Positions 1-52,319 of a DNA stretch of 52,319 nt are shown piece after piece. Below the pieces are notes generated by a model that was not told the origin of the DNA, searched no databases, and saw only the letters and a program-made list of their open reading frames with translations. Position 1 is the first letter of the stretch. Each line of letters starts with the position of its first letter. Made by a program: the position numbers and the translations under genes. Origin of the DNA: an uncultured Ruminococcus sp. (GTDB lineage Bacteria > Bacillota > Clostridia > Oscillospirales > Ruminococcaceae); the NCBI GenBank assembly GCA_902762785.1, contig CACWPL010000019.1, positions 1 to 52,319 on the forward strand, read 5' to 3'.

Positions 1-90
1 TCTTGGTTGGATTTTGTGTGGTAACTTTATTCTACCAGATTTTCGTCTATCTCTCATTTCTTTTTTGTGAACTGTCCAACTTCTATTGTA
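1..90. mobile_element. Possible remnant of an IS end
   Basis: AT-rich stretch, unlike the rest of the window, with no credible gene. The segment TGAACTGTCCAACTT (68-82) resembles the terminal bases of IS3-type elements, and a clearer IS3-type end lies at the opposite end of the window. No transposase reading frame or matching partner repeat is visible here, so this may be ordinary intergenic DNA. Confidence 0.2.
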
Positions 91-127
91 GCACAACAGT
101 TTTCACGTCAGATCTGTCACGATCTGC

Positions 128-156
128 TTGACAAAGGTCCCGGATCATGCTATAAT
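128..156 (+). promoter_or_regulatory. Promoter of the WYL-like gene
   Basis: Perfect consensus: TTGACA at 128-133, 17-bp spacer, TATAAT at 151-156. It is followed by AGGAGG (165-170) and ATG at 178, which fixes the start of the gene even though its frame stays open upstream to position 67. Confidence 0.85.
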
Positions 157-177
157 GGAACGAAAGGAGGGATCGCT

Positions 178-1179
178 ATGCCGCAACTTGACTGTTATGG
201 ATCCAAGCTCGACGTGGACGACCAGACACGTTTCGCACTGACGCCGCCGATGGAGCGTCTGCTTTGCCGTGACCATCTTTGCTTCCACGAGGCGCTCATC
301 CCAGAGCACTCGAATAAGGACATCACCCGGATCATCTCCGGCTATCTGCGCATGTTCAGTGTCAAGGACGCCTACGCTCTGGATGATCAGATCACCAATG
401 CTTTCGATTCCCGCGAAAAGCTCGGGAAGGGCGTCTACCGCCTACGATTCGACAGCGAGCTGACAACGCTGATCAACTCCTTCCCCTTTAGCAGTTACAA
501 GGGCTTCGACAAGCGCGTGCTGGTGGAAACGATCCTCCAGCGCTACTGTGCCCTGCCCTATGCGGAGCGCGAAAAGATCTTCTTCTATGACACCTATCTC
601 ACGATCGCCGGATGCATCCAAGCGGAGACAGAGCTCGATATCTGCGTGCGCACGATCACTGGAGCGCTCCGCCACTTCTCCTACCAGCCCTACATCATCG
701 AGACGGACGAGAGCACAGGGCTCGCCTATCTCGCCGGCTATTCCCGCGAGGTAGAAGGGGCTGGCAGATACCAGATCTTTTGCACGCGGCTCCAGAGGAT
801 CGTCTCGGCGGTCGACACCAAGCGCCACATGCCGCTGAAGCCCGCAAAAAGGGACGCGATCCAGCAGCGCCTCGACGAGCTGGGGATCGCGTACATCAAT
901 ACGGAGATCGAGACGTTCCGTGTGGCATTGACCGAGGATGGGTATCAGCGCTATCTGAAGCTCCTCATCCACCAGAGGCCGCTGCCCGATTCCGTGGAGC
1001 AAGGCGAAGACAGCGACTGGCCCTATGTCCTGACCTTTCATGGGTCACGTTACCAGATGCATAACTACTTTTTCACCTTTGGCCGTCATATCAAGATCCT
1101 CTCCCCCGACCACCTGCGGGAACAGTTCGCGCAGGAGTATCGGGACGCAGCGGCGCTGTATGGGACGGAGGCGCTCTGA
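178..1179 (+). CDS. WYL-domain-like protein beside the CRISPR array
   Basis: 333 aa, soluble, no signal peptide or membrane segment. The C-terminal half follows a degenerate WYL (Sm-fold, ligand-sensing) domain plus the WYL C-terminal extension: a segment AYLAGYSREVEG..RYQIFCTRLQRI near residues 185-205 stands where WYL proteins have W-Y-L..R-x-F-R-L-x-R-I, and the tail FGRHIKILSPDHLREQFAQ is typical of the C-terminal extension. The classical Trp-Tyr-Leu triad is not intact. No clear N-terminal HTH is seen. WYL proteins often regulate or modulate CRISPR-Cas systems, and this gene converges on the array's distal end, so a role in controlling the I-C system is an inference from position. It has its own strong promoter. 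Confidence 0.6.
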   Translation: MPQLDCYGSKLDVDDQTRFALTPPMERLLCRDHLCFHEALIPEHSNKDITRIISGYLRMFSVKDAYALDDQITNAFDSREKLGKGVYRLRFDSELTTLINSFPFSSYKGFDKRVLVETILQRYCALPYAEREKIFFYDTYLTIAGCIQAETELDICVRTITGALRHFSYQPYIIETDESTGLAYLAGYSREVEGAGRYQIFCTRLQRIVSAVDTKRHMPLKPAKRDAIQQRLDELGIAYINTEIETFRVALTEDGYQRYLKLLIHQRPLPDSVEQGEDSDWPYVLTFHGSRYQMHNYFFTFGRHIKILSPDHLREQFAQEYRDAAALYGTEAL

Positions 1180-1223
1180 AGAGCCGTCCGTCGGCATCTT
1201 TCCAGGACCTTTCATCGAAAAGG

Positions 1224-1257
1224 AACAAGGCAGGGAGCGGGTACTCCTTGCCTTGTT
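1224..1257 (+). terminator. Hairpin terminator after the WYL-like gene
   Basis: AACAAGGCA pairs with TGCCTTGTT, with an extra GGA/TCC inner stem, ending in a short TTT. It lies 45 bp after the stop codon. Confidence 0.6.
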
Positions 1258-1352
1258 TGCGTGTATGGGGCGATCTGACCGACAGAGCCGCCATCAGTCT
1301 CCACAGATCTCACAGTTGACAGTTTCTTGATACATTTCGTCGCTCTGCCATC

Positions 1353-1475
1353 TCGACAAAATGCGGCAAATGTGGTATACTGTACTTGGGTCCGAGAGAT
1401 CTCGGATACTATTATTTTAATGCTCTACACGCTTGCCCCGCCCGCTGCTATCCCGGACGGGGATCGGCGTTTTTT
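1353..1475 (+). ncRNA. Candidate short RNA at the distal end of the CRISPR array
   Basis: A good promoter (TCGACA 1353-1358, 17-bp spacer, TATACT 1376-1381) is followed by a small hairpin (CCGAG 1392-1396 with CTCGG 1401-1405), and then by a bulged GC-rich stem (1446-1454 with 1460-1469) ending in six T (1470-1475). This would give an RNA of about 88 nt that stops 25 bp before the oldest repeat; readthrough would be antisense to the array. There is no convincing ORF inside. Expression and function are unknown. Confidence 0.3.
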
Positions 1476-1499
1476 CGGGGCGTTATGCCGCGATCATAG

Positions 1500-2591
<1,092 letters not shown>

Positions 2592-2759
2592 GGCAAGCCT
2601 GTACAGATCTACGATACACCCATTGTACGCTCTGCACAGATCCTGCACACATCGTTCCATCATTCAGCTGGTGCGTGGCGATGGAACGTCAGATCCCCGT
2701 CGAAAATGCGGTGCGAATGACACGGGGGATCCATGATCACATGCCATCCGCACTTGTGT
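2592..2759 (-). promoter_or_regulatory. CRISPR leader
   Basis: Gap between the cas2 stop and the newest repeat. Reading on the minus strand, a TACAAT -10 box (plus coordinates 2622-2627) lies about 30 bp before the first repeat; the -35 is weak. Two inverted repeats occupy the middle: CGTTCCATC/GATGGAACG (2653-2661 and 2680-2688), and GATCCCCGT paired with ACGGGGGATC (2692-2700 and 2722-2731, one bulge). Neither is followed by a minus-strand T-run, so they are more likely leader/integration structures than a cas2 terminator. Confidence 0.7.
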
Positions 2760-3050
2760 TCAGAAGATCAGCGGCTCCTCGACGTCGATCGTTTCCTTTG
2801 CGCCGATGTGCTCCACCTTCGGTCCAGATCGGCGGCCTAAGTCATAGATCCGCAGACTGTCCTTTTCACTGTCGATCTCTTTCATGAGCTTTTGCTTGAG
2901 CAGCGCGATCGTAGCTGGCTCCGCCACACACTCGAACACCGAGTTCTGCACGCGCACCCCATAGTCCGTGCAGACCTTCGCCACACGCCGCAGCCGTTTC
3001 TTCCCTGCTGCATCCTCGGTGTTGACATCATAGGTGATCAGTACGAACAT
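2760..3050 (-). CDS. cas2: CRISPR-associated endonuclease Cas2 (type I-C)
   Basis: 96 aa. Small ferredoxin-fold protein that forms the Cas1-Cas2 spacer-integration complex. The N-terminal strand MFVLITYDVN with its conserved Asp, the RLRRVAKVC helix, the segment YGVRVQNSVFEC and the C-terminal IDVEEPLIF are typical of I-C Cas2 proteins. The ATG at 3050 is chosen because GGAAGGG lies at proper distance; an in-frame ATG two codons upstream (3056) is too close to that site. It is the last gene of the cas5c-cas2 operon and follows cas1 by 25 bp. Confidence 0.95.
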   Translation of the reverse strand: MFVLITYDVNTEDAAGKKRLRRVAKVCTDYGVRVQNSVFECVAEPATIALLKQKLMKEIDSEKDSLRIYDLGRRSGPKVEHIGAKETIDVEEPLIF

Positions 3051-3075
3051 CTCCATCCCTTCCCTATCGCATGCA

Positions 3076-4107
3076 TCATTTCCATAAGAACGGCGGATAA
3101 GCATCCAGATCGCCGCGGATGTGCCGTGCCAGCAGCAGTGACTGAACGTAAGGCAGCATCCCCCATTCGAGCTTGTCCTCCAGATATGGATGACGCAGCT
3201 CCTCATATTTCCGCTTTTGCCAGTATTCGATGAAGAGACGCCGTCCTGCCTCATTCAGCAGTACTGCACCATCCTCACGCTGTTCAAAATGCTCCGGCTG
3301 GAGATACCGCTTGTTGATGAGCGTCAGCACGAAACGGTCGCAGTAGACGCTGCGGAACTCCTCCACCAGATCTAGCGCCAACGACTTTCGTCCCGGACGA
3401 TCCGTATGCAGGAAGCCGACATACGGATCCAGTCCGACCGCCTCGAGAGATGCCGCGCACTGGTTCGTCATCATGGAATATGCGAACGACAGCAGGGCGT
3501 TCACCCGATCGAGCGGCGGCCGACGGCTCCGTACCGTGAAGGTGAAGCCGTCCTTCTGCTGTAGGATCATATCGTTGAATACGGAGAAATAGATGCTCGC
3601 CGCCTCGCCCTCGATGCCGCGCAAGCTGTCTGCATCCGCCGCTGCACCGGCATCCACGATCGCTGCTTTCAGATACTGCGAACGCTGCCGGAACATCTCG
3701 GCGTCGATCCGCGGTGCATGGTCTCGGATCATGCGCTCGAGCACCCAGCGACTGTTGTAGAGCTTCGCACAGATCATGCTCCGTGCGATCTCCAGACTGC
3801 GCCGTGCGTCATCGGCGATACGGTACTGCTCACGGCGCAGGAGCACATTGCCGCGCACCTCGCCCTCGACCCGCGCCAAAAAATGCCCGCTGCGGCTCAT
3901 GAATACCAGCGAGATGCCATCGCGCGCACATTTTCCCATGAGCGCCGGACTCGTCCCTGCGTGCCCAAATGTCACGATCTGCTCCAGGTTATGCAGCGGC
4001 ACACGGCCGATCTCCTTTTGCTCACAGGAGATCACGACGTTCTCCCCATCGAGCGAGAGATAACGGTCCGGCTGGTTGACATAGAGCGTGTTTCGCAGAC
4101 GTTTCAT
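3076..4107 (-). CDS. cas1: CRISPR-associated integrase Cas1 (type I-C)
   Basis: 343 aa, normal length. Integrase that inserts new spacers at the leader end, acting with Cas2 and, in I-C systems, Cas4. The metal-binding catalytic residues are visible: Glu166 in RGIEGEAA, His234 in VGFLHTDRPGR, and the acidic pair in ALDLVEEFR (Asp246/Glu249). The ATG at 4107 overlaps the cas4 stop as ATGA, so translation is coupled and the longer open frame to 4200 is not used. Confidence 0.97.
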   Translation of the reverse strand: MKRLRNTLYVNQPDRYLSLDGENVVISCEQKEIGRVPLHNLEQIVTFGHAGTSPALMGKCARDGISLVFMSRSGHFLARVEGEVRGNVLLRREQYRIADDARRSLEIARSMICAKLYNSRWVLERMIRDHAPRIDAEMFRQRSQYLKAAIVDAGAAADADSLRGIEGEAASIYFSVFNDMILQQKDGFTFTVRSRRPPLDRVNALLSFAYSMMTNQCAASLEAVGLDPYVGFLHTDRPGRKSLALDLVEEFRSVYCDRFVLTLINKRYLQPEHFEQREDGAVLLNEAGRRLFIEYWQKRKYEELRHPYLEDKLEWGMLPYVQSLLLARHIRGDLDAYPPFLWK

Positions 4108-4772
4108 GTCCCATCCTCCCCGTACAGCATATCCTTCAGCCAGGCAGACGCCGGCTTTTTCTTCTCGAGTTGCGGCAGGCAGATCTCCCGCAGCGAGCAT
4201 GCATTGCAGGCCCTGCGCCGCTTCACGATCGGTGTATGGCGTCTTTCATACAGCGCATGCATCTCCCGGATGACTGCCTCTGTCCGTTCACGCAGAGGTG
4301 TATCGAACGTGACCTTCATCCGATGCCGCGTCTCTCCATAGTAGAGGTATCCCTCCGGGATGCCGCAGCAGAGCATATCCTCCAGACAGAGCGCCTGTGC
4401 CGTGAGCTGCAGCACATCGCAGTCGTCCTCCTTGGGACTGCCGCGTTTGTATTCGACCGGCACGACGCGAAACGTCCCCTCCATCCCGAAGACCGGGATC
4501 CCGCGCGGGTCGCGGTGGAACTCGACCGCATCACATTCCCCGACGATCCCGAGCCGCGGGGAGGAAACGGCCATCGCCCTTGTGATGACCTTGTCGCCGC
4601 GCGTCTCGCGGATCGTGTCGTCATGCACACGCGCGTGCATGATCTGACCGTCCATCGTGCGGACGTTCTCCTCCCACTGCTGCTCGAGATGGATCAGCGC
4701 CCACTGCCGCCGGCAAAATGCAAAATGCTGGATGCCCGACAGCAGCAGGTACTGATCCTCCGACCATGTCAT
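4104..4772 (-). CDS. cas4: CRISPR-associated exonuclease Cas4 (type I-C)
   Basis: 222 aa. RecB-family nuclease with an Fe-S cluster that trims prespacers and selects those with a PAM. Cys20 in HFAFCRRQW and the C-terminal CNACSLREICLP (Cys189, 192, 198) form the cluster site. RecB motifs are GECDAVEF, VEYKRG and QLTAQALCLE. ATGA overlaps join it to cas7 upstream and cas1 downstream, and no motif is missing. Confidence 0.95.
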   Translation of the reverse strand: MTWSEDQYLLLSGIQHFAFCRRQWALIHLEQQWEENVRTMDGQIMHARVHDDTIRETRGDKVITRAMAVSSPRLGIVGECDAVEFHRDPRGIPVFGMEGTFRVVPVEYKRGSPKEDDCDVLQLTAQALCLEDMLCCGIPEGYLYYGETRHRMKVTFDTPLRERTEAVIREMHALYERRHTPIVKRRRACNACSLREICLPQLEKKKPASAWLKDMLYGEDGT

Positions 4773-5629
4773 ACGAGGTCGATGATCTCCGGCTCGAGGC
4801 CGGCGAGCGGGTCGACCGTGATGTCATAGTCCTCGAAGGAACGCGGGAGGCGTGCGCTGTCCTTCGGGGCGATGTGCAGCGAACGATGGACCTTCGCGGA
4901 GGGATACTGCGGAGTCTTGCTGTCATGCTCCCACCAGTAGACACGGCAGACCTCCATGCTCCCCTCGGGACGGGCCGAGGAGCAGTCGTTCTCAAAGAGC
5001 GTGCAGAGCGCCTGCTTGATCTTGGCGGCATCCTCATCGGAGAAGCCGGTCTTCTCGGCAAGCTGGCAGTTGATGCTGCCATGGATGACGTACATGCCGA
5101 ACGCGATGCGGTGCTTGGTGCCCATCGTGTCCGAAGCCTTGCCCTCCTTGCCGCTCTCACTGTTGACGCTCTTCGTGATCTGCATGCTGATGACCTCGAC
5201 CGGCGACACGCTCACGGCCTGCTGGATGCTCACCGGCCCGCGCACACCGACCGATACCTGGTCGCCCTTGAACGCGAACACCTGTCCGAAGCTGCGCACG
5301 TCGATCCACTCCTCGCAGGCGGTCTTGGCATAGACGTCGCGGTCAGTGTTCTTGCCCTTGGTGATGGCCTTGAGCGCGGCGTTGCCCTCGGCGCGTGCGC
5401 GGAGGCTGTCGAAGCCGTCATCGCAGCGGTCATCAGACTGGACAAAGATGCGCTCGCCCATGTCCTGCAAACGGTTGCGGAGCTTGCGCTTGATGCACAC
5501 GTCCGAGATCTCGCCGAGGCCCTCGAAGTTCTCGCGCGGGCGGTTGCCGTTCAGCGGGTCGCCGTTGGGGTTGGCGTTGGTGGCGGTGATGATGACCGAA
5601 AAGTCGATCTTATGCTGCAAAGTTCCCAT
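4769..5629 (-). CDS. cas7: Cascade backbone protein Cas7 (Csd2, type I-C)
   Basis: 286 aa. RAMP protein that polymerises along the crRNA as the Cascade backbone. The N-terminal IDFSVIITATNANPNGDP segment with the RNA-binding loop is the family signature, followed by the ISDVCIKRKLRNR helix. The central GPVSIQQAVSVSPVEVISMQITK and SDTMGTKHRIAFGMYVIHG segments are typical of Csd2. The ATG at 5629 lies 1 bp after the cas8c stop. It is the most highly needed subunit and sits in the middle of the coupled operon. Confidence 0.95.
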   Translation of the reverse strand: MGTLQHKIDFSVIITATNANPNGDPLNGNRPRENFEGLGEISDVCIKRKLRNRLQDMGERIFVQSDDRCDDGFDSLRARAEGNAALKAITKGKNTDRDVYAKTACEEWIDVRSFGQVFAFKGDQVSVGVRGPVSIQQAVSVSPVEVISMQITKSVNSESGKEGKASDTMGTKHRIAFGMYVIHGSINCQLAEKTGFSDEDAAKIKQALCTLFENDCSSARPEGSMEVCRVYWWEHDSKTPQYPSAKVHRSLHIAPKDSARLPRSFEDYDITVDPLAGLEPEIIDLV

Positions 5630-5630
5630 G

Positions 5631-5999
5631 TCAGTTCTCCTCCTTCTTATGGCTGTCGTACATGTAGGCGGTAAAATGGTGGTAGCCGAGCAGATACATC
5701 GTATCCAGGCGGCTGTTGTCGGCAAAGGCGCCCGGCGTGAATTTCTCCATGACAGACTGGATCAGCTTCTCGACCTGTACACGGTACCCGCTGCGGTCGA
5801 GATACGGCCGCAGACGCTCCTCGATGGTCTGCCAGGTCTGGTACGGCCGCTGCGCGAAGTTCGCCCAATAGCGGCGCGCATTGGTCACACGCTTGGCCTT
5901 GTCGGCTTCGTCATAGGTGTCGCTCTCAGCCTTGTCGGCGATGGCGAGCAGGCAGCCATAGAGATAGCTGCGGTCGGTCTCATTCGGGTCAAAGCCCAT
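5631..5999 (-). CDS. cas11c: Internal start giving small subunit Cas11c
   Basis: In-frame ATG at 5999 inside cas8c (protein starts MGFDPNETDR, 122 aa). It is preceded by a strong internal AAGGAGA site (plus coordinates 6007-6013) with 8 nt from AGGAG to ATG. Type I-C systems are known to make the Cascade small subunit Cas11 by internal initiation within cas8c, giving a helical protein of about this size that coats the non-target strand. The ribosome site is seen; the product itself is inferred. Confidence 0.8.
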   Translation of the reverse strand: MGFDPNETDRSYLYGCLLAIADKAESDTYDEADKAKRVTNARRYWANFAQRPYQTWQTIEERLRPYLDRSGYRVQVEKLIQSVMEKFTPGAFADNSRLDTMYLLGYHHFTAYMYDSHKKEEN

Positions 6000-7436
6000 A
6001 GGGATCTCTCCTTTCTTCGATACGCGGTACATCCCGCAAACGGTCTCGAGCACGATCCGATGGCAATACCCATGCTCGTAGCTGAGCGGATGGGATGCCT
6101 TCTGGTGCAGGACGCAGATCAGATCGACCGGCACCGGCCTGCCGTCTGTCACGCATGGCAGCAAGCGAAGGATCTGGTCACGGACGAGCTTGTCGTCGCA
6201 CTCCAGCCGTCCGTTCTTCTCCGATCCATACGCCGCGCGGATGATGTCGAAGAGACTGAACGACTTGATGCAGTTCACCTTCCGCTTGCCGTCATATCGC
6301 CTCCATGCAGAATCGGCATGCCAGCGCTCCACGTTCTTCAGGAAGTCCGATGCCAGCAACTCATCATACAATGCGACAGAGAGCCGTCCTGTCGTGGCGG
6401 CATCGAGGCCGAGGATCATGACCTTCGATCCCTGCGGGAGCTTCGTGCCATACCCCAGGATATGCTGACGGAGCCTATCCCTGTAGAGCGGCAGCGAGCT
6501 GTAATGCTCCTCCTCGTCCCACTCGTCATCCGGCTCGTCATCGACCGGATCCGGGACAGGCGCGAGCGCGGTCGCCCATGTGACCAGAGACAGCGAGCCG
6601 TAGCTCTGCCCCTGCCTCTGGATGAGCCATTTGAGGGCATTGTGTACCTTCTGCGAAAAGTCATAGCTGACCGAGATCGCCTCCTCCTTGTCCGCGAATC
6701 GGCCGCGATAGGTGAAGCCGCTCTCGTCGTTCGAGGAGATGAGCTTGGCCTTGTCACCGGCATTGCGGATCTTGGATGGATGCTTATACGTCACGGGCGA
6801 CACCGTGCCGGTGGCATAGCAGAGCTTCTCGTTGCCCATCAGACGGGCATTGAAGCGCTGGAAGCTGTCGTAGAGCGTGGTATCGCACCATGTCCGTGTC
6901 TCGTGTCCCAGCGCATCATACAGCACGATGAATCGCACGAACGCATCCGTCTGCGCGATGCCATTGATCTTGGCACCTTCCTTGAGACGGCCATCCTCCT
7001 CCGTTTGCAGCACCCCGCTCTTGACAAGATCCTCCATCAGGCATCCCTTTTGGAGATACGCCAGGACCGCACGAACGGCCGGATGGCTCAGATCATTGTT
7101 CGCCCAAGCGGAGAGCTGCTCCAGATAGGCACTGTTCGCCTCTGCGGCGCGCTTGTTCTCCACATACCTGCCATAGTCCCCCGCCAGATACATCAGCTTG
7201 TCCGCGAGCGGCATGGCACTGACGCCGCTCGTCCGCGAACCGGAATCCTCCGTGACAGGGATGATGGTCACGGCGTCCTCCTTGGCGATGGTATGAGCAT
7301 CCTTGAACATGCCGTGCTCGTCGATCGTCAGCTCGATCTGTGCGTTGGCAGTGGAATGTGCGCCGGGGAGCAGGCCGCTCTTCGGGTCCTTTGCCGCGGC
7401 CTCGTACACGGCATACAGCTCAGTCGTCCATCCCAT
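5631..7436 (-). CDS. cas8c: Cascade large subunit Cas8c (Csd1)
   Basis: 601 aa, usual length. PAM-recognising large subunit of I-C Cascade. Start Met (MGWTTELYAVYE) at 7436 is preceded by GGAGG with an 8-nt gap; an in-frame ATG at 7454 has no such site. Csd1 hallmarks include SYGSLSLVTWATA, KVMILGLDAATTGRLSVALYDEL, and the C-terminal GRGYxxG-like segment replaced by FDPNETDRSYLYGCLLAIADKAE. It overlaps the cas5c end by 17 bp. The C-terminal fifth is also translated separately (see the Cas11c entry). Confidence 0.95.
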   Translation of the reverse strand: MGWTTELYAVYEAAAKDPKSGLLPGAHSTANAQIELTIDEHGMFKDAHTIAKEDAVTIIPVTEDSGSRTSGVSAMPLADKLMYLAGDYGRYVENKRAAEANSAYLEQLSAWANNDLSHPAVRAVLAYLQKGCLMEDLVKSGVLQTEEDGRLKEGAKINGIAQTDAFVRFIVLYDALGHETRTWCDTTLYDSFQRFNARLMGNEKLCYATGTVSPVTYKHPSKIRNAGDKAKLISSNDESGFTYRGRFADKEEAISVSYDFSQKVHNALKWLIQRQGQSYGSLSLVTWATALAPVPDPVDDEPDDEWDEEEHYSSLPLYRDRLRQHILGYGTKLPQGSKVMILGLDAATTGRLSVALYDELLASDFLKNVERWHADSAWRRYDGKRKVNCIKSFSLFDIIRAAYGSEKNGRLECDDKLVRDQILRLLPCVTDGRPVPVDLICVLHQKASHPLSYEHGYCHRIVLETVCGMYRVSKKGEIPMGFDPNETDRSYLYGCLLAIADKAESDTYDEADKAKRVTNARRYWANFAQRPYQTWQTIEERLRPYLDRSGYRVQVEKLIQSVMEKFTPGAFADNSRLDTMYLLGYHHFTAYMYDSHKKEEN

Positions 7437-8178
7437 CTGCCTCACCTCCTGCAAACTCCGCCAAGCCGCTGAAGGTCCCCTCTCCGAACGGCTTGATCGG
7501 CATGTCCTTGATATGCCGCATCAGCGTCGGGTCGCAGTCCTCCGGGCGCGGGAAATGGATCACCCCATCCTCCATGACCGGCTGCCAGAGCCGGAGCGTC
7601 AGCTTTCCCTTGTCCTCCTCACGGATCGCCTCATCGGCATAGGTGAAGCCATGCTCCATCAGACTATAGGGGACGATGCCGCCATTGTCATACGCGCCCT
7701 CGCCCTCGCCGAACACGCAGGGCTCGACATAGGCCTGACATTCGCGAGTCCCGAGGAAGATGTCGCGCCTGCCGCCGCGCGCGATCATGCGTTTGGCGAT
7801 GTTGTGATGCTTGTTCTCGTTGCGGTCGTGCGCCAGCTCGGGACGATTCGGGTTCCACTCGAAATGCGCCCGCACCTGATAGCACACGTCCTCCAGATAG
7901 GTATAGTACGCCAGGTCGTTCCCGCCGCCGTACTTGATCGGCCGGATGCCCTTGCGTGCGAACCGGATCGGCCGCATGATCCGCACATCGTCGATGTACC
8001 AGATCAGCGTCGGCTTCCAATAGACGCTGTGCAGGACGCCTTTTAAAGCCTCATATGTCGGTACGGCGTAGCTCGTCTTCTCACCGCCCGCTCGTGTCAG
8101 GATGTCCGAGAACAGCGCATACCTGCCATAGACGGCAAATTCGACGATGTTCGGGTGTCGGGGCTTCGGGATCTCCAT
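7420..8178 (-). CDS. cas5c: Cas5c (Cas5d) crRNA-processing endonuclease
   Basis: 252 aa. In I-C systems Cas5c replaces Cas6: it cuts the repeat at the 3' base of its stem-loop and stays bound to the 11-nt 5' handle. A KHH cluster (Lys123-His124-His125 in ENKHHNIAKR), equivalent to the catalytic Lys-His of characterised Cas5d proteins, and nearby Tyr residues (SYAVPTYEALKG) are present. The ATG at 8178 has AGGAG 9 nt upstream; the ATG at 8187 abuts the ribosome site and is unlikely. It is the first gene after the promoter at 8259-8287 and should process both the array and the pseudo-crRNA at 8363. Confidence 0.95.
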   Translation of the reverse strand: MEIPKPRHPNIVEFAVYGRYALFSDILTRAGGEKTSYAVPTYEALKGVLHSVYWKPTLIWYIDDVRIMRPIRFARKGIRPIKYGGGNDLAYYTYLEDVCYQVRAHFEWNPNRPELAHDRNENKHHNIAKRMIARGGRRDIFLGTRECQAYVEPCVFGEGEGAYDNGGIVPYSLMEHGFTYADEAIREEDKGKLTLRLWQPVMEDGVIHFPRPEDCDPTLMRHIKDMPIKPFGEGTFSGLAEFAGGEADGMDD

Positions 8179-8205
8179 TCGCCTCATCTCCTTTTTTGTT
8201 TATTT

Positions 8206-8222
8206 GGATGCATGCTGCATCC
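8206..8222 (-). promoter_or_regulatory. Hairpin in the cas5c 5' untranslated region
   Basis: GGATGC and GCATCC arms (6 bp) with a 5-nt loop lie in the ~74-nt leader of the cas5c transcript, 28 bp upstream of the start codon. Role unknown. Confidence 0.4.
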
Positions 8223-8248
8223 GATCATATCAGCATTAGTTTTTCTTC

Positions 8249-8285
8249 TTCTACTATCATTATATTATATTATTTACTGAAAGTC
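8249..8285 (+). promoter_or_regulatory. Protospacer-like target of the pseudo-crRNA, with TTC PAM
   Basis: TTC (8249-8251), the usual type I-C PAM, is followed by TACTATCATTATATTATATT. Aligned with the spacer part of the RNA at 8392, positions 1-24 agree except at 6, 10, 18, 21 and 23; 6 and 18 are positions where type I crRNA bases are flipped out of the duplex. Beyond position 24 pairing is lost. A 34-bp R-loop would cover 8252-8285, that is the start point, -10 box, spacer and part of the -35 box of the cas5c promoter. Confidence 0.75.
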
Positions 8286-8287
8286 AA
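8259..8287 (-). promoter_or_regulatory. Promoter of the cas5c-cas8c-cas7-cas4-cas1-cas2 operon
   Basis: Minus-strand TTGACT (8287-8282), 17-bp spacer, TATAAT (8264-8259). Predicted start point is near 8252, about 74 nt before the cas5c ATG. It separates the Cascade/adaptation genes from cas3 and coincides with the pseudo-crRNA target. Confidence 0.8.
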
Positions 8288-8347
8288 TAGGGTATCAAAA
8301 AATTCACAGAAAATACACATTTTGTTTCATTTCAAGATCGTGTTTCA

Positions 8348-8356
8348 TGCTATACT
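8348..8356 (+). promoter_or_regulatory. Extended -10 promoter of the pseudo-crRNA
   Basis: TGC-TATACT (8348-8356) is an extended -10 element. The same ATGC-TATAAT form recurs at other promoters in this window (151, 10850, 27578, 29018, 30402, 44253). No good -35 box is seen. The predicted start point, G8363, is exactly the first base of the degenerate repeat. Confidence 0.6.
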
Positions 8357-8362
8357 AAGACC

Positions 8363-8459
8363 GTCACGGTCTTGACCGTGTGGATGGAAATTACTAACAT
8401 CATATTATGTTCTGTTTCTGCGCTTGCCGCACGGTGTTCCCGCCGTGCGGCTCTTTTTT
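8363..8459 (+). ncRNA. CRISPR-resembling regulatory RNA (CreR/CreA-like pseudo-crRNA)
   Basis: Three parts. (1) A degenerate repeat, 8363-8391: starts GTC like the true repeat, has a perfect 7-bp stem CACGGTC/GACCGTG (read as 6 bp with a CUUG tetraloop), and ends in the handle TGGATGGAAAT, one base different from the array's TGGATTGAAAT. (2) A 34-nt spacer-like segment, 8392-8425, the same length as array spacers. (3) An intrinsic terminator, 8426-8459, in place of a second repeat. Cas5c would be expected to cut after G8380. The spacer partly matches the cas5c promoter site at 8252 next to a TTC PAM, so the RNA should guide Cascade to bind but not trigger Cas3 cleavage. CRISPR-resembling RNAs of this design (CreA in CreTA modules, cas-regulating CreR) are known in other CRISPR types. 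No toxin-like ORF accompanies it, which favours cas autorepression. Confidence 0.75.
8426..8459 (+). terminator. Terminator of the pseudo-crRNA
   Basis: 9-bp perfect stem GCCGCACGG/CCGTGCGGC with an 8-nt loop, followed by TCTTTTTT. The T-run is only on the plus strand, so it terminates the small RNA and not cas3; the cas3 stop codon overlaps it from the other side. Confidence 0.85.
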
Positions 8460-10821
8460 AGAAGATCAGCGTCTCCTGCGGCGCGCCCTCTGTGGTGATG
8501 CCGCAGTCTGCATCATAAAACCTGGGATCGAGCACCATCGCCCCGCACGCCAGCGTGCGCACGGCACCGACTGCATCGAGCTTCCGCACATCGTACACAC
8601 TGACAGAATATCGCTGTGCCTTCCGCAGGAGCTCGCGGTAACGCTCCGGCGTCTGGTCACGCGAGAGCGCGTCGATGAGCGCTTCCGCCTCCTGGCCCCA
8701 CGGCACGATGACCTCCTGCGTGTGACTGTCGATGACCTTGAACAGCGTACCAGCGGTCTTGAACGCCTGCACACTGAAACGGCGATGCTTCGGCAGCTTC
8801 GACATCTCGAAATGATCGCTGTTGCAGGAGAGGAGCTCCACGAGATCGGTCTTGTAGCTCGTATCTGGTTCGATCACCGGATAGGAGAGGATGTCCGCGA
8901 CGCTGCGGTACAGTTCCTGGAAATAGGCATGCTGTGTCTCCTCCGAAAGATAGTCCGTGTACCCCTCATTCCCCATGATCTGCGCTGTGATGCTCTGCGC
9001 ACGCGACATCCCATCCAGATACTGCACCCCCTCCTCCTTGAGCTTGATGAGGTAGACGGGACACGGTGCAGCGCTCTCGCCGTTCCGATTGCAGCGTCCT
9101 GCGGCCTGTGCCGCATTGTCGAGCCCCGCCAGCGACCGCACGACACATCGGAAGGAGATGTCCACGCCCGCCTCGATGAGCTGGGTCGTCACGCAGATCA
9201 GCGGCGTTTGCGCATCCAGGAGGCAGCGCATCTCGCGGATCTTCTCCCGCCGATGGGCCGGGCAGAGATCCGTGCTCAGATGGATCACATGCGCCTGCGG
9301 ACAGCGTGCCTTCATCAAACGGAACAGCTCCCGCGCCGCCGCCTTGGTATTGACGATCAGGAGCAGATCGCCGTTCTCTATGAAACGCTCCTCACAAAAT
9401 GCCGCCGCCTCTTCATAGGTGGACCCGTGCGGCGTGACCGCAGAGATCAGCTCTGTGCGGCGGAGCGCAGCAAAGTCCGCGGTCGTATCGCCGGTCATGC
9501 TGCTCTCGGCGTCGAGCAGGAGCGGGAACGCCGTCTGCTCGACCGCCGGCTGCGTCGCGGTACATAGGACGACGGTCGTGCCGCAGATGTGTGTCAGCAT
9601 ATCGACCGCAAGATCGAACAGATGCACACAGCGCAGCGGGATCGACTGCACCTCGTCGATGATGATGACCGCGTCCGCGAGCCGATGCATCCTCCGAACA
9701 GCGCTCGTCCTAGCCGAAAACAGTGTCTCGAGGAGCTGCACCATCGTCGTGGCGATGACGGGGGCATCCCATTTCTCGGTGCGCAGCTCGTACTCGTGCA
9801 GTGCCTCCTTCGTCTCGATGTCCGCGAGCAGATCCGACCAATGCTCTGTGAAGGCATCGTCACCGGCGATGGCGCGGATCTCATCGCTGTTTTGTTCGAG
9901 GATGGACATGAAGGGCGCCGTGTAGACGATCTTCCGCTTGCCATGCCGCCTGCAATGATCGATTGCGAAGCGCAGCGACGACAGCGTCTTCCCGCCGCCG
10001 GTCGGCACGATCAGACGGCAGGCCTTCACTGGATGCGCCGCGAATGCCGCGCACCGATCGGAGATGCTGCACCGCTGCACGGAGATGGGGTCTGTCCGCT
10101 TGGCGAAGGATGTACACTTCTCCTGCATCCGCTCGGCCATCTGTTCCCAGACAGAAGGCAGATCGAACACCTTCTCCGTCGCTTCGGCGCTCATGAAGGA
10201 TGCCGTGTCCGTCCGATCGGCGTCGATCAGGCAGGACTGCAAAAAGCGCTCGAGCATCCCGAGATAGAAGGCATAGCAATGGCACTGGTGCGCCTTTTCG
10301 ACCCGTTCATCCCTCGCGAGCGCCTTGATCGAGGCGATGATCGTGCGATACTCCTGGTCAGCAAGACCGAGGAGCGCGACCAGCTCGTCGTCTGCCGCGA
10401 TCTCGTGGAGCGCCTCACAGACCTCGTCATAGTGCTCCGTTTTCCCGATCCGATAGGCAAGATAGTCGACGTCCCCATGAGCAAGAAGATCGTGCAGACC
10501 ATGGTGGGAGAGGATGATCCTTGCGATCAGGCGCGAGACATCGCGATACCTGACAGCGTCCTCACGGTCGGCCAGCTCACACAGATACCGCGCCCCGGCA
10601 AAGCTGTGGTCGATCTCGCCGCGGGACGCCTTCGACTCCTGCCGGATGTAGGCCTGGAACGCGCCGGACAGCTTCCCGGCATCATGCAGGAGCCCTGCGA
10701 GCTGCCCGATGTGGCCGGCGCCGATCAGACCGGCATAGCTGCCGCAGAGCGCCGCGGTCGCACGGCAATGCTCCCGCACGGACTGTGTCTTCCCGTCCGT
10801 CTCACGGATATGTGCGATCAT
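8458..10821 (-). CDS. cas3: CRISPR helicase-nuclease Cas3 (type I-C)
   Basis: 787 aa. Recruited by target-bound Cascade to nick, unwind and degrade DNA. The N-terminal HD nuclease shows His46-Asp47 in LLHDAGKL, plus EIDHSFAGARYL. The superfamily 2 helicase shows Walker A PTGGGKT (273-279), the DEVQ box (389-392), and the arginine-finger motif QAAGRCNRNGE near residue 590. The C-terminal domain follows. The ATG at 10821 is chosen because AGGAGG lies 9 nt upstream. Unlike many I-C loci, it is not tightly coupled to cas5c: a 280-bp gap with its own regulatory RNA and promoter follows. Confidence 0.95.
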   Translation of the reverse strand: MIAHIRETDGKTQSVREHCRATAALCGSYAGLIGAGHIGQLAGLLHDAGKLSGAFQAYIRQESKASRGEIDHSFAGARYLCELADREDAVRYRDVSRLIARIILSHHGLHDLLAHGDVDYLAYRIGKTEHYDEVCEALHEIAADDELVALLGLADQEYRTIIASIKALARDERVEKAHQCHCYAFYLGMLERFLQSCLIDADRTDTASFMSAEATEKVFDLPSVWEQMAERMQEKCTSFAKRTDPISVQRCSISDRCAAFAAHPVKACRLIVPTGGGKTLSSLRFAIDHCRRHGKRKIVYTAPFMSILEQNSDEIRAIAGDDAFTEHWSDLLADIETKEALHEYELRTEKWDAPVIATTMVQLLETLFSARTSAVRRMHRLADAVIIIDEVQSIPLRCVHLFDLAVDMLTHICGTTVVLCTATQPAVEQTAFPLLLDAESSMTGDTTADFAALRRTELISAVTPHGSTYEEAAAFCEERFIENGDLLLIVNTKAAARELFRLMKARCPQAHVIHLSTDLCPAHRREKIREMRCLLDAQTPLICVTTQLIEAGVDISFRCVVRSLAGLDNAAQAAGRCNRNGESAAPCPVYLIKLKEEGVQYLDGMSRAQSITAQIMGNEGYTDYLSEETQHAYFQELYRSVADILSYPVIEPDTSYKTDLVELLSCNSDHFEMSKLPKHRRFSVQAFKTAGTLFKVIDSHTQEVIVPWGQEAEALIDALSRDQTPERYRELLRKAQRYSVSVYDVRKLDAVGAVRTLACGAMVLDPRFYDADCGITTEGAPQETLIF

Positions 10822-10849
10822 ATCCGAACACCTCCTTCGCTTTTTGTAC

Positions 10850-10878
10850 ATTATAGCATATGCCCATCAAAATGTCTA
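10850..10878 (-). promoter_or_regulatory. cas3 promoter
   Basis: Minus-strand TAGACA (10878-10873), 17-bp spacer, TATAAT (10855-10850), preceded by TGC. No TTC-flanked match to the pseudo-crRNA spacer is present here. Confidence 0.8.
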
Positions 10879-10960
10879 GTACATTTTTGTGTGATGTCCC
10901 GTCTGCGACACACTGGATACGCTTTTTTCCTGCGAAGGATGACGTACTCCTCCAAAAGAT

Positions 10961-11021
10961 GCAAAAGGCATCATTTTTGAGGCAAAATATCATTTTCAAA
11001 TGCGCTCATTTCGTGTATGAT
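10961..11021 (+). promoter_or_regulatory. Promoter and upstream repeats of the esterase gene
   Basis: TTTTCA (10993-10998), 17-bp spacer, TATGAT (11016-11021). Directly upstream and overlapping the -35 are CAAAATATCATT (10983-10994) and an imperfect copy CAAAAGGCATCATT (10962-10975) starting 21 bp earlier. The same element occurs twice in front of the arabinanase gene at 15877. Confidence 0.5.
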
Positions 11022-11058
11022 AGAGTCAGCAAGATCAGATGATAAAGGAGGTATCCTC

Positions 11059-13584
11059 ATGAAAAAAGCACTTGCCCTGCTCCTGACCGCTGCCCTTGCG
11101 CTCGGTACGGCCGCTGCCCTGCCGGTCGCCGCTGCCGGGACGGTCTACGAGCTCGAGCGCGGCGCTGTCACCGACGTCGGCGAGAACACGACGGCCGCTG
11201 TCACGATGGACGGCGCGAGCGGCGGACGCGTCATCGACCTCAAGGACAGCGGTGATTCCGTCACCGTGACCGTACATGCGGCGTCCGCGGGGACGCACAC
11301 GCTCACCGTCCGCTACTGCCAGCCCTATGACGAGAACGGCAAGTACCAGAACGTCCTTGTGGGTGGCCAAAAGATCGGCCAGATCGTCTGCGCCTACACG
11401 GGCGAGGGCCAGTTCCGCACTGTCAGCCTCTCCGCCGACCTGCGTACCGGGGACAACACCGTCACCATCGAGGGCGACTGGGGTTGGACGTATCTCGACA
11501 GCCTGACCGTGGAGGGAAGCGCGGCCGTGCGCTCGTCGCTCGCGGCAGCCCCGATCATCAGCCGCGGCGTCCCGGCGTATTCCGGCAGCGGCAAGGCCTC
11601 GGATGCCAATGACGATGCCCATTACACGACCTGGAAGTCCGACGCGCCGGACTACCTCGCCTACGACCTCTCCGGGGTCCCGGCATCGCAGCGCGGCAAG
11701 GTCCTTGCGGTCTGGTACAACGGCAGCACCTTCGACCGTGTCGGGCGCTATATCACCGTGGACGGCGAGCCGACCGACTATGTCCTCGAGACGAACGACG
11801 CGCCCGGCGGCACCTATCCGCAGGACGGCTGGCAGGTCCTCGAGACCGTCACCGGCAACACGCTCTCGACCCGCTCCCATCTGCTCGACCTTGGCGGGGC
11901 GAATTGGCTGCGCATGCGCGTGACCGGCGCAGAGGGCGGCATCTCCCTCGACCTCGATCTCCACGACGCCTCGCAGGGCGCGGACGACAGCTGGATCTTC
12001 TATGGTGACTCCATCACCGCCGGCGGCATGGGGAACATGTGGGGCACGAGCTTCGCCGCCCATGTCCAGGCCCTCGACCCCGCCCGCACGCCCCTCCAGC
12101 AGAACGGCGGCATCGGCGGCATCTCCAGCACGGAGGGACGCGCGCACATCGACGCATGGCTCGCCGCGACCGCCGCGCACTTCGTCAGCATCGCCTACGG
12201 GACCAACGATTCCTGGGGCAACATGAACAGCACCAATCTCTACTACGAGAACACGCGCTACATGATCGACGCGGTCCTCGCTGCCGGGAAGGTGCCGGTC
12301 CTGCCGAGAATCCCGTATGCGTCGAATCCCGATGTGGGCAGCTATGTCGGGGCGCATAATGCGATGATCGACCGTCTCTATGAGGAATACGGCGACAGGA
12401 TCGTCCATGGGCCGGACTTCGAGGCCTATTTCAAGGCACATCCCGACGGTCTGAGCGACGATGGGGTCCATCCGAATGCGGACGGCTATGAGGCCATGCG
12501 TGCGCTCTGGGCGGAGACGATGCAGGCGAACGTCTACGCACATGCGGACTCGTACCAGATCGGCGATGTGGATGCGGACGGCGCTGTCTCCGTCGCGGAC
12601 GTCGTCATGCTGCAAAGGTATCTCCTCGGCGTCGGGACGATGACAGCGCCCCGTGCGGCCGATGTGTATGAGGACGGCGTCACGGACGTCTTCGACCTCG
12701 CTGCCCTCAAGCGGATGCTCGTCACGCCGACCGTACCGACGACCCCGGAGACTCCGACCGTCCCCACGACCAGCCCGGAGGTGTATATGGATCAGATCAA
12801 GGACCAGATCGTCGACCGGCTCCCTGCGGGGGCGGCAGATGTGCGCAGCGGTGTCGACTATGGTGAGCTGCGGTCATGTACCTATTGGTCGACGACCCGC
12901 GAGCGGGAGACGCCCGTGCGCGTCCTGCTCCCGGCGGGGTATGACGAGAACGAGACCTATCCCGTGCTCTATCTCCTGCACGGCTATTGGAACGATGAGA
13001 AGACCCTCTCCGACCCGGAGTCCGGCCTCCAGACCATCATCGGCAATCTGATCGCCAGCGGCGAGGCGGAGAAGATGATCGTGGTCTTCCCCTACATCTA
13101 CACGAGCAAGACCATGCCCTACTGCACCGGGATGGACTGGGAAAATAACCAGAACTACGACAATTTCATCTACGACCTCAAGGCCGATCTGATGCCCTGG
13201 ATGGCCTCGCATTTCTCCATCCGCACCGACCGCGCCTCGACCGCGATCAGCGGCTTTTCGATGGGCGCACGCGAGTCGTTCTACATCGGCACGCAGATGT
13301 CCGATCGGTTCGGGTATGTGGGGAGCGTCTGCACGGCGCCGGGCCTCGCGCCGGGGATGCTCGACCCGGGTGATCTGCGGTTCGCGCAGCAGCCATACAT
13401 GATGCTGCTGAGCGGCGCGGTGTATGACGGGGTCGTCGGCGAAAACCCGAAGAACTATCATGAGATGCTGACCGCCAACGGCGTCCCGCACATCTGGAAC
13501 TCCCTCCCTGACGGCGGCCACGACAACAACAGCATCCAGCCGCATGTCTACAACATGGTCAAGTTCGCGTTCAAGGCGAAGTGA
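11059..13584 (+). CDS. Secreted multimodular esterase: CBM - SGNH esterase - dockerin - CE1 esterase
   Basis: 841 aa. Order: signal peptide (about 1-26, cut after ALPVAAA); a CBM35/CBM6-like beta-sandwich (about 28-155); a CE2-like beta domain; an SGNH hydrolase with the Ser block FYGDSITAG (about 313-321) and the DGVHPNADG His block; a type I dockerin with two Ca-binding repeats (GDVDADGAVSVADVV and a weaker VYEDGVTDVFDLAALK, about 500-554); a Thr/Pro linker; and a C-terminal CE1/esterase-D domain with YLLHGYW and the nucleophile motif SGFSMGAR (about 730). It probably removes acetyl and feruloyl groups from hemicellulose or pectin while docked on a cellulosome. Start chosen from AAAGGAGGT and the signal peptide. 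Exact substrates are inferred. Confidence 0.85.
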   Translation: MKKALALLLTAALALGTAAALPVAAAGTVYELERGAVTDVGENTTAAVTMDGASGGRVIDLKDSGDSVTVTVHAASAGTHTLTVRYCQPYDENGKYQNVLVGGQKIGQIVCAYTGEGQFRTVSLSADLRTGDNTVTIEGDWGWTYLDSLTVEGSAAVRSSLAAAPIISRGVPAYSGSGKASDANDDAHYTTWKSDAPDYLAYDLSGVPASQRGKVLAVWYNGSTFDRVGRYITVDGEPTDYVLETNDAPGGTYPQDGWQVLETVTGNTLSTRSHLLDLGGANWLRMRVTGAEGGISLDLDLHDASQGADDSWIFYGDSITAGGMGNMWGTSFAAHVQALDPARTPLQQNGGIGGISSTEGRAHIDAWLAATAAHFVSIAYGTNDSWGNMNSTNLYYENTRYMIDAVLAAGKVPVLPRIPYASNPDVGSYVGAHNAMIDRLYEEYGDRIVHGPDFEAYFKAHPDGLSDDGVHPNADGYEAMRALWAETMQANVYAHADSYQIGDVDADGAVSVADVVMLQRYLLGVGTMTAPRAADVYEDGVTDVFDLAALKRMLVTPTVPTTPETPTVPTTSPEVYMDQIKDQIVDRLPAGAADVRSGVDYGELRSCTYWSTTRERETPVRVLLPAGYDENETYPVLYLLHGYWNDEKTLSDPESGLQTIIGNLIASGEAEKMIVVFPYIYTSKTMPYCTGMDWENNQNYDNFIYDLKADLMPWMASHFSIRTDRASTAISGFSMGARESFYIGTQMSDRFGYVGSVCTAPGLAPGMLDPGDLRFAQQPYMMLLSGAVYDGVVGENPKNYHEMLTANGVPHIWNSLPDGGHDNNSIQPHVYNMVKFAFKAK

Positions 13585-13605
13585 CCGCTGTGCATGATAT
13601 AGACC

Positions 13606-13643
13606 GCGCACCGTCTGTGGGGTACAGGCGGTGCGCATTTTTT
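13606..13643 (+). terminator. Terminator after the esterase gene
   Basis: Perfect GCGCACCG/CGGTGCGC stem with an inner CTGT/ACAG pairing, then ATTTTTT. Confidence 0.9.
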
Positions 13644-13666
13644 GTGATCCGTCACGATGACTGTCA

Positions 13667-13695
13667 TTGACACAGCGCGCGTTTCGATGTATAAT
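13667..13695 (+). promoter_or_regulatory. Consensus promoter
   Basis: TTGACA (13667-13672), 17-bp spacer, TATAAT (13690-13695). It drives the broken small ORF at 13725 and probably the SDR/UPF0178/hydrolase group. Confidence 0.85.
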
Positions 13696-13724
13696 GATAC
13701 TAACGATGCCCCGGAGGTGATCGG

Positions 13725-13834
13725 ATGAGACGGACGCTCTGTCTGCTCCTGACGATGAGGCCGTAGAGGACCTCGTCGAGGGCGCCGTCTTCGATCTTGC
13801 GATGCGCAAGCGCCGGGTGATCCGTCGCGTTTGA
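13725..13834 (+). pseudogene. Small frameshifted ORF behind a strong promoter
   Basis: An ATG at 13725 with GGAGG upstream opens a frame that stops after 13 codons (MRRTLCLLLTMRP). A neighbouring frame with no start codon of its own then reads a protein-like acidic/basic sequence ending FDLAMRKRRVIRRV before TGA at 13832. A single +1 change would join the two into a ~36-residue protein. This may be a decayed gene, a sequencing error or a leader peptide. Family unknown. Confidence 0.35.
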
Positions 13835-13870
13835 CTGTCTCACACATCCCATCCTGACAGGAGGTGTCTC

Positions 13871-14571
<701 letters not shown>

Positions 14572-14575
<4 letters not shown>

Positions 14576-15018
14576 GGCTCTTCATCGACGCCGACGGCTG
14601 CCCCGTCACGAGGATCGCCGTCCTTGCCGCACAGGCACGCGGCGTGCCGTGTACGGTCATCTGCGACACGTCCCACCGCTTCGACCTCCCCGGCGCCGAG
14701 GTCATCACCGTGGAGAAAGGCGCGGACAGTGCGGACTTCCGTCTCGTGAACATGATCCAACAGGGCGACGTCGCCGTCACGCAGGACTACGGACTCGCGG
14801 CGATGTGCCTCTCGCGCGGCGCCCTCGTGCTGCACCAGGACGGCAAGCAGTACACGAGCGAGAACATCGACGGCCTCCTCGCCTTTCGCTCATTCTCCAA
14901 AAGGATCCGCAGAGGCGGCGGCCGTCTCCGCGGCGCCCCCAAGCGCACGCCCGCGCAGGACAAGGCCTTCGAGGCCGCGCTCTGCGATCTGCTCGACCGC
15001 AAGAACGATCGTCCCTAA
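14572..15018 (+). CDS. UPF0178 (YaiI/YqxD) family protein
   Basis: 148 aa. Starts MRLFIDADGCPV, the hallmark of this conserved bacterial family, with a PIN-like arrangement of acidic residues (IDADGCP, GADSADFRLV, TQDYGLA). Function is not established; a nuclease-like role has only been proposed from fold. Translationally coupled (ATGA) to the SDR and 19 bp before the metallo-hydrolase. Confidence 0.9.
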
Positions 15019-15037
15019 CACAGAAAGGAGCAAAGCT

Positions 15038-15667
15038 ATGCTCGACATGATCCAAGTAGAGACCCACAGCAGCATCCGCCTCGCACTGGAGAAGGTGATC
15101 TACATCGACCCCTTCCGGCTCTCCGGCACGCCCCACGATGCCGACATCATCCTCATCACGCATGACCATTTCGACCACCTCTCGCCCGACGACATCCGCA
15201 AGGCGATGAAGGCGGAGACCGTCCTCGTCTGTCCGAGGTCCGTGACGGGCGCGGATCAGCTCGGCCTGACCGTGCAGAAGGTCGGCACGCAGGAGACGTT
15301 CACCGTGGGCGGCATCACTATCGAGACCGTCCCGGCCTACAACAAGCTAAAGCCCTTCCATCCGAAGGCGAAAGGATGGGTCGGGTATGTGATCGAGAGC
15401 GCCGCGCACGGGCGGATCTATGTCGCCGGTGACACGGACCTGACTCCAGAGGCACAGCAGGTGCGCTGCCAGATCGCGATGCTCCCCATCGGCGGCACCT
15501 ACACGACCGACGCCAAGCAGGCCGCCAAGCTCGCGAACGCCATCCGGCCGGACTATGTCATCCCCGTCCACTACGGCAGCGTCGCCGGTCGGCCGGAGGA
15601 TGCGGACGTCTTCGCGTCCCTTGTGGACGACCCGATCGAGGTCGTTCGGAAGATCGAGCGCTTCTGA
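15038..15667 (+). CDS. Metallo-beta-lactamase-fold hydrolase
   Basis: 209 aa. Zinc motif THDHFDHL (His42, His44, Asp46, His47), further ligands in AGDTDLT and VIPVHYGS. Resembles the UlaG/YtnP-like branch (MBL fold metal-dependent hydrolase). Soluble, with AGAAAGGAG upstream. It completes a three-gene group with the SDR and UPF0178. Substrate unknown. Confidence 0.85.
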   Translation: MLDMIQVETHSSIRLALEKVIYIDPFRLSGTPHDADIILITHDHFDHLSPDDIRKAMKAETVLVCPRSVTGADQLGLTVQKVGTQETFTVGGITIETVPAYNKLKPFHPKAKGWVGYVIESAAHGRIYVAGDTDLTPEAQQVRCQIAMLPIGGTYTTDAKQAAKLANAIRPDYVIPVHYGSVAGRPEDADVFASLVDDPIEVVRKIERF

Positions 15668-15707
15668 CCGCGATGCACCGTCCGATCGAGCTGCACAGAT
15701 ACACGAT

Positions 15708-15745
15708 GCAAGAGGCCCCCGCAGATCGGTGCGGAGGCCTCTTGC
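15708..15745 (+). terminator. Long hairpin after the metallo-hydrolase
   Basis: GCAAGAGGCC pairs with GGCCTCTTGC, with an inner CCGC/GCGG stem. There is no T-run, so it may act as an inefficient terminator or a boundary. Confidence 0.5.
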
Positions 15746-15781
15746 GCATGCGTCATTTTCAAAATGTTCACAAGAAAGACA

Positions 15782-15841
15782 CAAAACATCATTATCTTGG
15801 AACAAAACATCATTGTGATCTCCTCGCCTATATGGTAAGAT
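15782..15841 (+). promoter_or_regulatory. Promoter with two exact operator repeats before the arabinanase gene
   Basis: CAAAACATCATT occurs twice, at 15782-15793 and 15803-15814, exactly 21 bp (two helical turns) apart. The second copy abuts the -35 TTGTGA (15813-15818); a 17-bp spacer leads to TAAGAT (15836-15841) with a TGG extended -10. The layout suits an activator binding two successive half-sites. Confidence 0.55.
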
Positions 15842-15876
15842 AATACTAGAAAAAACGACCTGAAGGGGGTATCACC

Positions 15877-18354
15877 ATGAAACGAACGCTCGCAGCCATG
15901 ACCGCCCTGCTCCTTTGCGGTGCGGCGATGCAGTCCCTCCCGGCATCTGCGGACTACCGCCGTGCCTCCGTCCATGACCCGTCCATCGTCAAGACCCAGG
16001 ACGGCGGGTATTACATCATCGGCTCGCACCTCGGCGCGGCCCGCTCCAATGACCTGATGAACTGGTCGCCTGCCGCGAACTCCGACCGCGGCTCGACCAA
16101 CACCACGTTCTTCAAGAACATCTACGCCGACCTCGCTGTGCCCGAGAAGTGGTCGAACACGACCGCGGGCTATAACTTGGCAGGCAACATGTGGGCGCCC
16201 GACATCATCTTTAATCAGGATATGGGCAAATACTGCATGTACCTGAGCGTCAATGGGCAGGTATGGAACTCGTCCGTCGTCCTCTGCACGGCAGACAACA
16301 TCGACGGCCCCTACACCTATCAGGGCACGATCGTCTACTCCGGCTTCACGAACGGCGCGGTCAACAATGTGAACGACACCGACGTCCCCCGTGTCCTCGG
16401 GCAGCATCCCGACATCTCCCGCTACCTCTCCAACGGCTCGTGGAACGCCGCCTATGGCACGAACGCCATCGACCCCGCCGTGTTCTATGACGAGGACGGG
16501 CAACTCTGGATGGTCTACGGCTCGTGGTTCGGCGGCATCTACATGCTCGAGCTCGACGAGAAGACCGGCCTGCGCGACTATAACGTCAAGTACGAGACGA
16601 TCCCGAACGTCTCCGATGCCTACATGGGCAGGAAGGCGGCGGGCGGCAATTACGTCTCCGGCGAGGGGCCCTATATCGAATACATGAAGGCGCCCGGGGC
16701 GGACAAGGGCTATTATTATCTCTTCGTGTCCTACGGTTTCTTCAACTCCAACGGCGGCTATAACATGCGCATCTTCCGCAGCGAGCGGCCGGACGGTCCC
16801 TATGTCGACCAGAACGGTGCCTCCGCGGTCTATCCGCGCGGCGGCGACAACATCCGCGGGAACATCGGCGAGCGCCTCATGAGCAATTACCAGTGGGGCT
16901 GCAACGACCGTCCCTTCAAGGCACAGGGGCATAATTCCGCGCTCATGGACGATGACGGGCGCCTCTATGTCATCTATCATACGAAGTTCGACGATCCCTA
17001 CGGCTTCCACGAGGTGCGCGTCCATCAGCTCATCATGAACGAGGACGGGTGGCCGACCGCCGCGGCGTATGAATTCTCCGGCGAGACGCTCTCGGAGAAG
17101 GGACATGCTGCCGCTGCCGTCGTCGGCGATTATGACTTCATCGTCCACACCCTCGACCAGCGCTTCGAGAACGAGAAGAGTGCCGACGTCGAGCGTCCGC
17201 GCAGCATCACCCTCCGGGAGGACGGCACCGTCACCGGCGACGCCTCCGGCACCTGGTCGATGCGCAGCGGGACGCCCTATATGGACATCGTCCTCGGCGA
17301 CGTGACCTACCGCGGCGCGTTCCTCGTACAGGCAGATGAATCCGCAGCGAAGACCGTCCGCATGACGTTCACGGCGACCGGGAGGAACACCTGCGTTTGG
17401 GGCAGCAAGAAGGCGCCCTATGATGCGTCCGTCGATACGGTCGACCTCCTCGATCCGCGCAGCGCCCTCGTCTACGCGCCCGACACCGCGCCGGGACACG
17501 GGACATCGCTCCGCCTCAGTGACACCGACCTGCTCAGCGGCGTGTCCTACACGATCGTCAACAAGAACAGCGGTCTGCTCCTGAGCACGCAGGATGACGC
17601 GACCGCCTCCGGCACGAACGCCGTGCAGTGGGCGAAGCACCAGAGCCCTGCGCAGGAATGGCGCATCATCGCCGACGCGGACGGATGGTGCAGGATCGTC
17701 TCCATGGCCGACGAGCGGCAGTGCCTCTCCGTTGCGGCCGTGACGGCGGAGAACGGGGCGAACGTCGAGCTCCGCACTTTCAGCGGCGGCGCCGATCAGC
17801 TCTGGCGCCTCGTCAAGACGGACGGCTATTATGGCATCGTCTCCAAGTGTGCCGATGGGAAAGCCGGTCTGGATGTGTTCGACTTCTCGCGTGAGAACGG
17901 CGGCAATTTGAATCAGTGGGAGTTCTGGGGCGGTGACTGCCAGCTCTGGCGGATCGCGCCGGTCTGCCCGGCCGTGCCGGACGGTGCCTATACGCTGACG
18001 GACATCGCCACCGGCGAGCGCACGCCCGTCACCATGACCCGTGACAACAACGGGACCTATACCATCGACAACGGCTCGTCTGCATTGCCGGGCGTCACGC
18101 TCCGCGCCGACCGCGACGGCAGCTATGCCCTGAACGGCATCTCCTATGTGATCGAGCCGCAGGCCGCTGCCTCGCCGCAGATCCGCGGTGACGTCGATGC
18201 GAACGGCGTCTTCGACCTGCGCGACGTCGTCATGATGCAGCGCTACCTCCTCTCGACCGCCGCGCTGACCGACCCGGCCGCCGGTGACCTCGACGGCGAC
18301 GGCACGCTCGACGTCTTCGACCTGGCGCGGATGAAGCGCGCGCTCTTAGCTTGA
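15877..18354 (+). CDS. Secreted GH43 arabinanase with CBM13 and dockerin
   Basis: 825 aa. Signal peptide (1-25), then a GH43 five-bladed propeller with the three catalytic-acid neighbourhoods HDPSIV (about 34), IDPAVFYD (about 197) and GEGPYIEY (about 262), a layout typical of endo-1,5-alpha-L-arabinanases (it carries the long insertions of extracellular forms such as AbnB). A GH43 C-terminal beta-sandwich follows, then a ricin-type CBM13 (repeated Q-x-W: SPAQEWRI, ADQLWRL, DCQLWRI), and a C-terminal dockerin (GDVDANGVFDLRDVV and GDLDGDGTLDVFDLARMK). It probably cuts the arabinan side chains of pectin on a cellulosome. The start is set by GGGGG 8 nt upstream and the signal peptide. Confidence 0.85.
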   Translation: MKRTLAAMTALLLCGAAMQSLPASADYRRASVHDPSIVKTQDGGYYIIGSHLGAARSNDLMNWSPAANSDRGSTNTTFFKNIYADLAVPEKWSNTTAGYNLAGNMWAPDIIFNQDMGKYCMYLSVNGQVWNSSVVLCTADNIDGPYTYQGTIVYSGFTNGAVNNVNDTDVPRVLGQHPDISRYLSNGSWNAAYGTNAIDPAVFYDEDGQLWMVYGSWFGGIYMLELDEKTGLRDYNVKYETIPNVSDAYMGRKAAGGNYVSGEGPYIEYMKAPGADKGYYYLFVSYGFFNSNGGYNMRIFRSERPDGPYVDQNGASAVYPRGGDNIRGNIGERLMSNYQWGCNDRPFKAQGHNSALMDDDGRLYVIYHTKFDDPYGFHEVRVHQLIMNEDGWPTAAAYEFSGETLSEKGHAAAAVVGDYDFIVHTLDQRFENEKSADVERPRSITLREDGTVTGDASGTWSMRSGTPYMDIVLGDVTYRGAFLVQADESAAKTVRMTFTATGRNTCVWGSKKAPYDASVDTVDLLDPRSALVYAPDTAPGHGTSLRLSDTDLLSGVSYTIVNKNSGLLLSTQDDATASGTNAVQWAKHQSPAQEWRIIADADGWCRIVSMADERQCLSVAAVTAENGANVELRTFSGGADQLWRLVKTDGYYGIVSKCADGKAGLDVFDFSRENGGNLNQWEFWGGDCQLWRIAPVCPAVPDGAYTLTDIATGERTPVTMTRDNNGTYTIDNGSSALPGVTLRADRDGSYALNGISYVIEPQAAASPQIRGDVDANGVFDLRDVVMMQRYLLSTAALTDPAAGDLDGDGTLDVFDLARMKRALLA

Positions 18355-18378
18355 CTTCTTCATAATACCCCTTTACGG

Positions 18379-18412
18379 CCCGCTCTGCTCCCATGCTGAG
18401 CGGGTCTTTTTT
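18379..18412 (+). terminator. Terminator after the arabinanase gene
   Basis: CCCGCTC/GAGCGGG stem with a 12-nt loop, then TCTTTTTT. Confidence 0.9.
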
Positions 18413-18473
18413 GCGTCACAGCGCGATCACCGACATGACGGATCCAGAGATCGTTACGATGGATCTTGGGGTA

Positions 18474-18526
18474 TTGACACAGCGTCAGGATCGTGGTATA
18501 CTATAGATAATGACACATTGTCAGAA
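18474..18526 (+). promoter_or_regulatory. Promoter with paired TGAC-N5-GTCA operators
   Basis: TTGACA (18474-18479), 17-bp spacer, TATACT (18497-18502). Two copies of TGACACAnnGTCAG lie at 18475-18488, overlapping the -35, and 18511-18524, overlapping the start point. Each is an inverted repeat (TGAC...GTCA), and the copies are 36 bp apart. This is the classic layout for a dimeric repressor. Confidence 0.6.
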
Positions 18527-18547
18527 TGCTTTTCTAGGAGGGATACG

Positions 18548-19585
18548 ATGCAGTACACGACACTTGGCAGGACCGACCTGCGCGTCTCACGGATCTGCAT
18601 GGGATGCATGGGCTTCGGCGACGCCCAGAACGGACAGCATTCCTGGACCGTCGACGAGGAGAAGACGCGCGAGATCATCCGCCGCGGCCTCGACCTCGGC
18701 GTGAACTTCTACGACACCGCCATCGCCTACCAGTCCGGCACGAGCGAGCAGTATGTCGGCCGCGCGCTGCGGGACTTTGCAAAGCGGGACGAGGTCGTCG
18801 TTGCGACGAAGTTCCTGCCGCGCACGCCCGACGAGATCGCCGCCGGGATCACCGGCCAGCAGCACATCGCCCGGATGCTCGACAAGAGCCTCCAGAATCT
18901 CGGCATGGATCATGTCGATCTCTACATCTATCATATGTGGGACTGGAACACGCCGATCTATGACATCCTCGACGGGCTGAACACTGCCGTCAAGGCGGGG
19001 AAAGTCCGCTATATCGGCATCTCCAACTGCTACGCATGGCAGCTTGCGAAGGCGAACGCGCTCGCGGAGCGGGAGGGCTTCGCGCAGTTCGTGAGCGTAC
19101 AGGGGCACTATAACCTGATCTTCCGCGAGGAGGAGCGCGAGATGGCGATGCTCTGCGCGGAGGACGGCATCGCGATGACGCCCTACAGTGCGCTCGCGAG
19201 CGGACGCCTCGCCCGTCTCCCCGGTGAGACGACCAAGCGCGCCGCCGAGGACAGCTACGCGCGCTTCAAGTACGATGCCACCCAGGCGCAGGACGAGGTC
19301 ATCATCCGCCGCGTGGCCGAGATCGCGGAGCGGCGCGGCGTTTCCATGACGGAGGTCTCGCTGGCGTGGCTGCTGACGAAGGTGACGGCCCCGATCGTCG
19401 GCGCGACGAAGCTCCACCACATCGAGGGCGCCGCGAAGGCCGTCGACCTCGTGCTCACGGACGAGGAGGCCGCCTATCTGGAGGCGCCCTACGTCCCCCA
19501 CCCGCTCGCAGGCGTCATGGCGCAGAACAAGCCCGCCAACAAGGACGAGAAGCATGTCTGGACGACCGGCGCGCAGAAGATCTGA
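18548..19585 (+). CDS. Aldo/keto reductase
   Basis: 345 aa. NADPH-dependent AKR (beta/alpha barrel). Shows GVNFYDTAIAYQSG (catalytic Asp/Tyr region), ATKFLPR (Lys), LDKSLQNLGMDHVDLYIYHMWD (His), IGISNCYAWQL and a C-terminal PIVGATKLHHIEGAAKAVD cofactor-binding segment. Related to YdhF/YajO-type oxidoreductases. AGGAGGG precedes the ATG at 18548, so the longer frame to 18518 is not used. Its tandem operators suggest induction by a small molecule. Substrate unknown. Confidence 0.9.
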   Translation: MQYTTLGRTDLRVSRICMGCMGFGDAQNGQHSWTVDEEKTREIIRRGLDLGVNFYDTAIAYQSGTSEQYVGRALRDFAKRDEVVVATKFLPRTPDEIAAGITGQQHIARMLDKSLQNLGMDHVDLYIYHMWDWNTPIYDILDGLNTAVKAGKVRYIGISNCYAWQLAKANALAEREGFAQFVSVQGHYNLIFREEEREMAMLCAEDGIAMTPYSALASGRLARLPGETTKRAAEDSYARFKYDATQAQDEVIIRRVAEIAERRGVSMTEVSLAWLLTKVTAPIVGATKLHHIEGAAKAVDLVLTDEEAAYLEAPYVPHPLAGVMAQNKPANKDEKHVWTTGAQKI

Positions 19586-19814
19586 TGACAAGAACGGATG
19601 CAGGACACGCGCCTGCATCGGCGTTCCTTTGGAGCAGCTTCGCCTTGCTGATCGTCCTCCTCGACGCCATGGTCTTCATGCATGACGCCTCCACCCGAAC
19701 TACCAGACGGCCGCCTCCGGCTATGCGATGATCACGACCATGGCCACCATGCTCGCCGCCGCCGCGCTCGAGGACAGCACGTTCTCCATCGAGATCAATG
19801 TCTCAACCCCCTAA
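19585..19814 (+). pseudogene. Frameshifted small membrane protein gene
   Basis: ATG overlaps the reductase stop (TGATG). The first frame (to 19731) gives 48 residues with one hydrophobic helix (FLWSSFALLIVLLDAMVFM). Near 19695 a second frame continues plausibly (YQTAASGYAMITTMATMLAAAALEDST...), stopping at TAA 19812. The join would make a ~75-residue protein with two hydrophobic segments. Either a decayed gene or a one-base sequence error; family unrecognised. Confidence 0.35.
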
Positions 19815-19820
19815 AACGAC

Positions 19821-19848
19821 GAAAAGCAGGCCTTTCGGCCTGCTTTTC
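19821..19848. terminator. Bidirectional terminator
   Basis: Perfect 12-bp stem GAAAAGCAGGCC/GGCCTGCTTTTC with a TTTC loop. A- and T-tracts flank it, so it serves both the plus-strand reductase region and the minus-strand gene that ends at 19857. Confidence 0.9.
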
Positions 19849-19856
19849 TATGGACA

Positions 19857-20462
19857 TCAGGACAGCTCGCTGTCCGCCTCGATGCGCGCCTGCATCTCCT
19901 GCGTCCAACCGTCCCGCAGCGAGAAGCCGATCGTGGACAGCGAGGTGAGGAGGTGGCCGTCGTCATCATCGAGGACGCCATAGGTGATGTCGACCCCGTT
20001 CGACTCGAGGCGGATCACCGACTCCCAGACCATGCGGTACTCATTGCATGCGATGATCGCCGGCAGATCCGGTAACGAGTACATGCGCTCCAAACGCTCC
20101 GTGCGCACTGACAAGCACCGGAAGAGCTCGGAGATGTCGTACCACTCCTGCAAGGAGCAGTAGTGGAGCACCTCGCCGGGCACGTCCACATCGGTGAACG
20201 GCTCGTAGACCGCGGCCGGGTCGAAGCCCTCCTCGCGCAGCAGCCGGTCCACAGCGGCCCGGCCGATGGTCACGTCAGACGCCAGCGTCCCGCTCTTGAG
20301 GTCCTTGGACGTGATCAGCGTCCCGTCGTCCGTCAGCGCGATCATCCCGGAGATGAGAAGGCGGATGGTGGGCAGGTCCAGGTCAAGGTGCAGCGCGATG
20401 GCCTCCTCCTGGTCAGGCAGGAGGATCCCCTCAAAAGGCAGATGCAGATGCAGCATGAACAT
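19857..20462 (-). CDS. Unknown protein A of a duplicated pair
   Basis: 201 aa (or 199 if the second ATG, 20456, is used; that one has better spacing from GGAAGG). Soluble, acidic, no signal peptide. About half of its residues agree with the gene at 20663: shared blocks include HLDLDL, GMIALTDDGTL, ASDVTIGRAAV, MYSLPDLPAIIACNEYRM and a C-terminal SLRDGWTQEMQAR. No family is recognised. It has its own promoter and terminator. Confidence 0.7.
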   Translation of the reverse strand: MFMLHLHLPFEGILLPDQEEAIALHLDLDLPTIRLLISGMIALTDDGTLITSKDLKSGTLASDVTIGRAAVDRLLREEGFDPAAVYEPFTDVDVPGEVLHYCSLQEWYDISELFRCLSVRTERLERMYSLPDLPAIIACNEYRMVWESVIRLESNGVDITYGVLDDDDGHLLTSLSTIGFSLRDGWTQEMQARIEADSELS

Positions 20463-20515
20463 CCCTTCCTTTCCTTGGGCGGCGCACCCCTCTCTGTTGG
20501 GGGTGGTAATTTTTA

Positions 20516-20544
20516 ATTATACCACATTTTGAAAGATGTGTCAA
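20516..20544 (-). promoter_or_regulatory. Promoter of unknown gene A
   Basis: Minus-strand TTGACA (20544-20539), 17-bp spacer, TATAAT (20521-20516). The 5' leader contains a CACCCCC...GGGGTG hairpin and an AAGGAAGGG site, both shared with gene B. Confidence 0.85.
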
Positions 20545-20599
20545 GCCTATTTATCAATAAAGTATTTGCGATATTTTGTCTATTATTGATATAGAATGA

Positions 20600-20629
20600 A
20601 CATCTCCCCCGCGTCTGCGAGGGAGATGT
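20600..20629 (-). terminator. Hairpin terminator of unknown gene B
   Basis: Minus-strand ACATCTCCC and GGGAGATGT arms around CGCAGACGCG, ending in TTCATTC. Nearly identical to the hairpin at 21406, so the duplication included it. Confidence 0.6.
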
Positions 20630-20662
20630 GCTCATCCGATCGGGTGTCAGGTCTTTTTCGTG

Positions 20663-21268
20663 CTAGTCCTGCTCCTCGCCGTCCTCCTCGGCGAAGCGCG
20701 CCCGCATCTCCTCCGACCATCCGTCCCGCACAGAATAGCCGATCGAAGACAGGGAGAAGTCGGGGAGCGCGCGGTCATCGACCTGATCAATGTCTCGGTA
20801 ACTATTCGTATCGAGCTTGACCACCGCCTCCCAGAGCATCCGGTACTCGTTGCACACGATGATCGCCGGGAGATCCGGCAACGACAGCATACGCTCACAT
20901 CTCGACACCCGGGACTCCACGGTCACGAACAGCACGGAGAGGTAATACCACTGCTCCGGCGTGCACTGACGGAGCACCTCGTAAGGCATGATCACGGCAC
21001 GCAGCGGCTCACAGATGTCCTCGAGCGCGATGCCCTCCGCCGCCAGCAGCTTCTTCACCGCCGCCGTGCCGATGGTCACCTCGGACGCCACCGTCCCCTC
21101 CGGGAGCTCGCTTTGCGGGACCAGCGATCCGTCATCGGTCAGTGCGAGCATCCCGGTGATGAGCAGGTGCGCTCTCCACAGGTCCAGATCCAGGTGCTCC
21201 GCGATGATCTCCTCATCAGCAGGCAGGAGGAGCCCCTCCTCGGGCATTTGTACGAACAACATGCACAT
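20663..21268 (-). CDS. Unknown protein B of a duplicated pair
   Basis: 201 aa (199 if it starts at 21262). Paralogue of the gene at 19857, with the same blocks HLDLDL, GMLALTDDGSL, ASEVTIGTAAV, MLSLPDLPAIIVCNEYRM and SVRDGWSEEMRAR. The longer open frame up to 21457 is excluded because the promoter and ribosome site lie inside it. Unknown function; soluble and acidic, ending EEDGEEQD. Confidence 0.7.
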   Translation of the reverse strand: MCMLFVQMPEEGLLLPADEEIIAEHLDLDLWRAHLLITGMLALTDDGSLVPQSELPEGTVASEVTIGTAAVKKLLAAEGIALEDICEPLRAVIMPYEVLRQCTPEQWYYLSVLFVTVESRVSRCERMLSLPDLPAIIVCNEYRMLWEAVVKLDTNSYRDIDQVDDRALPDFSLSSIGYSVRDGWSEEMRARFAEEDGEEQD

Positions 21269-21317
21269 CCCTTCCTTTCCTCGGTCGCCCCCCCTCTTTT
21301 GGGGGTGGTAATTATTT

Positions 21318-21346
21318 ATTGTAGCATATTTTGATGCGATCGTCAA
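21318..21346 (-). promoter_or_regulatory. Promoter of unknown gene B
   Basis: Minus-strand TTGACG (21346-21341), 17-bp spacer, TACAAT (21323-21318). The leader has a CCCCC/GGGGG hairpin as in gene A; box sequences are weaker than in A. Confidence 0.75.
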
Positions 21347-21405
21347 GCCGGCATGTTCCATAAGATCGTTGTCGAGATCTGTGTGATATTGACGAAGATC
21401 AAACA

Positions 21406-21435
21406 GCATCTCCCCCGTGTCTGCGAGGGAGATGC
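21406..21435 (-). terminator. Hairpin after the pectate lyase gene
   Basis: GCATCTCCC/GGGAGATGC arms. Almost the same sequence as 20600-20629. Confidence 0.55.
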
Positions 21436-21453
21436 CTTGTGTTCTTGAAGATG

Positions 21454-24400
21454 TCACTTGACCGGGAGGACGACGAGCTTGACGACGGCCTTGAGGATGT
21501 TGAGCGCGTCGGTCGTGTCGATCGCGCCGTTGCAGTCGACATCGGCGTTGGTCTTGCCCATATCCCCGAGCTTGAGGCTGCCGAGCAGGCTCTTGTTGAT
21601 CGCGATGACGTCCATGATGTCGACCACGCCGCTCTCATCGGCATCGCCGTAGAGGATGGCAACGGGCACGGTCGGCTCTTCCGTCGGCTCAGTGTCGGGC
21701 TCGGTCGGCACGGTGTCAGGCTCGGTCGGCACGGTGTCGGGCTCGGTCGGCACGGTGTCAGGCTCGGTCGGCACGGTATCAGGCTCGGTCGGCTCGACGG
21801 CCTGCGGCGCGACGTATACCATATAATTGATGCACTGATAGGACTGCTCGTTCGAGCCGAGGGTCACGGTCTCGCCCGCGTTGAAGTCCGCCTTGTAGAC
21901 GGTGAAGGAGACATCGTTCGAGGTCGCGGCGGTCAGGTCAGTGGCCGTGTAGCCTGTCATCCAGGAGGGGACTTTCTCTACGCGCGTATCGAGCGCGATG
22001 TAGACGGTGATGTCCTCCCCTGCCGTGAAGGTCGCCATATCGGTCGGGTCGGTGACGAGCTTGGAGTCGCACGCGGTAAGGATGGTCTCGGCATCCTCCA
22101 GACCGGCCGGGACTGCCGTGAGGGTGAAGTCGCGGTCGCCAAAGGCCTTGCTGCCGACAGTCGGCGCGCCGGCGATCGACCAGAGCGTGTCACGCGCGGT
22201 GTCCAGGATCTGCAGGGACTTCACATACTGCCCCTCCAGCGGGATGCGGTCGGCGCCGAAGGTGAGCCAGTTCATGTTGACGAGGTAGCCCTCGCCGCCC
22301 GTGAAGCGGACGTAGACAGTATGCCGACCGGTCACGGTGGGGATGTTGCAGGAGGCCGTCGACCATTCGTTCCAGCTCCCGGCGCCGGTGAAATGCAGCG
22401 TCGCGGCGGGCGTGCCGATCTGGTCGAGATGGAGCTCGAGGTCGGCGTCGTTGCCGGCCAGACGGGCAAAGAAGCTCTTGGCACCGCTGCCGAAGTCGAC
22501 GTTCTTGAAGCAGATCCAGTCGCCGTCCTCGACATAGGCGACCTGCTCGCCGCCGTCCTCATCGGCACATTCCTGCATCTGGATGCCGTTCATACTGTCG
22601 TGATCCTCGGCCTCGATGCGCGAGAAAGCGTCGATCGTGCGGACATTGCCGTTGAACGCCACGGGGTCGCCCGCCAGCTCGTTGAGGTAGAGCTCAAGGT
22701 TGGTGTAGTCGTCCGCGGAGAGGGAGACGATCGCGCCGTCGGAGGCGTCGTTCGCGTCCAGACCATGCTCGTTCTCCCAGAGATCGGGCATACCGTCGCG
22801 GTCGGTATCGGCCGCAGCCGTGCCGCTCTTGAAGGTGGAGCTGTTCGGATAGCCGCCGACATCCGTCTGCGAGTCGATGATGCCCTGGAGGCCGTCGCGG
22901 CTTCCCTTGAAGTGCGTGGTGCCGTTCGTGACCTCGTCATGGTAGCGGGAGTCGATGTAGTCGAGGGCGGGGACGTTCGCGCCTGCGCCGCTCGTGTTGT
23001 CGATGACGCGCTTGTAGGCTGCCTCGGCGGAGTCGAGGGCGATGTAGTTCTCGAACCAGGGCGAATTGCTGCGGATGGTCGCGGCGCTGGCATTGCCCTT
23101 GTTGCCGCAGACGGCCTTTCCGCTCGACCACTCGTCCGCGCTCGCGGCGATCAGGGTCGAGCCGTTCTGCGCGACCTTCATATTGCCGGACGCGTAGAGC
23201 ATCTGCATGTCGGTGGTGTTCAGCTCATTGCCGTCCACGGAGACGAGGTGCAGCGAGGTGTTGGACACGGGGCCGGCCTTGTAGTAGTTGTTGACGAACT
23301 GCACGCGCCGTGCGCCGCCGTCCGTGGTACGGTCGCGCCAGTTGTAGACGACATTGTTGGAGATGTCGAGCTGGCCGCCATAGGTGGTGCCATCCTGTTC
23401 CATGGCACCGGCGAGCGACCAGTTGCGGCCGGTATTATTGATGAGCAGATTATGATGGAACGACCCGGTGAAGCCGCCGATCGAGGCCGCGAACGCGTGG
23501 CGCTCGACATCGCTGCGGTCTGCCGCATTATAGTGGACGGAATTGTTCAGCGACTCGCCGATGATGTTCCACTGGAACGTCAGGTTGGCGGCACTTCTCG
23601 AGGAGAAACCCTCGTCCGTCGCCCACGAGATCGAGCAGTGATCGACGATGGAGTGGTTGCAGGAGCTCATGCCCATGCCGCCGTGCGAGGAGCCGTTCAT
23701 GTCGCCGACGCGCACGCGCACGTCACGGATGACCACGTCCCACGCCCCCATCGCGCCGAAGTCGTAGTTGATGAGCGTGATGCCGTCGCCCGGGGCGGTC
23801 TGTCCGGCGACATAGACATCGCCGCCGTCCTCCGGGATGCAGAGCGTGTCCTTGAGCGCGATCACGCCGCCGACGTCAAAGACGATCGTCCTGGCGCCCT
23901 TGAGCGTCTGGAGGCCGTAGCGGAGGGAGCCCTCCTTGCCGTCGTCATTGAGATTCGTCACATGGTACACATAGCCGCCCCGGCCGCCGCGGGCAAAGCG
24001 CCCGTAGCCCTCGGCCGTGGGGAAGGCGATCCGCGCGATCTGGAAGCTGTAGACGGCACCCTTGGTGACGCTGCCGTCCTTGTTCACCTCGTCCACGCGC
24101 CAATAATAGGTGGGGATGGAGGAATAGCTCTCGTCGAGCGCGAACTTGGTATTTGAAACGTTCCCCTTGAATTCCGGCGACGACTTGGTCGCTGCGGCCA
24201 CGCTGCCCGCATCGGTACCGATGTAGACATCATGGCTGGCCGCATTCGCGCCGGCTGTCCAGGTCAGGCCCTTGGAAGCATCCAAATGCTTTTCCTGGTC
24301 AGCCGGGGAGATACGGCTGATAGAATGAAAGGGATCGGCTCCGTCGATCTCGAACCCGTTGAGCCACGGGGTATTGAGGGACCCATTGCCCTCGGCGATG

Positions 24401-24984
24401 ATCTCGATGGTGGCGGAGGTACCAGTGAAGGTACCGAAGGCCATGCCGGCGTCATCGCTGCTGGCGGGATTCGTCGGGCACTTGACGCCCGTCGCGACCG
24501 TCGTGCCATTGATCTTGACGGTCAGCGTGCTGTTGGTGACGTTGCGGTCGGCACAGGCGTGCCAGGTCTGGATGGAGTGGGTGCCGTTCGAGAGGCCGCT
24601 CAGCTCGAGCTTGAGGCTCGGATTCCCTGTAGCATCCTTGATCTTGGCGCCGTCCATCGTGAGGGTGGGGGTGCGCTCGATGTCCTGGTACTGGAGGAAC
24701 TTGTTGTTGACCAGATCCACCGACCCCGATCCGCCGCTCGAGAGCTTGCAGGTGATGCCGTCCACCGTGTAGGTATAGGTGCCGTCCACGAGCCAGTTCT
24801 CGGCATTCTTGCTGTAGGAGGCCTTGCGGCCGTCGTTCTTGTTGATGTCCACGCGGATGCGCCCTGCCGTCCCGGCAGCCTCGGCGGTCACAGGTGCTGT
24901 CGCCATGCCGCCGAGCATCGTCGCGGACATCGCCGCGGCCGTGAGCCATGCAAGGGCGCGCCGCATCGTCTTCGTTTGCTTCAT
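21454..24984 (-). CDS. Very large secreted pectate lyase with CBM6 and dockerin
   Basis: 1176 aa. Signal peptide (about 1-38); a malectin/CBM-like module (GRIRVDINKNDGRKASY...); a fibronectin-III-like module (about 235-320); a right-handed parallel beta-helix of the pectate lyase type (AFPTAEGYGRFARGGRGG, NDDGKEGSLRYGL, VIRDVRVRVGD, SIVDHCSISWATDEGFS, FHHNLLINNTGRN), about 325-690; a Ca-binding DTDRDGMPDLWENEHGLD segment; a CBM6 (RIEAEDHDSMNG..., about 788-915); an Ig-like region; a TEPDTVP repeat linker; and a C-terminal dockerin (GDADESGVVDIMDVI and ADVDCNGAIDTTDAL). It should cleave polygalacturonan while attached to a scaffold. ATG at 24984 is preceded by GGAGGGG and begins the signal peptide. 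Confidence 0.85.
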   Translation of the reverse strand: MKQTKTMRRALAWLTAAAMSATMLGGMATAPVTAEAAGTAGRIRVDINKNDGRKASYSKNAENWLVDGTYTYTVDGITCKLSSGGSGSVDLVNNKFLQYQDIERTPTLTMDGAKIKDATGNPSLKLELSGLSNGTHSIQTWHACADRNVTNSTLTVKINGTTVATGVKCPTNPASSDDAGMAFGTFTGTSATIEIIAEGNGSLNTPWLNGFEIDGADPFHSISRISPADQEKHLDASKGLTWTAGANAASHDVYIGTDAGSVAAATKSSPEFKGNVSNTKFALDESYSSIPTYYWRVDEVNKDGSVTKGAVYSFQIARIAFPTAEGYGRFARGGRGGYVYHVTNLNDDGKEGSLRYGLQTLKGARTIVFDVGGVIALKDTLCIPEDGGDVYVAGQTAPGDGITLINYDFGAMGAWDVVIRDVRVRVGDMNGSSHGGMGMSSCNHSIVDHCSISWATDEGFSSRSAANLTFQWNIIGESLNNSVHYNAADRSDVERHAFAASIGGFTGSFHHNLLINNTGRNWSLAGAMEQDGTTYGGQLDISNNVVYNWRDRTTDGGARRVQFVNNYYKAGPVSNTSLHLVSVDGNELNTTDMQMLYASGNMKVAQNGSTLIAASADEWSSGKAVCGNKGNASAATIRSNSPWFENYIALDSAEAAYKRVIDNTSGAGANVPALDYIDSRYHDEVTNGTTHFKGSRDGLQGIIDSQTDVGGYPNSSTFKSGTAAADTDRDGMPDLWENEHGLDANDASDGAIVSLSADDYTNLELYLNELAGDPVAFNGNVRTIDAFSRIEAEDHDSMNGIQMQECADEDGGEQVAYVEDGDWICFKNVDFGSGAKSFFARLAGNDADLELHLDQIGTPAATLHFTGAGSWNEWSTASCNIPTVTGRHTVYVRFTGGEGYLVNMNWLTFGADRIPLEGQYVKSLQILDTARDTLWSIAGAPTVGSKAFGDRDFTLTAVPAGLEDAETILTACDSKLVTDPTDMATFTAGEDITVYIALDTRVEKVPSWMTGYTATDLTAATSNDVSFTVYKADFNAGETVTLGSNEQSYQCINYMVYVAPQAVEPTEPDTVPTEPDTVPTEPDTVPTEPDTVPTEPDTEPTEEPTVPVAILYGDADESGVVDIMDVIAINKSLLGSLKLGDMGKTNADVDCNGAIDTTDALNILKAVVKLVVLPVK
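21685..21797 (-). repeat. 21-bp tandem repeat encoding the TEPDTVP linker
   Basis: About five copies of a 21-bp unit (plus-strand form GTGTCAGGCTCGGTCGGCAC plus G) encode a Pro/Thr/acidic linker just before the dockerin. Copy number in such repeats is prone to change. Confidence 0.85.
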
Positions 24985-25057
24985 ACATACCCCTCCGTCT
25001 GTCAAATGGATCATTTTCGTCTATTTTCCCTTTTATTCGGCTTCGATATGCCGTCTC

Positions 25058-25116
25058 TCTTTATTAACAGATCATGTCTTTATTAAGATAATACCACACA
25101 TCTGTCCCTTTTTCAA
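25058..25116 (-). promoter_or_regulatory. Pectate lyase promoter with downstream direct repeats
   Basis: Minus-strand TTGAAA (25116-25111), 17-bp spacer, TATTAT (25093-25088). TTAATAAAGA occurs twice (25086-25077 and 25067-25058), 19 bp apart, just downstream of the -10, where a repressor or an RNA-level regulator could act. Confidence 0.6.
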
Positions 25117-25165
25117 TGGCAAATGCGGCACTATTTATTGCATATCATGACAATGAGACACAAAA

Positions 25166-25191
25166 ACGCCCCATGCGGTCACATGGGGCGT
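25166..25191 (-). terminator. Terminator after the short ATP-grasp fragment
   Basis: Perfect 10-bp stem ACGCCCCATG/CATGGGGCGT, followed on the minus strand by TTTTTG. Confidence 0.9.
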
Positions 25192-25195
25192 CAGG

Positions 25196-25354
25196 TCAGC
25201 ACATCGCATCCTCGAACGCCTCTGCGCTGCGCGGATGGCACATCGCCACGGCATAGCGCGGCGAGAGCCGATCGGCGATGAAGATGTCCTCCTTGGCGTA
25301 GTCGCGTCCCTTCGCGACATAGGCAAGGTCGGTCAGGTAAAGTATCCTTTTCAA
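25196..25354 (-). CDS. Short ORF like the N-terminus of an ATP-grasp-type protein
   Basis: 52 aa from a TTG start (AGAGGGG upstream), reading KRILYLTDLAYVAKGRDYAKEDIFIA... It looks like the first ~50 residues of bacterial ATP-grasp (RimK-like) proteins but stops before any catalytic domain. It has a promoter and a terminator of its own, so it is expressed as a stub or is a trimmed remnant. ATGs further upstream fall inside the promoter. Confidence 0.4.
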   Translation of the reverse strand: MKRILYLTDLAYVAKGRDYAKEDIFIADRLSPRYAVAMCHPRSAEAFEDAMC

Positions 25355-25391
25355 TGAGAGCCCCTCTTTCCGGGGCTTCGCGCCCCTCATC

Positions 25392-25420
25392 ATCATAGCA
25401 CATCTCCCGGAAGATGTCAA
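25392..25420 (-). promoter_or_regulatory. Promoter of the short ORF
   Basis: Minus-strand TTGACA (25420-25415), 17-bp spacer, TATGAT (25397-25392). Confidence 0.75.
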
Positions 25421-25449
25421 TAATTGGGTCGACCTTGCCGACTTTTCCC

Positions 25450-25478
25450 TTTACGATCGGTCTAAAATGTGCTATAAT
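25450..25478 (+). promoter_or_regulatory. Nitroreductase promoter
   Basis: TTTACG (25450-25455), 17-bp spacer, TATAAT (25473-25478). Confidence 0.7.
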
Positions 25479-25531
25479 AGGAGAGACCGCAGACCGCGTC
25501 TGCACACATTATACACAAGGAGGGACCTATC

Positions 25532-26059
25532 ATGAACGAGATCCTGAACGCCATCCGCACGCGCCGGAGCTGCCGCGCGTACACCCCCGAGATGCCCCCG
25601 CGCGACCTGATCGACCAGATCTGCGAGGCCGGCACCTACGCAGCCTCCGGCATGGGGCGCCAGCCCTGCCGCATCGTCGCAGTGACGGACAAAGCCCTGC
25701 GTGACCGCCTTTCTGCGATGAACGCCGCGATCATGGGCAAGGACGCTGGGTCCGACCCCTTCTACGGTGCGCCGGTCGTGCTGATCGTCCTCGCTGACCG
25801 CACCACGCCGACCTATCTCTATGACGGCTCGCTCGTCATGGGCGACCTGATGCTGGCGGCCCACGCCGTGGGGCTCGCGAGCTGCTGGATCCACCGCGCG
25901 AAGGAGGAGTTCGAGTCCGAGGAGGGCAAAGCCATCCTCCGCGGCCTCGGGATCGAGGGCGACTACGAGGGCATCGGTCACTGCGTGGTCGGCTATCCCG
26001 CCGCGCCTGCCCGCGAGGCTGCGCCCCGCAAGGAGGGCTTCATCGTCCGCAAGGACTGA
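25532..26059 (+). CDS. Nitroreductase-family FMN oxidoreductase
   Basis: 175 aa, the short class. N-terminal IRTRRSCRAYTPEMPP is the FMN-phosphate-binding motif; AGTYAASGMGRQPCRIV and the C-terminal GLASCWIHRAKEEF and HCVVGYPA complete the fold. It acts as a soluble NAD(P)H-dependent flavoenzyme on an unknown acceptor. AAGGAGGG lies 8 nt before the ATG. It is transcribed alone and ends in a terminator. Confidence 0.9.
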   Translation: MNEILNAIRTRRSCRAYTPEMPPRDLIDQICEAGTYAASGMGRQPCRIVAVTDKALRDRLSAMNAAIMGKDAGSDPFYGAPVVLIVLADRTTPTYLYDGSLVMGDLMLAAHAVGLASCWIHRAKEEFESEEGKAILRGLGIEGDYEGIGHCVVGYPAAPAREAAPRKEGFIVRKD

Positions 26060-26080
26060 CGTGTCCGTCCAATGGAAGAG

Positions 26081-26113
26081 CCGTCCCCTGTCATCACGGG
26101 AGACGGTCTTTTT
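26081..26113 (+). terminator. Terminator after the nitroreductase gene
   Basis: CCGTC...GACGG with an inner CCTG/CGGG stem, then TCTTTTT. Confidence 0.8.
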
Positions 26114-26126
26114 GCGATATGACAAA

Positions 26127-26160
26127 GAAAAGCCCCGCCGCGTCAGGACGCAGCGGGGCT
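26127..26160 (-). terminator. Terminator of the enolase gene
   Basis: Minus-strand AGCCCCGCTGCG/CGCGGCGGGGCT stem followed by TTTC. Confidence 0.85.
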
Positions 26161-26184
26161 ATGTGCATCATGCAGGTAGGGAGC

Positions 26185-28982
<2,798 letters not shown>

Positions 28983-29017
28983 GTCCTCCCCCCTTGTCGT
29001 TCATGGTCGTTTCCTAT

Positions 29018-29046
29018 ATTATAGCATATTTTGGAGGAAGATGCAA
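29018..29046 (-). promoter_or_regulatory. Promoter of the HD-GYP gene
   Basis: Minus-strand TTGCAT (29046-29041), 17-bp spacer, TATAAT (29023-29018) with TGC before the -10. Confidence 0.7.
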
Positions 29047-29135
29047 GAGGGTCGCGTCGAACAGACAGAAGGCCGTTGCGGCGTCGTTTTTTCCGATATG
29101 TAACCATCCCTTCACCAAAGTGCATAGAAATGGGC

Positions 29136-29164
29136 TTGACATTTTGTAGGATCCGTAGTATAAT
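29136..29164 (+). promoter_or_regulatory. Promoter of the cohesin-like lipoprotein
   Basis: Perfect TTGACA (29136-29141), 17-bp spacer, TATAAT (29159-29164), followed by a ~80-nt leader with a CGCAGC/GCTGCG hairpin. Confidence 0.9.
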
Positions 29165-29250
29165 ATAAGAAAAGGTCCCGCATATATCGACCCGCGAGAC
29201 GATGTATCGCAGCGCCTGTGCTGCGGTCTGCCTGAAAGGATGAAAAGACT

Positions 29251-30216
29251 ATGAAGCGTTCTATTCGTAATAAGAAGATCCTCGTGTTCTGCCTGGCTGC
29301 CGTGATGGCCGCTTGTAGCTTCGGCTGCTCTGGTGCGAAGACCAACAGCGAGACCGAGGAGATCGCGACCGAGACCATCGACGTCAACGATACCAAGCTC
29401 GACCTGACCTTCGATTATCGCAAAGGCCCGAGCATCGACGCGACTGAGGCAAAGGACGACGATTCGTCCAGCGCTGCCGATGCGACGACTGCTGCCGCTG
29501 ACAGTGCCGCAGATGGCGCTGCTACGACTGCTGCCGCGACCACCGCTGCCGGTCAGCCCGCCACCGTCGTCGAGGAGGTCACCCAGTATGTGAACGTGAC
29601 CGATGCTGCCGGTCAGCAGGTCACCGACGCTGCTGGTCAGAGCGTGACCGAGGCCACCGTGGTCGGCACCCGTGAGGTCGATGCAGCCGCTGCACCGGGC
29701 ACCCCCGCGACTGATGCTCCCGCGCCCGCTGCGACCGATGCCCCCGCGCCGGCCGCGACCGATGCGCCTGCCGCCTCCTACACGCCCGCCTATGACACCT
29801 GCAAGGCCTACTGGCTCGATATGACGCAGTATGGCGACTACATGTTCAACGGCGAGTTCCTCGTCATCAAGTTCCAGGTGAACCAGGACATCCCGGACGG
29901 CAGCTATCCTGTCACCATCGCCGCGACCGACATCGCGAGCTGGGATCTGGTGAAGTTCACGCCTGTCACCATCGACGGTGAGGTCGCTGTCAACACCACG
30001 CCCAAGGCACAGGCCGATGCGCCTGCCGACGAGTTCTCCCTCAAGCTCAACAGCGTCTCCTGCAAGCAGGGCGACACCGTCACCGTTGTGATGGATCTCC
30101 AGAACAACCCCGGCTTCTGCGGCTTCGTCATCGACATCCAGTATGATGCCAATGCCATGAGCATCGTGGAGGCTTCCGGCGGTAAGGACTTCAATTCTGC
30201 CATCAAGCTCGCCTGA
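29251..30216 (+). CDS. Lipoprotein with cohesin-like halves in permuted order
   Basis: 321 aa. Signal peptide with a lipobox-like VMAAC (Cys about 22; a second Cys follows at FGC). Residues about 60-180 are a low-complexity Ala/Thr/Asp/Pro stalk with APAATDAP repeats. Residues about 190-250 (FNGEFLVIKFQVNQDIPDGSYPVTI..VTIDGEVAVN) read like the C-terminal half of a cohesin. Residues 262-321 (FSLKLNSVSCKQGDTVTVVMDLQNNPGFCGFVIDIQYDANAMSIVEA, in parts) read like the N-terminal half. The gene ends there with a strong terminator. It may present a surface domain for dockerins or be a permuted/truncated relative. Confidence 0.6.
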   Translation: MKRSIRNKKILVFCLAAVMAACSFGCSGAKTNSETEEIATETIDVNDTKLDLTFDYRKGPSIDATEAKDDDSSSAADATTAAADSAADGAATTAAATTAAGQPATVVEEVTQYVNVTDAAGQQVTDAAGQSVTEATVVGTREVDAAAAPGTPATDAPAPAATDAPAPAATDAPAASYTPAYDTCKAYWLDMTQYGDYMFNGEFLVIKFQVNQDIPDGSYPVTIAATDIASWDLVKFTPVTIDGEVAVNTTPKAQADAPADEFSLKLNSVSCKQGDTVTVVMDLQNNPGFCGFVIDIQYDANAMSIVEASGGKDFNSAIKLA

Positions 30217-30265
30217 TCGAGCGCGGCGGAGACATCCGCTGCACGGTCAGCACCATCGCCATCAT

Positions 30266-30322
30266 CGCCACGGTACCTCTGCGGCTCATCGCCGATGCAT
30301 CAGAGGTACTGTGGCGTTTTTC
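30266..30322 (+). terminator. Terminator after the cohesin-like gene
   Basis: 16-bp stem CGCCACGGTACCTCTG/CAGAGGTACTGTGGCG with one mismatch, then TTTTT. Confidence 0.9.
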
Positions 30323-30378
30323 GTGTCACGGCGCCGACCATCGACTTGCGCTTTTTTAGATCAGCGGGGCGTGGGCTA

Positions 30379-30407
30379 TTGACAAAACATCCGATCCATG
30401 CTATAAT
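30379..30407 (+). promoter_or_regulatory. Promoter of the DUF3592-like gene
   Basis: Perfect TTGACA (30379-30384), 17-bp spacer, TATAAT (30402-30407). Confidence 0.9.
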
Positions 30408-30484
30408 CAGTAAGAGAATATCTTGCATTTTCGATAAAGACAGAGGATGACGCAGCCACCGCTGCTTTAGAAAGGAACGATCTC

Positions 30485-30955
30485 ATGCCAGTATCTGTGG
30501 ACGAAAAGATCATCATGAAAGCCTATCTGTCGCGCAAGATCAGGACGTTCCCGTTCCTGATCATCATGCTGTTCTCCCTCCTTCCGCTCGGCACGTTCAG
30601 CTTCGAGTGGGCAAGAGGCCAGCTCGCGTGGCATAAGACTGTCGCGGAGGTCGTCATGGTCACCGATGACGGCGGCGCTTTCTACAACTTCACAAATGAA
30701 AAAACAGGCGAGACCTTCAATGGTACTCTTCCGTCGTACAAGGTGCTGGTCCATTACACGATCGGCAAACCGCTAAAGGTCCACGATACCTTTGAAATGG
30801 CCTATAATACCAAGAATCCAAAGGAACGAGTCATTTTCCACAGGGTCGAGATGCAGATGCTGACATGGGCGATCGTGTTCGTGTTCTGCTTCATCATGTA
30901 TTTCTGGCTCGAATGGGACATCAAGAAGCGCTCGAACATCCACATCGCCGGATGA
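30485..30955 (+). CDS. DUF3592-like membrane protein
   Basis: 156 aa. Two hydrophobic helices (about 24-42 and 127-143) flank an external beta domain containing TVAEVVMVTDDGGAFYNFTNEKTG and VHYTIGKPLKVHDTFEMAYNTKNPKE, the layout of DUF3592 proteins. AAAGGAACG precedes the ATG. It is 18 bp upstream of another membrane protein and probably cotranscribed with it and the beta-mannosidase. Function unknown. Confidence 0.65.
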   Translation: MPVSVDEKIIMKAYLSRKIRTFPFLIIMLFSLLPLGTFSFEWARGQLAWHKTVAEVVMVTDDGGAFYNFTNEKTGETFNGTLPSYKVLVHYTIGKPLKVHDTFEMAYNTKNPKERVIFHRVEMQMLTWAIVFVFCFIMYFWLEWDIKKRSNIHIAG

Positions 30956-30973
30956 CGGACGGATAGGGGGACC

Positions 30974-31996
30974 ATGGGGATGGACATCACGCTCGCACTG
31001 ACGATCGCAGTCTTTACGATCTGTATCCTGACGATCTGGATCAAGTCGCTGCTCGACATCGCGATGGCGCTGCTCTTGGCGCCTCGTTTTGGTCTATGCT
31101 GCAAGTTTTTTTCACTGTTCGGCTTGCAATTCAAAAAAACAGACGGCCGCTGGGAGCACAGCTTCGAGCGGCTCTCTCCACTTTGTGAGCACCATGTCAC
31201 CGTCGATGTCTCCCAGACGCAGGAGGGGCATGTGCTGCGTGAACAGCAGTTCGCTCGCCTTCGCTACATCGTCAAGGCGGCCCTCGGCGTGCTCGTGACG
31301 GTGCTCGTGTGGCCGTCGGTCTCCGCCATCTTTGCGGGGAATGCCGGCTATCTCGACGTGTTCCTCGCGTCCATCGGCGCGGGGCTCCTGCTCCACGCGC
31401 TCATGGCCATGGGCATCTACATCTATGTCCACTACTTCTCGATGAAGCGTCTCGGCGGCTATGTCGATCAGCTCACGAGGCGCCTGCGTGCGGGCGATTC
31501 GTTCGCTTCCATGCAGCTCGTCCCGGTCGAGCAGCTCCCCTACAAGTCCCCGACCGCCATCGAGAAGCTGCTCTATTATAATTATTACCTGAACTATCTG
31601 CTCGAGACCGGGCAGACCGCCGCGCTCGCTGCGCCGACCCATGCGCTCACGGAGATCATGCGCGGTCGGACGTATACCATCCAAGAGACGTATAGCTATT
31701 ATTGGCTTATTTTCTACTATTCCCGCTACGAGCTCGACCCGGCGCTGGCCAAGATGTTCCTCCACCGCTGCTGGCCGACGATCAGCACGGACAAGGACGC
31801 CAACGCCAAGCGTGTGCTGGCGTATTTCGCGTTCGGGATCGAGCATGACCGCGAAAAAGCATGGACCCTGCTGAACGAGGCGCGTGCCGTTGTCGGGAGC
31901 TATTCGCTCGGCGCCGAGCGGGCGCTGGAGATCCGTCTCCTTGACGAGCTCGAGGGCTTTCTGCGTGCGCCTGTCTCGGCAGACGACGCCAAATGA
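30974..31996 (+). CDS. Membrane protein of unknown function
   Basis: 340 aa. One N-terminal hydrophobic helix (about 5-35), then FFSLFGLQFKKTDGRWEHSFERLSPLCEHH, two more helices (about 98-160), and a ~180-residue cytoplasmic helical region rich in Tyr and Leu (YYNYYLNYLLETG) that may be TPR-like. The first part recalls site-2-protease-type membrane proteins but lacks HExxH, so no activity is assigned. The start may be 30974 or the second ATG at 30980, which has better spacing from GGGGG. Confidence 0.6.
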   Translation: MGMDITLALTIAVFTICILTIWIKSLLDIAMALLLAPRFGLCCKFFSLFGLQFKKTDGRWEHSFERLSPLCEHHVTVDVSQTQEGHVLREQQFARLRYIVKAALGVLVTVLVWPSVSAIFAGNAGYLDVFLASIGAGLLLHALMAMGIYIYVHYFSMKRLGGYVDQLTRRLRAGDSFASMQLVPVEQLPYKSPTAIEKLLYYNYYLNYLLETGQTAALAAPTHALTEIMRGRTYTIQETYSYYWLIFYYSRYELDPALAKMFLHRCWPTISTDKDANAKRVLAYFAFGIEHDREKAWTLLNEARAVVGSYSLGAERALEIRLLDELEGFLRAPVSADDAK

Positions 31997-32029
31997 TCTT
32001 GCATCCCATCTCACCACAGGAGGTCACAT

Positions 32030-34465
32030 ATGATCCAGAAACTCATTCTCAACGCCGATTGGCAGATGCAGCAGGAGGGGACGGACACAGTCTATCCCTG
32101 CGCAGTCCCCTGCTCGATGTACCACACGCTCCTCACGGCCGGTGCCATCGAGGACCCTTTTTACCGTGAGAACGCCGCGGCTGCGTGTACGCTCTCGGAG
32201 AACGACTATCGCTTCACGCGGCGGTTCCCTGCTCCCGCACTGACGGACGGCGAGCGCGTCGTGCTGTGCTTCGACGGCATCGACACCATCGCGGACATCG
32301 TCCTCAACGGCAAGCCCCTCGCGCATACGGATAATATGCACCGCCGCTGGCGCTTCGACATCACCGACCGTCTCCAGGAGGAGAACGAGCTGGAGGTCAT
32401 CTGCCGCTCTCCGCTGCGGTATATCGCCAAAAAGCAGGCAGAGCGCCCGCTCTGGGGCGTGGACAGCACTGTCCCCGGCTTCCCGCACATCCGCAAGGCG
32501 CATTACATGTTCGGCTGGGACTGGGGCCCGGCGCTCCCTGACATGGGGATCTGGCGTGACGTCTATCTGGAGCTCTGGTCGAGCGGCCGGATCGAGCATG
32601 TGCAGTATCGCCAGCACCATGAGGAGGACGCCGTCGAGCTGACCGTGCTGCCGACATGGGAGCGCGAGACGGACGCCCTCCGCTGGGTGTTCGCGCTCTA
32701 TGAGCCGGACGGCTCGCTCCTCTACAAGACCGAGCCGCTGCCGCTCGCCCGCGCGCAGCTCACCGTCCGCATCAGCACCCCCAAGCTCTGGTGGGCGCAT
32801 GGCTACGGCGACCCGGATCTCTATACCGGCGTCGTCCTCCTGACCGATGCCGAGGGGAATGCCCTCGACAGCCGCACCGAGCGCATCGGTCTGCGGACGC
32901 TGACCGTCCGTCAGGAGCCGGACGAGTGGGGCGAGAGCTTCTGCCTCTGCCTCAACGGCATCGACATCTTCGCGATGGGCGCCAACTGGATCCCGTGCGA
33001 CAATTTGCTCCCCCGCTGCACGGCGGAGCGCGAGGCGGCACTGCTGCGGCAGTGCGTCGACGCGAACTTCAATGTCGTTCGCATCTGGGGCGGCGGCTTT
33101 TATCCGTCCGATGCGTTCTATGACTGCTGCGACGAGATGGGGCTCATCGTCTGGGAGGACTTCATGTTCGCCTGTGCGAACTACCAGCTCTCCGACGAGT
33201 TCTGGCAGACGACCGAGGCGGAGATCCGTGACAACATCGTCCGTCTGCGCAACCATGCCTCCCTTGGCCTCTGGTGCGGCAACAACGAGATCGAGACGGC
33301 CTTCGAGACCTGGGGCCTCCCCGAGGATGCCGCGGCTAAGGCGGACTACCTCGAGCAGTTCGAGCGTCGGATGCCCGCCATCGTGGCCGAGCTCGACCCT
33401 GACCGATTCTATTGGCGTTCCTCGCCCTCTGCCTATGGCGGATGCAAGGACACCGCCTCGAACGCCGCCGGCGATATGCACTACTGGGAGATCTGGCACA
33501 GCTTCAAGCCGTTCACGGCCTTCCGGGAGCTGTATTATCGGTTCTGCTCGGAATATGGCTTTGAATCGCTCCCGTCCCTGCGGACGATCCAGTCGTTCTG
33601 CGACGCCGACAAGGGCGACCTGAACCTGACCTCGCCCGTTATGGAGGCGCATCACAAGTGCGCACAGGGCTCCGAGAAGATCATGTACTACCTCGCACAG
33701 ATGGTGCGTTACCCGGAGACTTTTGAGCAGCTCATCCATGCGAGCCAGCTCGTGCAGGCCGAATGCATCCGCTCGAACGTCGAGCATATGCGCCGTCACC
33801 GCGGACGTTGCATGGGCTCGGTCTACTGGCAGCTCAACGACTCGAACCCCGCGATCTCATGGTCGAGCGTGGACTATGCGCTGCGGCCGAAGGGCGTGCA
33901 GTATTACGCCAAGCGGTTCCATGCGCCCGTGCTGCTGACGGCCGGGGCATTCGGCGATCCGACGTTCAATGTCTCCAACGAGAGCCGCGAGCGCTGCATC
34001 GGCACGATTCGCTGGTCGCTGCGTGACAACTGCTCCGCCGTCATCTGCGAGGGGACGATCGCCGTGGACGTACCGCCGCTGACGGCACAGTTCTTCGACC
34101 CGCCCGCTGCCCTCGCGCCCTACTACACGCCCGAGGGACGCCGGAGGTATTACCTCGCCTACGCGCTCGAGACCGAGGAGGGGGAGATCAGCACCGGCAC
34201 TTCCCTGCTGACCGTCCCGAAGCAGTTCGATTTCCTCGAGCCGCACATCCAGGTCGAGCTGCGCAAGCTGCCGTCGCATTACATCGTGACGCTCACGTCC
34301 GATGTGTTCGTACAGGCGGCGGAGCTGGTGTGCCGCACAGCGGACGTCCGCTTCTCCGACAACTGGCTCGACCTCCACGCCGGCATCCCCGTGACCGTGA
34401 CCATCCCCAAGCAGGAGGGCATCACGCTCGAGATCCTGCGCAGGGAGCTGTATATCGTACACTAA
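32030..34465 (+). CDS. GH2 beta-mannosidase
   Basis: 811 aa, no signal peptide, so cytoplasmic. Hydrolyses terminal beta-mannose from manno-oligosaccharides. N-terminal jelly-roll (WQMQQEG..YPCAVPCSMYHTLL..DPFYREN), the mannosidase-specific IRKAHYMFGWDWGPALPDMGIWRDV, and the barrel with acid/base Glu420 in WCGNNEIE and nucleophile Glu508 in CSEYGFESLPS. MGSVYWQLNDSNPAISWSSVD is also typical. AGGAGG lies 8 nt before the ATG. It would complete mannan use started by extracellular enzymes. Confidence 0.93.
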   Translation: MIQKLILNADWQMQQEGTDTVYPCAVPCSMYHTLLTAGAIEDPFYRENAAAACTLSENDYRFTRRFPAPALTDGERVVLCFDGIDTIADIVLNGKPLAHTDNMHRRWRFDITDRLQEENELEVICRSPLRYIAKKQAERPLWGVDSTVPGFPHIRKAHYMFGWDWGPALPDMGIWRDVYLELWSSGRIEHVQYRQHHEEDAVELTVLPTWERETDALRWVFALYEPDGSLLYKTEPLPLARAQLTVRISTPKLWWAHGYGDPDLYTGVVLLTDAEGNALDSRTERIGLRTLTVRQEPDEWGESFCLCLNGIDIFAMGANWIPCDNLLPRCTAEREAALLRQCVDANFNVVRIWGGGFYPSDAFYDCCDEMGLIVWEDFMFACANYQLSDEFWQTTEAEIRDNIVRLRNHASLGLWCGNNEIETAFETWGLPEDAAAKADYLEQFERRMPAIVAELDPDRFYWRSSPSAYGGCKDTASNAAGDMHYWEIWHSFKPFTAFRELYYRFCSEYGFESLPSLRTIQSFCDADKGDLNLTSPVMEAHHKCAQGSEKIMYYLAQMVRYPETFEQLIHASQLVQAECIRSNVEHMRRHRGRCMGSVYWQLNDSNPAISWSSVDYALRPKGVQYYAKRFHAPVLLTAGAFGDPTFNVSNESRERCIGTIRWSLRDNCSAVICEGTIAVDVPPLTAQFFDPPAALAPYYTPEGRRRYYLAYALETEEGEISTGTSLLTVPKQFDFLEPHIQVELRKLPSHYIVTLTSDVFVQAAELVCRTADVRFSDNWLDLHAGIPVTVTIPKQEGITLEILRRELYIVH

Positions 34466-34471
34466 AAAATG

Positions 34472-34500
34472 CGTCCCCGACCGTGTGGCCGGGGACGTTT
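34472..34500 (+). terminator. Terminator after the beta-mannosidase gene
   Basis: CGTCCCCG/CGGGGACG stem then TTT. Confidence 0.8.
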
Positions 34501-34509
34501 CGTATATCC

Positions 34510-35976
34510 TTAAGGTGCGGACTGCGTGTCGTTCATCGCCGCCTGCTCCGGGGTGAGGGTGGCGCAGGCCTCGAAGGTGCCGACCTCCTCGCCCTCCTTA
34601 TTATATAGGTGCATCGTCCCGAGCTCGTAGACCACCACCTCATCTCGCTCCTGCTCGACCCTCCAGTCGGCGCCCGCCCTGTCGCAGATGTTGCCGCGCA
34701 GGAGGTCGGTCTTCGCGACGGCGAAGAGCTCGTCCTTGCGGATGTAGGTCTGCTCGGCCTTGTCGCCGCCGAACGCGATCAGGTCGCACAGCAGGTCGTA
34801 GTGCTCATCATCGAACGGATAGCCGCCGCACGAGCCGTAGATCTCGCCCTTGCTGTTCATCCCGTAGCCGTACCAGCGGGACGGCACGCTGCCATAGCGC
34901 GCGATGATCGTCTCGAGCGCCGTGGCGTCACATGTCTCGTTGGTGTCGGCATCGCCCTCCGCCGTCACGACGCCGTCCTCATCCTCCCAGACCTCACGGA
35001 ACGTCCAGGCCGGGTCGGCCTCGAGCGCGGTCCGCTGCGCCTCGGTGAACACGTCCGGCGCCGCGGCCTCCTCCCCATACTGGACGCCGTCCGCCGCACA
35101 GGTGTACTCGACCGCGCCGTCTGCATCCTTGCTCAGGATATAGGGCAAAAAGCCGGTCTCCTTGTCGAGATAGGCCGTCCAATCATAGACCGCATCGTCC
35201 TCGATCGTGCCCTCGAGCACCCATACCTCGCGCCCCTCGTAGACGGTCTGGTCGGTGACATGCCAGCGCGTCAGATCGTCGAGCATATCGGAGTAGATCT
35301 GCACCGGCAAGTAACCCAGCAGGGTCTCCCTCACCAGCGTCCCGGCAGCATCCGTCCGATGGATGACCGTGCATTCGCTGAGGGGAGAGTCGCAGAGGTG
35401 CGTGTAGACATCGCCCTCGACATAGCAGGTGCATGTGTACCTCATCCCGCTGATGTCCTCCGTGTAGACGAACGAGCCGCGGTCGGCGGGGATGTCCAGC
35501 GCGAGGGTGAGGTCGTCCTCCTCGGTCTGCATGGTCGTGTGCAGGTGCAGGCTCATGCGGCCGATGCTGTCCGGGAAGGACTGGTAGAGCGCGTAGGCCG
35601 CCGCCTGGTCGGGCAGGGCGACGATCGGTGTCTCCTCTATGGAGACGGGCACCTCGACATCGGTCGCGGGCGTCAGGCTGTCGGGCGACTTCGAGCGTAG
35701 CCAGAGCGCCCCCGCCGCCGTCCCGCCGATGACGAGCAGGCAGGCGGCAGCGGCCGCAATGTGTCGAAAATGCGTGTGTTTGACGGTCACGGCAGTACCG
35801 CGGACCTCGTCCTCGAAATGGGAATCGTCATGCATCATGATCTTCCTTTCTGCACGGTCGAGGAGCCTTGCCCGCTCCGGCGACCCCGGCGGGATCGCGA
35901 GCGCGGCGAGCCTTGCGGCCGTCTCCTCGTCCGAATGGCGCAGCAGCGCGGCTGCGCGGTCGTCTGTACGTTTCAT
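34510..35976 (-). CDS. Membrane-anchored partner of the sigma factor (putative anti-sigma)
   Basis: 488 aa. The N-terminal ~72 residues are cytoplasmic and charged; one membrane helix follows (about 74-94, IAAAAACLLVIGGTAAGALWL); the rest is a large acidic external domain with a LolA/outer-membrane-carrier-like flavour (DDLTRWHVTDQTVYEGREVWVLEG, AYLDKETGFLPYILSKD). It begins 12 bp after the sigma gene stop with AAAGGAGG, so the two are cotranscribed. The arrangement suggests an anti-sigma factor sensing the envelope; no zinc HxxxCxxC motif is seen, so this rests on context. Confidence 0.6.
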   Translation of the reverse strand: MKRTDDRAAALLRHSDEETAARLAALAIPPGSPERARLLDRAERKIMMHDDSHFEDEVRGTAVTVKHTHFRHIAAAAACLLVIGGTAAGALWLRSKSPDSLTPATDVEVPVSIEETPIVALPDQAAAYALYQSFPDSIGRMSLHLHTTMQTEEDDLTLALDIPADRGSFVYTEDISGMRYTCTCYVEGDVYTHLCDSPLSECTVIHRTDAAGTLVRETLLGYLPVQIYSDMLDDLTRWHVTDQTVYEGREVWVLEGTIEDDAVYDWTAYLDKETGFLPYILSKDADGAVEYTCAADGVQYGEEAAAPDVFTEAQRTALEADPAWTFREVWEDEDGVVTAEGDADTNETCDATALETIIARYGSVPSRWYGYGMNSKGEIYGSCGGYPFDDEHYDLLCDLIAFGGDKAEQTYIRKDELFAVAKTDLLRGNICDRAGADWRVEQERDEVVVYELGTMHLYNKEGEEVGTFEACATLTPEQAAMNDTQSAP

Positions 35977-35988
35977 GATGGGCCTCCT

Positions 35989-36540
35989 TTACCAGATGTC
36001 GGCATCCGCCAGCGCCTTTCGCAGACGCTTGACGGCGCGTTCACAGCGCTTGCGGACGTTCGCCGGGGTGAGCCCGAGCGACGCCGCGATCTCCCTGGAA
36101 TCACGTCCGAGCCAGTATTTTTGCAGCAGGATGGCCGAGTCCGGCTCTCCCAGCGCTTGGATCTGCTCGATGAGGATGCGCCGTTGGGCGGCGTCCTCCG
36201 CAATGGCATCGGGACGGTCGGGGTCGATCGGCTCGGGGCGTTCCTCCTCGTCGAGCGACACGGTCGGATGCCGCCCGAGGGCGCGGGCGGTATTGAGCGC
36301 ATGATGCCGCGCGACCGTGCCGATGTAGGCCTTGAGCGAGCCCTCCCGGATGTCGCCGAAATGCTGCATCACGTCCGCCATCGTGTCCGCGACACACTCC
36401 TCCATGTCCTCCTGCGTCCCGATCCCGGTCAGGATCCGATGCGCGATGGCGAACACATAATGGAAATAGGCATCGAACAGCGCCTGATGCCCCTCCCGCG
36501 GATCACGCGCCCACGCGGCGCGCACGTCCTGTTCGTTCAT
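35989..36540 (-). CDS. ECF-type RNA polymerase sigma factor
   Basis: 183 aa. Region 2 runs from GHQALFDAYFHYVFAIAHRIL to EECVADTMADVMQHF and SLKAYIGTVARHHALNTAR; region 4 is a helix-turn-helix in LLQKYWLGRDSREIAASLGLTPANVRKRCERAVKRLRKAL. ATG at 36540 has GGGGG 8 nt upstream; ATG at 36546 is too close. Possible autoregulatory ECF boxes GAAC and TCTCA lie at about 36588 and 36570 on the minus strand, with slightly short spacing. It is the first gene of a two-gene operon with a membrane partner. Confidence 0.9.
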   Translation of the reverse strand: MNEQDVRAAWARDPREGHQALFDAYFHYVFAIAHRILTGIGTQEDMEECVADTMADVMQHFGDIREGSLKAYIGTVARHHALNTARALGRHPTVSLDEEERPEPIDPDRPDAIAEDAAQRRILIEQIQALGEPDSAILLQKYWLGRDSREIAASLGLTPANVRKRCERAVKRLRKALADADIW

Positions 36541-36633
36541 CGTCATCACCCCCATCCTTATCTTTTGAGATGCCATGCATGACCGTTCTCACTCCTACAA
36601 ACACCGGGCGCGCCGCGCGTGTGACACGACGAA

Positions 36634-36655
36634 CGCCCTCCGCGATGGGAGGGCG
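36634..36655 (-). terminator. Hairpin after the DUF6688-like gene
   Basis: CGCCCTCC/GGAGGGCG 8-bp stem with a 6-nt loop just after the stop codon; weak T content downstream. Confidence 0.6.
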
Positions 36656-36661
36656 CCTGTC

Positions 36662-37798
36662 TCACTGGATCTTCCGATACTTCTGCCCGGTATACTGCAC
36701 GGCGATGCGGCTCTCGGGGCGCAGGTCGAACAGATAGAGCGTCAGCAAAAACGCCCATTCGAGGGGCTTCATCAGCACATAGACCATGTCTGCCCGAAAC
36801 GGCGTCGTGATGTGGCGCGAGATGGGGTAGCCATAGCGGTCATACGCGCGCCGGATCACGCGATGGACGCCCGGGGCCGTGTCCTCGAGCCAGTCCTCGA
36901 AGGCGTTCGCGATGCAGAGCTGGCGGTTCACGATGATCCTCTCCCCGCGGCGCAGCCCCATCCGCGTCGGCTTGACGAGCTTACGGTGACCGCCTGCCGC
37001 GACCGTGCAGAGGTAGTGCCCGTCGTAGACCTCCGGGGGCGGCGGGGTCTGCTGAGAGAACGTCCACTCGGCCGTGTCCGTGAACGCCTTGACCATCGCT
37101 GCCGGCCCCTGCCCCGTCAGCACGAGCACGATCATCAGCACCCCGATCAGCGGCACCATCCCCACGAGCCCGAGCAGCAGCCACCCGCACGGCATCCGCA
37201 AAAGCCGCGCGATATGGCCATTGAGACCAGTCTCCGGGACGTCGTCCTCTTTCATATAAGAGAGCTGCGCGGCCGCCTCGTCCCGCAGGAGGCGGACCGA
37301 GATCAGGTAGACGTTCAGCGGGAAGACCCACGTTATGACCATCAGCATCTCGTCAAAGCCGTGGATCCATGTTTGCAGGACGTAGCACAGCGCCAGCACG
37401 TCCCCCAGCATCACCATCGCGATCAGCAGCGCGGACACGAGCGGCGGGCGCCTCATCGAGAGCGTACACTGCATCACGATCATCGCGATGCCGCAAAGCA
37501 GCATCGTGATCCAGACCCACGCGCCACATTCGCTCGCGATCAGCTCATGCACCTCATCGCTGAGGCCGTCGATGATGACCGGCTCATACCATGGCGTGTC
37601 CGTGACGCCGGCGAACAGCGCCCAGAGCCACGAGAGCGCCGCCCCTGCCGTGAGCGTGACGAGCGTGAAGACACAGCGCTTGCCGCGCTTCTCGAGCGTT
37701 GCCCACGGGTGCCAGAGCGCGCGGATGTTGTAGATCGTGACCCAGATCGGCGTCACGATGCAGAACGCGATCAGCAGGATGTAGAAGCCCGTCTCCAT
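36662..37798 (-). CDS. DUF6688-like multi-spanning membrane protein
   Basis: 378 aa. Six or seven hydrophobic helices, then a C-terminal conserved block HYLCTVAAGGHRKLVKPTRMG, RIIVNRQLCIANAFEDWLED and MKPLEWAFLLTLYLFDLRPESRIAVQYTGQ that I associate with DUF6688. No enzymatic motif is recognised. Transcribed alone from a consensus promoter. Confidence 0.65.
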   Translation of the reverse strand: METGFYILLIAFCIVTPIWVTIYNIRALWHPWATLEKRGKRCVFTLVTLTAGAALSWLWALFAGVTDTPWYEPVIIDGLSDEVHELIASECGAWVWITMLLCGIAMIVMQCTLSMRRPPLVSALLIAMVMLGDVLALCYVLQTWIHGFDEMLMVITWVFPLNVYLISVRLLRDEAAAQLSYMKEDDVPETGLNGHIARLLRMPCGWLLLGLVGMVPLIGVLMIVLVLTGQGPAAMVKAFTDTAEWTFSQQTPPPPEVYDGHYLCTVAAGGHRKLVKPTRMGLRRGERIIVNRQLCIANAFEDWLEDTAPGVHRVIRRAYDRYGYPISRHITTPFRADMVYVLMKPLEWAFLLTLYLFDLRPESRIAVQYTGQKYRKIQ

Positions 37799-37827
37799 TT
37801 GGATCCCCCCTATCGGATGATAGGTCT

Positions 37828-37856
37828 ATTATAGCACAGGGCATCCCGTTTGTCAA
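37828..37856 (-). promoter_or_regulatory. Promoter of the DUF6688-like gene
   Basis: Perfect minus-strand TTGACA (37856-37851), 17-bp spacer, TATAAT (37833-37828). Confidence 0.9.
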
Positions 37857-37891
37857 TAGGATTTTATCTTTTTTCGATAAATTATAAATGC

Positions 37892-37921
37892 AAAACAGCA
37901 CGTCTCCGAAGAGACGTGCTG
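37892..37921 (-). terminator. Terminator of the relQ-like gene
   Basis: 11-bp stem CAGCACGTCTC/GAGACGTGCTG with a 4-nt loop, then minus-strand TTTT. Confidence 0.9.
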
Positions 37922-37926
37922 ATCCA

Positions 37927-38628
37927 TCATTGCAGCATGGAGCGGATGCTCTGCATCTTCTCGTCCCACGCGGCGCTCTCCTCGGCGCAGGCCTTGAGGT
38001 CGTCGGCGAGGGCGGCGAGGGTCTCGGGCGGGAGGTCCTTCTTGTAGCGGAGCTTGTGCTCGAGGCTCGCCCAGAAGTCCATCGCCAGCGTGCGGAGCTG
38101 TACCTCGGCCTTGACGGGGCGCTTCTCGTTCTCCAGGAAGATCGGGACCTCCACGATCAGGTGCAGGCTGCGGTAGCCATTGGGCTTTGGATTCGCGATG
38201 TAGTCCTTGCGCTCGAGGAGGGTGATGTCATCCTGGCGCAGGAAGCAGTCGGCGAGCTTGTAGATGTCCGCCCGAAACGAGCAGACCACGCGGATCCCCG
38301 CGATGTCGTAAAGATGCTCCTCGATCGAGGCCAGGTCGTGCGGGATGCCCAGCTTGCTGACCTTGTGCATGATGCTGCCATAGCTCTTGATCCGCGACTG
38401 GATGAACTCGATCGGGTCGTTCTCGCCGCGCAGCGAGAACTGCTCGTCGAGCACCCGGAACTTCGTCTCGATCTCCATGATCGCGCAACGATAATAAGAG
38501 AAGAACTGCTGGATCGGGAGCATGTCCGATTCAACGCTCTGGATAAACTGCGCCTCGGTCATGTCGGGGTCGTTCATGCGGTCGAGGAGCGCGCTGAGGG
38601 TCTCGCGATCGGTCATCCTGTCTGCCAT
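37927..38628 (-). CDS. Small alarmone synthetase (RelQ-like)
   Basis: 233 aa. Makes (p)ppGpp from ATP and GTP/GDP; single synthetase domain without hydrolase, TGS or ACT domains. Motifs: IKSYGSIMHKVSKLGI, HLYDIAGIRVVCSFRADIYKLA, DYIANPKPNGYRSLHLIVEVP (the catalytic/GDP-binding core), and VKAEVQLRTLAMDFWASLEHKLRYKK (the catalytic Glu). GGAAG precedes the ATG. Single gene with its own promoter and terminator; divergent from the GH25 gene. Confidence 0.93.
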   Translation of the reverse strand: MADRMTDRETLSALLDRMNDPDMTEAQFIQSVESDMLPIQQFFSYYRCAIMEIETKFRVLDEQFSLRGENDPIEFIQSRIKSYGSIMHKVSKLGIPHDLASIEEHLYDIAGIRVVCSFRADIYKLADCFLRQDDITLLERKDYIANPKPNGYRSLHLIVEVPIFLENEKRPVKAEVQLRTLAMDFWASLEHKLRYKKDLPPETLAALADDLKACAEESAAWDEKMQSIRSMLQ

Positions 38629-38667
38629 GGGGCCACTTCCTTTCGGGCTTTTCAGTCATTTTTTATC

Positions 38668-38696
38668 ATTATAACACATCCCATCCGAAAATGCAA
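38668..38696 (-). promoter_or_regulatory. Promoter of the relQ-like gene
   Basis: Minus-strand TTGCAT (38696-38691), 17-bp spacer, TATAAT (38673-38668). Confidence 0.8.
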
Positions 38697-38752
38697 GTGG
38701 TCGGCCCGATCGGATAGGATACTGGCAAAGTATAAACCTACCGTATCTTTCT

Positions 38753-38800
38753 TGTAACTCTTTTGTAATTTATAACGCGTTACATTACATTTTCATTACA
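38753..38800. promoter_or_regulatory. Two WalR-like boxes upstream of the GH25 lysozyme
   Basis: Plus strand TGTAAC-N5-TGTAAT at 38753-38769, and minus strand TGTAAT-N5-TGTAAT at 38800-38784. Both fit the WalR (YycF) consensus TGTWAH-N5-TGTWAH, known in Firmicutes for cell-wall hydrolase genes. They lie about 80-130 bp upstream of the -35 of the lysozyme gene. Confidence 0.6.
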
Positions 38801-38882
38801 ACTTATGTACATGTGAAATGGCTATTTTCAGCCATCCCTGTTTTTTCGACACAAAAAAATGTAATTTTTTCCCTAAAATCCC

Positions 38883-38911
38883 TTGACAAAGATTACTGTC
38901 TGTGTTATAAT
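38883..38911 (+). promoter_or_regulatory. Promoter of the GH25 gene
   Basis: Perfect TTGACA (38883-38888), 17-bp spacer, TATAAT (38906-38911). Confidence 0.9.
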
Positions 38912-38917
38912 TTAGAA

Positions 38918-39106
38918 GGTCATATACAAAATGGATATGACCCACTACAGGGATCCTCCTTGTAGAGCGCAGCCGACCGGGCTGCGGAGGAACAGGAGCT
39001 GCCGCACCATGAGCGGCCTTCACTAAGATCATATTTTGCTGGACGCACCGCGACGGTGCCTCCGCACAAAGCTGCCGTTCAGGGCAGCAGAAGGGAGTCA
39101 TCCAAC
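38918..39106 (+). promoter_or_regulatory. Long structured 5' leader of the GH25 gene
   Basis: About 190 nt with at least four hairpins in a row: CGCAGCC/GGCTGCG with outer TCCTC/GAGGA arms, GCCGC/GCGGC, GCACCG/CGGTGC, and GCTGCC/GGGCAGC ending just before the ribosome site. No classical terminator hairpin with a T-run. It does not match a riboswitch consensus I can recall; a translation-level regulator is possible. Confidence 0.45.
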
Positions 39107-40924
39107 ATGATATCTGGTAAGAACAGTGTCCGAAAACAGATCCTGACCAAGCTCACTGCCATGGCAGCCGCCGCTGTGCTCTCTGTACAGGCCATCGGCG
39201 CCGGCACGCTGGTCTTTGCGGCCGATACCGCTGCTGCGGAGCAGGCTGCTGTCGAAGCGCAGTTCGAGCTTTATAAGTATGAAGACCCGGAGCGGTTCCG
39301 CGTGGTGGACGACCTCGCGACCGCCATCCCCACGAGCATCGCGGGCGTCACCCATAATGCCCGCTTCGCCGATGCGGAGAAGCGACTCGGTGTGGACGTC
39401 TCCAAGTACCAGAGTACCATCGACTGGAGCAAGGCTGCTGCTGACGGCCTGGATTTCGCCATCGTCCGCATGGGCTACCGCGGCTACGGTGCCAGCGGTA
39501 CGCTCGTCACCGACCCGAAGTTCCGCACCAACATCGAGGGCGCGGCTGCTGCCGGTCTGGATGTCGGCGCCTACTTCTTCACGCAGGCGATCACCGTCGC
39601 TGAGGCAGTCGAGGAGGCCAACTTCCTCCTGAAGGCGCTGGACGGCTTCCCGCTGACGCTGCCTGTCTACATCGACATGGAGGACATCACCTACGCCTCC
39701 GGCCGTATGGACAACGCCAAGCTGACCATCGCCACCCGCACGGCCATCGCGGAAGCCTTCTGCAGCACCATCGAGGCCGCCGGCTACAAGGCTGGTGTCT
39801 ATGCGAGCAAGTCCTACCTGCTCAATAAGCTCGATCCCGATGCGCTCTCGCAGAAGCACTATATCTGGCTCGCACATTATATCACTGCCACCAACTACAC
39901 CGGCGATTATGACACCTGGCAGTTCTCCGACCGCGGTACCATCGCCGGTATCCCCGGTAAGGTCGATCTGGATGTCCGTTACGTCTTCCCTGACGGTCAG
40001 GCCCCCACGGAGCCTGTGACCGACCTCGTGACCGACCTCGTGACCGAGCCCGTTGAGGAGCCTTCTACCGAGCCTGTAGAGGAGCCGTCTGAGCCGATCG
40101 TGACCACCACGGCACCTGTCATGACAGACGCCGCCGAGGCTCCCACGGAGCCTGTGGAAGAGCCCACCGAGACGATCGTGACCACGACGCGCCCGCAGCT
40201 CACTGCCACCAAGCCCACCGAGACGACGACCGTCGCACCGACTGAGGGCTCGCTCCTGGATGTGCCCGTCGACTTCGGCGATGAGGAGGCAACGCTCTCC
40301 ATCGGCGATACTGTGAAGTTCTTCATGATCGGCAGCGGCGACATCACCTACACCTCCTCTGACAAGAACGTCGCGACCGTTGACGAGAACGGCAATGTGA
40401 CCGCGCTGCGCAAGGGCGTGACCACCATCACCGCCGCCTCCTCCAACGGCACGTCTGATACCATCGAGATCACCGTCAGCATGCCCATCCATGTTGCGCT
40501 GAACTATTCCGCCCTGATCTTCAGCGGCGCCGGCGACACGGCCCTCCTCTCCACGGAGGACGGCACGGCGGTCAAGCTCACCAGCACCGACGAGAAGGTC
40601 GTGACCGTTTCGGATGACGGTACTGTCGAGGCCGTCGGCCAGGGCGCTGCATCGGTCATCGCGACCGACAGCGAGGGCAACACCGCTGTATGCAGTGTCA
40701 TCGTCTGCGAGCAGCTCAAGCCCGGTGACACCAACGGCGACGGCGTGGCCAATGCAATAGATGCCTCCGAGATCCTCATCTACACGACCGCGCAGGCGCT
40801 CGGCAAGGCAGCGGTCCTGTCTGAGACACAGATGGCTGTTTACGACTACAATGGCGATGGCGAGATCAATGCCATCGATGCGAGCCTCCTGCTCGCAGAC
40901 AGCACGACCAACGCCGTTCGATAA
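39107..40924 (+). CDS. Secreted GH25 lysozyme with Ig-like and dockerin modules
   Basis: 605 aa. Signal peptide (1-39, after GTLVFAA). The GH25 muramidase domain (about 100-305) has GVDVSKYQSTIDWSKAA, FAIVRMGYRG, VGAYFFTQA, the catalytic PVYIDMEDI and YDTWQFSDRG. A Thr/Pro/Glu linker follows (VTDLVTDLVTEPVEEPS), then two Ig-like (BIG2) domains (ATVDENGNVTALRKGVTTITA; DGTVEAVGQGAASVIA), and a dockerin-type pair (PGDTNGDGVANAIDASEIL and YDYNGDGEINAIDASLLL). It hydrolyses peptidoglycan, perhaps for remodelling or competition. The ATG at 39107 follows AGAAGGGAG. Confidence 0.88.
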   Translation: MISGKNSVRKQILTKLTAMAAAAVLSVQAIGAGTLVFAADTAAAEQAAVEAQFELYKYEDPERFRVVDDLATAIPTSIAGVTHNARFADAEKRLGVDVSKYQSTIDWSKAAADGLDFAIVRMGYRGYGASGTLVTDPKFRTNIEGAAAAGLDVGAYFFTQAITVAEAVEEANFLLKALDGFPLTLPVYIDMEDITYASGRMDNAKLTIATRTAIAEAFCSTIEAAGYKAGVYASKSYLLNKLDPDALSQKHYIWLAHYITATNYTGDYDTWQFSDRGTIAGIPGKVDLDVRYVFPDGQAPTEPVTDLVTDLVTEPVEEPSTEPVEEPSEPIVTTTAPVMTDAAEAPTEPVEEPTETIVTTTRPQLTATKPTETTTVAPTEGSLLDVPVDFGDEEATLSIGDTVKFFMIGSGDITYTSSDKNVATVDENGNVTALRKGVTTITAASSNGTSDTIEITVSMPIHVALNYSALIFSGAGDTALLSTEDGTAVKLTSTDEKVVTVSDDGTVEAVGQGAASVIATDSEGNTAVCSVIVCEQLKPGDTNGDGVANAIDASEILIYTTAQALGKAAVLSETQMAVYDYNGDGEINAIDASLLLADSTTNAVR

Positions 40925-40931
40925 GGACACG

Positions 40932-40966
40932 ATGGCGTCCCATATGTCATGGGACGCCATTCTTTT
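40932..40966 (+). terminator. Terminator after the GH25 gene
   Basis: 11-bp stem ATGGCGTCCCA/TGGGACGCCAT then TCTTTT. Confidence 0.9.
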
Positions 40967-40991
40967 CGCCTCTTGAAGATGATCGGATACG

Positions 40992-41024
40992 ACGACGCCC
41001 CTGCGTGTGCAGGGGCGTCGTTTT
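40992..41024. terminator. Second terminator between converging genes
   Basis: ACGACGCCCCTGC/GCAGGGGCGTCGT, 13-bp stem with a GTGT loop then TTTTC on the plus strand. It probably also stops the minus-strand metal transporter operon. Confidence 0.8.
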
Positions 41025-41035
41025 CATCGCTTCGG

Positions 41036-41566
41036 TCAGGCCTCGATCTCGGCATGCAGGAGCTGGATGTAGGTCGTGCCGCTCTCTACATAGGTGTCGA
41101 ACTCGCCGTGGATCGTGATGTCCGTGCCGACCTCGGGATAATCGTCAGGATAAACATAGTCCCCATCCAGGACGAACTCGATGCCCTGTGCGCAGCAGGC
41201 CGCTGCATCTGAGATCAGGACCGCAAAATAGTCCTTCTGGGTGTCAGGATCCTGGTAATAGGCGAACGTCCCGCGCGCGCGGACGGTCTTGCCGGCGAAC
41301 TCGTCCGCCTCATAGACCATGCTGTAGACCTCGGCATAGACCATATTGCTCTCGAGCATGGTCAGGTCGATGTCATAGTCACCGTTCGCGGCCATCTCCG
41401 GGGAGACGTCGACCTCGGGCGCAGGCGGTGCGGTCGTCTCCGCTGGGGCGACCGTCTCGGTGGCCTCCTGCTGGGCGATGATGCCGTCGATGTTCGAGGT
41501 GTTCGCACTGCATGCCGTCAGGCAGACGAGCGGGAGCAAGACAGCCGTCCTCATGATCTTGTTCAT
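41036..41566 (-). CDS. Lipoprotein of the metal ABC transporter operon
   Basis: 176 aa. Lipobox LTAC (Cys about 19) and an Ala/Thr/Pro spacer. The mature domain has GKTVRARGTFAYYQDPDTQKDYFAVLISDAAACCAQGIEFVL and IHGEFDTYVESGTTYIQLLHAEI, an OB-like fold with a Cys-Cys pair. Proteins like this often accompany zinc/manganese uptake systems in Clostridia. The ATG overlaps the permease stop (ATGA) and follows GGAGG. Binding of metal is inferred. Confidence 0.6.
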   Translation of the reverse strand: MNKIMRTAVLLPLVCLTACSANTSNIDGIIAQQEATETVAPAETTAPPAPEVDVSPEMAANGDYDIDLTMLESNMVYAEVYSMVYEADEFAGKTVRARGTFAYYQDPDTQKDYFAVLISDAAACCAQGIEFVLDGDYVYPDDYPEVGTDITIHGEFDTYVESGTTYIQLLHAEIEA

Positions 41567-42417
41567 ACACGAGTCCTCCCGATGATGACAGAAGTGATCC
41601 AAAAGCCCAAGAATACGACGATGTCGGCGGTCACGATGGTAGAGCCTACCGGCGTGGAGAACAGGATCGACAGCACGATCCCCACCGCCGCACAGACCAC
41701 CGAGATGACAGACGAGCAGATGATGACGCTCAAAAAGCTCTTGAACACGCGCATCGCCGAGAGCGCCGGGAAGATGATGAGCGCCGAGATCAGCAGCGAG
41801 CCGACCAGGTTCATCGCGAGCACGATGATGATGGCCGTGATGACTGCGATCACGAGGTTGTAGACGTTCGCCCGCACGCCGATGGCGGAGCAGAAGCTCT
41901 CATCGAACGTGACCGCGAAGATCTGATGGTAGAACAGCACGAACACCGTCAGCACGATCGCAGCCATGACGACGCAGACCGCCACGTCGCTCTTTTGGAG
42001 CGTCAGGATGGAGGTGGAGCCGAAGAGCGTGCTGCACACATCGCCGGAGATGTTCGCGGAGGTCGGGAAGAGGTTCATCAGCATATAGCCGATGGCCAGT
42101 GCGCCGACCGAGATCATCGCGACGGCGGCATCGCCCTTGATCTTGGTATTCTTGCCGGTACGCAGGAGCAGGACGGCGGAGAGGAGCGTCACCGGGAGGA
42201 CGATCGCCATGCGGTTCGTCAGTCCCGTGACGGCTGCCACGGCCATCGCGCCGAACGCGACGTGCGAGAGGCCGTCACCGATGAAGGAGAACCGCTTGAG
42301 CACGAGCGTCACACCGAGGAGCGAGGCGCAGAGCGCGATCAGCAGTCCCACCGCGAAGGCGTACCGTACAAAGGGATAGTTCACAAAATAATCGACCAGT
42401 GTCTGGAGACCGTTCAT
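41563..42417 (-). CDS. Metal ABC transporter permease (ZnuB/MntB family)
   Basis: 284 aa. Eight or nine hydrophobic helices; LKRFSFIGDGLSHVAFGAMAVAA is the ABC-3 family signature near the N-terminus. ATG at 42417 sits 1 bp after the ATPase stop; the longer frame to 42531 is not used. It forms the channel for a divalent metal, most likely zinc or manganese. Confidence 0.92.
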   Translation of the reverse strand: MNGLQTLVDYFVNYPFVRYAFAVGLLIALCASLLGVTLVLKRFSFIGDGLSHVAFGAMAVAAVTGLTNRMAIVLPVTLLSAVLLLRTGKNTKIKGDAAVAMISVGALAIGYMLMNLFPTSANISGDVCSTLFGSTSILTLQKSDVAVCVVMAAIVLTVFVLFYHQIFAVTFDESFCSAIGVRANVYNLVIAVITAIIIVLAMNLVGSLLISALIIFPALSAMRVFKSFLSVIICSSVISVVCAAVGIVLSILFSTPVGSTIVTADIVVFLGFWITSVIIGRTRV

Positions 42418-42418
42418 C

Positions 42419-43120
42419 TCATGCACCCCCTTCCGCAAGGAACGCCTTGCCGATGCTGCTCTCCTTGTAGGCATCGACTGTGCCGAAGAAGCGCTGTTTC
42501 CCGCCGCCGATGTGGAGGATGTGGGACGCATAGCGGACGGCAGCGTTCACGTCATGCGTGACCATGATGATGGTGATGCCGTCGCGGTTGAGCTTGGCGA
42601 TCAGCTCGTAGAGGTCGATCTGCGCCTTGGGGTCAAGGCCGGTGACGGGCTCGTCGAGCAGGAGCATGCTCCTCGTCGCGCAGAGCGCCCGTGCAAGGAG
42701 CACGCGCTGCTGCTGGCCGCCGGAGAGGTCGCGGTAGCAATGCCCCGCGAGGCTCGCGATGCCGAGCTGCTCCATGGTGCGGTCGGCGAGCGCCTTGTCC
42801 TCTGCGGAATAGAACGGTCGAAGCCCCATACGGGCGAGGCATCCCGACCGCACGATCTCGCGGACGGAGGCGGGAAAGTCCCGCTGGACGACCGTCTGCT
42901 GGGGCAGGTAGCCGATGCCGGTGAGGGCGGGGTCGCGCTCGATCTTCCCGCGCAGGACGGGCTTCAATCCGAGCAGCGCCTTGACGAGCGTGCTCTTGCC
43001 GGAGCCGTTCTCACCGAGGATGCACAGGCAGTCGCCCGTCTCGACGGTGAAGCTCAGGCCCTCGGTGACGACTCCGTCCTCATAGCCGAGGGTCGCGTCG
43101 ATGCATGTGATCTGTGCCAT
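42419..43120 (-). CDS. Metal ABC transporter ATP-binding protein
   Basis: 233 aa. Walker A GENGSGKST, Q-loop YLPQQ, signature LSGGQQQR, Walker B MLLLDEP and the switch His in VTHD are all present. Starts 1 bp after the binding-protein stop. It belongs to the zinc/manganese (ABC-3) subfamily by context. Confidence 0.95.
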   Translation of the reverse strand: MAQITCIDATLGYEDGVVTEGLSFTVETGDCLCILGENGSGKSTLVKALLGLKPVLRGKIERDPALTGIGYLPQQTVVQRDFPASVREIVRSGCLARMGLRPFYSAEDKALADRTMEQLGIASLAGHCYRDLSGGQQQRVLLARALCATRSMLLLDEPVTGLDPKAQIDLYELIAKLNRDGITIIMVTHDVNAAVRYASHILHIGGGKQRFFGTVDAYKESSIGKAFLAEGGA

Positions 43121-43121
43121 T

Positions 43122-44105
43122 TCAGTCCAATGCCTCTTTCAGTGTGTCACGATTCTGCATCATGAGGGAGATATACGTCGCGCCGTCCGCGATCTGCTGG
43201 TCGCTCACGGATTGCAGCGAGTTCAGGGCGACGATGCCCTGGTCCTTCGTCTGGGTGTTCTCGATGACGGTGCGGGCGATGGAATCATCGGAGTTCTCGA
43301 GGATGAAGACGTTCTTCACGCCCAGCTCGTCGATCTTGTTCGCAAGGAAGACGATCGTCTCGAAGCTGGCCTCCGTCTCCGCGGAGCATCCGGGGAACGC
43401 CGCGTAGTAGTCGAAGCCGTAGTCCTCGACGAAATAGCGGAACGGGAACCGGTCACAGAAGACGAGCGTCTCCTGGTCGGCATCGAGGGTCAGGAACGCC
43501 TCATCGAGCGCCATCAGCTCCTGGGCATAGGCGCCGAGATCGGCGGTATACGCCTCGGAATGGTCCGGGTCGAGGGTGCAGAGCGCCTTGGTGATGGACT
43601 GGCAGATGGTCGTCGCGTTGTTGACGGAGAGCCAAACGTGCTCGTCATATGCGGGGCCTTCGTCCTCGTCCGTCTCCTCTTCCTCGGGCATCATGCCCTC
43701 CTTGACCTCCTCCTCGCGCGCGGCATCGCCGACCTCGTCGAGCATGCACAGGCAGATCCGCTCCTGCCCGTCCGAATCGGCGATGGCGTCCGCGACCCAT
43801 GTCTCGGACTCGCCGCCGACATAGATCAGCAGGTCGCAGGCCGCGATGTCGGCCATGTCCTTGGCAGTGGGACGGTAATTGTGCATGTCCACACCGCTCG
43901 ACAGGAGGTAGGTGATCTCGACGTCAGAATTGGACTGGGTCAGTGTTTTTGCCCAATCATAGGCAGGAAAGCTCGTGCATACGATGCGGAGCGCATCGCT
44001 GTCCGGCGCGCTCCCCTGCCCCGCGCACCCCGTCAAGGCGGCGAGCAGCGCGGCAGCGGTCAGACCGGCGAGCAGGCGGATGATGTCATTTCTCTTGCTA
44101 TCCAT
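43122..44105 (-). CDS. Metal-binding lipoprotein of an ABC transporter (ZnuA/AdcA-like)
   Basis: 327 aa. Signal peptide with lipobox LTGC, then VCTSFPAYDWAKTL, GVDMHNYRPTAKD (first His ligand) and DEHVWLSVNNA (second His). The loop before the second His is strongly acidic (EEEETDEDEG) instead of the usual His-rich one. The third site, normally H-x-A-F, reads FCDRFPFRYFVEDYG, so a His ligand is replaced. The metal may therefore be manganese or zinc with an altered site. First gene of a four-gene operon; AAAGGAG precedes the ATG. Confidence 0.85.
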   Translation of the reverse strand: MDSKRNDIIRLLAGLTAAALLAALTGCAGQGSAPDSDALRIVCTSFPAYDWAKTLTQSNSDVEITYLLSSGVDMHNYRPTAKDMADIAACDLLIYVGGESETWVADAIADSDGQERICLCMLDEVGDAAREEEVKEGMMPEEEETDEDEGPAYDEHVWLSVNNATTICQSITKALCTLDPDHSEAYTADLGAYAQELMALDEAFLTLDADQETLVFCDRFPFRYFVEDYGFDYYAAFPGCSAETEASFETIVFLANKIDELGVKNVFILENSDDSIARTVIENTQTKDQGIVALNSLQSVSDQQIADGATYISLMMQNRDTLKEALD

Positions 44106-44148
44106 GGGGTCTCCTTTGCATGAAGCGACCGGCTTCTGCCGGTCTCGT

Positions 44149-44202
44149 GAAATTGATGATCATTTTCAATTTCTATTATACCACGTTTTTGGGATTTGTC
44201 AA
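44149..44202 (-). promoter_or_regulatory. Promoter and palindromic operator of the metal transporter operon
   Basis: Minus-strand TTGACA (44202-44197), 16-bp spacer, TATAAT (44180-44175). Immediately downstream, covering the start point, is a perfect 8-bp inverted repeat GAAATTGA-N9-TCAATTTC (44173-44149). This is where a Fur/Zur-type metal repressor would bind. Confidence 0.65.
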
Positions 44203-44229
44203 GCGTTATTCAAAAAAAGTATCACATGC

Positions 44230-44258
44230 TTGCATCGTCCTGGCTGATATGCTATAAT
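44230..44258 (+). promoter_or_regulatory. Promoter of the LRR gene pair
   Basis: TTGCAT (44230-44235), 17-bp spacer, TATAAT (44253-44258) with TGC before the -10. Confidence 0.7.
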
Positions 44259-44283
44259 AAAGGTAGCAAAAGGAGGCGATGCC

Positions 44284-45531
44284 ATGGCTTCGACCTATGT
44301 GGACGAGTTCCTCGTGCCGGAGGGGACGGAGGTGGTCGGGCGCCGGAGCATCCCGGACGAGATCGCACAGATCGGGCGTTTGGTGCTCCCGGGGAGCGTT
44401 CGGATGATCGAAGACAGCACATTCGACTATTTGACGATCGGCGAGCTCGTGCTGCCGGACGGGCCCTGCTGTCTCGTCGGGAGCTACTACAGCGGACTAC
44501 ATGCGCCGGTCGAATTTACGATCGACCGAGTCGTGATCCCGGCCGGGCATCTGCCGTGCTTCTTTGAGCGTGGGCGCCTTGACAGCGGCTTTTCCGAAGC
44601 GCAGATGGCCTTTCTTGTCGATTCGGCCGCCTACGATGCCCGCCGGGGCATCCTGCCGCCCTCCGACGTGACCGATGCGGCGATCCGGCGTCTCACAGCA
44701 TATCTCCGTTGGATCGTCCGAGATTCGATCATCGTCGATCCAGCGCACCCGCTGCTGCGATCGGTGGATGGCATTTTGTATGACAAGGCGCTGGGAACGC
44801 TATTCTTTGTCCCCCCATCCAAGCGTGATGTCACGCTCCCCGGCACGCTCCGGCGTGTCGCCAAGATGGCCGTCCTCTCCCCTCCCCTCACGCGCCTCTG
44901 TCTCCCGGAGGGGACACAGATCCTGGAGGACGATTCGATCATTTCAGATCATGAGGACGTGACCCGTTTCACCGTCGAGATCCCGTGGAGCCTCATGCAG
45001 GTCTCGCTCGTATTCGACGAGATGACCGTCCTCTTCCGCACGCCCTATGGCGCGCTCAAGATCGTCTATCCTGACTTCCTTTACCGCGATGAGTGCTTCG
45101 ATCACGATAAAAACGAGACTTGGGAATACCGTATCGGCCTACGAAGAGACGCGCCCAAGAGACGCACCCGCACCCGCATAGACCCCATCGCCGTGCTCCA
45201 TGCCGAGACGGAGGACGCGGCTTGGGCGGCGTTTTGTCAGCTCGACCGTCTTTGCGCCTGTCTCACCGCGCTCTGGTGCTGCCGCCGGTGGCCGGAGAGC
45301 CGGCGGTTTCGCATGTACCTGAAAATGTGTGTTCCAAAGGCCGTCACATTCTGCATCGAATACCACGACACCGACGGCCTGCGCGCGCACCTGGCCGCGG
45401 ACTTGCTCACGCCCGAGGCTTTCCAGCTCGCGCTCGACGTCTCCGACGGGGCCGGCGATACCGTGTGCAAGGCCATCCTGCTCGACTACGCCGGGAGCCA
45501 CGGTCTCCTCCCGAACGACCACCGTCTTTAA
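44284..45531 (+). CDS. Leucine-rich-repeat (BspA-like) protein, first of a pair
   Basis: 415 aa, no signal peptide. Irregular LRR_5-type repeats (VPEGTEVVGRRSIPDEI, LVLPGSVRMIEDSTF, VTLPGTLRRVAKMAVL, LCLPEGTQILEDDSI), then a C-terminal helical domain ending ILLDYAGSHGLLPNDHRL. It shares both the repeat type and the C-terminal domain with the next gene. AGGAGG precedes the ATG. Likely a protein-interaction scaffold in the cytoplasm; partner unknown. Confidence 0.75.
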   Translation: MASTYVDEFLVPEGTEVVGRRSIPDEIAQIGRLVLPGSVRMIEDSTFDYLTIGELVLPDGPCCLVGSYYSGLHAPVEFTIDRVVIPAGHLPCFFERGRLDSGFSEAQMAFLVDSAAYDARRGILPPSDVTDAAIRRLTAYLRWIVRDSIIVDPAHPLLRSVDGILYDKALGTLFFVPPSKRDVTLPGTLRRVAKMAVLSPPLTRLCLPEGTQILEDDSIISDHEDVTRFTVEIPWSLMQVSLVFDEMTVLFRTPYGALKIVYPDFLYRDECFDHDKNETWEYRIGLRRDAPKRRTRTRIDPIAVLHAETEDAAWAAFCQLDRLCACLTALWCCRRWPESRRFRMYLKMCVPKAVTFCIEYHDTDGLRAHLAADLLTPEAFQLALDVSDGAGDTVCKAILLDYAGSHGLLPNDHRL

Positions 45532-45543
45532 AAGGAGTCTGCC

Positions 45544-47157
45544 ATGCAAGAGGAGATCATCCACTACGTCCCCTTCGCGGACGAGACCGAGATCCGCATC
45601 CCCGAGGGCGTGCGGCAGATCGGCGAGAAGGCCTTCGAGGATCTGCCGCACGTCACGCGCATCGACTTTCCCGCCACCGTGACGGACATCTATCCCCAAG
45701 CGATCGACGGCCTCCCCAAGCTGCGCGCCCTGACGCTGCCGGACGGGGCATGCGCGATCGACCAGAACGCGTTCTTTGACTCTGCGATCGAGCGCGTCAC
45801 GATCCCGGAGCAGTTCCGCCCGCTCGTGGTCACAGAGGACCCCGACCCGCCCATGCCTCCGATCGGCACGCCGGACCCCTACGATCGCATCCCGCCCGGT
45901 ACGCACTGGCAGGACGAGGGCGACCCGGAGCAGGACTGGCGGTTCGCGGAGGATATAGAGAAGTATCATTGGCAGGATATGGAGCATAAGTCCTCGAACG
46001 ACCCCTTCGATGACTTCGCGTACTTTCACGGGCATCCCGTCCGCTGGGTGCTGCGTGAGCGGAAAAAGACGTCCGATGTGCGGGAGGGGACGGCCTTCCT
46101 CTCGCAGATGCCGCAGCTCCGCGAGATCGCGGTCGATTCGGCGAATCCCGATCTGACGGCGTACAAGGGCGCCCTCTACACGAAGGACAGGCGCGTCCTG
46201 CTGGCCGTCCCGTCGATGATCGAGGTGCTGGAGATCCCGCCGGAGACCGTCGAGATCGCCGTCAAGACCGCGCACTTGCTGCTCTATACCGACCGGCTCG
46301 GGTGCATCCGTCTGCGTGAGATCCGTGTCCACACGGAGAACACAGCGTTCGCGGCCTATGACGGTGCGCTGTATGACAAGGCGCTCACGACGCTGTTCGC
46401 CGTGCCGTATGCCAAAAAGCACCTCGCGCTCCCGTCCACGCTCCGCACGATCGTGGCAGATGCACTGCGGATGACATGTGTCAGCCGTCTGACCCTCCCG
46501 GACGGGCTCGTGACCGTCGGGGACGGTGCCTTCGGGAAGCATCCGCTCGAGGAGCATTACCCGGGCGAGGAGGACTGCGATCTCGGCCCCTATCTCCACA
46601 CGGACGACTTTTGGACGCTCGACGTCCCCTGGAGCTTGACGGACTGCCGGCAGCCGCTCCACGACATGCAGCTCCGCCTCGAGACGCCCATCGGGACGCT
46701 CTCGCTCCGCACGGACACGCGGCTCCTGGATGACGGGCAGTTCCGCAGCGAGGACTGGGAGGAGCACATGGCGCGTATGAGAAGGATAACGTTCGCGGGA
46801 GACGTGTGGAACGTCACAGCGCTGCTGCATGCAGCGTCTGCGTCGGACGCTTGGGACATCGCCAAGCAGATGCCGCCCCTCCTGCGCATGCGGATGATGC
46901 CGTGGCTCTGCCGCCGCTGGCCCGGATACACCGCGTTCCCGCAGTATCTCCCGAAGCATGCCGACTGGCTGATGACGGTGCTCATTGAGATGGACGATCT
47001 CGAGGGCATCGGCCAGCTCCTCTCGCAGCGGAGTCTGTCGCCAGAGGCGGTGCAGTGTCATCTCGACGATGCGCAGGCGCCTGCTGCCCTCCGGGCGATG
47101 CTGCTCGACTATGCAGAGCGCTACCATCTGTTCGGGACAGATCCGCGGCGGCTCTGA
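45544..47157 (+). CDS. Leucine-rich-repeat (BspA-like) protein, second of a pair
   Basis: 537 aa. Starts 12 bp after its paralogue, with AAAGGAG upstream. LRR_5 repeats at both ends of the repeat region (RIPEGVRQIGEKAFEDL, DFPATVTDIYPQAID, LTLPDGACAIDQNAF, LALPSTLRTIVADAL, LTLPDGLVTVGDGAF) are separated by an acidic insert (about 95-180). The C-terminal helical domain (LLDYAERYHLFGTDPRRL) matches the first protein. Function unknown. Confidence 0.75.
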   Translation: MQEEIIHYVPFADETEIRIPEGVRQIGEKAFEDLPHVTRIDFPATVTDIYPQAIDGLPKLRALTLPDGACAIDQNAFFDSAIERVTIPEQFRPLVVTEDPDPPMPPIGTPDPYDRIPPGTHWQDEGDPEQDWRFAEDIEKYHWQDMEHKSSNDPFDDFAYFHGHPVRWVLRERKKTSDVREGTAFLSQMPQLREIAVDSANPDLTAYKGALYTKDRRVLLAVPSMIEVLEIPPETVEIAVKTAHLLLYTDRLGCIRLREIRVHTENTAFAAYDGALYDKALTTLFAVPYAKKHLALPSTLRTIVADALRMTCVSRLTLPDGLVTVGDGAFGKHPLEEHYPGEEDCDLGPYLHTDDFWTLDVPWSLTDCRQPLHDMQLRLETPIGTLSLRTDTRLLDDGQFRSEDWEEHMARMRRITFAGDVWNVTALLHAASASDAWDIAKQMPPLLRMRMMPWLCRRWPGYTAFPQYLPKHADWLMTVLIEMDDLEGIGQLLSQRSLSPEAVQCHLDDAQAPAALRAMLLDYAERYHLFGTDPRRL

Positions 47158-47182
47158 GCGCTGTTTCCTTATCTATCACCCC

Positions 47183-47211
47183 TTGACATACGCGGTCAGA
47201 TGTAGTATAAT
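47183..47211 (+). promoter_or_regulatory. Promoter of the riboflavin operon
   Basis: Perfect TTGACA (47183-47188), 17-bp spacer, TATAAT (47206-47211). Confidence 0.92.
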
Positions 47212-47258
47212 AGGGGTAACGACTATCCGGCACGGCGAGCGCCGTTCGGAGGAGTTCG

Positions 47259-47388
47259 ATTCTTCGGGGCATGTGCAAATCATGACCGACGGTGTTCGCT
47301 GCCAGGCAGCGTCAGTCCGTGAACCGCGATCAGCGGCCGAGCCGGTGAGACTCCGGCACCGACGGTATAGTCCGGATGGGAGAAGAAT
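47259..47388 (+). promoter_or_regulatory. FMN riboswitch (RFN element)
   Basis: Conserved blocks in order: TCTTCGGGGCA, GACCGACGGT, GTCAGTCCGTGAACCG, CCGGTGAGACTCCGGCACCG, ACGGTATAGTCCGGATGGGA and GAAGAA, closed by the outer TTCTTC/GAAGAA stem. Binding FMN should favour the terminator at 47421 and shut off the rib genes. The CTGCC/GGCAG variable arm is intact. Confidence 0.95.
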
Positions 47389-47420
47389 GAACGCATCTGC
47401 GCACATATCCTCGCATCATC

Positions 47421-47453
47421 ACAGCGCCCCGAAGCACCCGGGGCGCTGTTTCT
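47421..47453 (+). terminator. Riboswitch-controlled terminator
   Basis: 10-bp stem ACAGCGCCCC/GGGGCGCTGT then TTCTG. It lies 33 nt after the aptamer and 45 bp before ribD. Confidence 0.8.
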
Positions 47454-47497
47454 GTTGGAGAGAGCGGCCGTCGCATGGAACAGAGGAGGAATGTCAA

Positions 47498-48610
47498 ATG
47501 GAGGGGCAAAGGAATCATACGGAGGACGAGCGGTCGTTCATGCGCCGCGCCATCGCGCTCGCACAGAAGGGCATCGGGTATGCAGACCCTAACCCGCTGG
47601 TCGGGGCCGTCATCGTCCGCGAGGGACGCATCATCGGTGAGGGATGGCACGCCCGCTACGGAGAGGCGCATGCCGAGCGCAACGCCCTCGCCGCCTGCAC
47701 GGAGGACCCGCGCGGCGCGGACATCTACGTCACCCTCGAGCCCTGCTGCCATCAGGGCAAGCAGCCGCCCTGCACCCAGGCGCTCATCGACGCCGGGATC
47801 GCGCGCGTCTTCATCGGCTCGAGCGACCCGAACCCGCTCGTCGCCGGGAAGGGCGTTGCACAGCTCCGCGAGGCGGGGATCGAGGTCATCGAGGGCGTGT
47901 GCAAGGACGAGTGCGACGAGATGAACAAGATTTTTTTCCACTATATCACGCACAAAACGCCCTACGTCATCCTCAAGATCGCCATGACCGCCGACGGCAA
48001 GACGGCCACGCGTGCCGGGCTCTCGAAGTGGATCACAGGCCCCGAGTCGCGGCGGCACGTCCACATGACCCGCAAGCGCTGTATGGCCATCATGATCGGC
48101 ATCGGCACCGTCCTCGCGGACGACCCCTCGCTGACCTGCCGTATCGAGGACCCGCGCGACCCCATCCGCGTCATCTGCGACACGAACCTCCAGATCCCGA
48201 TGGACAGCCAGCTCGTCATCACGGCGCGGAAGATCCCGACATATATCGCCACATGCAGCGCCGATTCCCGCAAGGCCGCGGCGCTCCGCGAGCTGGGGGT
48301 GAACGTGCTCGAGATGCCCTCCGCGGACGGACGGGTCGATCTGCGGGCGCTGATGCGGCGGCTCGGGTCGCTCGGGATCTCGTCCGTGCTGCTCGAGGGC
48401 GGGGCGGCGCTGCATGAGGCCGCGCTGCGTGCCGGGATCGTGCAGCATGTGCAGACCTACATCGCGCCGAAGGTGTTCGGCGGCGTGAGCGCGAAGCCCG
48501 CTGTCGGCGGCCTCGGGGTCTACGAGGTCGGGGAGGCCTACCGGCTCACGCCCGCCTCTGTCTCGCGGCTCGGGGACGATGTGCTGCTCGAATATGATGT
48601 GGAGGGATGA
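47498..48610 (+). CDS. ribD: Bifunctional riboflavin deaminase/reductase RibD
   Basis: 370 aa. Deaminates and then reduces the pyrimidine intermediate of riboflavin synthesis. The N-terminal deaminase has Zn ligands in HAERNAL (His58, Glu60 catalytic), EPCCHQGKQPPC (Cys83/84, Cys92). The C-terminal reductase has KIAMTADGKTATRAGLSKWITG and VLLEGGAALHEAAL. ATG at 47498 follows AGGAGGA. First gene of the riboflavin operon. Confidence 0.96.
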   Translation: MEGQRNHTEDERSFMRRAIALAQKGIGYADPNPLVGAVIVREGRIIGEGWHARYGEAHAERNALAACTEDPRGADIYVTLEPCCHQGKQPPCTQALIDAGIARVFIGSSDPNPLVAGKGVAQLREAGIEVIEGVCKDECDEMNKIFFHYITHKTPYVILKIAMTADGKTATRAGLSKWITGPESRRHVHMTRKRCMAIMIGIGTVLADDPSLTCRIEDPRDPIRVICDTNLQIPMDSQLVITARKIPTYIATCSADSRKAAALRELGVNVLEMPSADGRVDLRALMRRLGSLGISSVLLEGGAALHEAALRAGIVQHVQTYIAPKVFGGVSAKPAVGGLGVYEVGEAYRLTPASVSRLGDDVLLEYDVEG

Positions 48611-48612
48611 GG

Positions 48613-49254
48613 ATGTTCACTGGTATCATCGAGGAGATCGGGACGGTCGCGGAGATCCGCCGCGGCGCCGCGTCCTGCGTGCTGACGGTCCGGGCGAAGA
48701 AGGTGCTCGAGGACGTCCACATCGGTGACAGCATCGCCGTCAACGGCGTCTGCCTGACCGTCTGTCGGACGGACGGGAGCACGTTCGCCGCGGACGTCAT
48801 GCCCGAGACCATGCGCCGGACGACCCTCGGCACGCTCGTCCCTGGGAGCCGGGTCGACCTCGAGCGTGCGATGGCAGCGGACGGGCGCTTCGGCGGCCAC
48901 ATCGTCTCCGGCCACATCGACGGCACCGGCACCGTCCGCTCGCTCACGCGCGAGGACAACGCCGTCTGGGTGACGATCCATGCGGATGCGTCGCTCCTGC
49001 GCTACATCGTCGTCAAGGGGAGCATCGCGATCGACGGGATCAGTCTCACGGTCGCGCGCGTGACGGCGGACAGCTTCGCCGTCTCCGTGATCCCGCATAC
49101 GGCCGGGGAGACGATCCTGCTCGAGCATCGCCCCGGCGACCGTGTAAATCTGGAATGCGACATCGTGGCGAAATATGTCGAACGGCTCATGGGCGGGAGG
49201 ACGTCCGGCGGCGGCGTGACCGAGGCGCTGCTCGCCGAGAACGGGTTCCTATGA
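48613..49254 (+). CDS. ribE: Riboflavin synthase alpha subunit
   Basis: 213 aa. Dismutates two lumazine molecules to riboflavin. Two tandem lumazine-binding repeats: MFTGIIEEIGTV...SIAVNGVCLTV and GHIVSGHIDGTGTV...SIAIDGISLTV. The ATG at 48613 is used because GGAGG lies 7 nt upstream and MFTGI is the family's canonical start; the ATG at 48607 overlaps the ribD stop but is too close to that site. Confidence 0.96.
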   Translation: MFTGIIEEIGTVAEIRRGAASCVLTVRAKKVLEDVHIGDSIAVNGVCLTVCRTDGSTFAADVMPETMRRTTLGTLVPGSRVDLERAMAADGRFGGHIVSGHIDGTGTVRSLTREDNAVWVTIHADASLLRYIVVKGSIAIDGISLTVARVTADSFAVSVIPHTAGETILLEHRPGDRVNLECDIVAKYVERLMGGRTSGGGVTEALLAENGFL

Positions 49255-49661
49255 TCCCGCGCATCACACCCGCCACGCGAAAAGTGGCGCTCGAGGCCGC
49301 GGCACCGCCAGCCGAGACGATCCGCTGCGGCATCGCCTGTAAGATGGAGCATCCCTCGCCCTACATGGATGGGCCGGAGCGCCGTCCCGCTTTCGCCGGC
49401 CTCACCGACCAGGGGACGCTGGTGGTCGTCAGCTTCACGCCCTCTGGGCAGCCGACGGTGACAGTGCGTTCGCTGCTCGCGATGACGCGCGTGCGGTTCC
49501 ATGGGATACTGGGGCGGTATACCGTTCGGATCGACCTGAAGAGCGGCGGGAAGGAGGAAAAGATCGTCCTCTACGCCGAACGCCGCGAGCAAGGCCTCCC
49601 CGACCAGGGCACTGAGCTGGAACGGTTCCTTGGCACGCTGCGGCGACTGTCCATTCGTTGA
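49251..49661 (+). CDS. Unknown protein encoded within the riboflavin operon
   Basis: 136 aa. ATG overlaps the ribE stop (ATGA), so it is translationally coupled though it lacks its own strong ribosome site. Soluble; the central part (GTLVVVSFTPSGQPTVTV.., VRFHGILGRYTVRIDLKSGGKEEKIVLYAE) looks like a small beta-barrel, and the end is helical. Family not recognised. Its place between ribE and ribBA suggests a flavin-related or merely passenger role. Confidence 0.6.
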   Translation: MIPRITPATRKVALEAAAPPAETIRCGIACKMEHPSPYMDGPERRPAFAGLTDQGTLVVVSFTPSGQPTVTVRSLLAMTRVRFHGILGRYTVRIDLKSGGKEEKIVLYAERREQGLPDQGTELERFLGTLRRLSIR

Positions 49662-49711
49662 GCAAAGCATCAAAACGGCGCAGATGCGTCGTAATTAGAT
49701 AAGGAGTAGAT

Positions 49712-50908
49712 ATGGGATACAATACGATACCGGAGGCGCTCGAGGCGCTGCGGGCGGGCAAGGTCATCCTCGTGATCGACGACCCCGACCGTGAGAACGA
49801 GGGCGACCTCATCTGTGCCGCCGAGCACGCCACCACGGAGAACGTCAATCTCATGGCGTCCAAGGCCAAGGGACTGATCTGCATGCCGATGAGCCGTGCG
49901 TTCACGGAAAAGCTCGGCCTGCACCCCATGGTCGCCCACAACACGGACAACCATGAGACGGCGTTCACCGAATCCATCGACTATGTCGGCACGACCACGG
50001 GCATCTCTGCAGAGGAACGCGGCCTGACGGCGCGGATGTGCGTCGAGAGCAGCACGCCCTCGGATTTCCGGCGTCCCGGGCACATGTTCCCGCTCGAGGC
50101 CAAGCCCGGCGGCGTCCTCGAGCGCAACGGCCACACGGAGGCGACCGTCGACCTGATGCGCCTCGCGGGACTGGCCGAGTGCGGCCTGTGCTGCGAGATC
50201 ATGGCCGAGGACGGCACGATGATGCGCACGACCCAGCTCCTCGCCTTCGCCGAGGAGAACGGGCTCGTCGTCATCACGATCAAGGCGCTCCAGCAGTACC
50301 GCCGCACCTGCGATACGTTCATGGAGCGCGTCAGCGCGGCGCATCTGCCGACAAAGTTCGGCGAGTTCCGCATCTACGGCTATCGGAACCAGATCACCGG
50401 CCGGGAGCATGTGGCGCTGGTCGCAGGTGACGTGGCGGACGGGGCGCCGGTGCTGTGCCGTGTCCATTCCGAGTGCCTGACGGGCGATGTGTTCGGCTCG
50501 TGCCGGTGCGACTGCGGACAGCAGCTCGAGGAGGCGCTGCGGCGCATCTCCGCGGAGGGACGCGGCGTGCTGGTCTACCTCCGGCAGGAGGGACGCGGCA
50601 TCGGTCTGCTCAACAAGATCCGCGCGTATGATCTCCAGGAGCATGGCCGCGACACCGTCGAGGCGAACGTGGAGCTCGGCTTCGCGCCCGATCTGCGGGA
50701 CTACAGCGAGGGCGCGCAGATCCTCAAGGACCTCGGCGCATGCCGTCTGCGCATCATGACCAACAACCCCGATAAGATCGCCGATCTTTCGGACTACGGC
50801 ATCACCATCGAGAGCCGCGAGCCCATCGAGATCGCGCCGAAAAAGGAGGACCTCTTCTATCTCCAGACCAAGCGCGACAAGATGGGACACATGCTCAAAA
50901 ACGTTTGA
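49712..50908 (+). CDS. ribBA: Bifunctional DHBP synthase/GTP cyclohydrolase II
   Basis: 398 aa. The N-terminal half forms 3,4-dihydroxybutanone 4-phosphate ([37 protein letters not shown] in parts). The C-terminal half opens GTP ([23 protein letters not shown] with three Zn-binding Cys; [18 protein letters not shown]). These are the two entry reactions of riboflavin synthesis. AAGGAG lies 6 nt before the ATG. Confidence 0.97.
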
Positions 50909-50943
50909 ATCAAGCCATAAATCATAGAAAGGAAGCAAGTATC

Positions 50944-51404
<461 letters not shown>

Positions 51405-51405
<1 letters not shown>

Positions 51406-52199
51406 TGCAAAAGATCATGTTCTTTGACATCGACGGCACGCTCATGGAGGATTCGTCCTCGCATTTCGTGCCGGAGAGCACCCGCACCGCGCTGCGTCTG
51501 GCGCGGGAGGCGGGGCATCTGCTGTATGTCAACACAGGGCGGCCGGTCATCAATGTCGATGCGGACGTCCGCGAGCTGGGCTTCGACGGCTACATCTGCG
51601 GATGCGGCACCTACATCGAATACGGCGGCCGCGAGGTCTTCTACCACACGAACCCGCGCGAGGTCTGTCTGGAGATGGTGCAGCTCATCCGCCGTGTGGA
51701 TGCCTCTCCCCTCTTCGAGCGGCGCGACGGCTTCTTCTTCGACCCGAAAACGCGCGACCTGCCGTTCATCAAGACCATCCGAGAGACCTTCAAGATGCAG
51801 GAGAAGAACGTCTGGCGCAGCGCCGATGATGCCGACTTCAGCTTCGACAAGTTCGTGATCGGGTATGACGAGCAGACGGACCTTGACGCCTTCAAGGCCG
51901 GGATCGCGCCGTATTTCGCCTTTATCGACCGCGGCTACGGCTTTGCGGAGATGGCGCCGCTGCCTTTCAGCAAGCGCACGGGCATGGAGCATGTCCTCCA
52001 GATGCACGGCATCCCGCGCGAGCGCGCCTATGCGATCGGGGACAGTCTCAACGACCTGCCAATGTTCGAGGCCGCCGGGACGTCGATCTGCATGGGCAAC
52101 GGCGACCTTCTCAAGCCCCATGCCGACTATGTCACGGACGATCTTTGGCATGACGGTGTCTACAAGGCGATGGCGCATTTTGGATTCTTTGAAGCATAA
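51405..52199 (+). CDS. HAD-family phosphatase (Cof-type) at the end of the riboflavin operon
   Basis: 264 aa. HAD motif I FFDIDGTLMED, motif II VNTGRPV, motif IV GDSLNDLPMFEAAG, with a Cof-type cap between them. Coupled to ribH by TGATG. Riboflavin synthesis needs a phosphatase to remove the phosphate from the RibD product, and in Bacillus this is done by Cof-type HAD enzymes. The operon position makes this the natural candidate; activity is inferred. Confidence 0.85.
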
Positions 52200-52221
52200 A
52201 AAACGTTCCCCAGAGCCGATG

Positions 52222-52319
52222 TGAACTGACCCCAAAAAGTTAGACAAACTTTTCAAAGAAAACTTATGCAAAGCGACTAAGAGAGATCTTGGTCGCTTTT
52301 GTTATGCAGCATCGCGTCT
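52222..52319 (+). mobile_element. Left end of an IS3-family insertion sequence (cut by the window)
   Basis: TGAACTGACCCCAAAAAGTT (52222-52241) and the following AGACA form a typical IS3-family terminal inverted repeat. A hairpin AAAGCGAC/GGTCGCTTT (52275-52301, approximate arms) follows. The transposase would lie beyond the window. It sits 22 bp after the HAD stop; the preceding AAAAAACGTTCCCC looks like the left arm of a terminator whose right arm is gone, as if the insertion split it. Confidence 0.7.

What the first reader, a model, noticed from the sequence alone, without database searches (positions are those of the whole stretch)
8249..8287. The pseudo-crRNA targets the promoter of the Cascade-adaptation operon with a TTC PAM
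The site begins with TTC, the I-C PAM, then matches the pseudo-spacer at 19 of its first 24 positions (17 of the first 20). Mismatches at 6 and 18 fall on bases that are flipped out in type I R-loops, and the PAM-distal ten bases are unpaired. The site covers TATAAT and the 17-bp spacer of a TTGACT-17-TATAAT promoter. Incomplete pairing is what allows binding without Cas3 cleavage. This predicts negative feedback that relaxes when Cascade is depleted, titrated by array crRNAs or blocked by anti-CRISPRs.
Basis: partly seen in the sequence, partly recalled or inferred. Interest (0 to 1): 0.95.

Follow-up and report, generated by a model that had tools for sequence, protein, structure and literature searches.

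The report
CRISPR guide silencing its own genes
Next to a bacterial type I-C CRISPR system sits a small crRNA-like gene whose guide matches the switch (promoter) of the CRISPR genes themselves, and the same pairing is kept in about forty related loci although the letters differ, so the immune system very probably turns down its own production.

Summary
In the cas3-cas5 gap of a type I-C locus, a single pseudo-repeat (8359-8391, +) carries a 34-nt pseudo-spacer (8392-8425) ended by an intrinsic terminator (8426-8459). Its first 24 positions match 19/24 a TTC-flanked site (8249-8285) that covers the -10 and reaches the -35 of the TTGACT-17-TATAAT cas5 promoter; 0 of 20,000 shuffles reach this with TTC. 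Across 40 such loci, positions 1-5, 7-11 and 13-16 match in 549 of 560 cells, while 6, 12 and 18 onward are free: the footprint of a 16-17-position Cascade R-loop. This is CreR-type RNA-guided autorepression, here in subtype I-C with one repeat plus a terminator. The class is known (CreR, CreA); one review names I-B, I-E and V-A. Repression itself is inferred, not measured.

The parts
8249..8251 (+). TTC PAM of the target
   Evidence: sequence; TTC in 34 and TTT in 6 of the 41 sites with at least 13/15, although no PAM was required
8252..8285 (+). protospacer in the cas5 operon promoter; positions 1-17 are the paired part (15 of 17 match here)
8259..8264 (-). -10 box TATAAT of the operon that begins with cas5c, protospacer positions 8-13
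8282..8287 (-). -35 box TTGACT, 17 bp from the -10; overlaps the PAM-distal end of the 34-nt footprint
8351..8356 (+). probable -10 (TATACT) of the crRNA-like RNA; a start near 8363 would put the processing stem at the very 5' end
   Evidence: sequence, inference; not found by the consensus scan
8359..8391 (+). pseudo-repeat; stem CACGGT/ACCGTG (8365-8370/8375-8380) and handle TGGATGGAAAT (8381-8391; array handle TGGATTGAAAT)
8392..8425 (+). pseudo-spacer (34 nt)
8426..8459 (+). intrinsic terminator (11-bp stem 8426-8451, then T tract) in the place of a second repeat
   Evidence: best second handle has 6 of 11 mismatches
8458..10851 (-). cas3 open reading frame; own promoter-like site TAGACA-17-TATAAT at 10878-10850, so the true start is probably an internal ATG (10821)
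   Evidence: the start is my reading of the sequence
7420..8187 (-). cas5c, first gene of the targeted operon
   Evidence: TIGR01876
5631..7454 (-). cas8c (open reading frame)
   Evidence: TIGR01863
4769..5725 (-). cas7 (open reading frame; upstream start)
   Evidence: TIGR02589
4104..4772 (-). cas4
   Evidence: TIGR00372
3076..4200 (-). cas1 (open reading frame)
   Evidence: TIGR03640
2760..3254 (-). cas2 (open reading frame; upstream start)
   Evidence: TIGR01573
1497..2595 (-). CRISPR array, 17 repeats

Best explanation
The element is a CreR-type gene: a short RNA of one degenerate I-C repeat, a spacer and a terminator. Cas5c cuts at the stem base and leaves an 11-nt handle; the RNA is loaded into the I-C Cascade; Cascade reads TTC and pairs with the cas5 operon promoter over spacer positions 1-5, 7-11 and 13-16/17. 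This short R-loop covers the -10 and the complex reaches the -35, so it blocks RNA polymerase, but pairing stops before the PAM-distal half, which makes Cas3 recruitment and cleavage unlikely. The result is negative feedback on Cascade (and adaptation) genes that relaxes when free Cascade is scarce. Shown here: anatomy, the match, its coevolution in relatives, PAM and the period-6 pairing pattern. Inferred: expression, processing, binding, repression, no cleavage, and the response to crRNA load or anti-CRISPRs.
For: Match with TTC beyond chance (0 of 20,000 shuffles) and the only exact match of the guide pattern in the genome. In 149 distinct type I-C upstream regions, 54 isolated handles; best nearby match at least 13/15 in 41 of 54, against about 1.0 per 54 with spacers swapped between loci and 5 of 54 with spacers read backwards; with no PAM asked for, 34 of the 41 are TTC and 6 TTT. 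The match sits in register with the handle: at least 14/15 in 36 at offset 0 (all TTC/TTT), 7 at -1, 7 at +1, 2 at +2, 0 at the other eleven offsets tried. Mismatch fraction by position in 40 loci: 6 0.82, 12 0.53, 18 0.85, 19-34 0.65-0.85; 1-5, 7-11 and 13-16 0.00-0.07; 17 0.25. Own target is best or tied for 40 of 40 spacers, strictly best for 36; foreign targets reach 14/15 in 7 of 1560. Same pairing rule as shown by mutation for I-B CreA: 1-5 and 7-11 needed, 6 and 12 not, TTC PAM (PMC8501985 section 15). In 10 of 12 element-free loci printed, cas3 and cas5 abut; in 17 of 40 elements the element lies upstream of cas3 instead. A predicted -10 or -35 lies inside the footprint in 29 of 39 loci with a scorable promoter. 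The window RNA from 8363 folds into the Cas5c-type stem and the terminator.
Against: No expression, binding or reporter data. This copy is among the weaker ones: the handle has one change (7 of 40 elements have one) and position 10 is mismatched. If the transcript began ten bases upstream of 8363, the minimum-energy fold would be another hairpin that breaks the processing stem. Only 40 of 149 regions hold the element by my rule, so it is not needed for I-C function (not all regions reach beyond cas3). 13 of the 54 isolated handles have no match of 13/15 or more, and 9 of 31 loci with a cas3-cas5 gap of 150 bp or more lack the element. About 1 of the 41 is expected by chance; L139, L221 and L225, whose sites or elements lie far from the first gene or from each other, are the weakest. 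Controls are not free of the same signal: of 10 swapped hits of 13/15 or more in 540 trials 6 had TTC, and of 5 reversed hits 3 had TTC, perhaps because the promoter sites resemble each other or are nearly palindromic. In 10 of 39 loci no predicted promoter hexamer is inside the footprint; in 7 of these the site lies at or just downstream of the expected start. The match threshold raises the overall match level; the period-6 pattern, the PAM and the register were not selected for, though one search set positions 6 and 12 aside beforehand.
Confidence: 0.9

Rival explanations
1. CreTA-like addiction module: the guide represses a small toxin (CreT) between its target promoter and cas5, not the cas genes as such.
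For: CreA of H. hispanica has the same build, one pseudo-repeat plus a terminator, the same seed and a TTC PAM (PMC8501985 passages and section 15). The window leaves about 75 nt between promoter and cas5c, with mini reading frames visible by eye.
Against: In L046 the target begins 9 nt from the start of the Cas5c match (spacer 151 nt away, offset -142), so there is no room for a toxin RNA between promoter and cas5. The genes downstream of the site were not checked one by one in loci with wide gaps (L079, L225, L227) or far upstream of cas3 (L139, L221).
Confidence: 0.04
2. Antisense RNA: the RNA pairs with the cas5 mRNA leader and not, through Cascade, with promoter DNA.
For: The RNA is complementary to the strand that would be mRNA if cas3 transcription read through.
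Against: The paired 17 nt lie mainly upstream of the expected start (-10 at protospacer positions 8-13); free positions 6 and 12 and a PAM flank belong to a Cascade R-loop, not to RNA-RNA pairing; in 8 of 40 elements the target is on the other strand.
Confidence: 0.02
3. Chance or promoter-like similarity between AT-rich stretches, without function.
For: Both stretches are AT-rich and contain TATAAT-like letters; reversed spacers reach at least 13/15 in 5 of 54.
Against: 0 of 20,000 shuffles with TTC; swapped-spacer control about 1 of 54 against 41 of 54, register and PAM; paired changes in close relatives.
Confidence: 0.02
4. Decayed copy: a functional autorepressor in relatives, no longer working in this genome.
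For: Handle substitution and a mismatch at position 10 in the window.
Against: Remaining pairing 14 of 15, a paired change at position 7 relative to L046 and L007, intact stem, terminator and PAM.
Confidence: 0.08

Closest known systems
CreR, cas-regulating RNAs (Liu et al. 2023, 'Widespread RNA-based cas regulation...'; paper not held, known from recall and from passages of the reviews PMC13131331, PMC12737573 and PMC12948488)
   Same: crRNA-like RNA beside cas genes, limited complementarity to a cas promoter, PAM-flanked target, generally no toxin, Cascade as the presumed repressor
   Different: One review names I-B, I-E and V-A (PMC13131331), another says type I and V-A in general (PMC12737573). 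Here subtype I-C, where Cas5c does the processing (family knowledge; also PMC10651486 passage); one pseudo-repeat and a terminator where CreR is called a mini-CRISPR (PMC12948488); in 22 loci the element lies between cas3 and cas5
CreA of CreTA (haloarchaeal type I-B; PMC8501985, passages and section 15 seen)
   Same: One-repeat form with terminator in H. hispanica; TTC PAM; pairing at 1-5 and 7-11, positions 6 and 12 free
   Different: CreA represses a toxin RNA; here the target is the promoter of the cas operon, and pairing runs on to 16-17
Standalone crRNA-like elements surveyed in CRISPR-Cas loci (Shmakov et al. 2023, NAR; not held, recalled abstract only)
   Same: Repeat-like elements with spacers partly complementary to cas promoters in many type I systems
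   Different: I could not check whether I-C loci of these Clostridia are in that survey; this is the main threat to any novelty
Cas9 autorepression by a long-form tracrRNA (recalled; Cas9 auto-repression named in PMC13131331)
   Same: Effector guided to its own promoter, relieved by anti-CRISPRs
   Different: Type II, unrelated RNA
Racr, phage RNA anti-CRISPRs with solitary repeats, including I-C (PMC10651486, passages)
   Same: Single I-C repeat units transcribed on their own
   Different: Phage-borne decoys; here host cas locus, with a spacer that coevolves with the cas promoter

Membership tests
CreR (RNA-guided cas autorepression) | crRNA-like RNA gene with repeat-derived handle outside the array, in the cas locus | tested here: met
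   8359-8391, handle 10 of 11 identical to the array handle; isolated handles in 50 of 149 regions
CreR (RNA-guided cas autorepression) | PAM-flanked, limited complementarity to a cas promoter | tested here: met
   TTC, 19/24, over TTGACT-17-TATAAT; 40 loci
CreR (RNA-guided cas autorepression) | Pairing conserved by coevolution of RNA and promoter (my own test of the class, not a published criterion I could read) | tested here: met
CreR (RNA-guided cas autorepression) | RNA is transcribed and processed by the system's own nuclease | not testable with these tools
   stem and terminator predicted; no RNA data
CreR (RNA-guided cas autorepression) | Represses cas expression through the effector, relieved by crRNAs or anti-CRISPRs | not testable with these tools
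   inference from position over the promoter
CreR (RNA-guided cas autorepression) | Two-repeat mini-CRISPR form (a usual, not a required, feature) | tested here: not met
   the best second handle in the next 90 nt has at least 3 of 11 mismatches in all 39 elements tested; a terminator-like hairpin is there in 38 of 40. A one-repeat form is known in CreA, so this marks a variant and does not exclude the class
CreTA | Toxin RNA or gene under the targeted promoter | tested here: not met
   tested in one locus by spacing: L046 leaves 9 nt between target and cas5; not tested by expression, and the window's own leader of about 75 nt is not excluded
Racr | Encoded by a virus or other mobile element | tested here: not met
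   element in the host cas locus with a coevolving cas target; one pattern of the genus-type element found 0 viral contigs

The most novel reading that the evidence does not exclude
Type I-C systems of Clostridia carry an old, coevolving CreR in two layouts. Between cas3 and cas5 (22 of 40) it would control Cascade and adaptation; in this window cas3 has its own promoter-like site outside the loop, so the loop would set the Cascade to Cas3 ratio. Upstream of cas3 (17 of 40) it would control the whole operon. Taken together the 40 natural guide-target pairs stop at 16-17 positions, which would be an evolutionary measure of how long an I-C R-loop may be before Cas3 destroys the chromosome.
Probability: 0.4. 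Interest if true: 0.68.

Novelty: new member of a known kind. Interest (0 to 1): 0.58.

Why it matters
It extends RNA-guided autorepression to subtype I-C with an unusually clean comparative case. The set of about 40 coevolving guide-promoter pairs reads out PAM preference (TTC, some TTT), the unread bases (6, 12, 18) and the tolerated R-loop length (16-17) from evolution alone. It warns anyone who expresses or transplants I-C systems that the gap in front of the Cascade genes may hold a repressor, and it suggests a simple way to raise Cascade expression in native hosts: removing the RNA.

Tried and rejected
Rejected: chance similarity, antisense to the mRNA leader, CreTA and phage Racr (see rivals). 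A first script read whole-genome loci in one orientation only, so several were read on the wrong side; its table is not used and one search corrected it. In one search L049 was wrongly marked a duplicate (it has no upstream DNA); one search dropped it and L069 as too short. Rows left out before counting: of 193 upstream sequences, 2 too short and 42 duplicates, leaving 149; handles were required to have at most 1 of 11 mismatches, and those 50-85 nt from another handle were taken as arrays and left out; of 43 elements with at least 13/17, 3 without TTC/TTT were left out of the profile (PAMs AGT, CTA, GGT). L070 has an element-like match that is out of register (PAM CTA) and L089 a short one (TTC; positions 1-5 and 7-13 only); neither is counted. 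A relaxed rescue found four more weak candidates (L148, L104, L120, L134), not counted. No control was run for the stem and terminator counts or for the footprint-promoter overlap. Upstream DNA did not always reach beyond cas3, so 40 of 149 is a lower bound. The sample is not complete: one search kept the best 80 of 395 loci, and I took the strong Cas5c matches only, not the weak ones (other Cas5 types). Rfam gave no match in 1-12000 at gathering scores. One viral pattern scan gave none; it covers only the genus-type spacer. Literature: in nine full-text searches, of which I saw the listings, no title or abstract start shown describes this for I-C; the two main papers are not held, so I make no claim of first report. 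An earlier count gave the element's coordinates one base off; one search is right.

Full report
Setting. The window holds a complete set of type I-C genes on the - strand: cas3, then cas5c, cas8c, cas7, cas4, cas1, cas2 and an array of 17 repeats. cas3 is separated from cas5c by 270 bp. cas3 has its own promoter-like site TAGACA-17-TATAAT. The closest named relatives are gut and rumen MAGs filed as Ruminococcus sp. or Oscillospiraceae.

The element. On the + strand of the gap lie a -10-like TATACT (8351-8356), a pseudo-repeat with stem CACGGT/ACCGTG and handle TGGATGGAAAT (array handle TGGATTGAAAT), a 34-nt pseudo-spacer and an 11-bp terminator stem with a T tract. With a start near 8363, seven bases after the -10, the RNA folds into the processing stem, a spacer hairpin and the terminator (z -4.5). 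With a start ten bases earlier another hairpin would win. That start site is an inference.

The target. The site TTC + TACTATCATTATATTAT... (8249 onward) is matched at 19 of 24 positions. It covers the -10 (protospacer positions 8-13) and the 34-nt footprint reaches the -35 of TTGACT-17-TATAAT. In 20,000 dinucleotide shuffles of the 171-nt region, 3 reach 19/24 with any PAM and 0 with TTC. In the 2.8-Mb assembly the site is the only exact match of the guide pattern.

Relatives. I gathered type I-C loci by Cas5c: the best 80 of 395 loci from named genomes, genus, family and phylum searches (38, 396 and 398 genomes), and up to about 4 kb upstream of further strong hits. Of 193 upstream sequences 2 were too short and 42 duplicates, leaving 149 distinct regions. 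They hold 54 isolated handles, in 50 regions. For each I took the best match of spacer positions 1-17 (6 and 12 set aside) within 700 nt on either strand with no PAM asked for: 41 of 54 reach 13/15 or more. Swapping spacers between loci (ten draws each) gives 1.0 per 54, and reversed spacers 5 of 54. PAMs of the 41: TTC 34, TTT 6, GGT 1. Of fifteen frames tried, frames moved by 3 or more bases, or by -2, give no match of 14/15; the true frame gives 36, all TTC or TTT; -1 and +1 give 7 each and +2 gives 2.

Pairing footprint. To avoid building positions 6 and 12 into the result I repeated the search over all 17 positions: 43 elements reach 13/17, 40 of them with TTC or TTT. Match counts in these 40: positions 1-5 199 of 200, 7-11 195 of 200, 13-16 155 of 160, 17 30 of 40, 6 7 of 40, 12 19 of 40, 18-34 161 of 675, the last about the level of chance. 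The threshold raises the overall level, but it does not choose which positions are free. Every sixth base unread and a stop after 16-17 positions is what a truncated Cascade R-loop predicts. In haloarchaeal CreA the same bases were shown by mutation to be needed (1-5, 7-11) or not needed (6, 12) (PMC8501985, section 15).

Covariation. At positions 1-5 and 7-9 all 142 departures of a spacer from the consensus base are mirrored in the target; at 6, 1 of 19; at 12, 0 of 13; at 10, 12 of 15, the window supplying one of the three exceptions; at 17, 8 of 16. Own target is best or tied for 40 of 40 spacers and strictly best for 36. Of seven pairs of relatives that I compared, paired changes appear in window/L046 and window/L007 (7), window/L007 and L046/L007 (14), L062/L037 (5, 15) and L091/L030 (5, 10); changes in L008/L055 and L062/L063 are unpaired and fall on 6 and 12 only. 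Sequences are related by descent, so these counts are not independent events.

Layouts. Where cas3 could be located (148 regions), the gap to cas5 is 150 bp or more in 31, of which 22 have the element in the gap. In 117 the genes nearly abut or have a smaller gap; 17 of these have an element upstream of cas3. For one element (L007) cas3 was not found on the contig. The element thus tends to go with the first promoter in front of the Cascade genes. The predicted -10 is inside the footprint in 24 of 39 loci; in five loci with the target on the coding strand (L071, L072, L116, L221, L218) the -35 is; in seven (L067, L170, L149, L143, L225, L139, L038) the site lies at or just downstream of the expected start, as a roadblock would; three fit none of these. 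Five elements come from the 29 regions pulled in the phylum-wide sample, from families other than the window's, so this is not confined to one family.

Structure of the RNA genes. Stems next to the handle reach 5 bp or more in 27 of 40 and are only 3 bp in 7; terminator-like hairpins follow in 38 of 40 (no shuffle control). No second handle with fewer than 3 mismatches was seen in the next 90 nt in the 39 elements tested. So the I-C form has one repeat and, as a rule, a terminator. In the CreA work a one-repeat form was thought to derive from loss of the second repeat after a terminator evolved, and one-repeat constructs gave less RNA and weaker repression than two-repeat ones (PMC8501985 passages).

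Mechanism. Best reading: Cas5c-processed guide, Cascade binding, block of the cas5 operon promoter, no cleavage because of the short R-loop, feedback that eases when Cascade is occupied by array crRNAs or blocked. The first part rests on sequence and coevolution. Repression and its relief are inferred from position and from CreR in other subtypes (PMC13131331 and PMC12737573 passages). In this window cas3 seems to lie outside the loop, since it has its own promoter-like site and the guide pattern has no match there within 3 mismatches; cas3 read-through into the operon is possible and untested.

Against. No wet data; the window's copy has one handle change and one unexcused mismatch; many I-C loci do without the element; 13 isolated handles have no target by my rule; the upstream search did not reach beyond cas3 everywhere; a few of the 40 may be chance.

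Novelty. The principle is known (CreR 2023; crRNA-like element survey 2023; both not held and unread here). A 2026 review lists CreR for I-B, I-E and V-A, another speaks of type I and V-A in general. I therefore file this as a new member of a known kind, with subtype I-C, the single repeat with a terminator and the size of the covariation set as what it adds.

Noticed in passing
window 67-1176 (+): A protein with a weak WCX domain (Pfam E 7.5e-06, above its cut-off) sits beyond the trailer end of the array; WYL/WCX proteins are often regulators (recalled), so it may be a second regulator of the locus.
   Followed up: no
window 1497-1717: The repeats at this end of the array are degenerate (CGATCCACGTCCC... 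against CAATCCACGCCCC...), as expected for an old trailer end.
   Followed up: no
L164, L062, L063, L073, L055, L075, L008 against window, L046, L065, L079, L077, L037, L007: The distance from PAM to -10 takes two common values, 18 bases (7 loci) and 13 bases (7 loci) of 39, as if only certain placements of Cascade on the promoter were kept.
   Followed up: no
L071, L072, L096, L116, L122, L139, L218, L219 (target on the other strand); L096, L100, L116, L122, L155, L221 (TTT PAM): Other arrangements of the element. They suggest rearrangement or repeated origin.
   Followed up: partly
window, L164, L046, L062, L063, L065, L067, L073, L077, L037, L075, L170: Terminator hairpins of these twelve elements share GCCGCA(C/T) at the start of the stem; it may be a remnant of the second repeat or a shared terminator.
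   Followed up: no
window 19857-20462 and 20663-21457 (-): Two tandem related genes about 806 bp apart (DNA blocks 74-80% alike) without any Pfam match at 0.001.
   Followed up: no
window 11017-13584, 15877-18354, 21454-25014: Dockerin-bearing carbohydrate-active proteins (GDSL lipase/esterase with CBM35, GH43, CBM6 protein): cellulosome-type genes next to the CRISPR locus.
   Followed up: no
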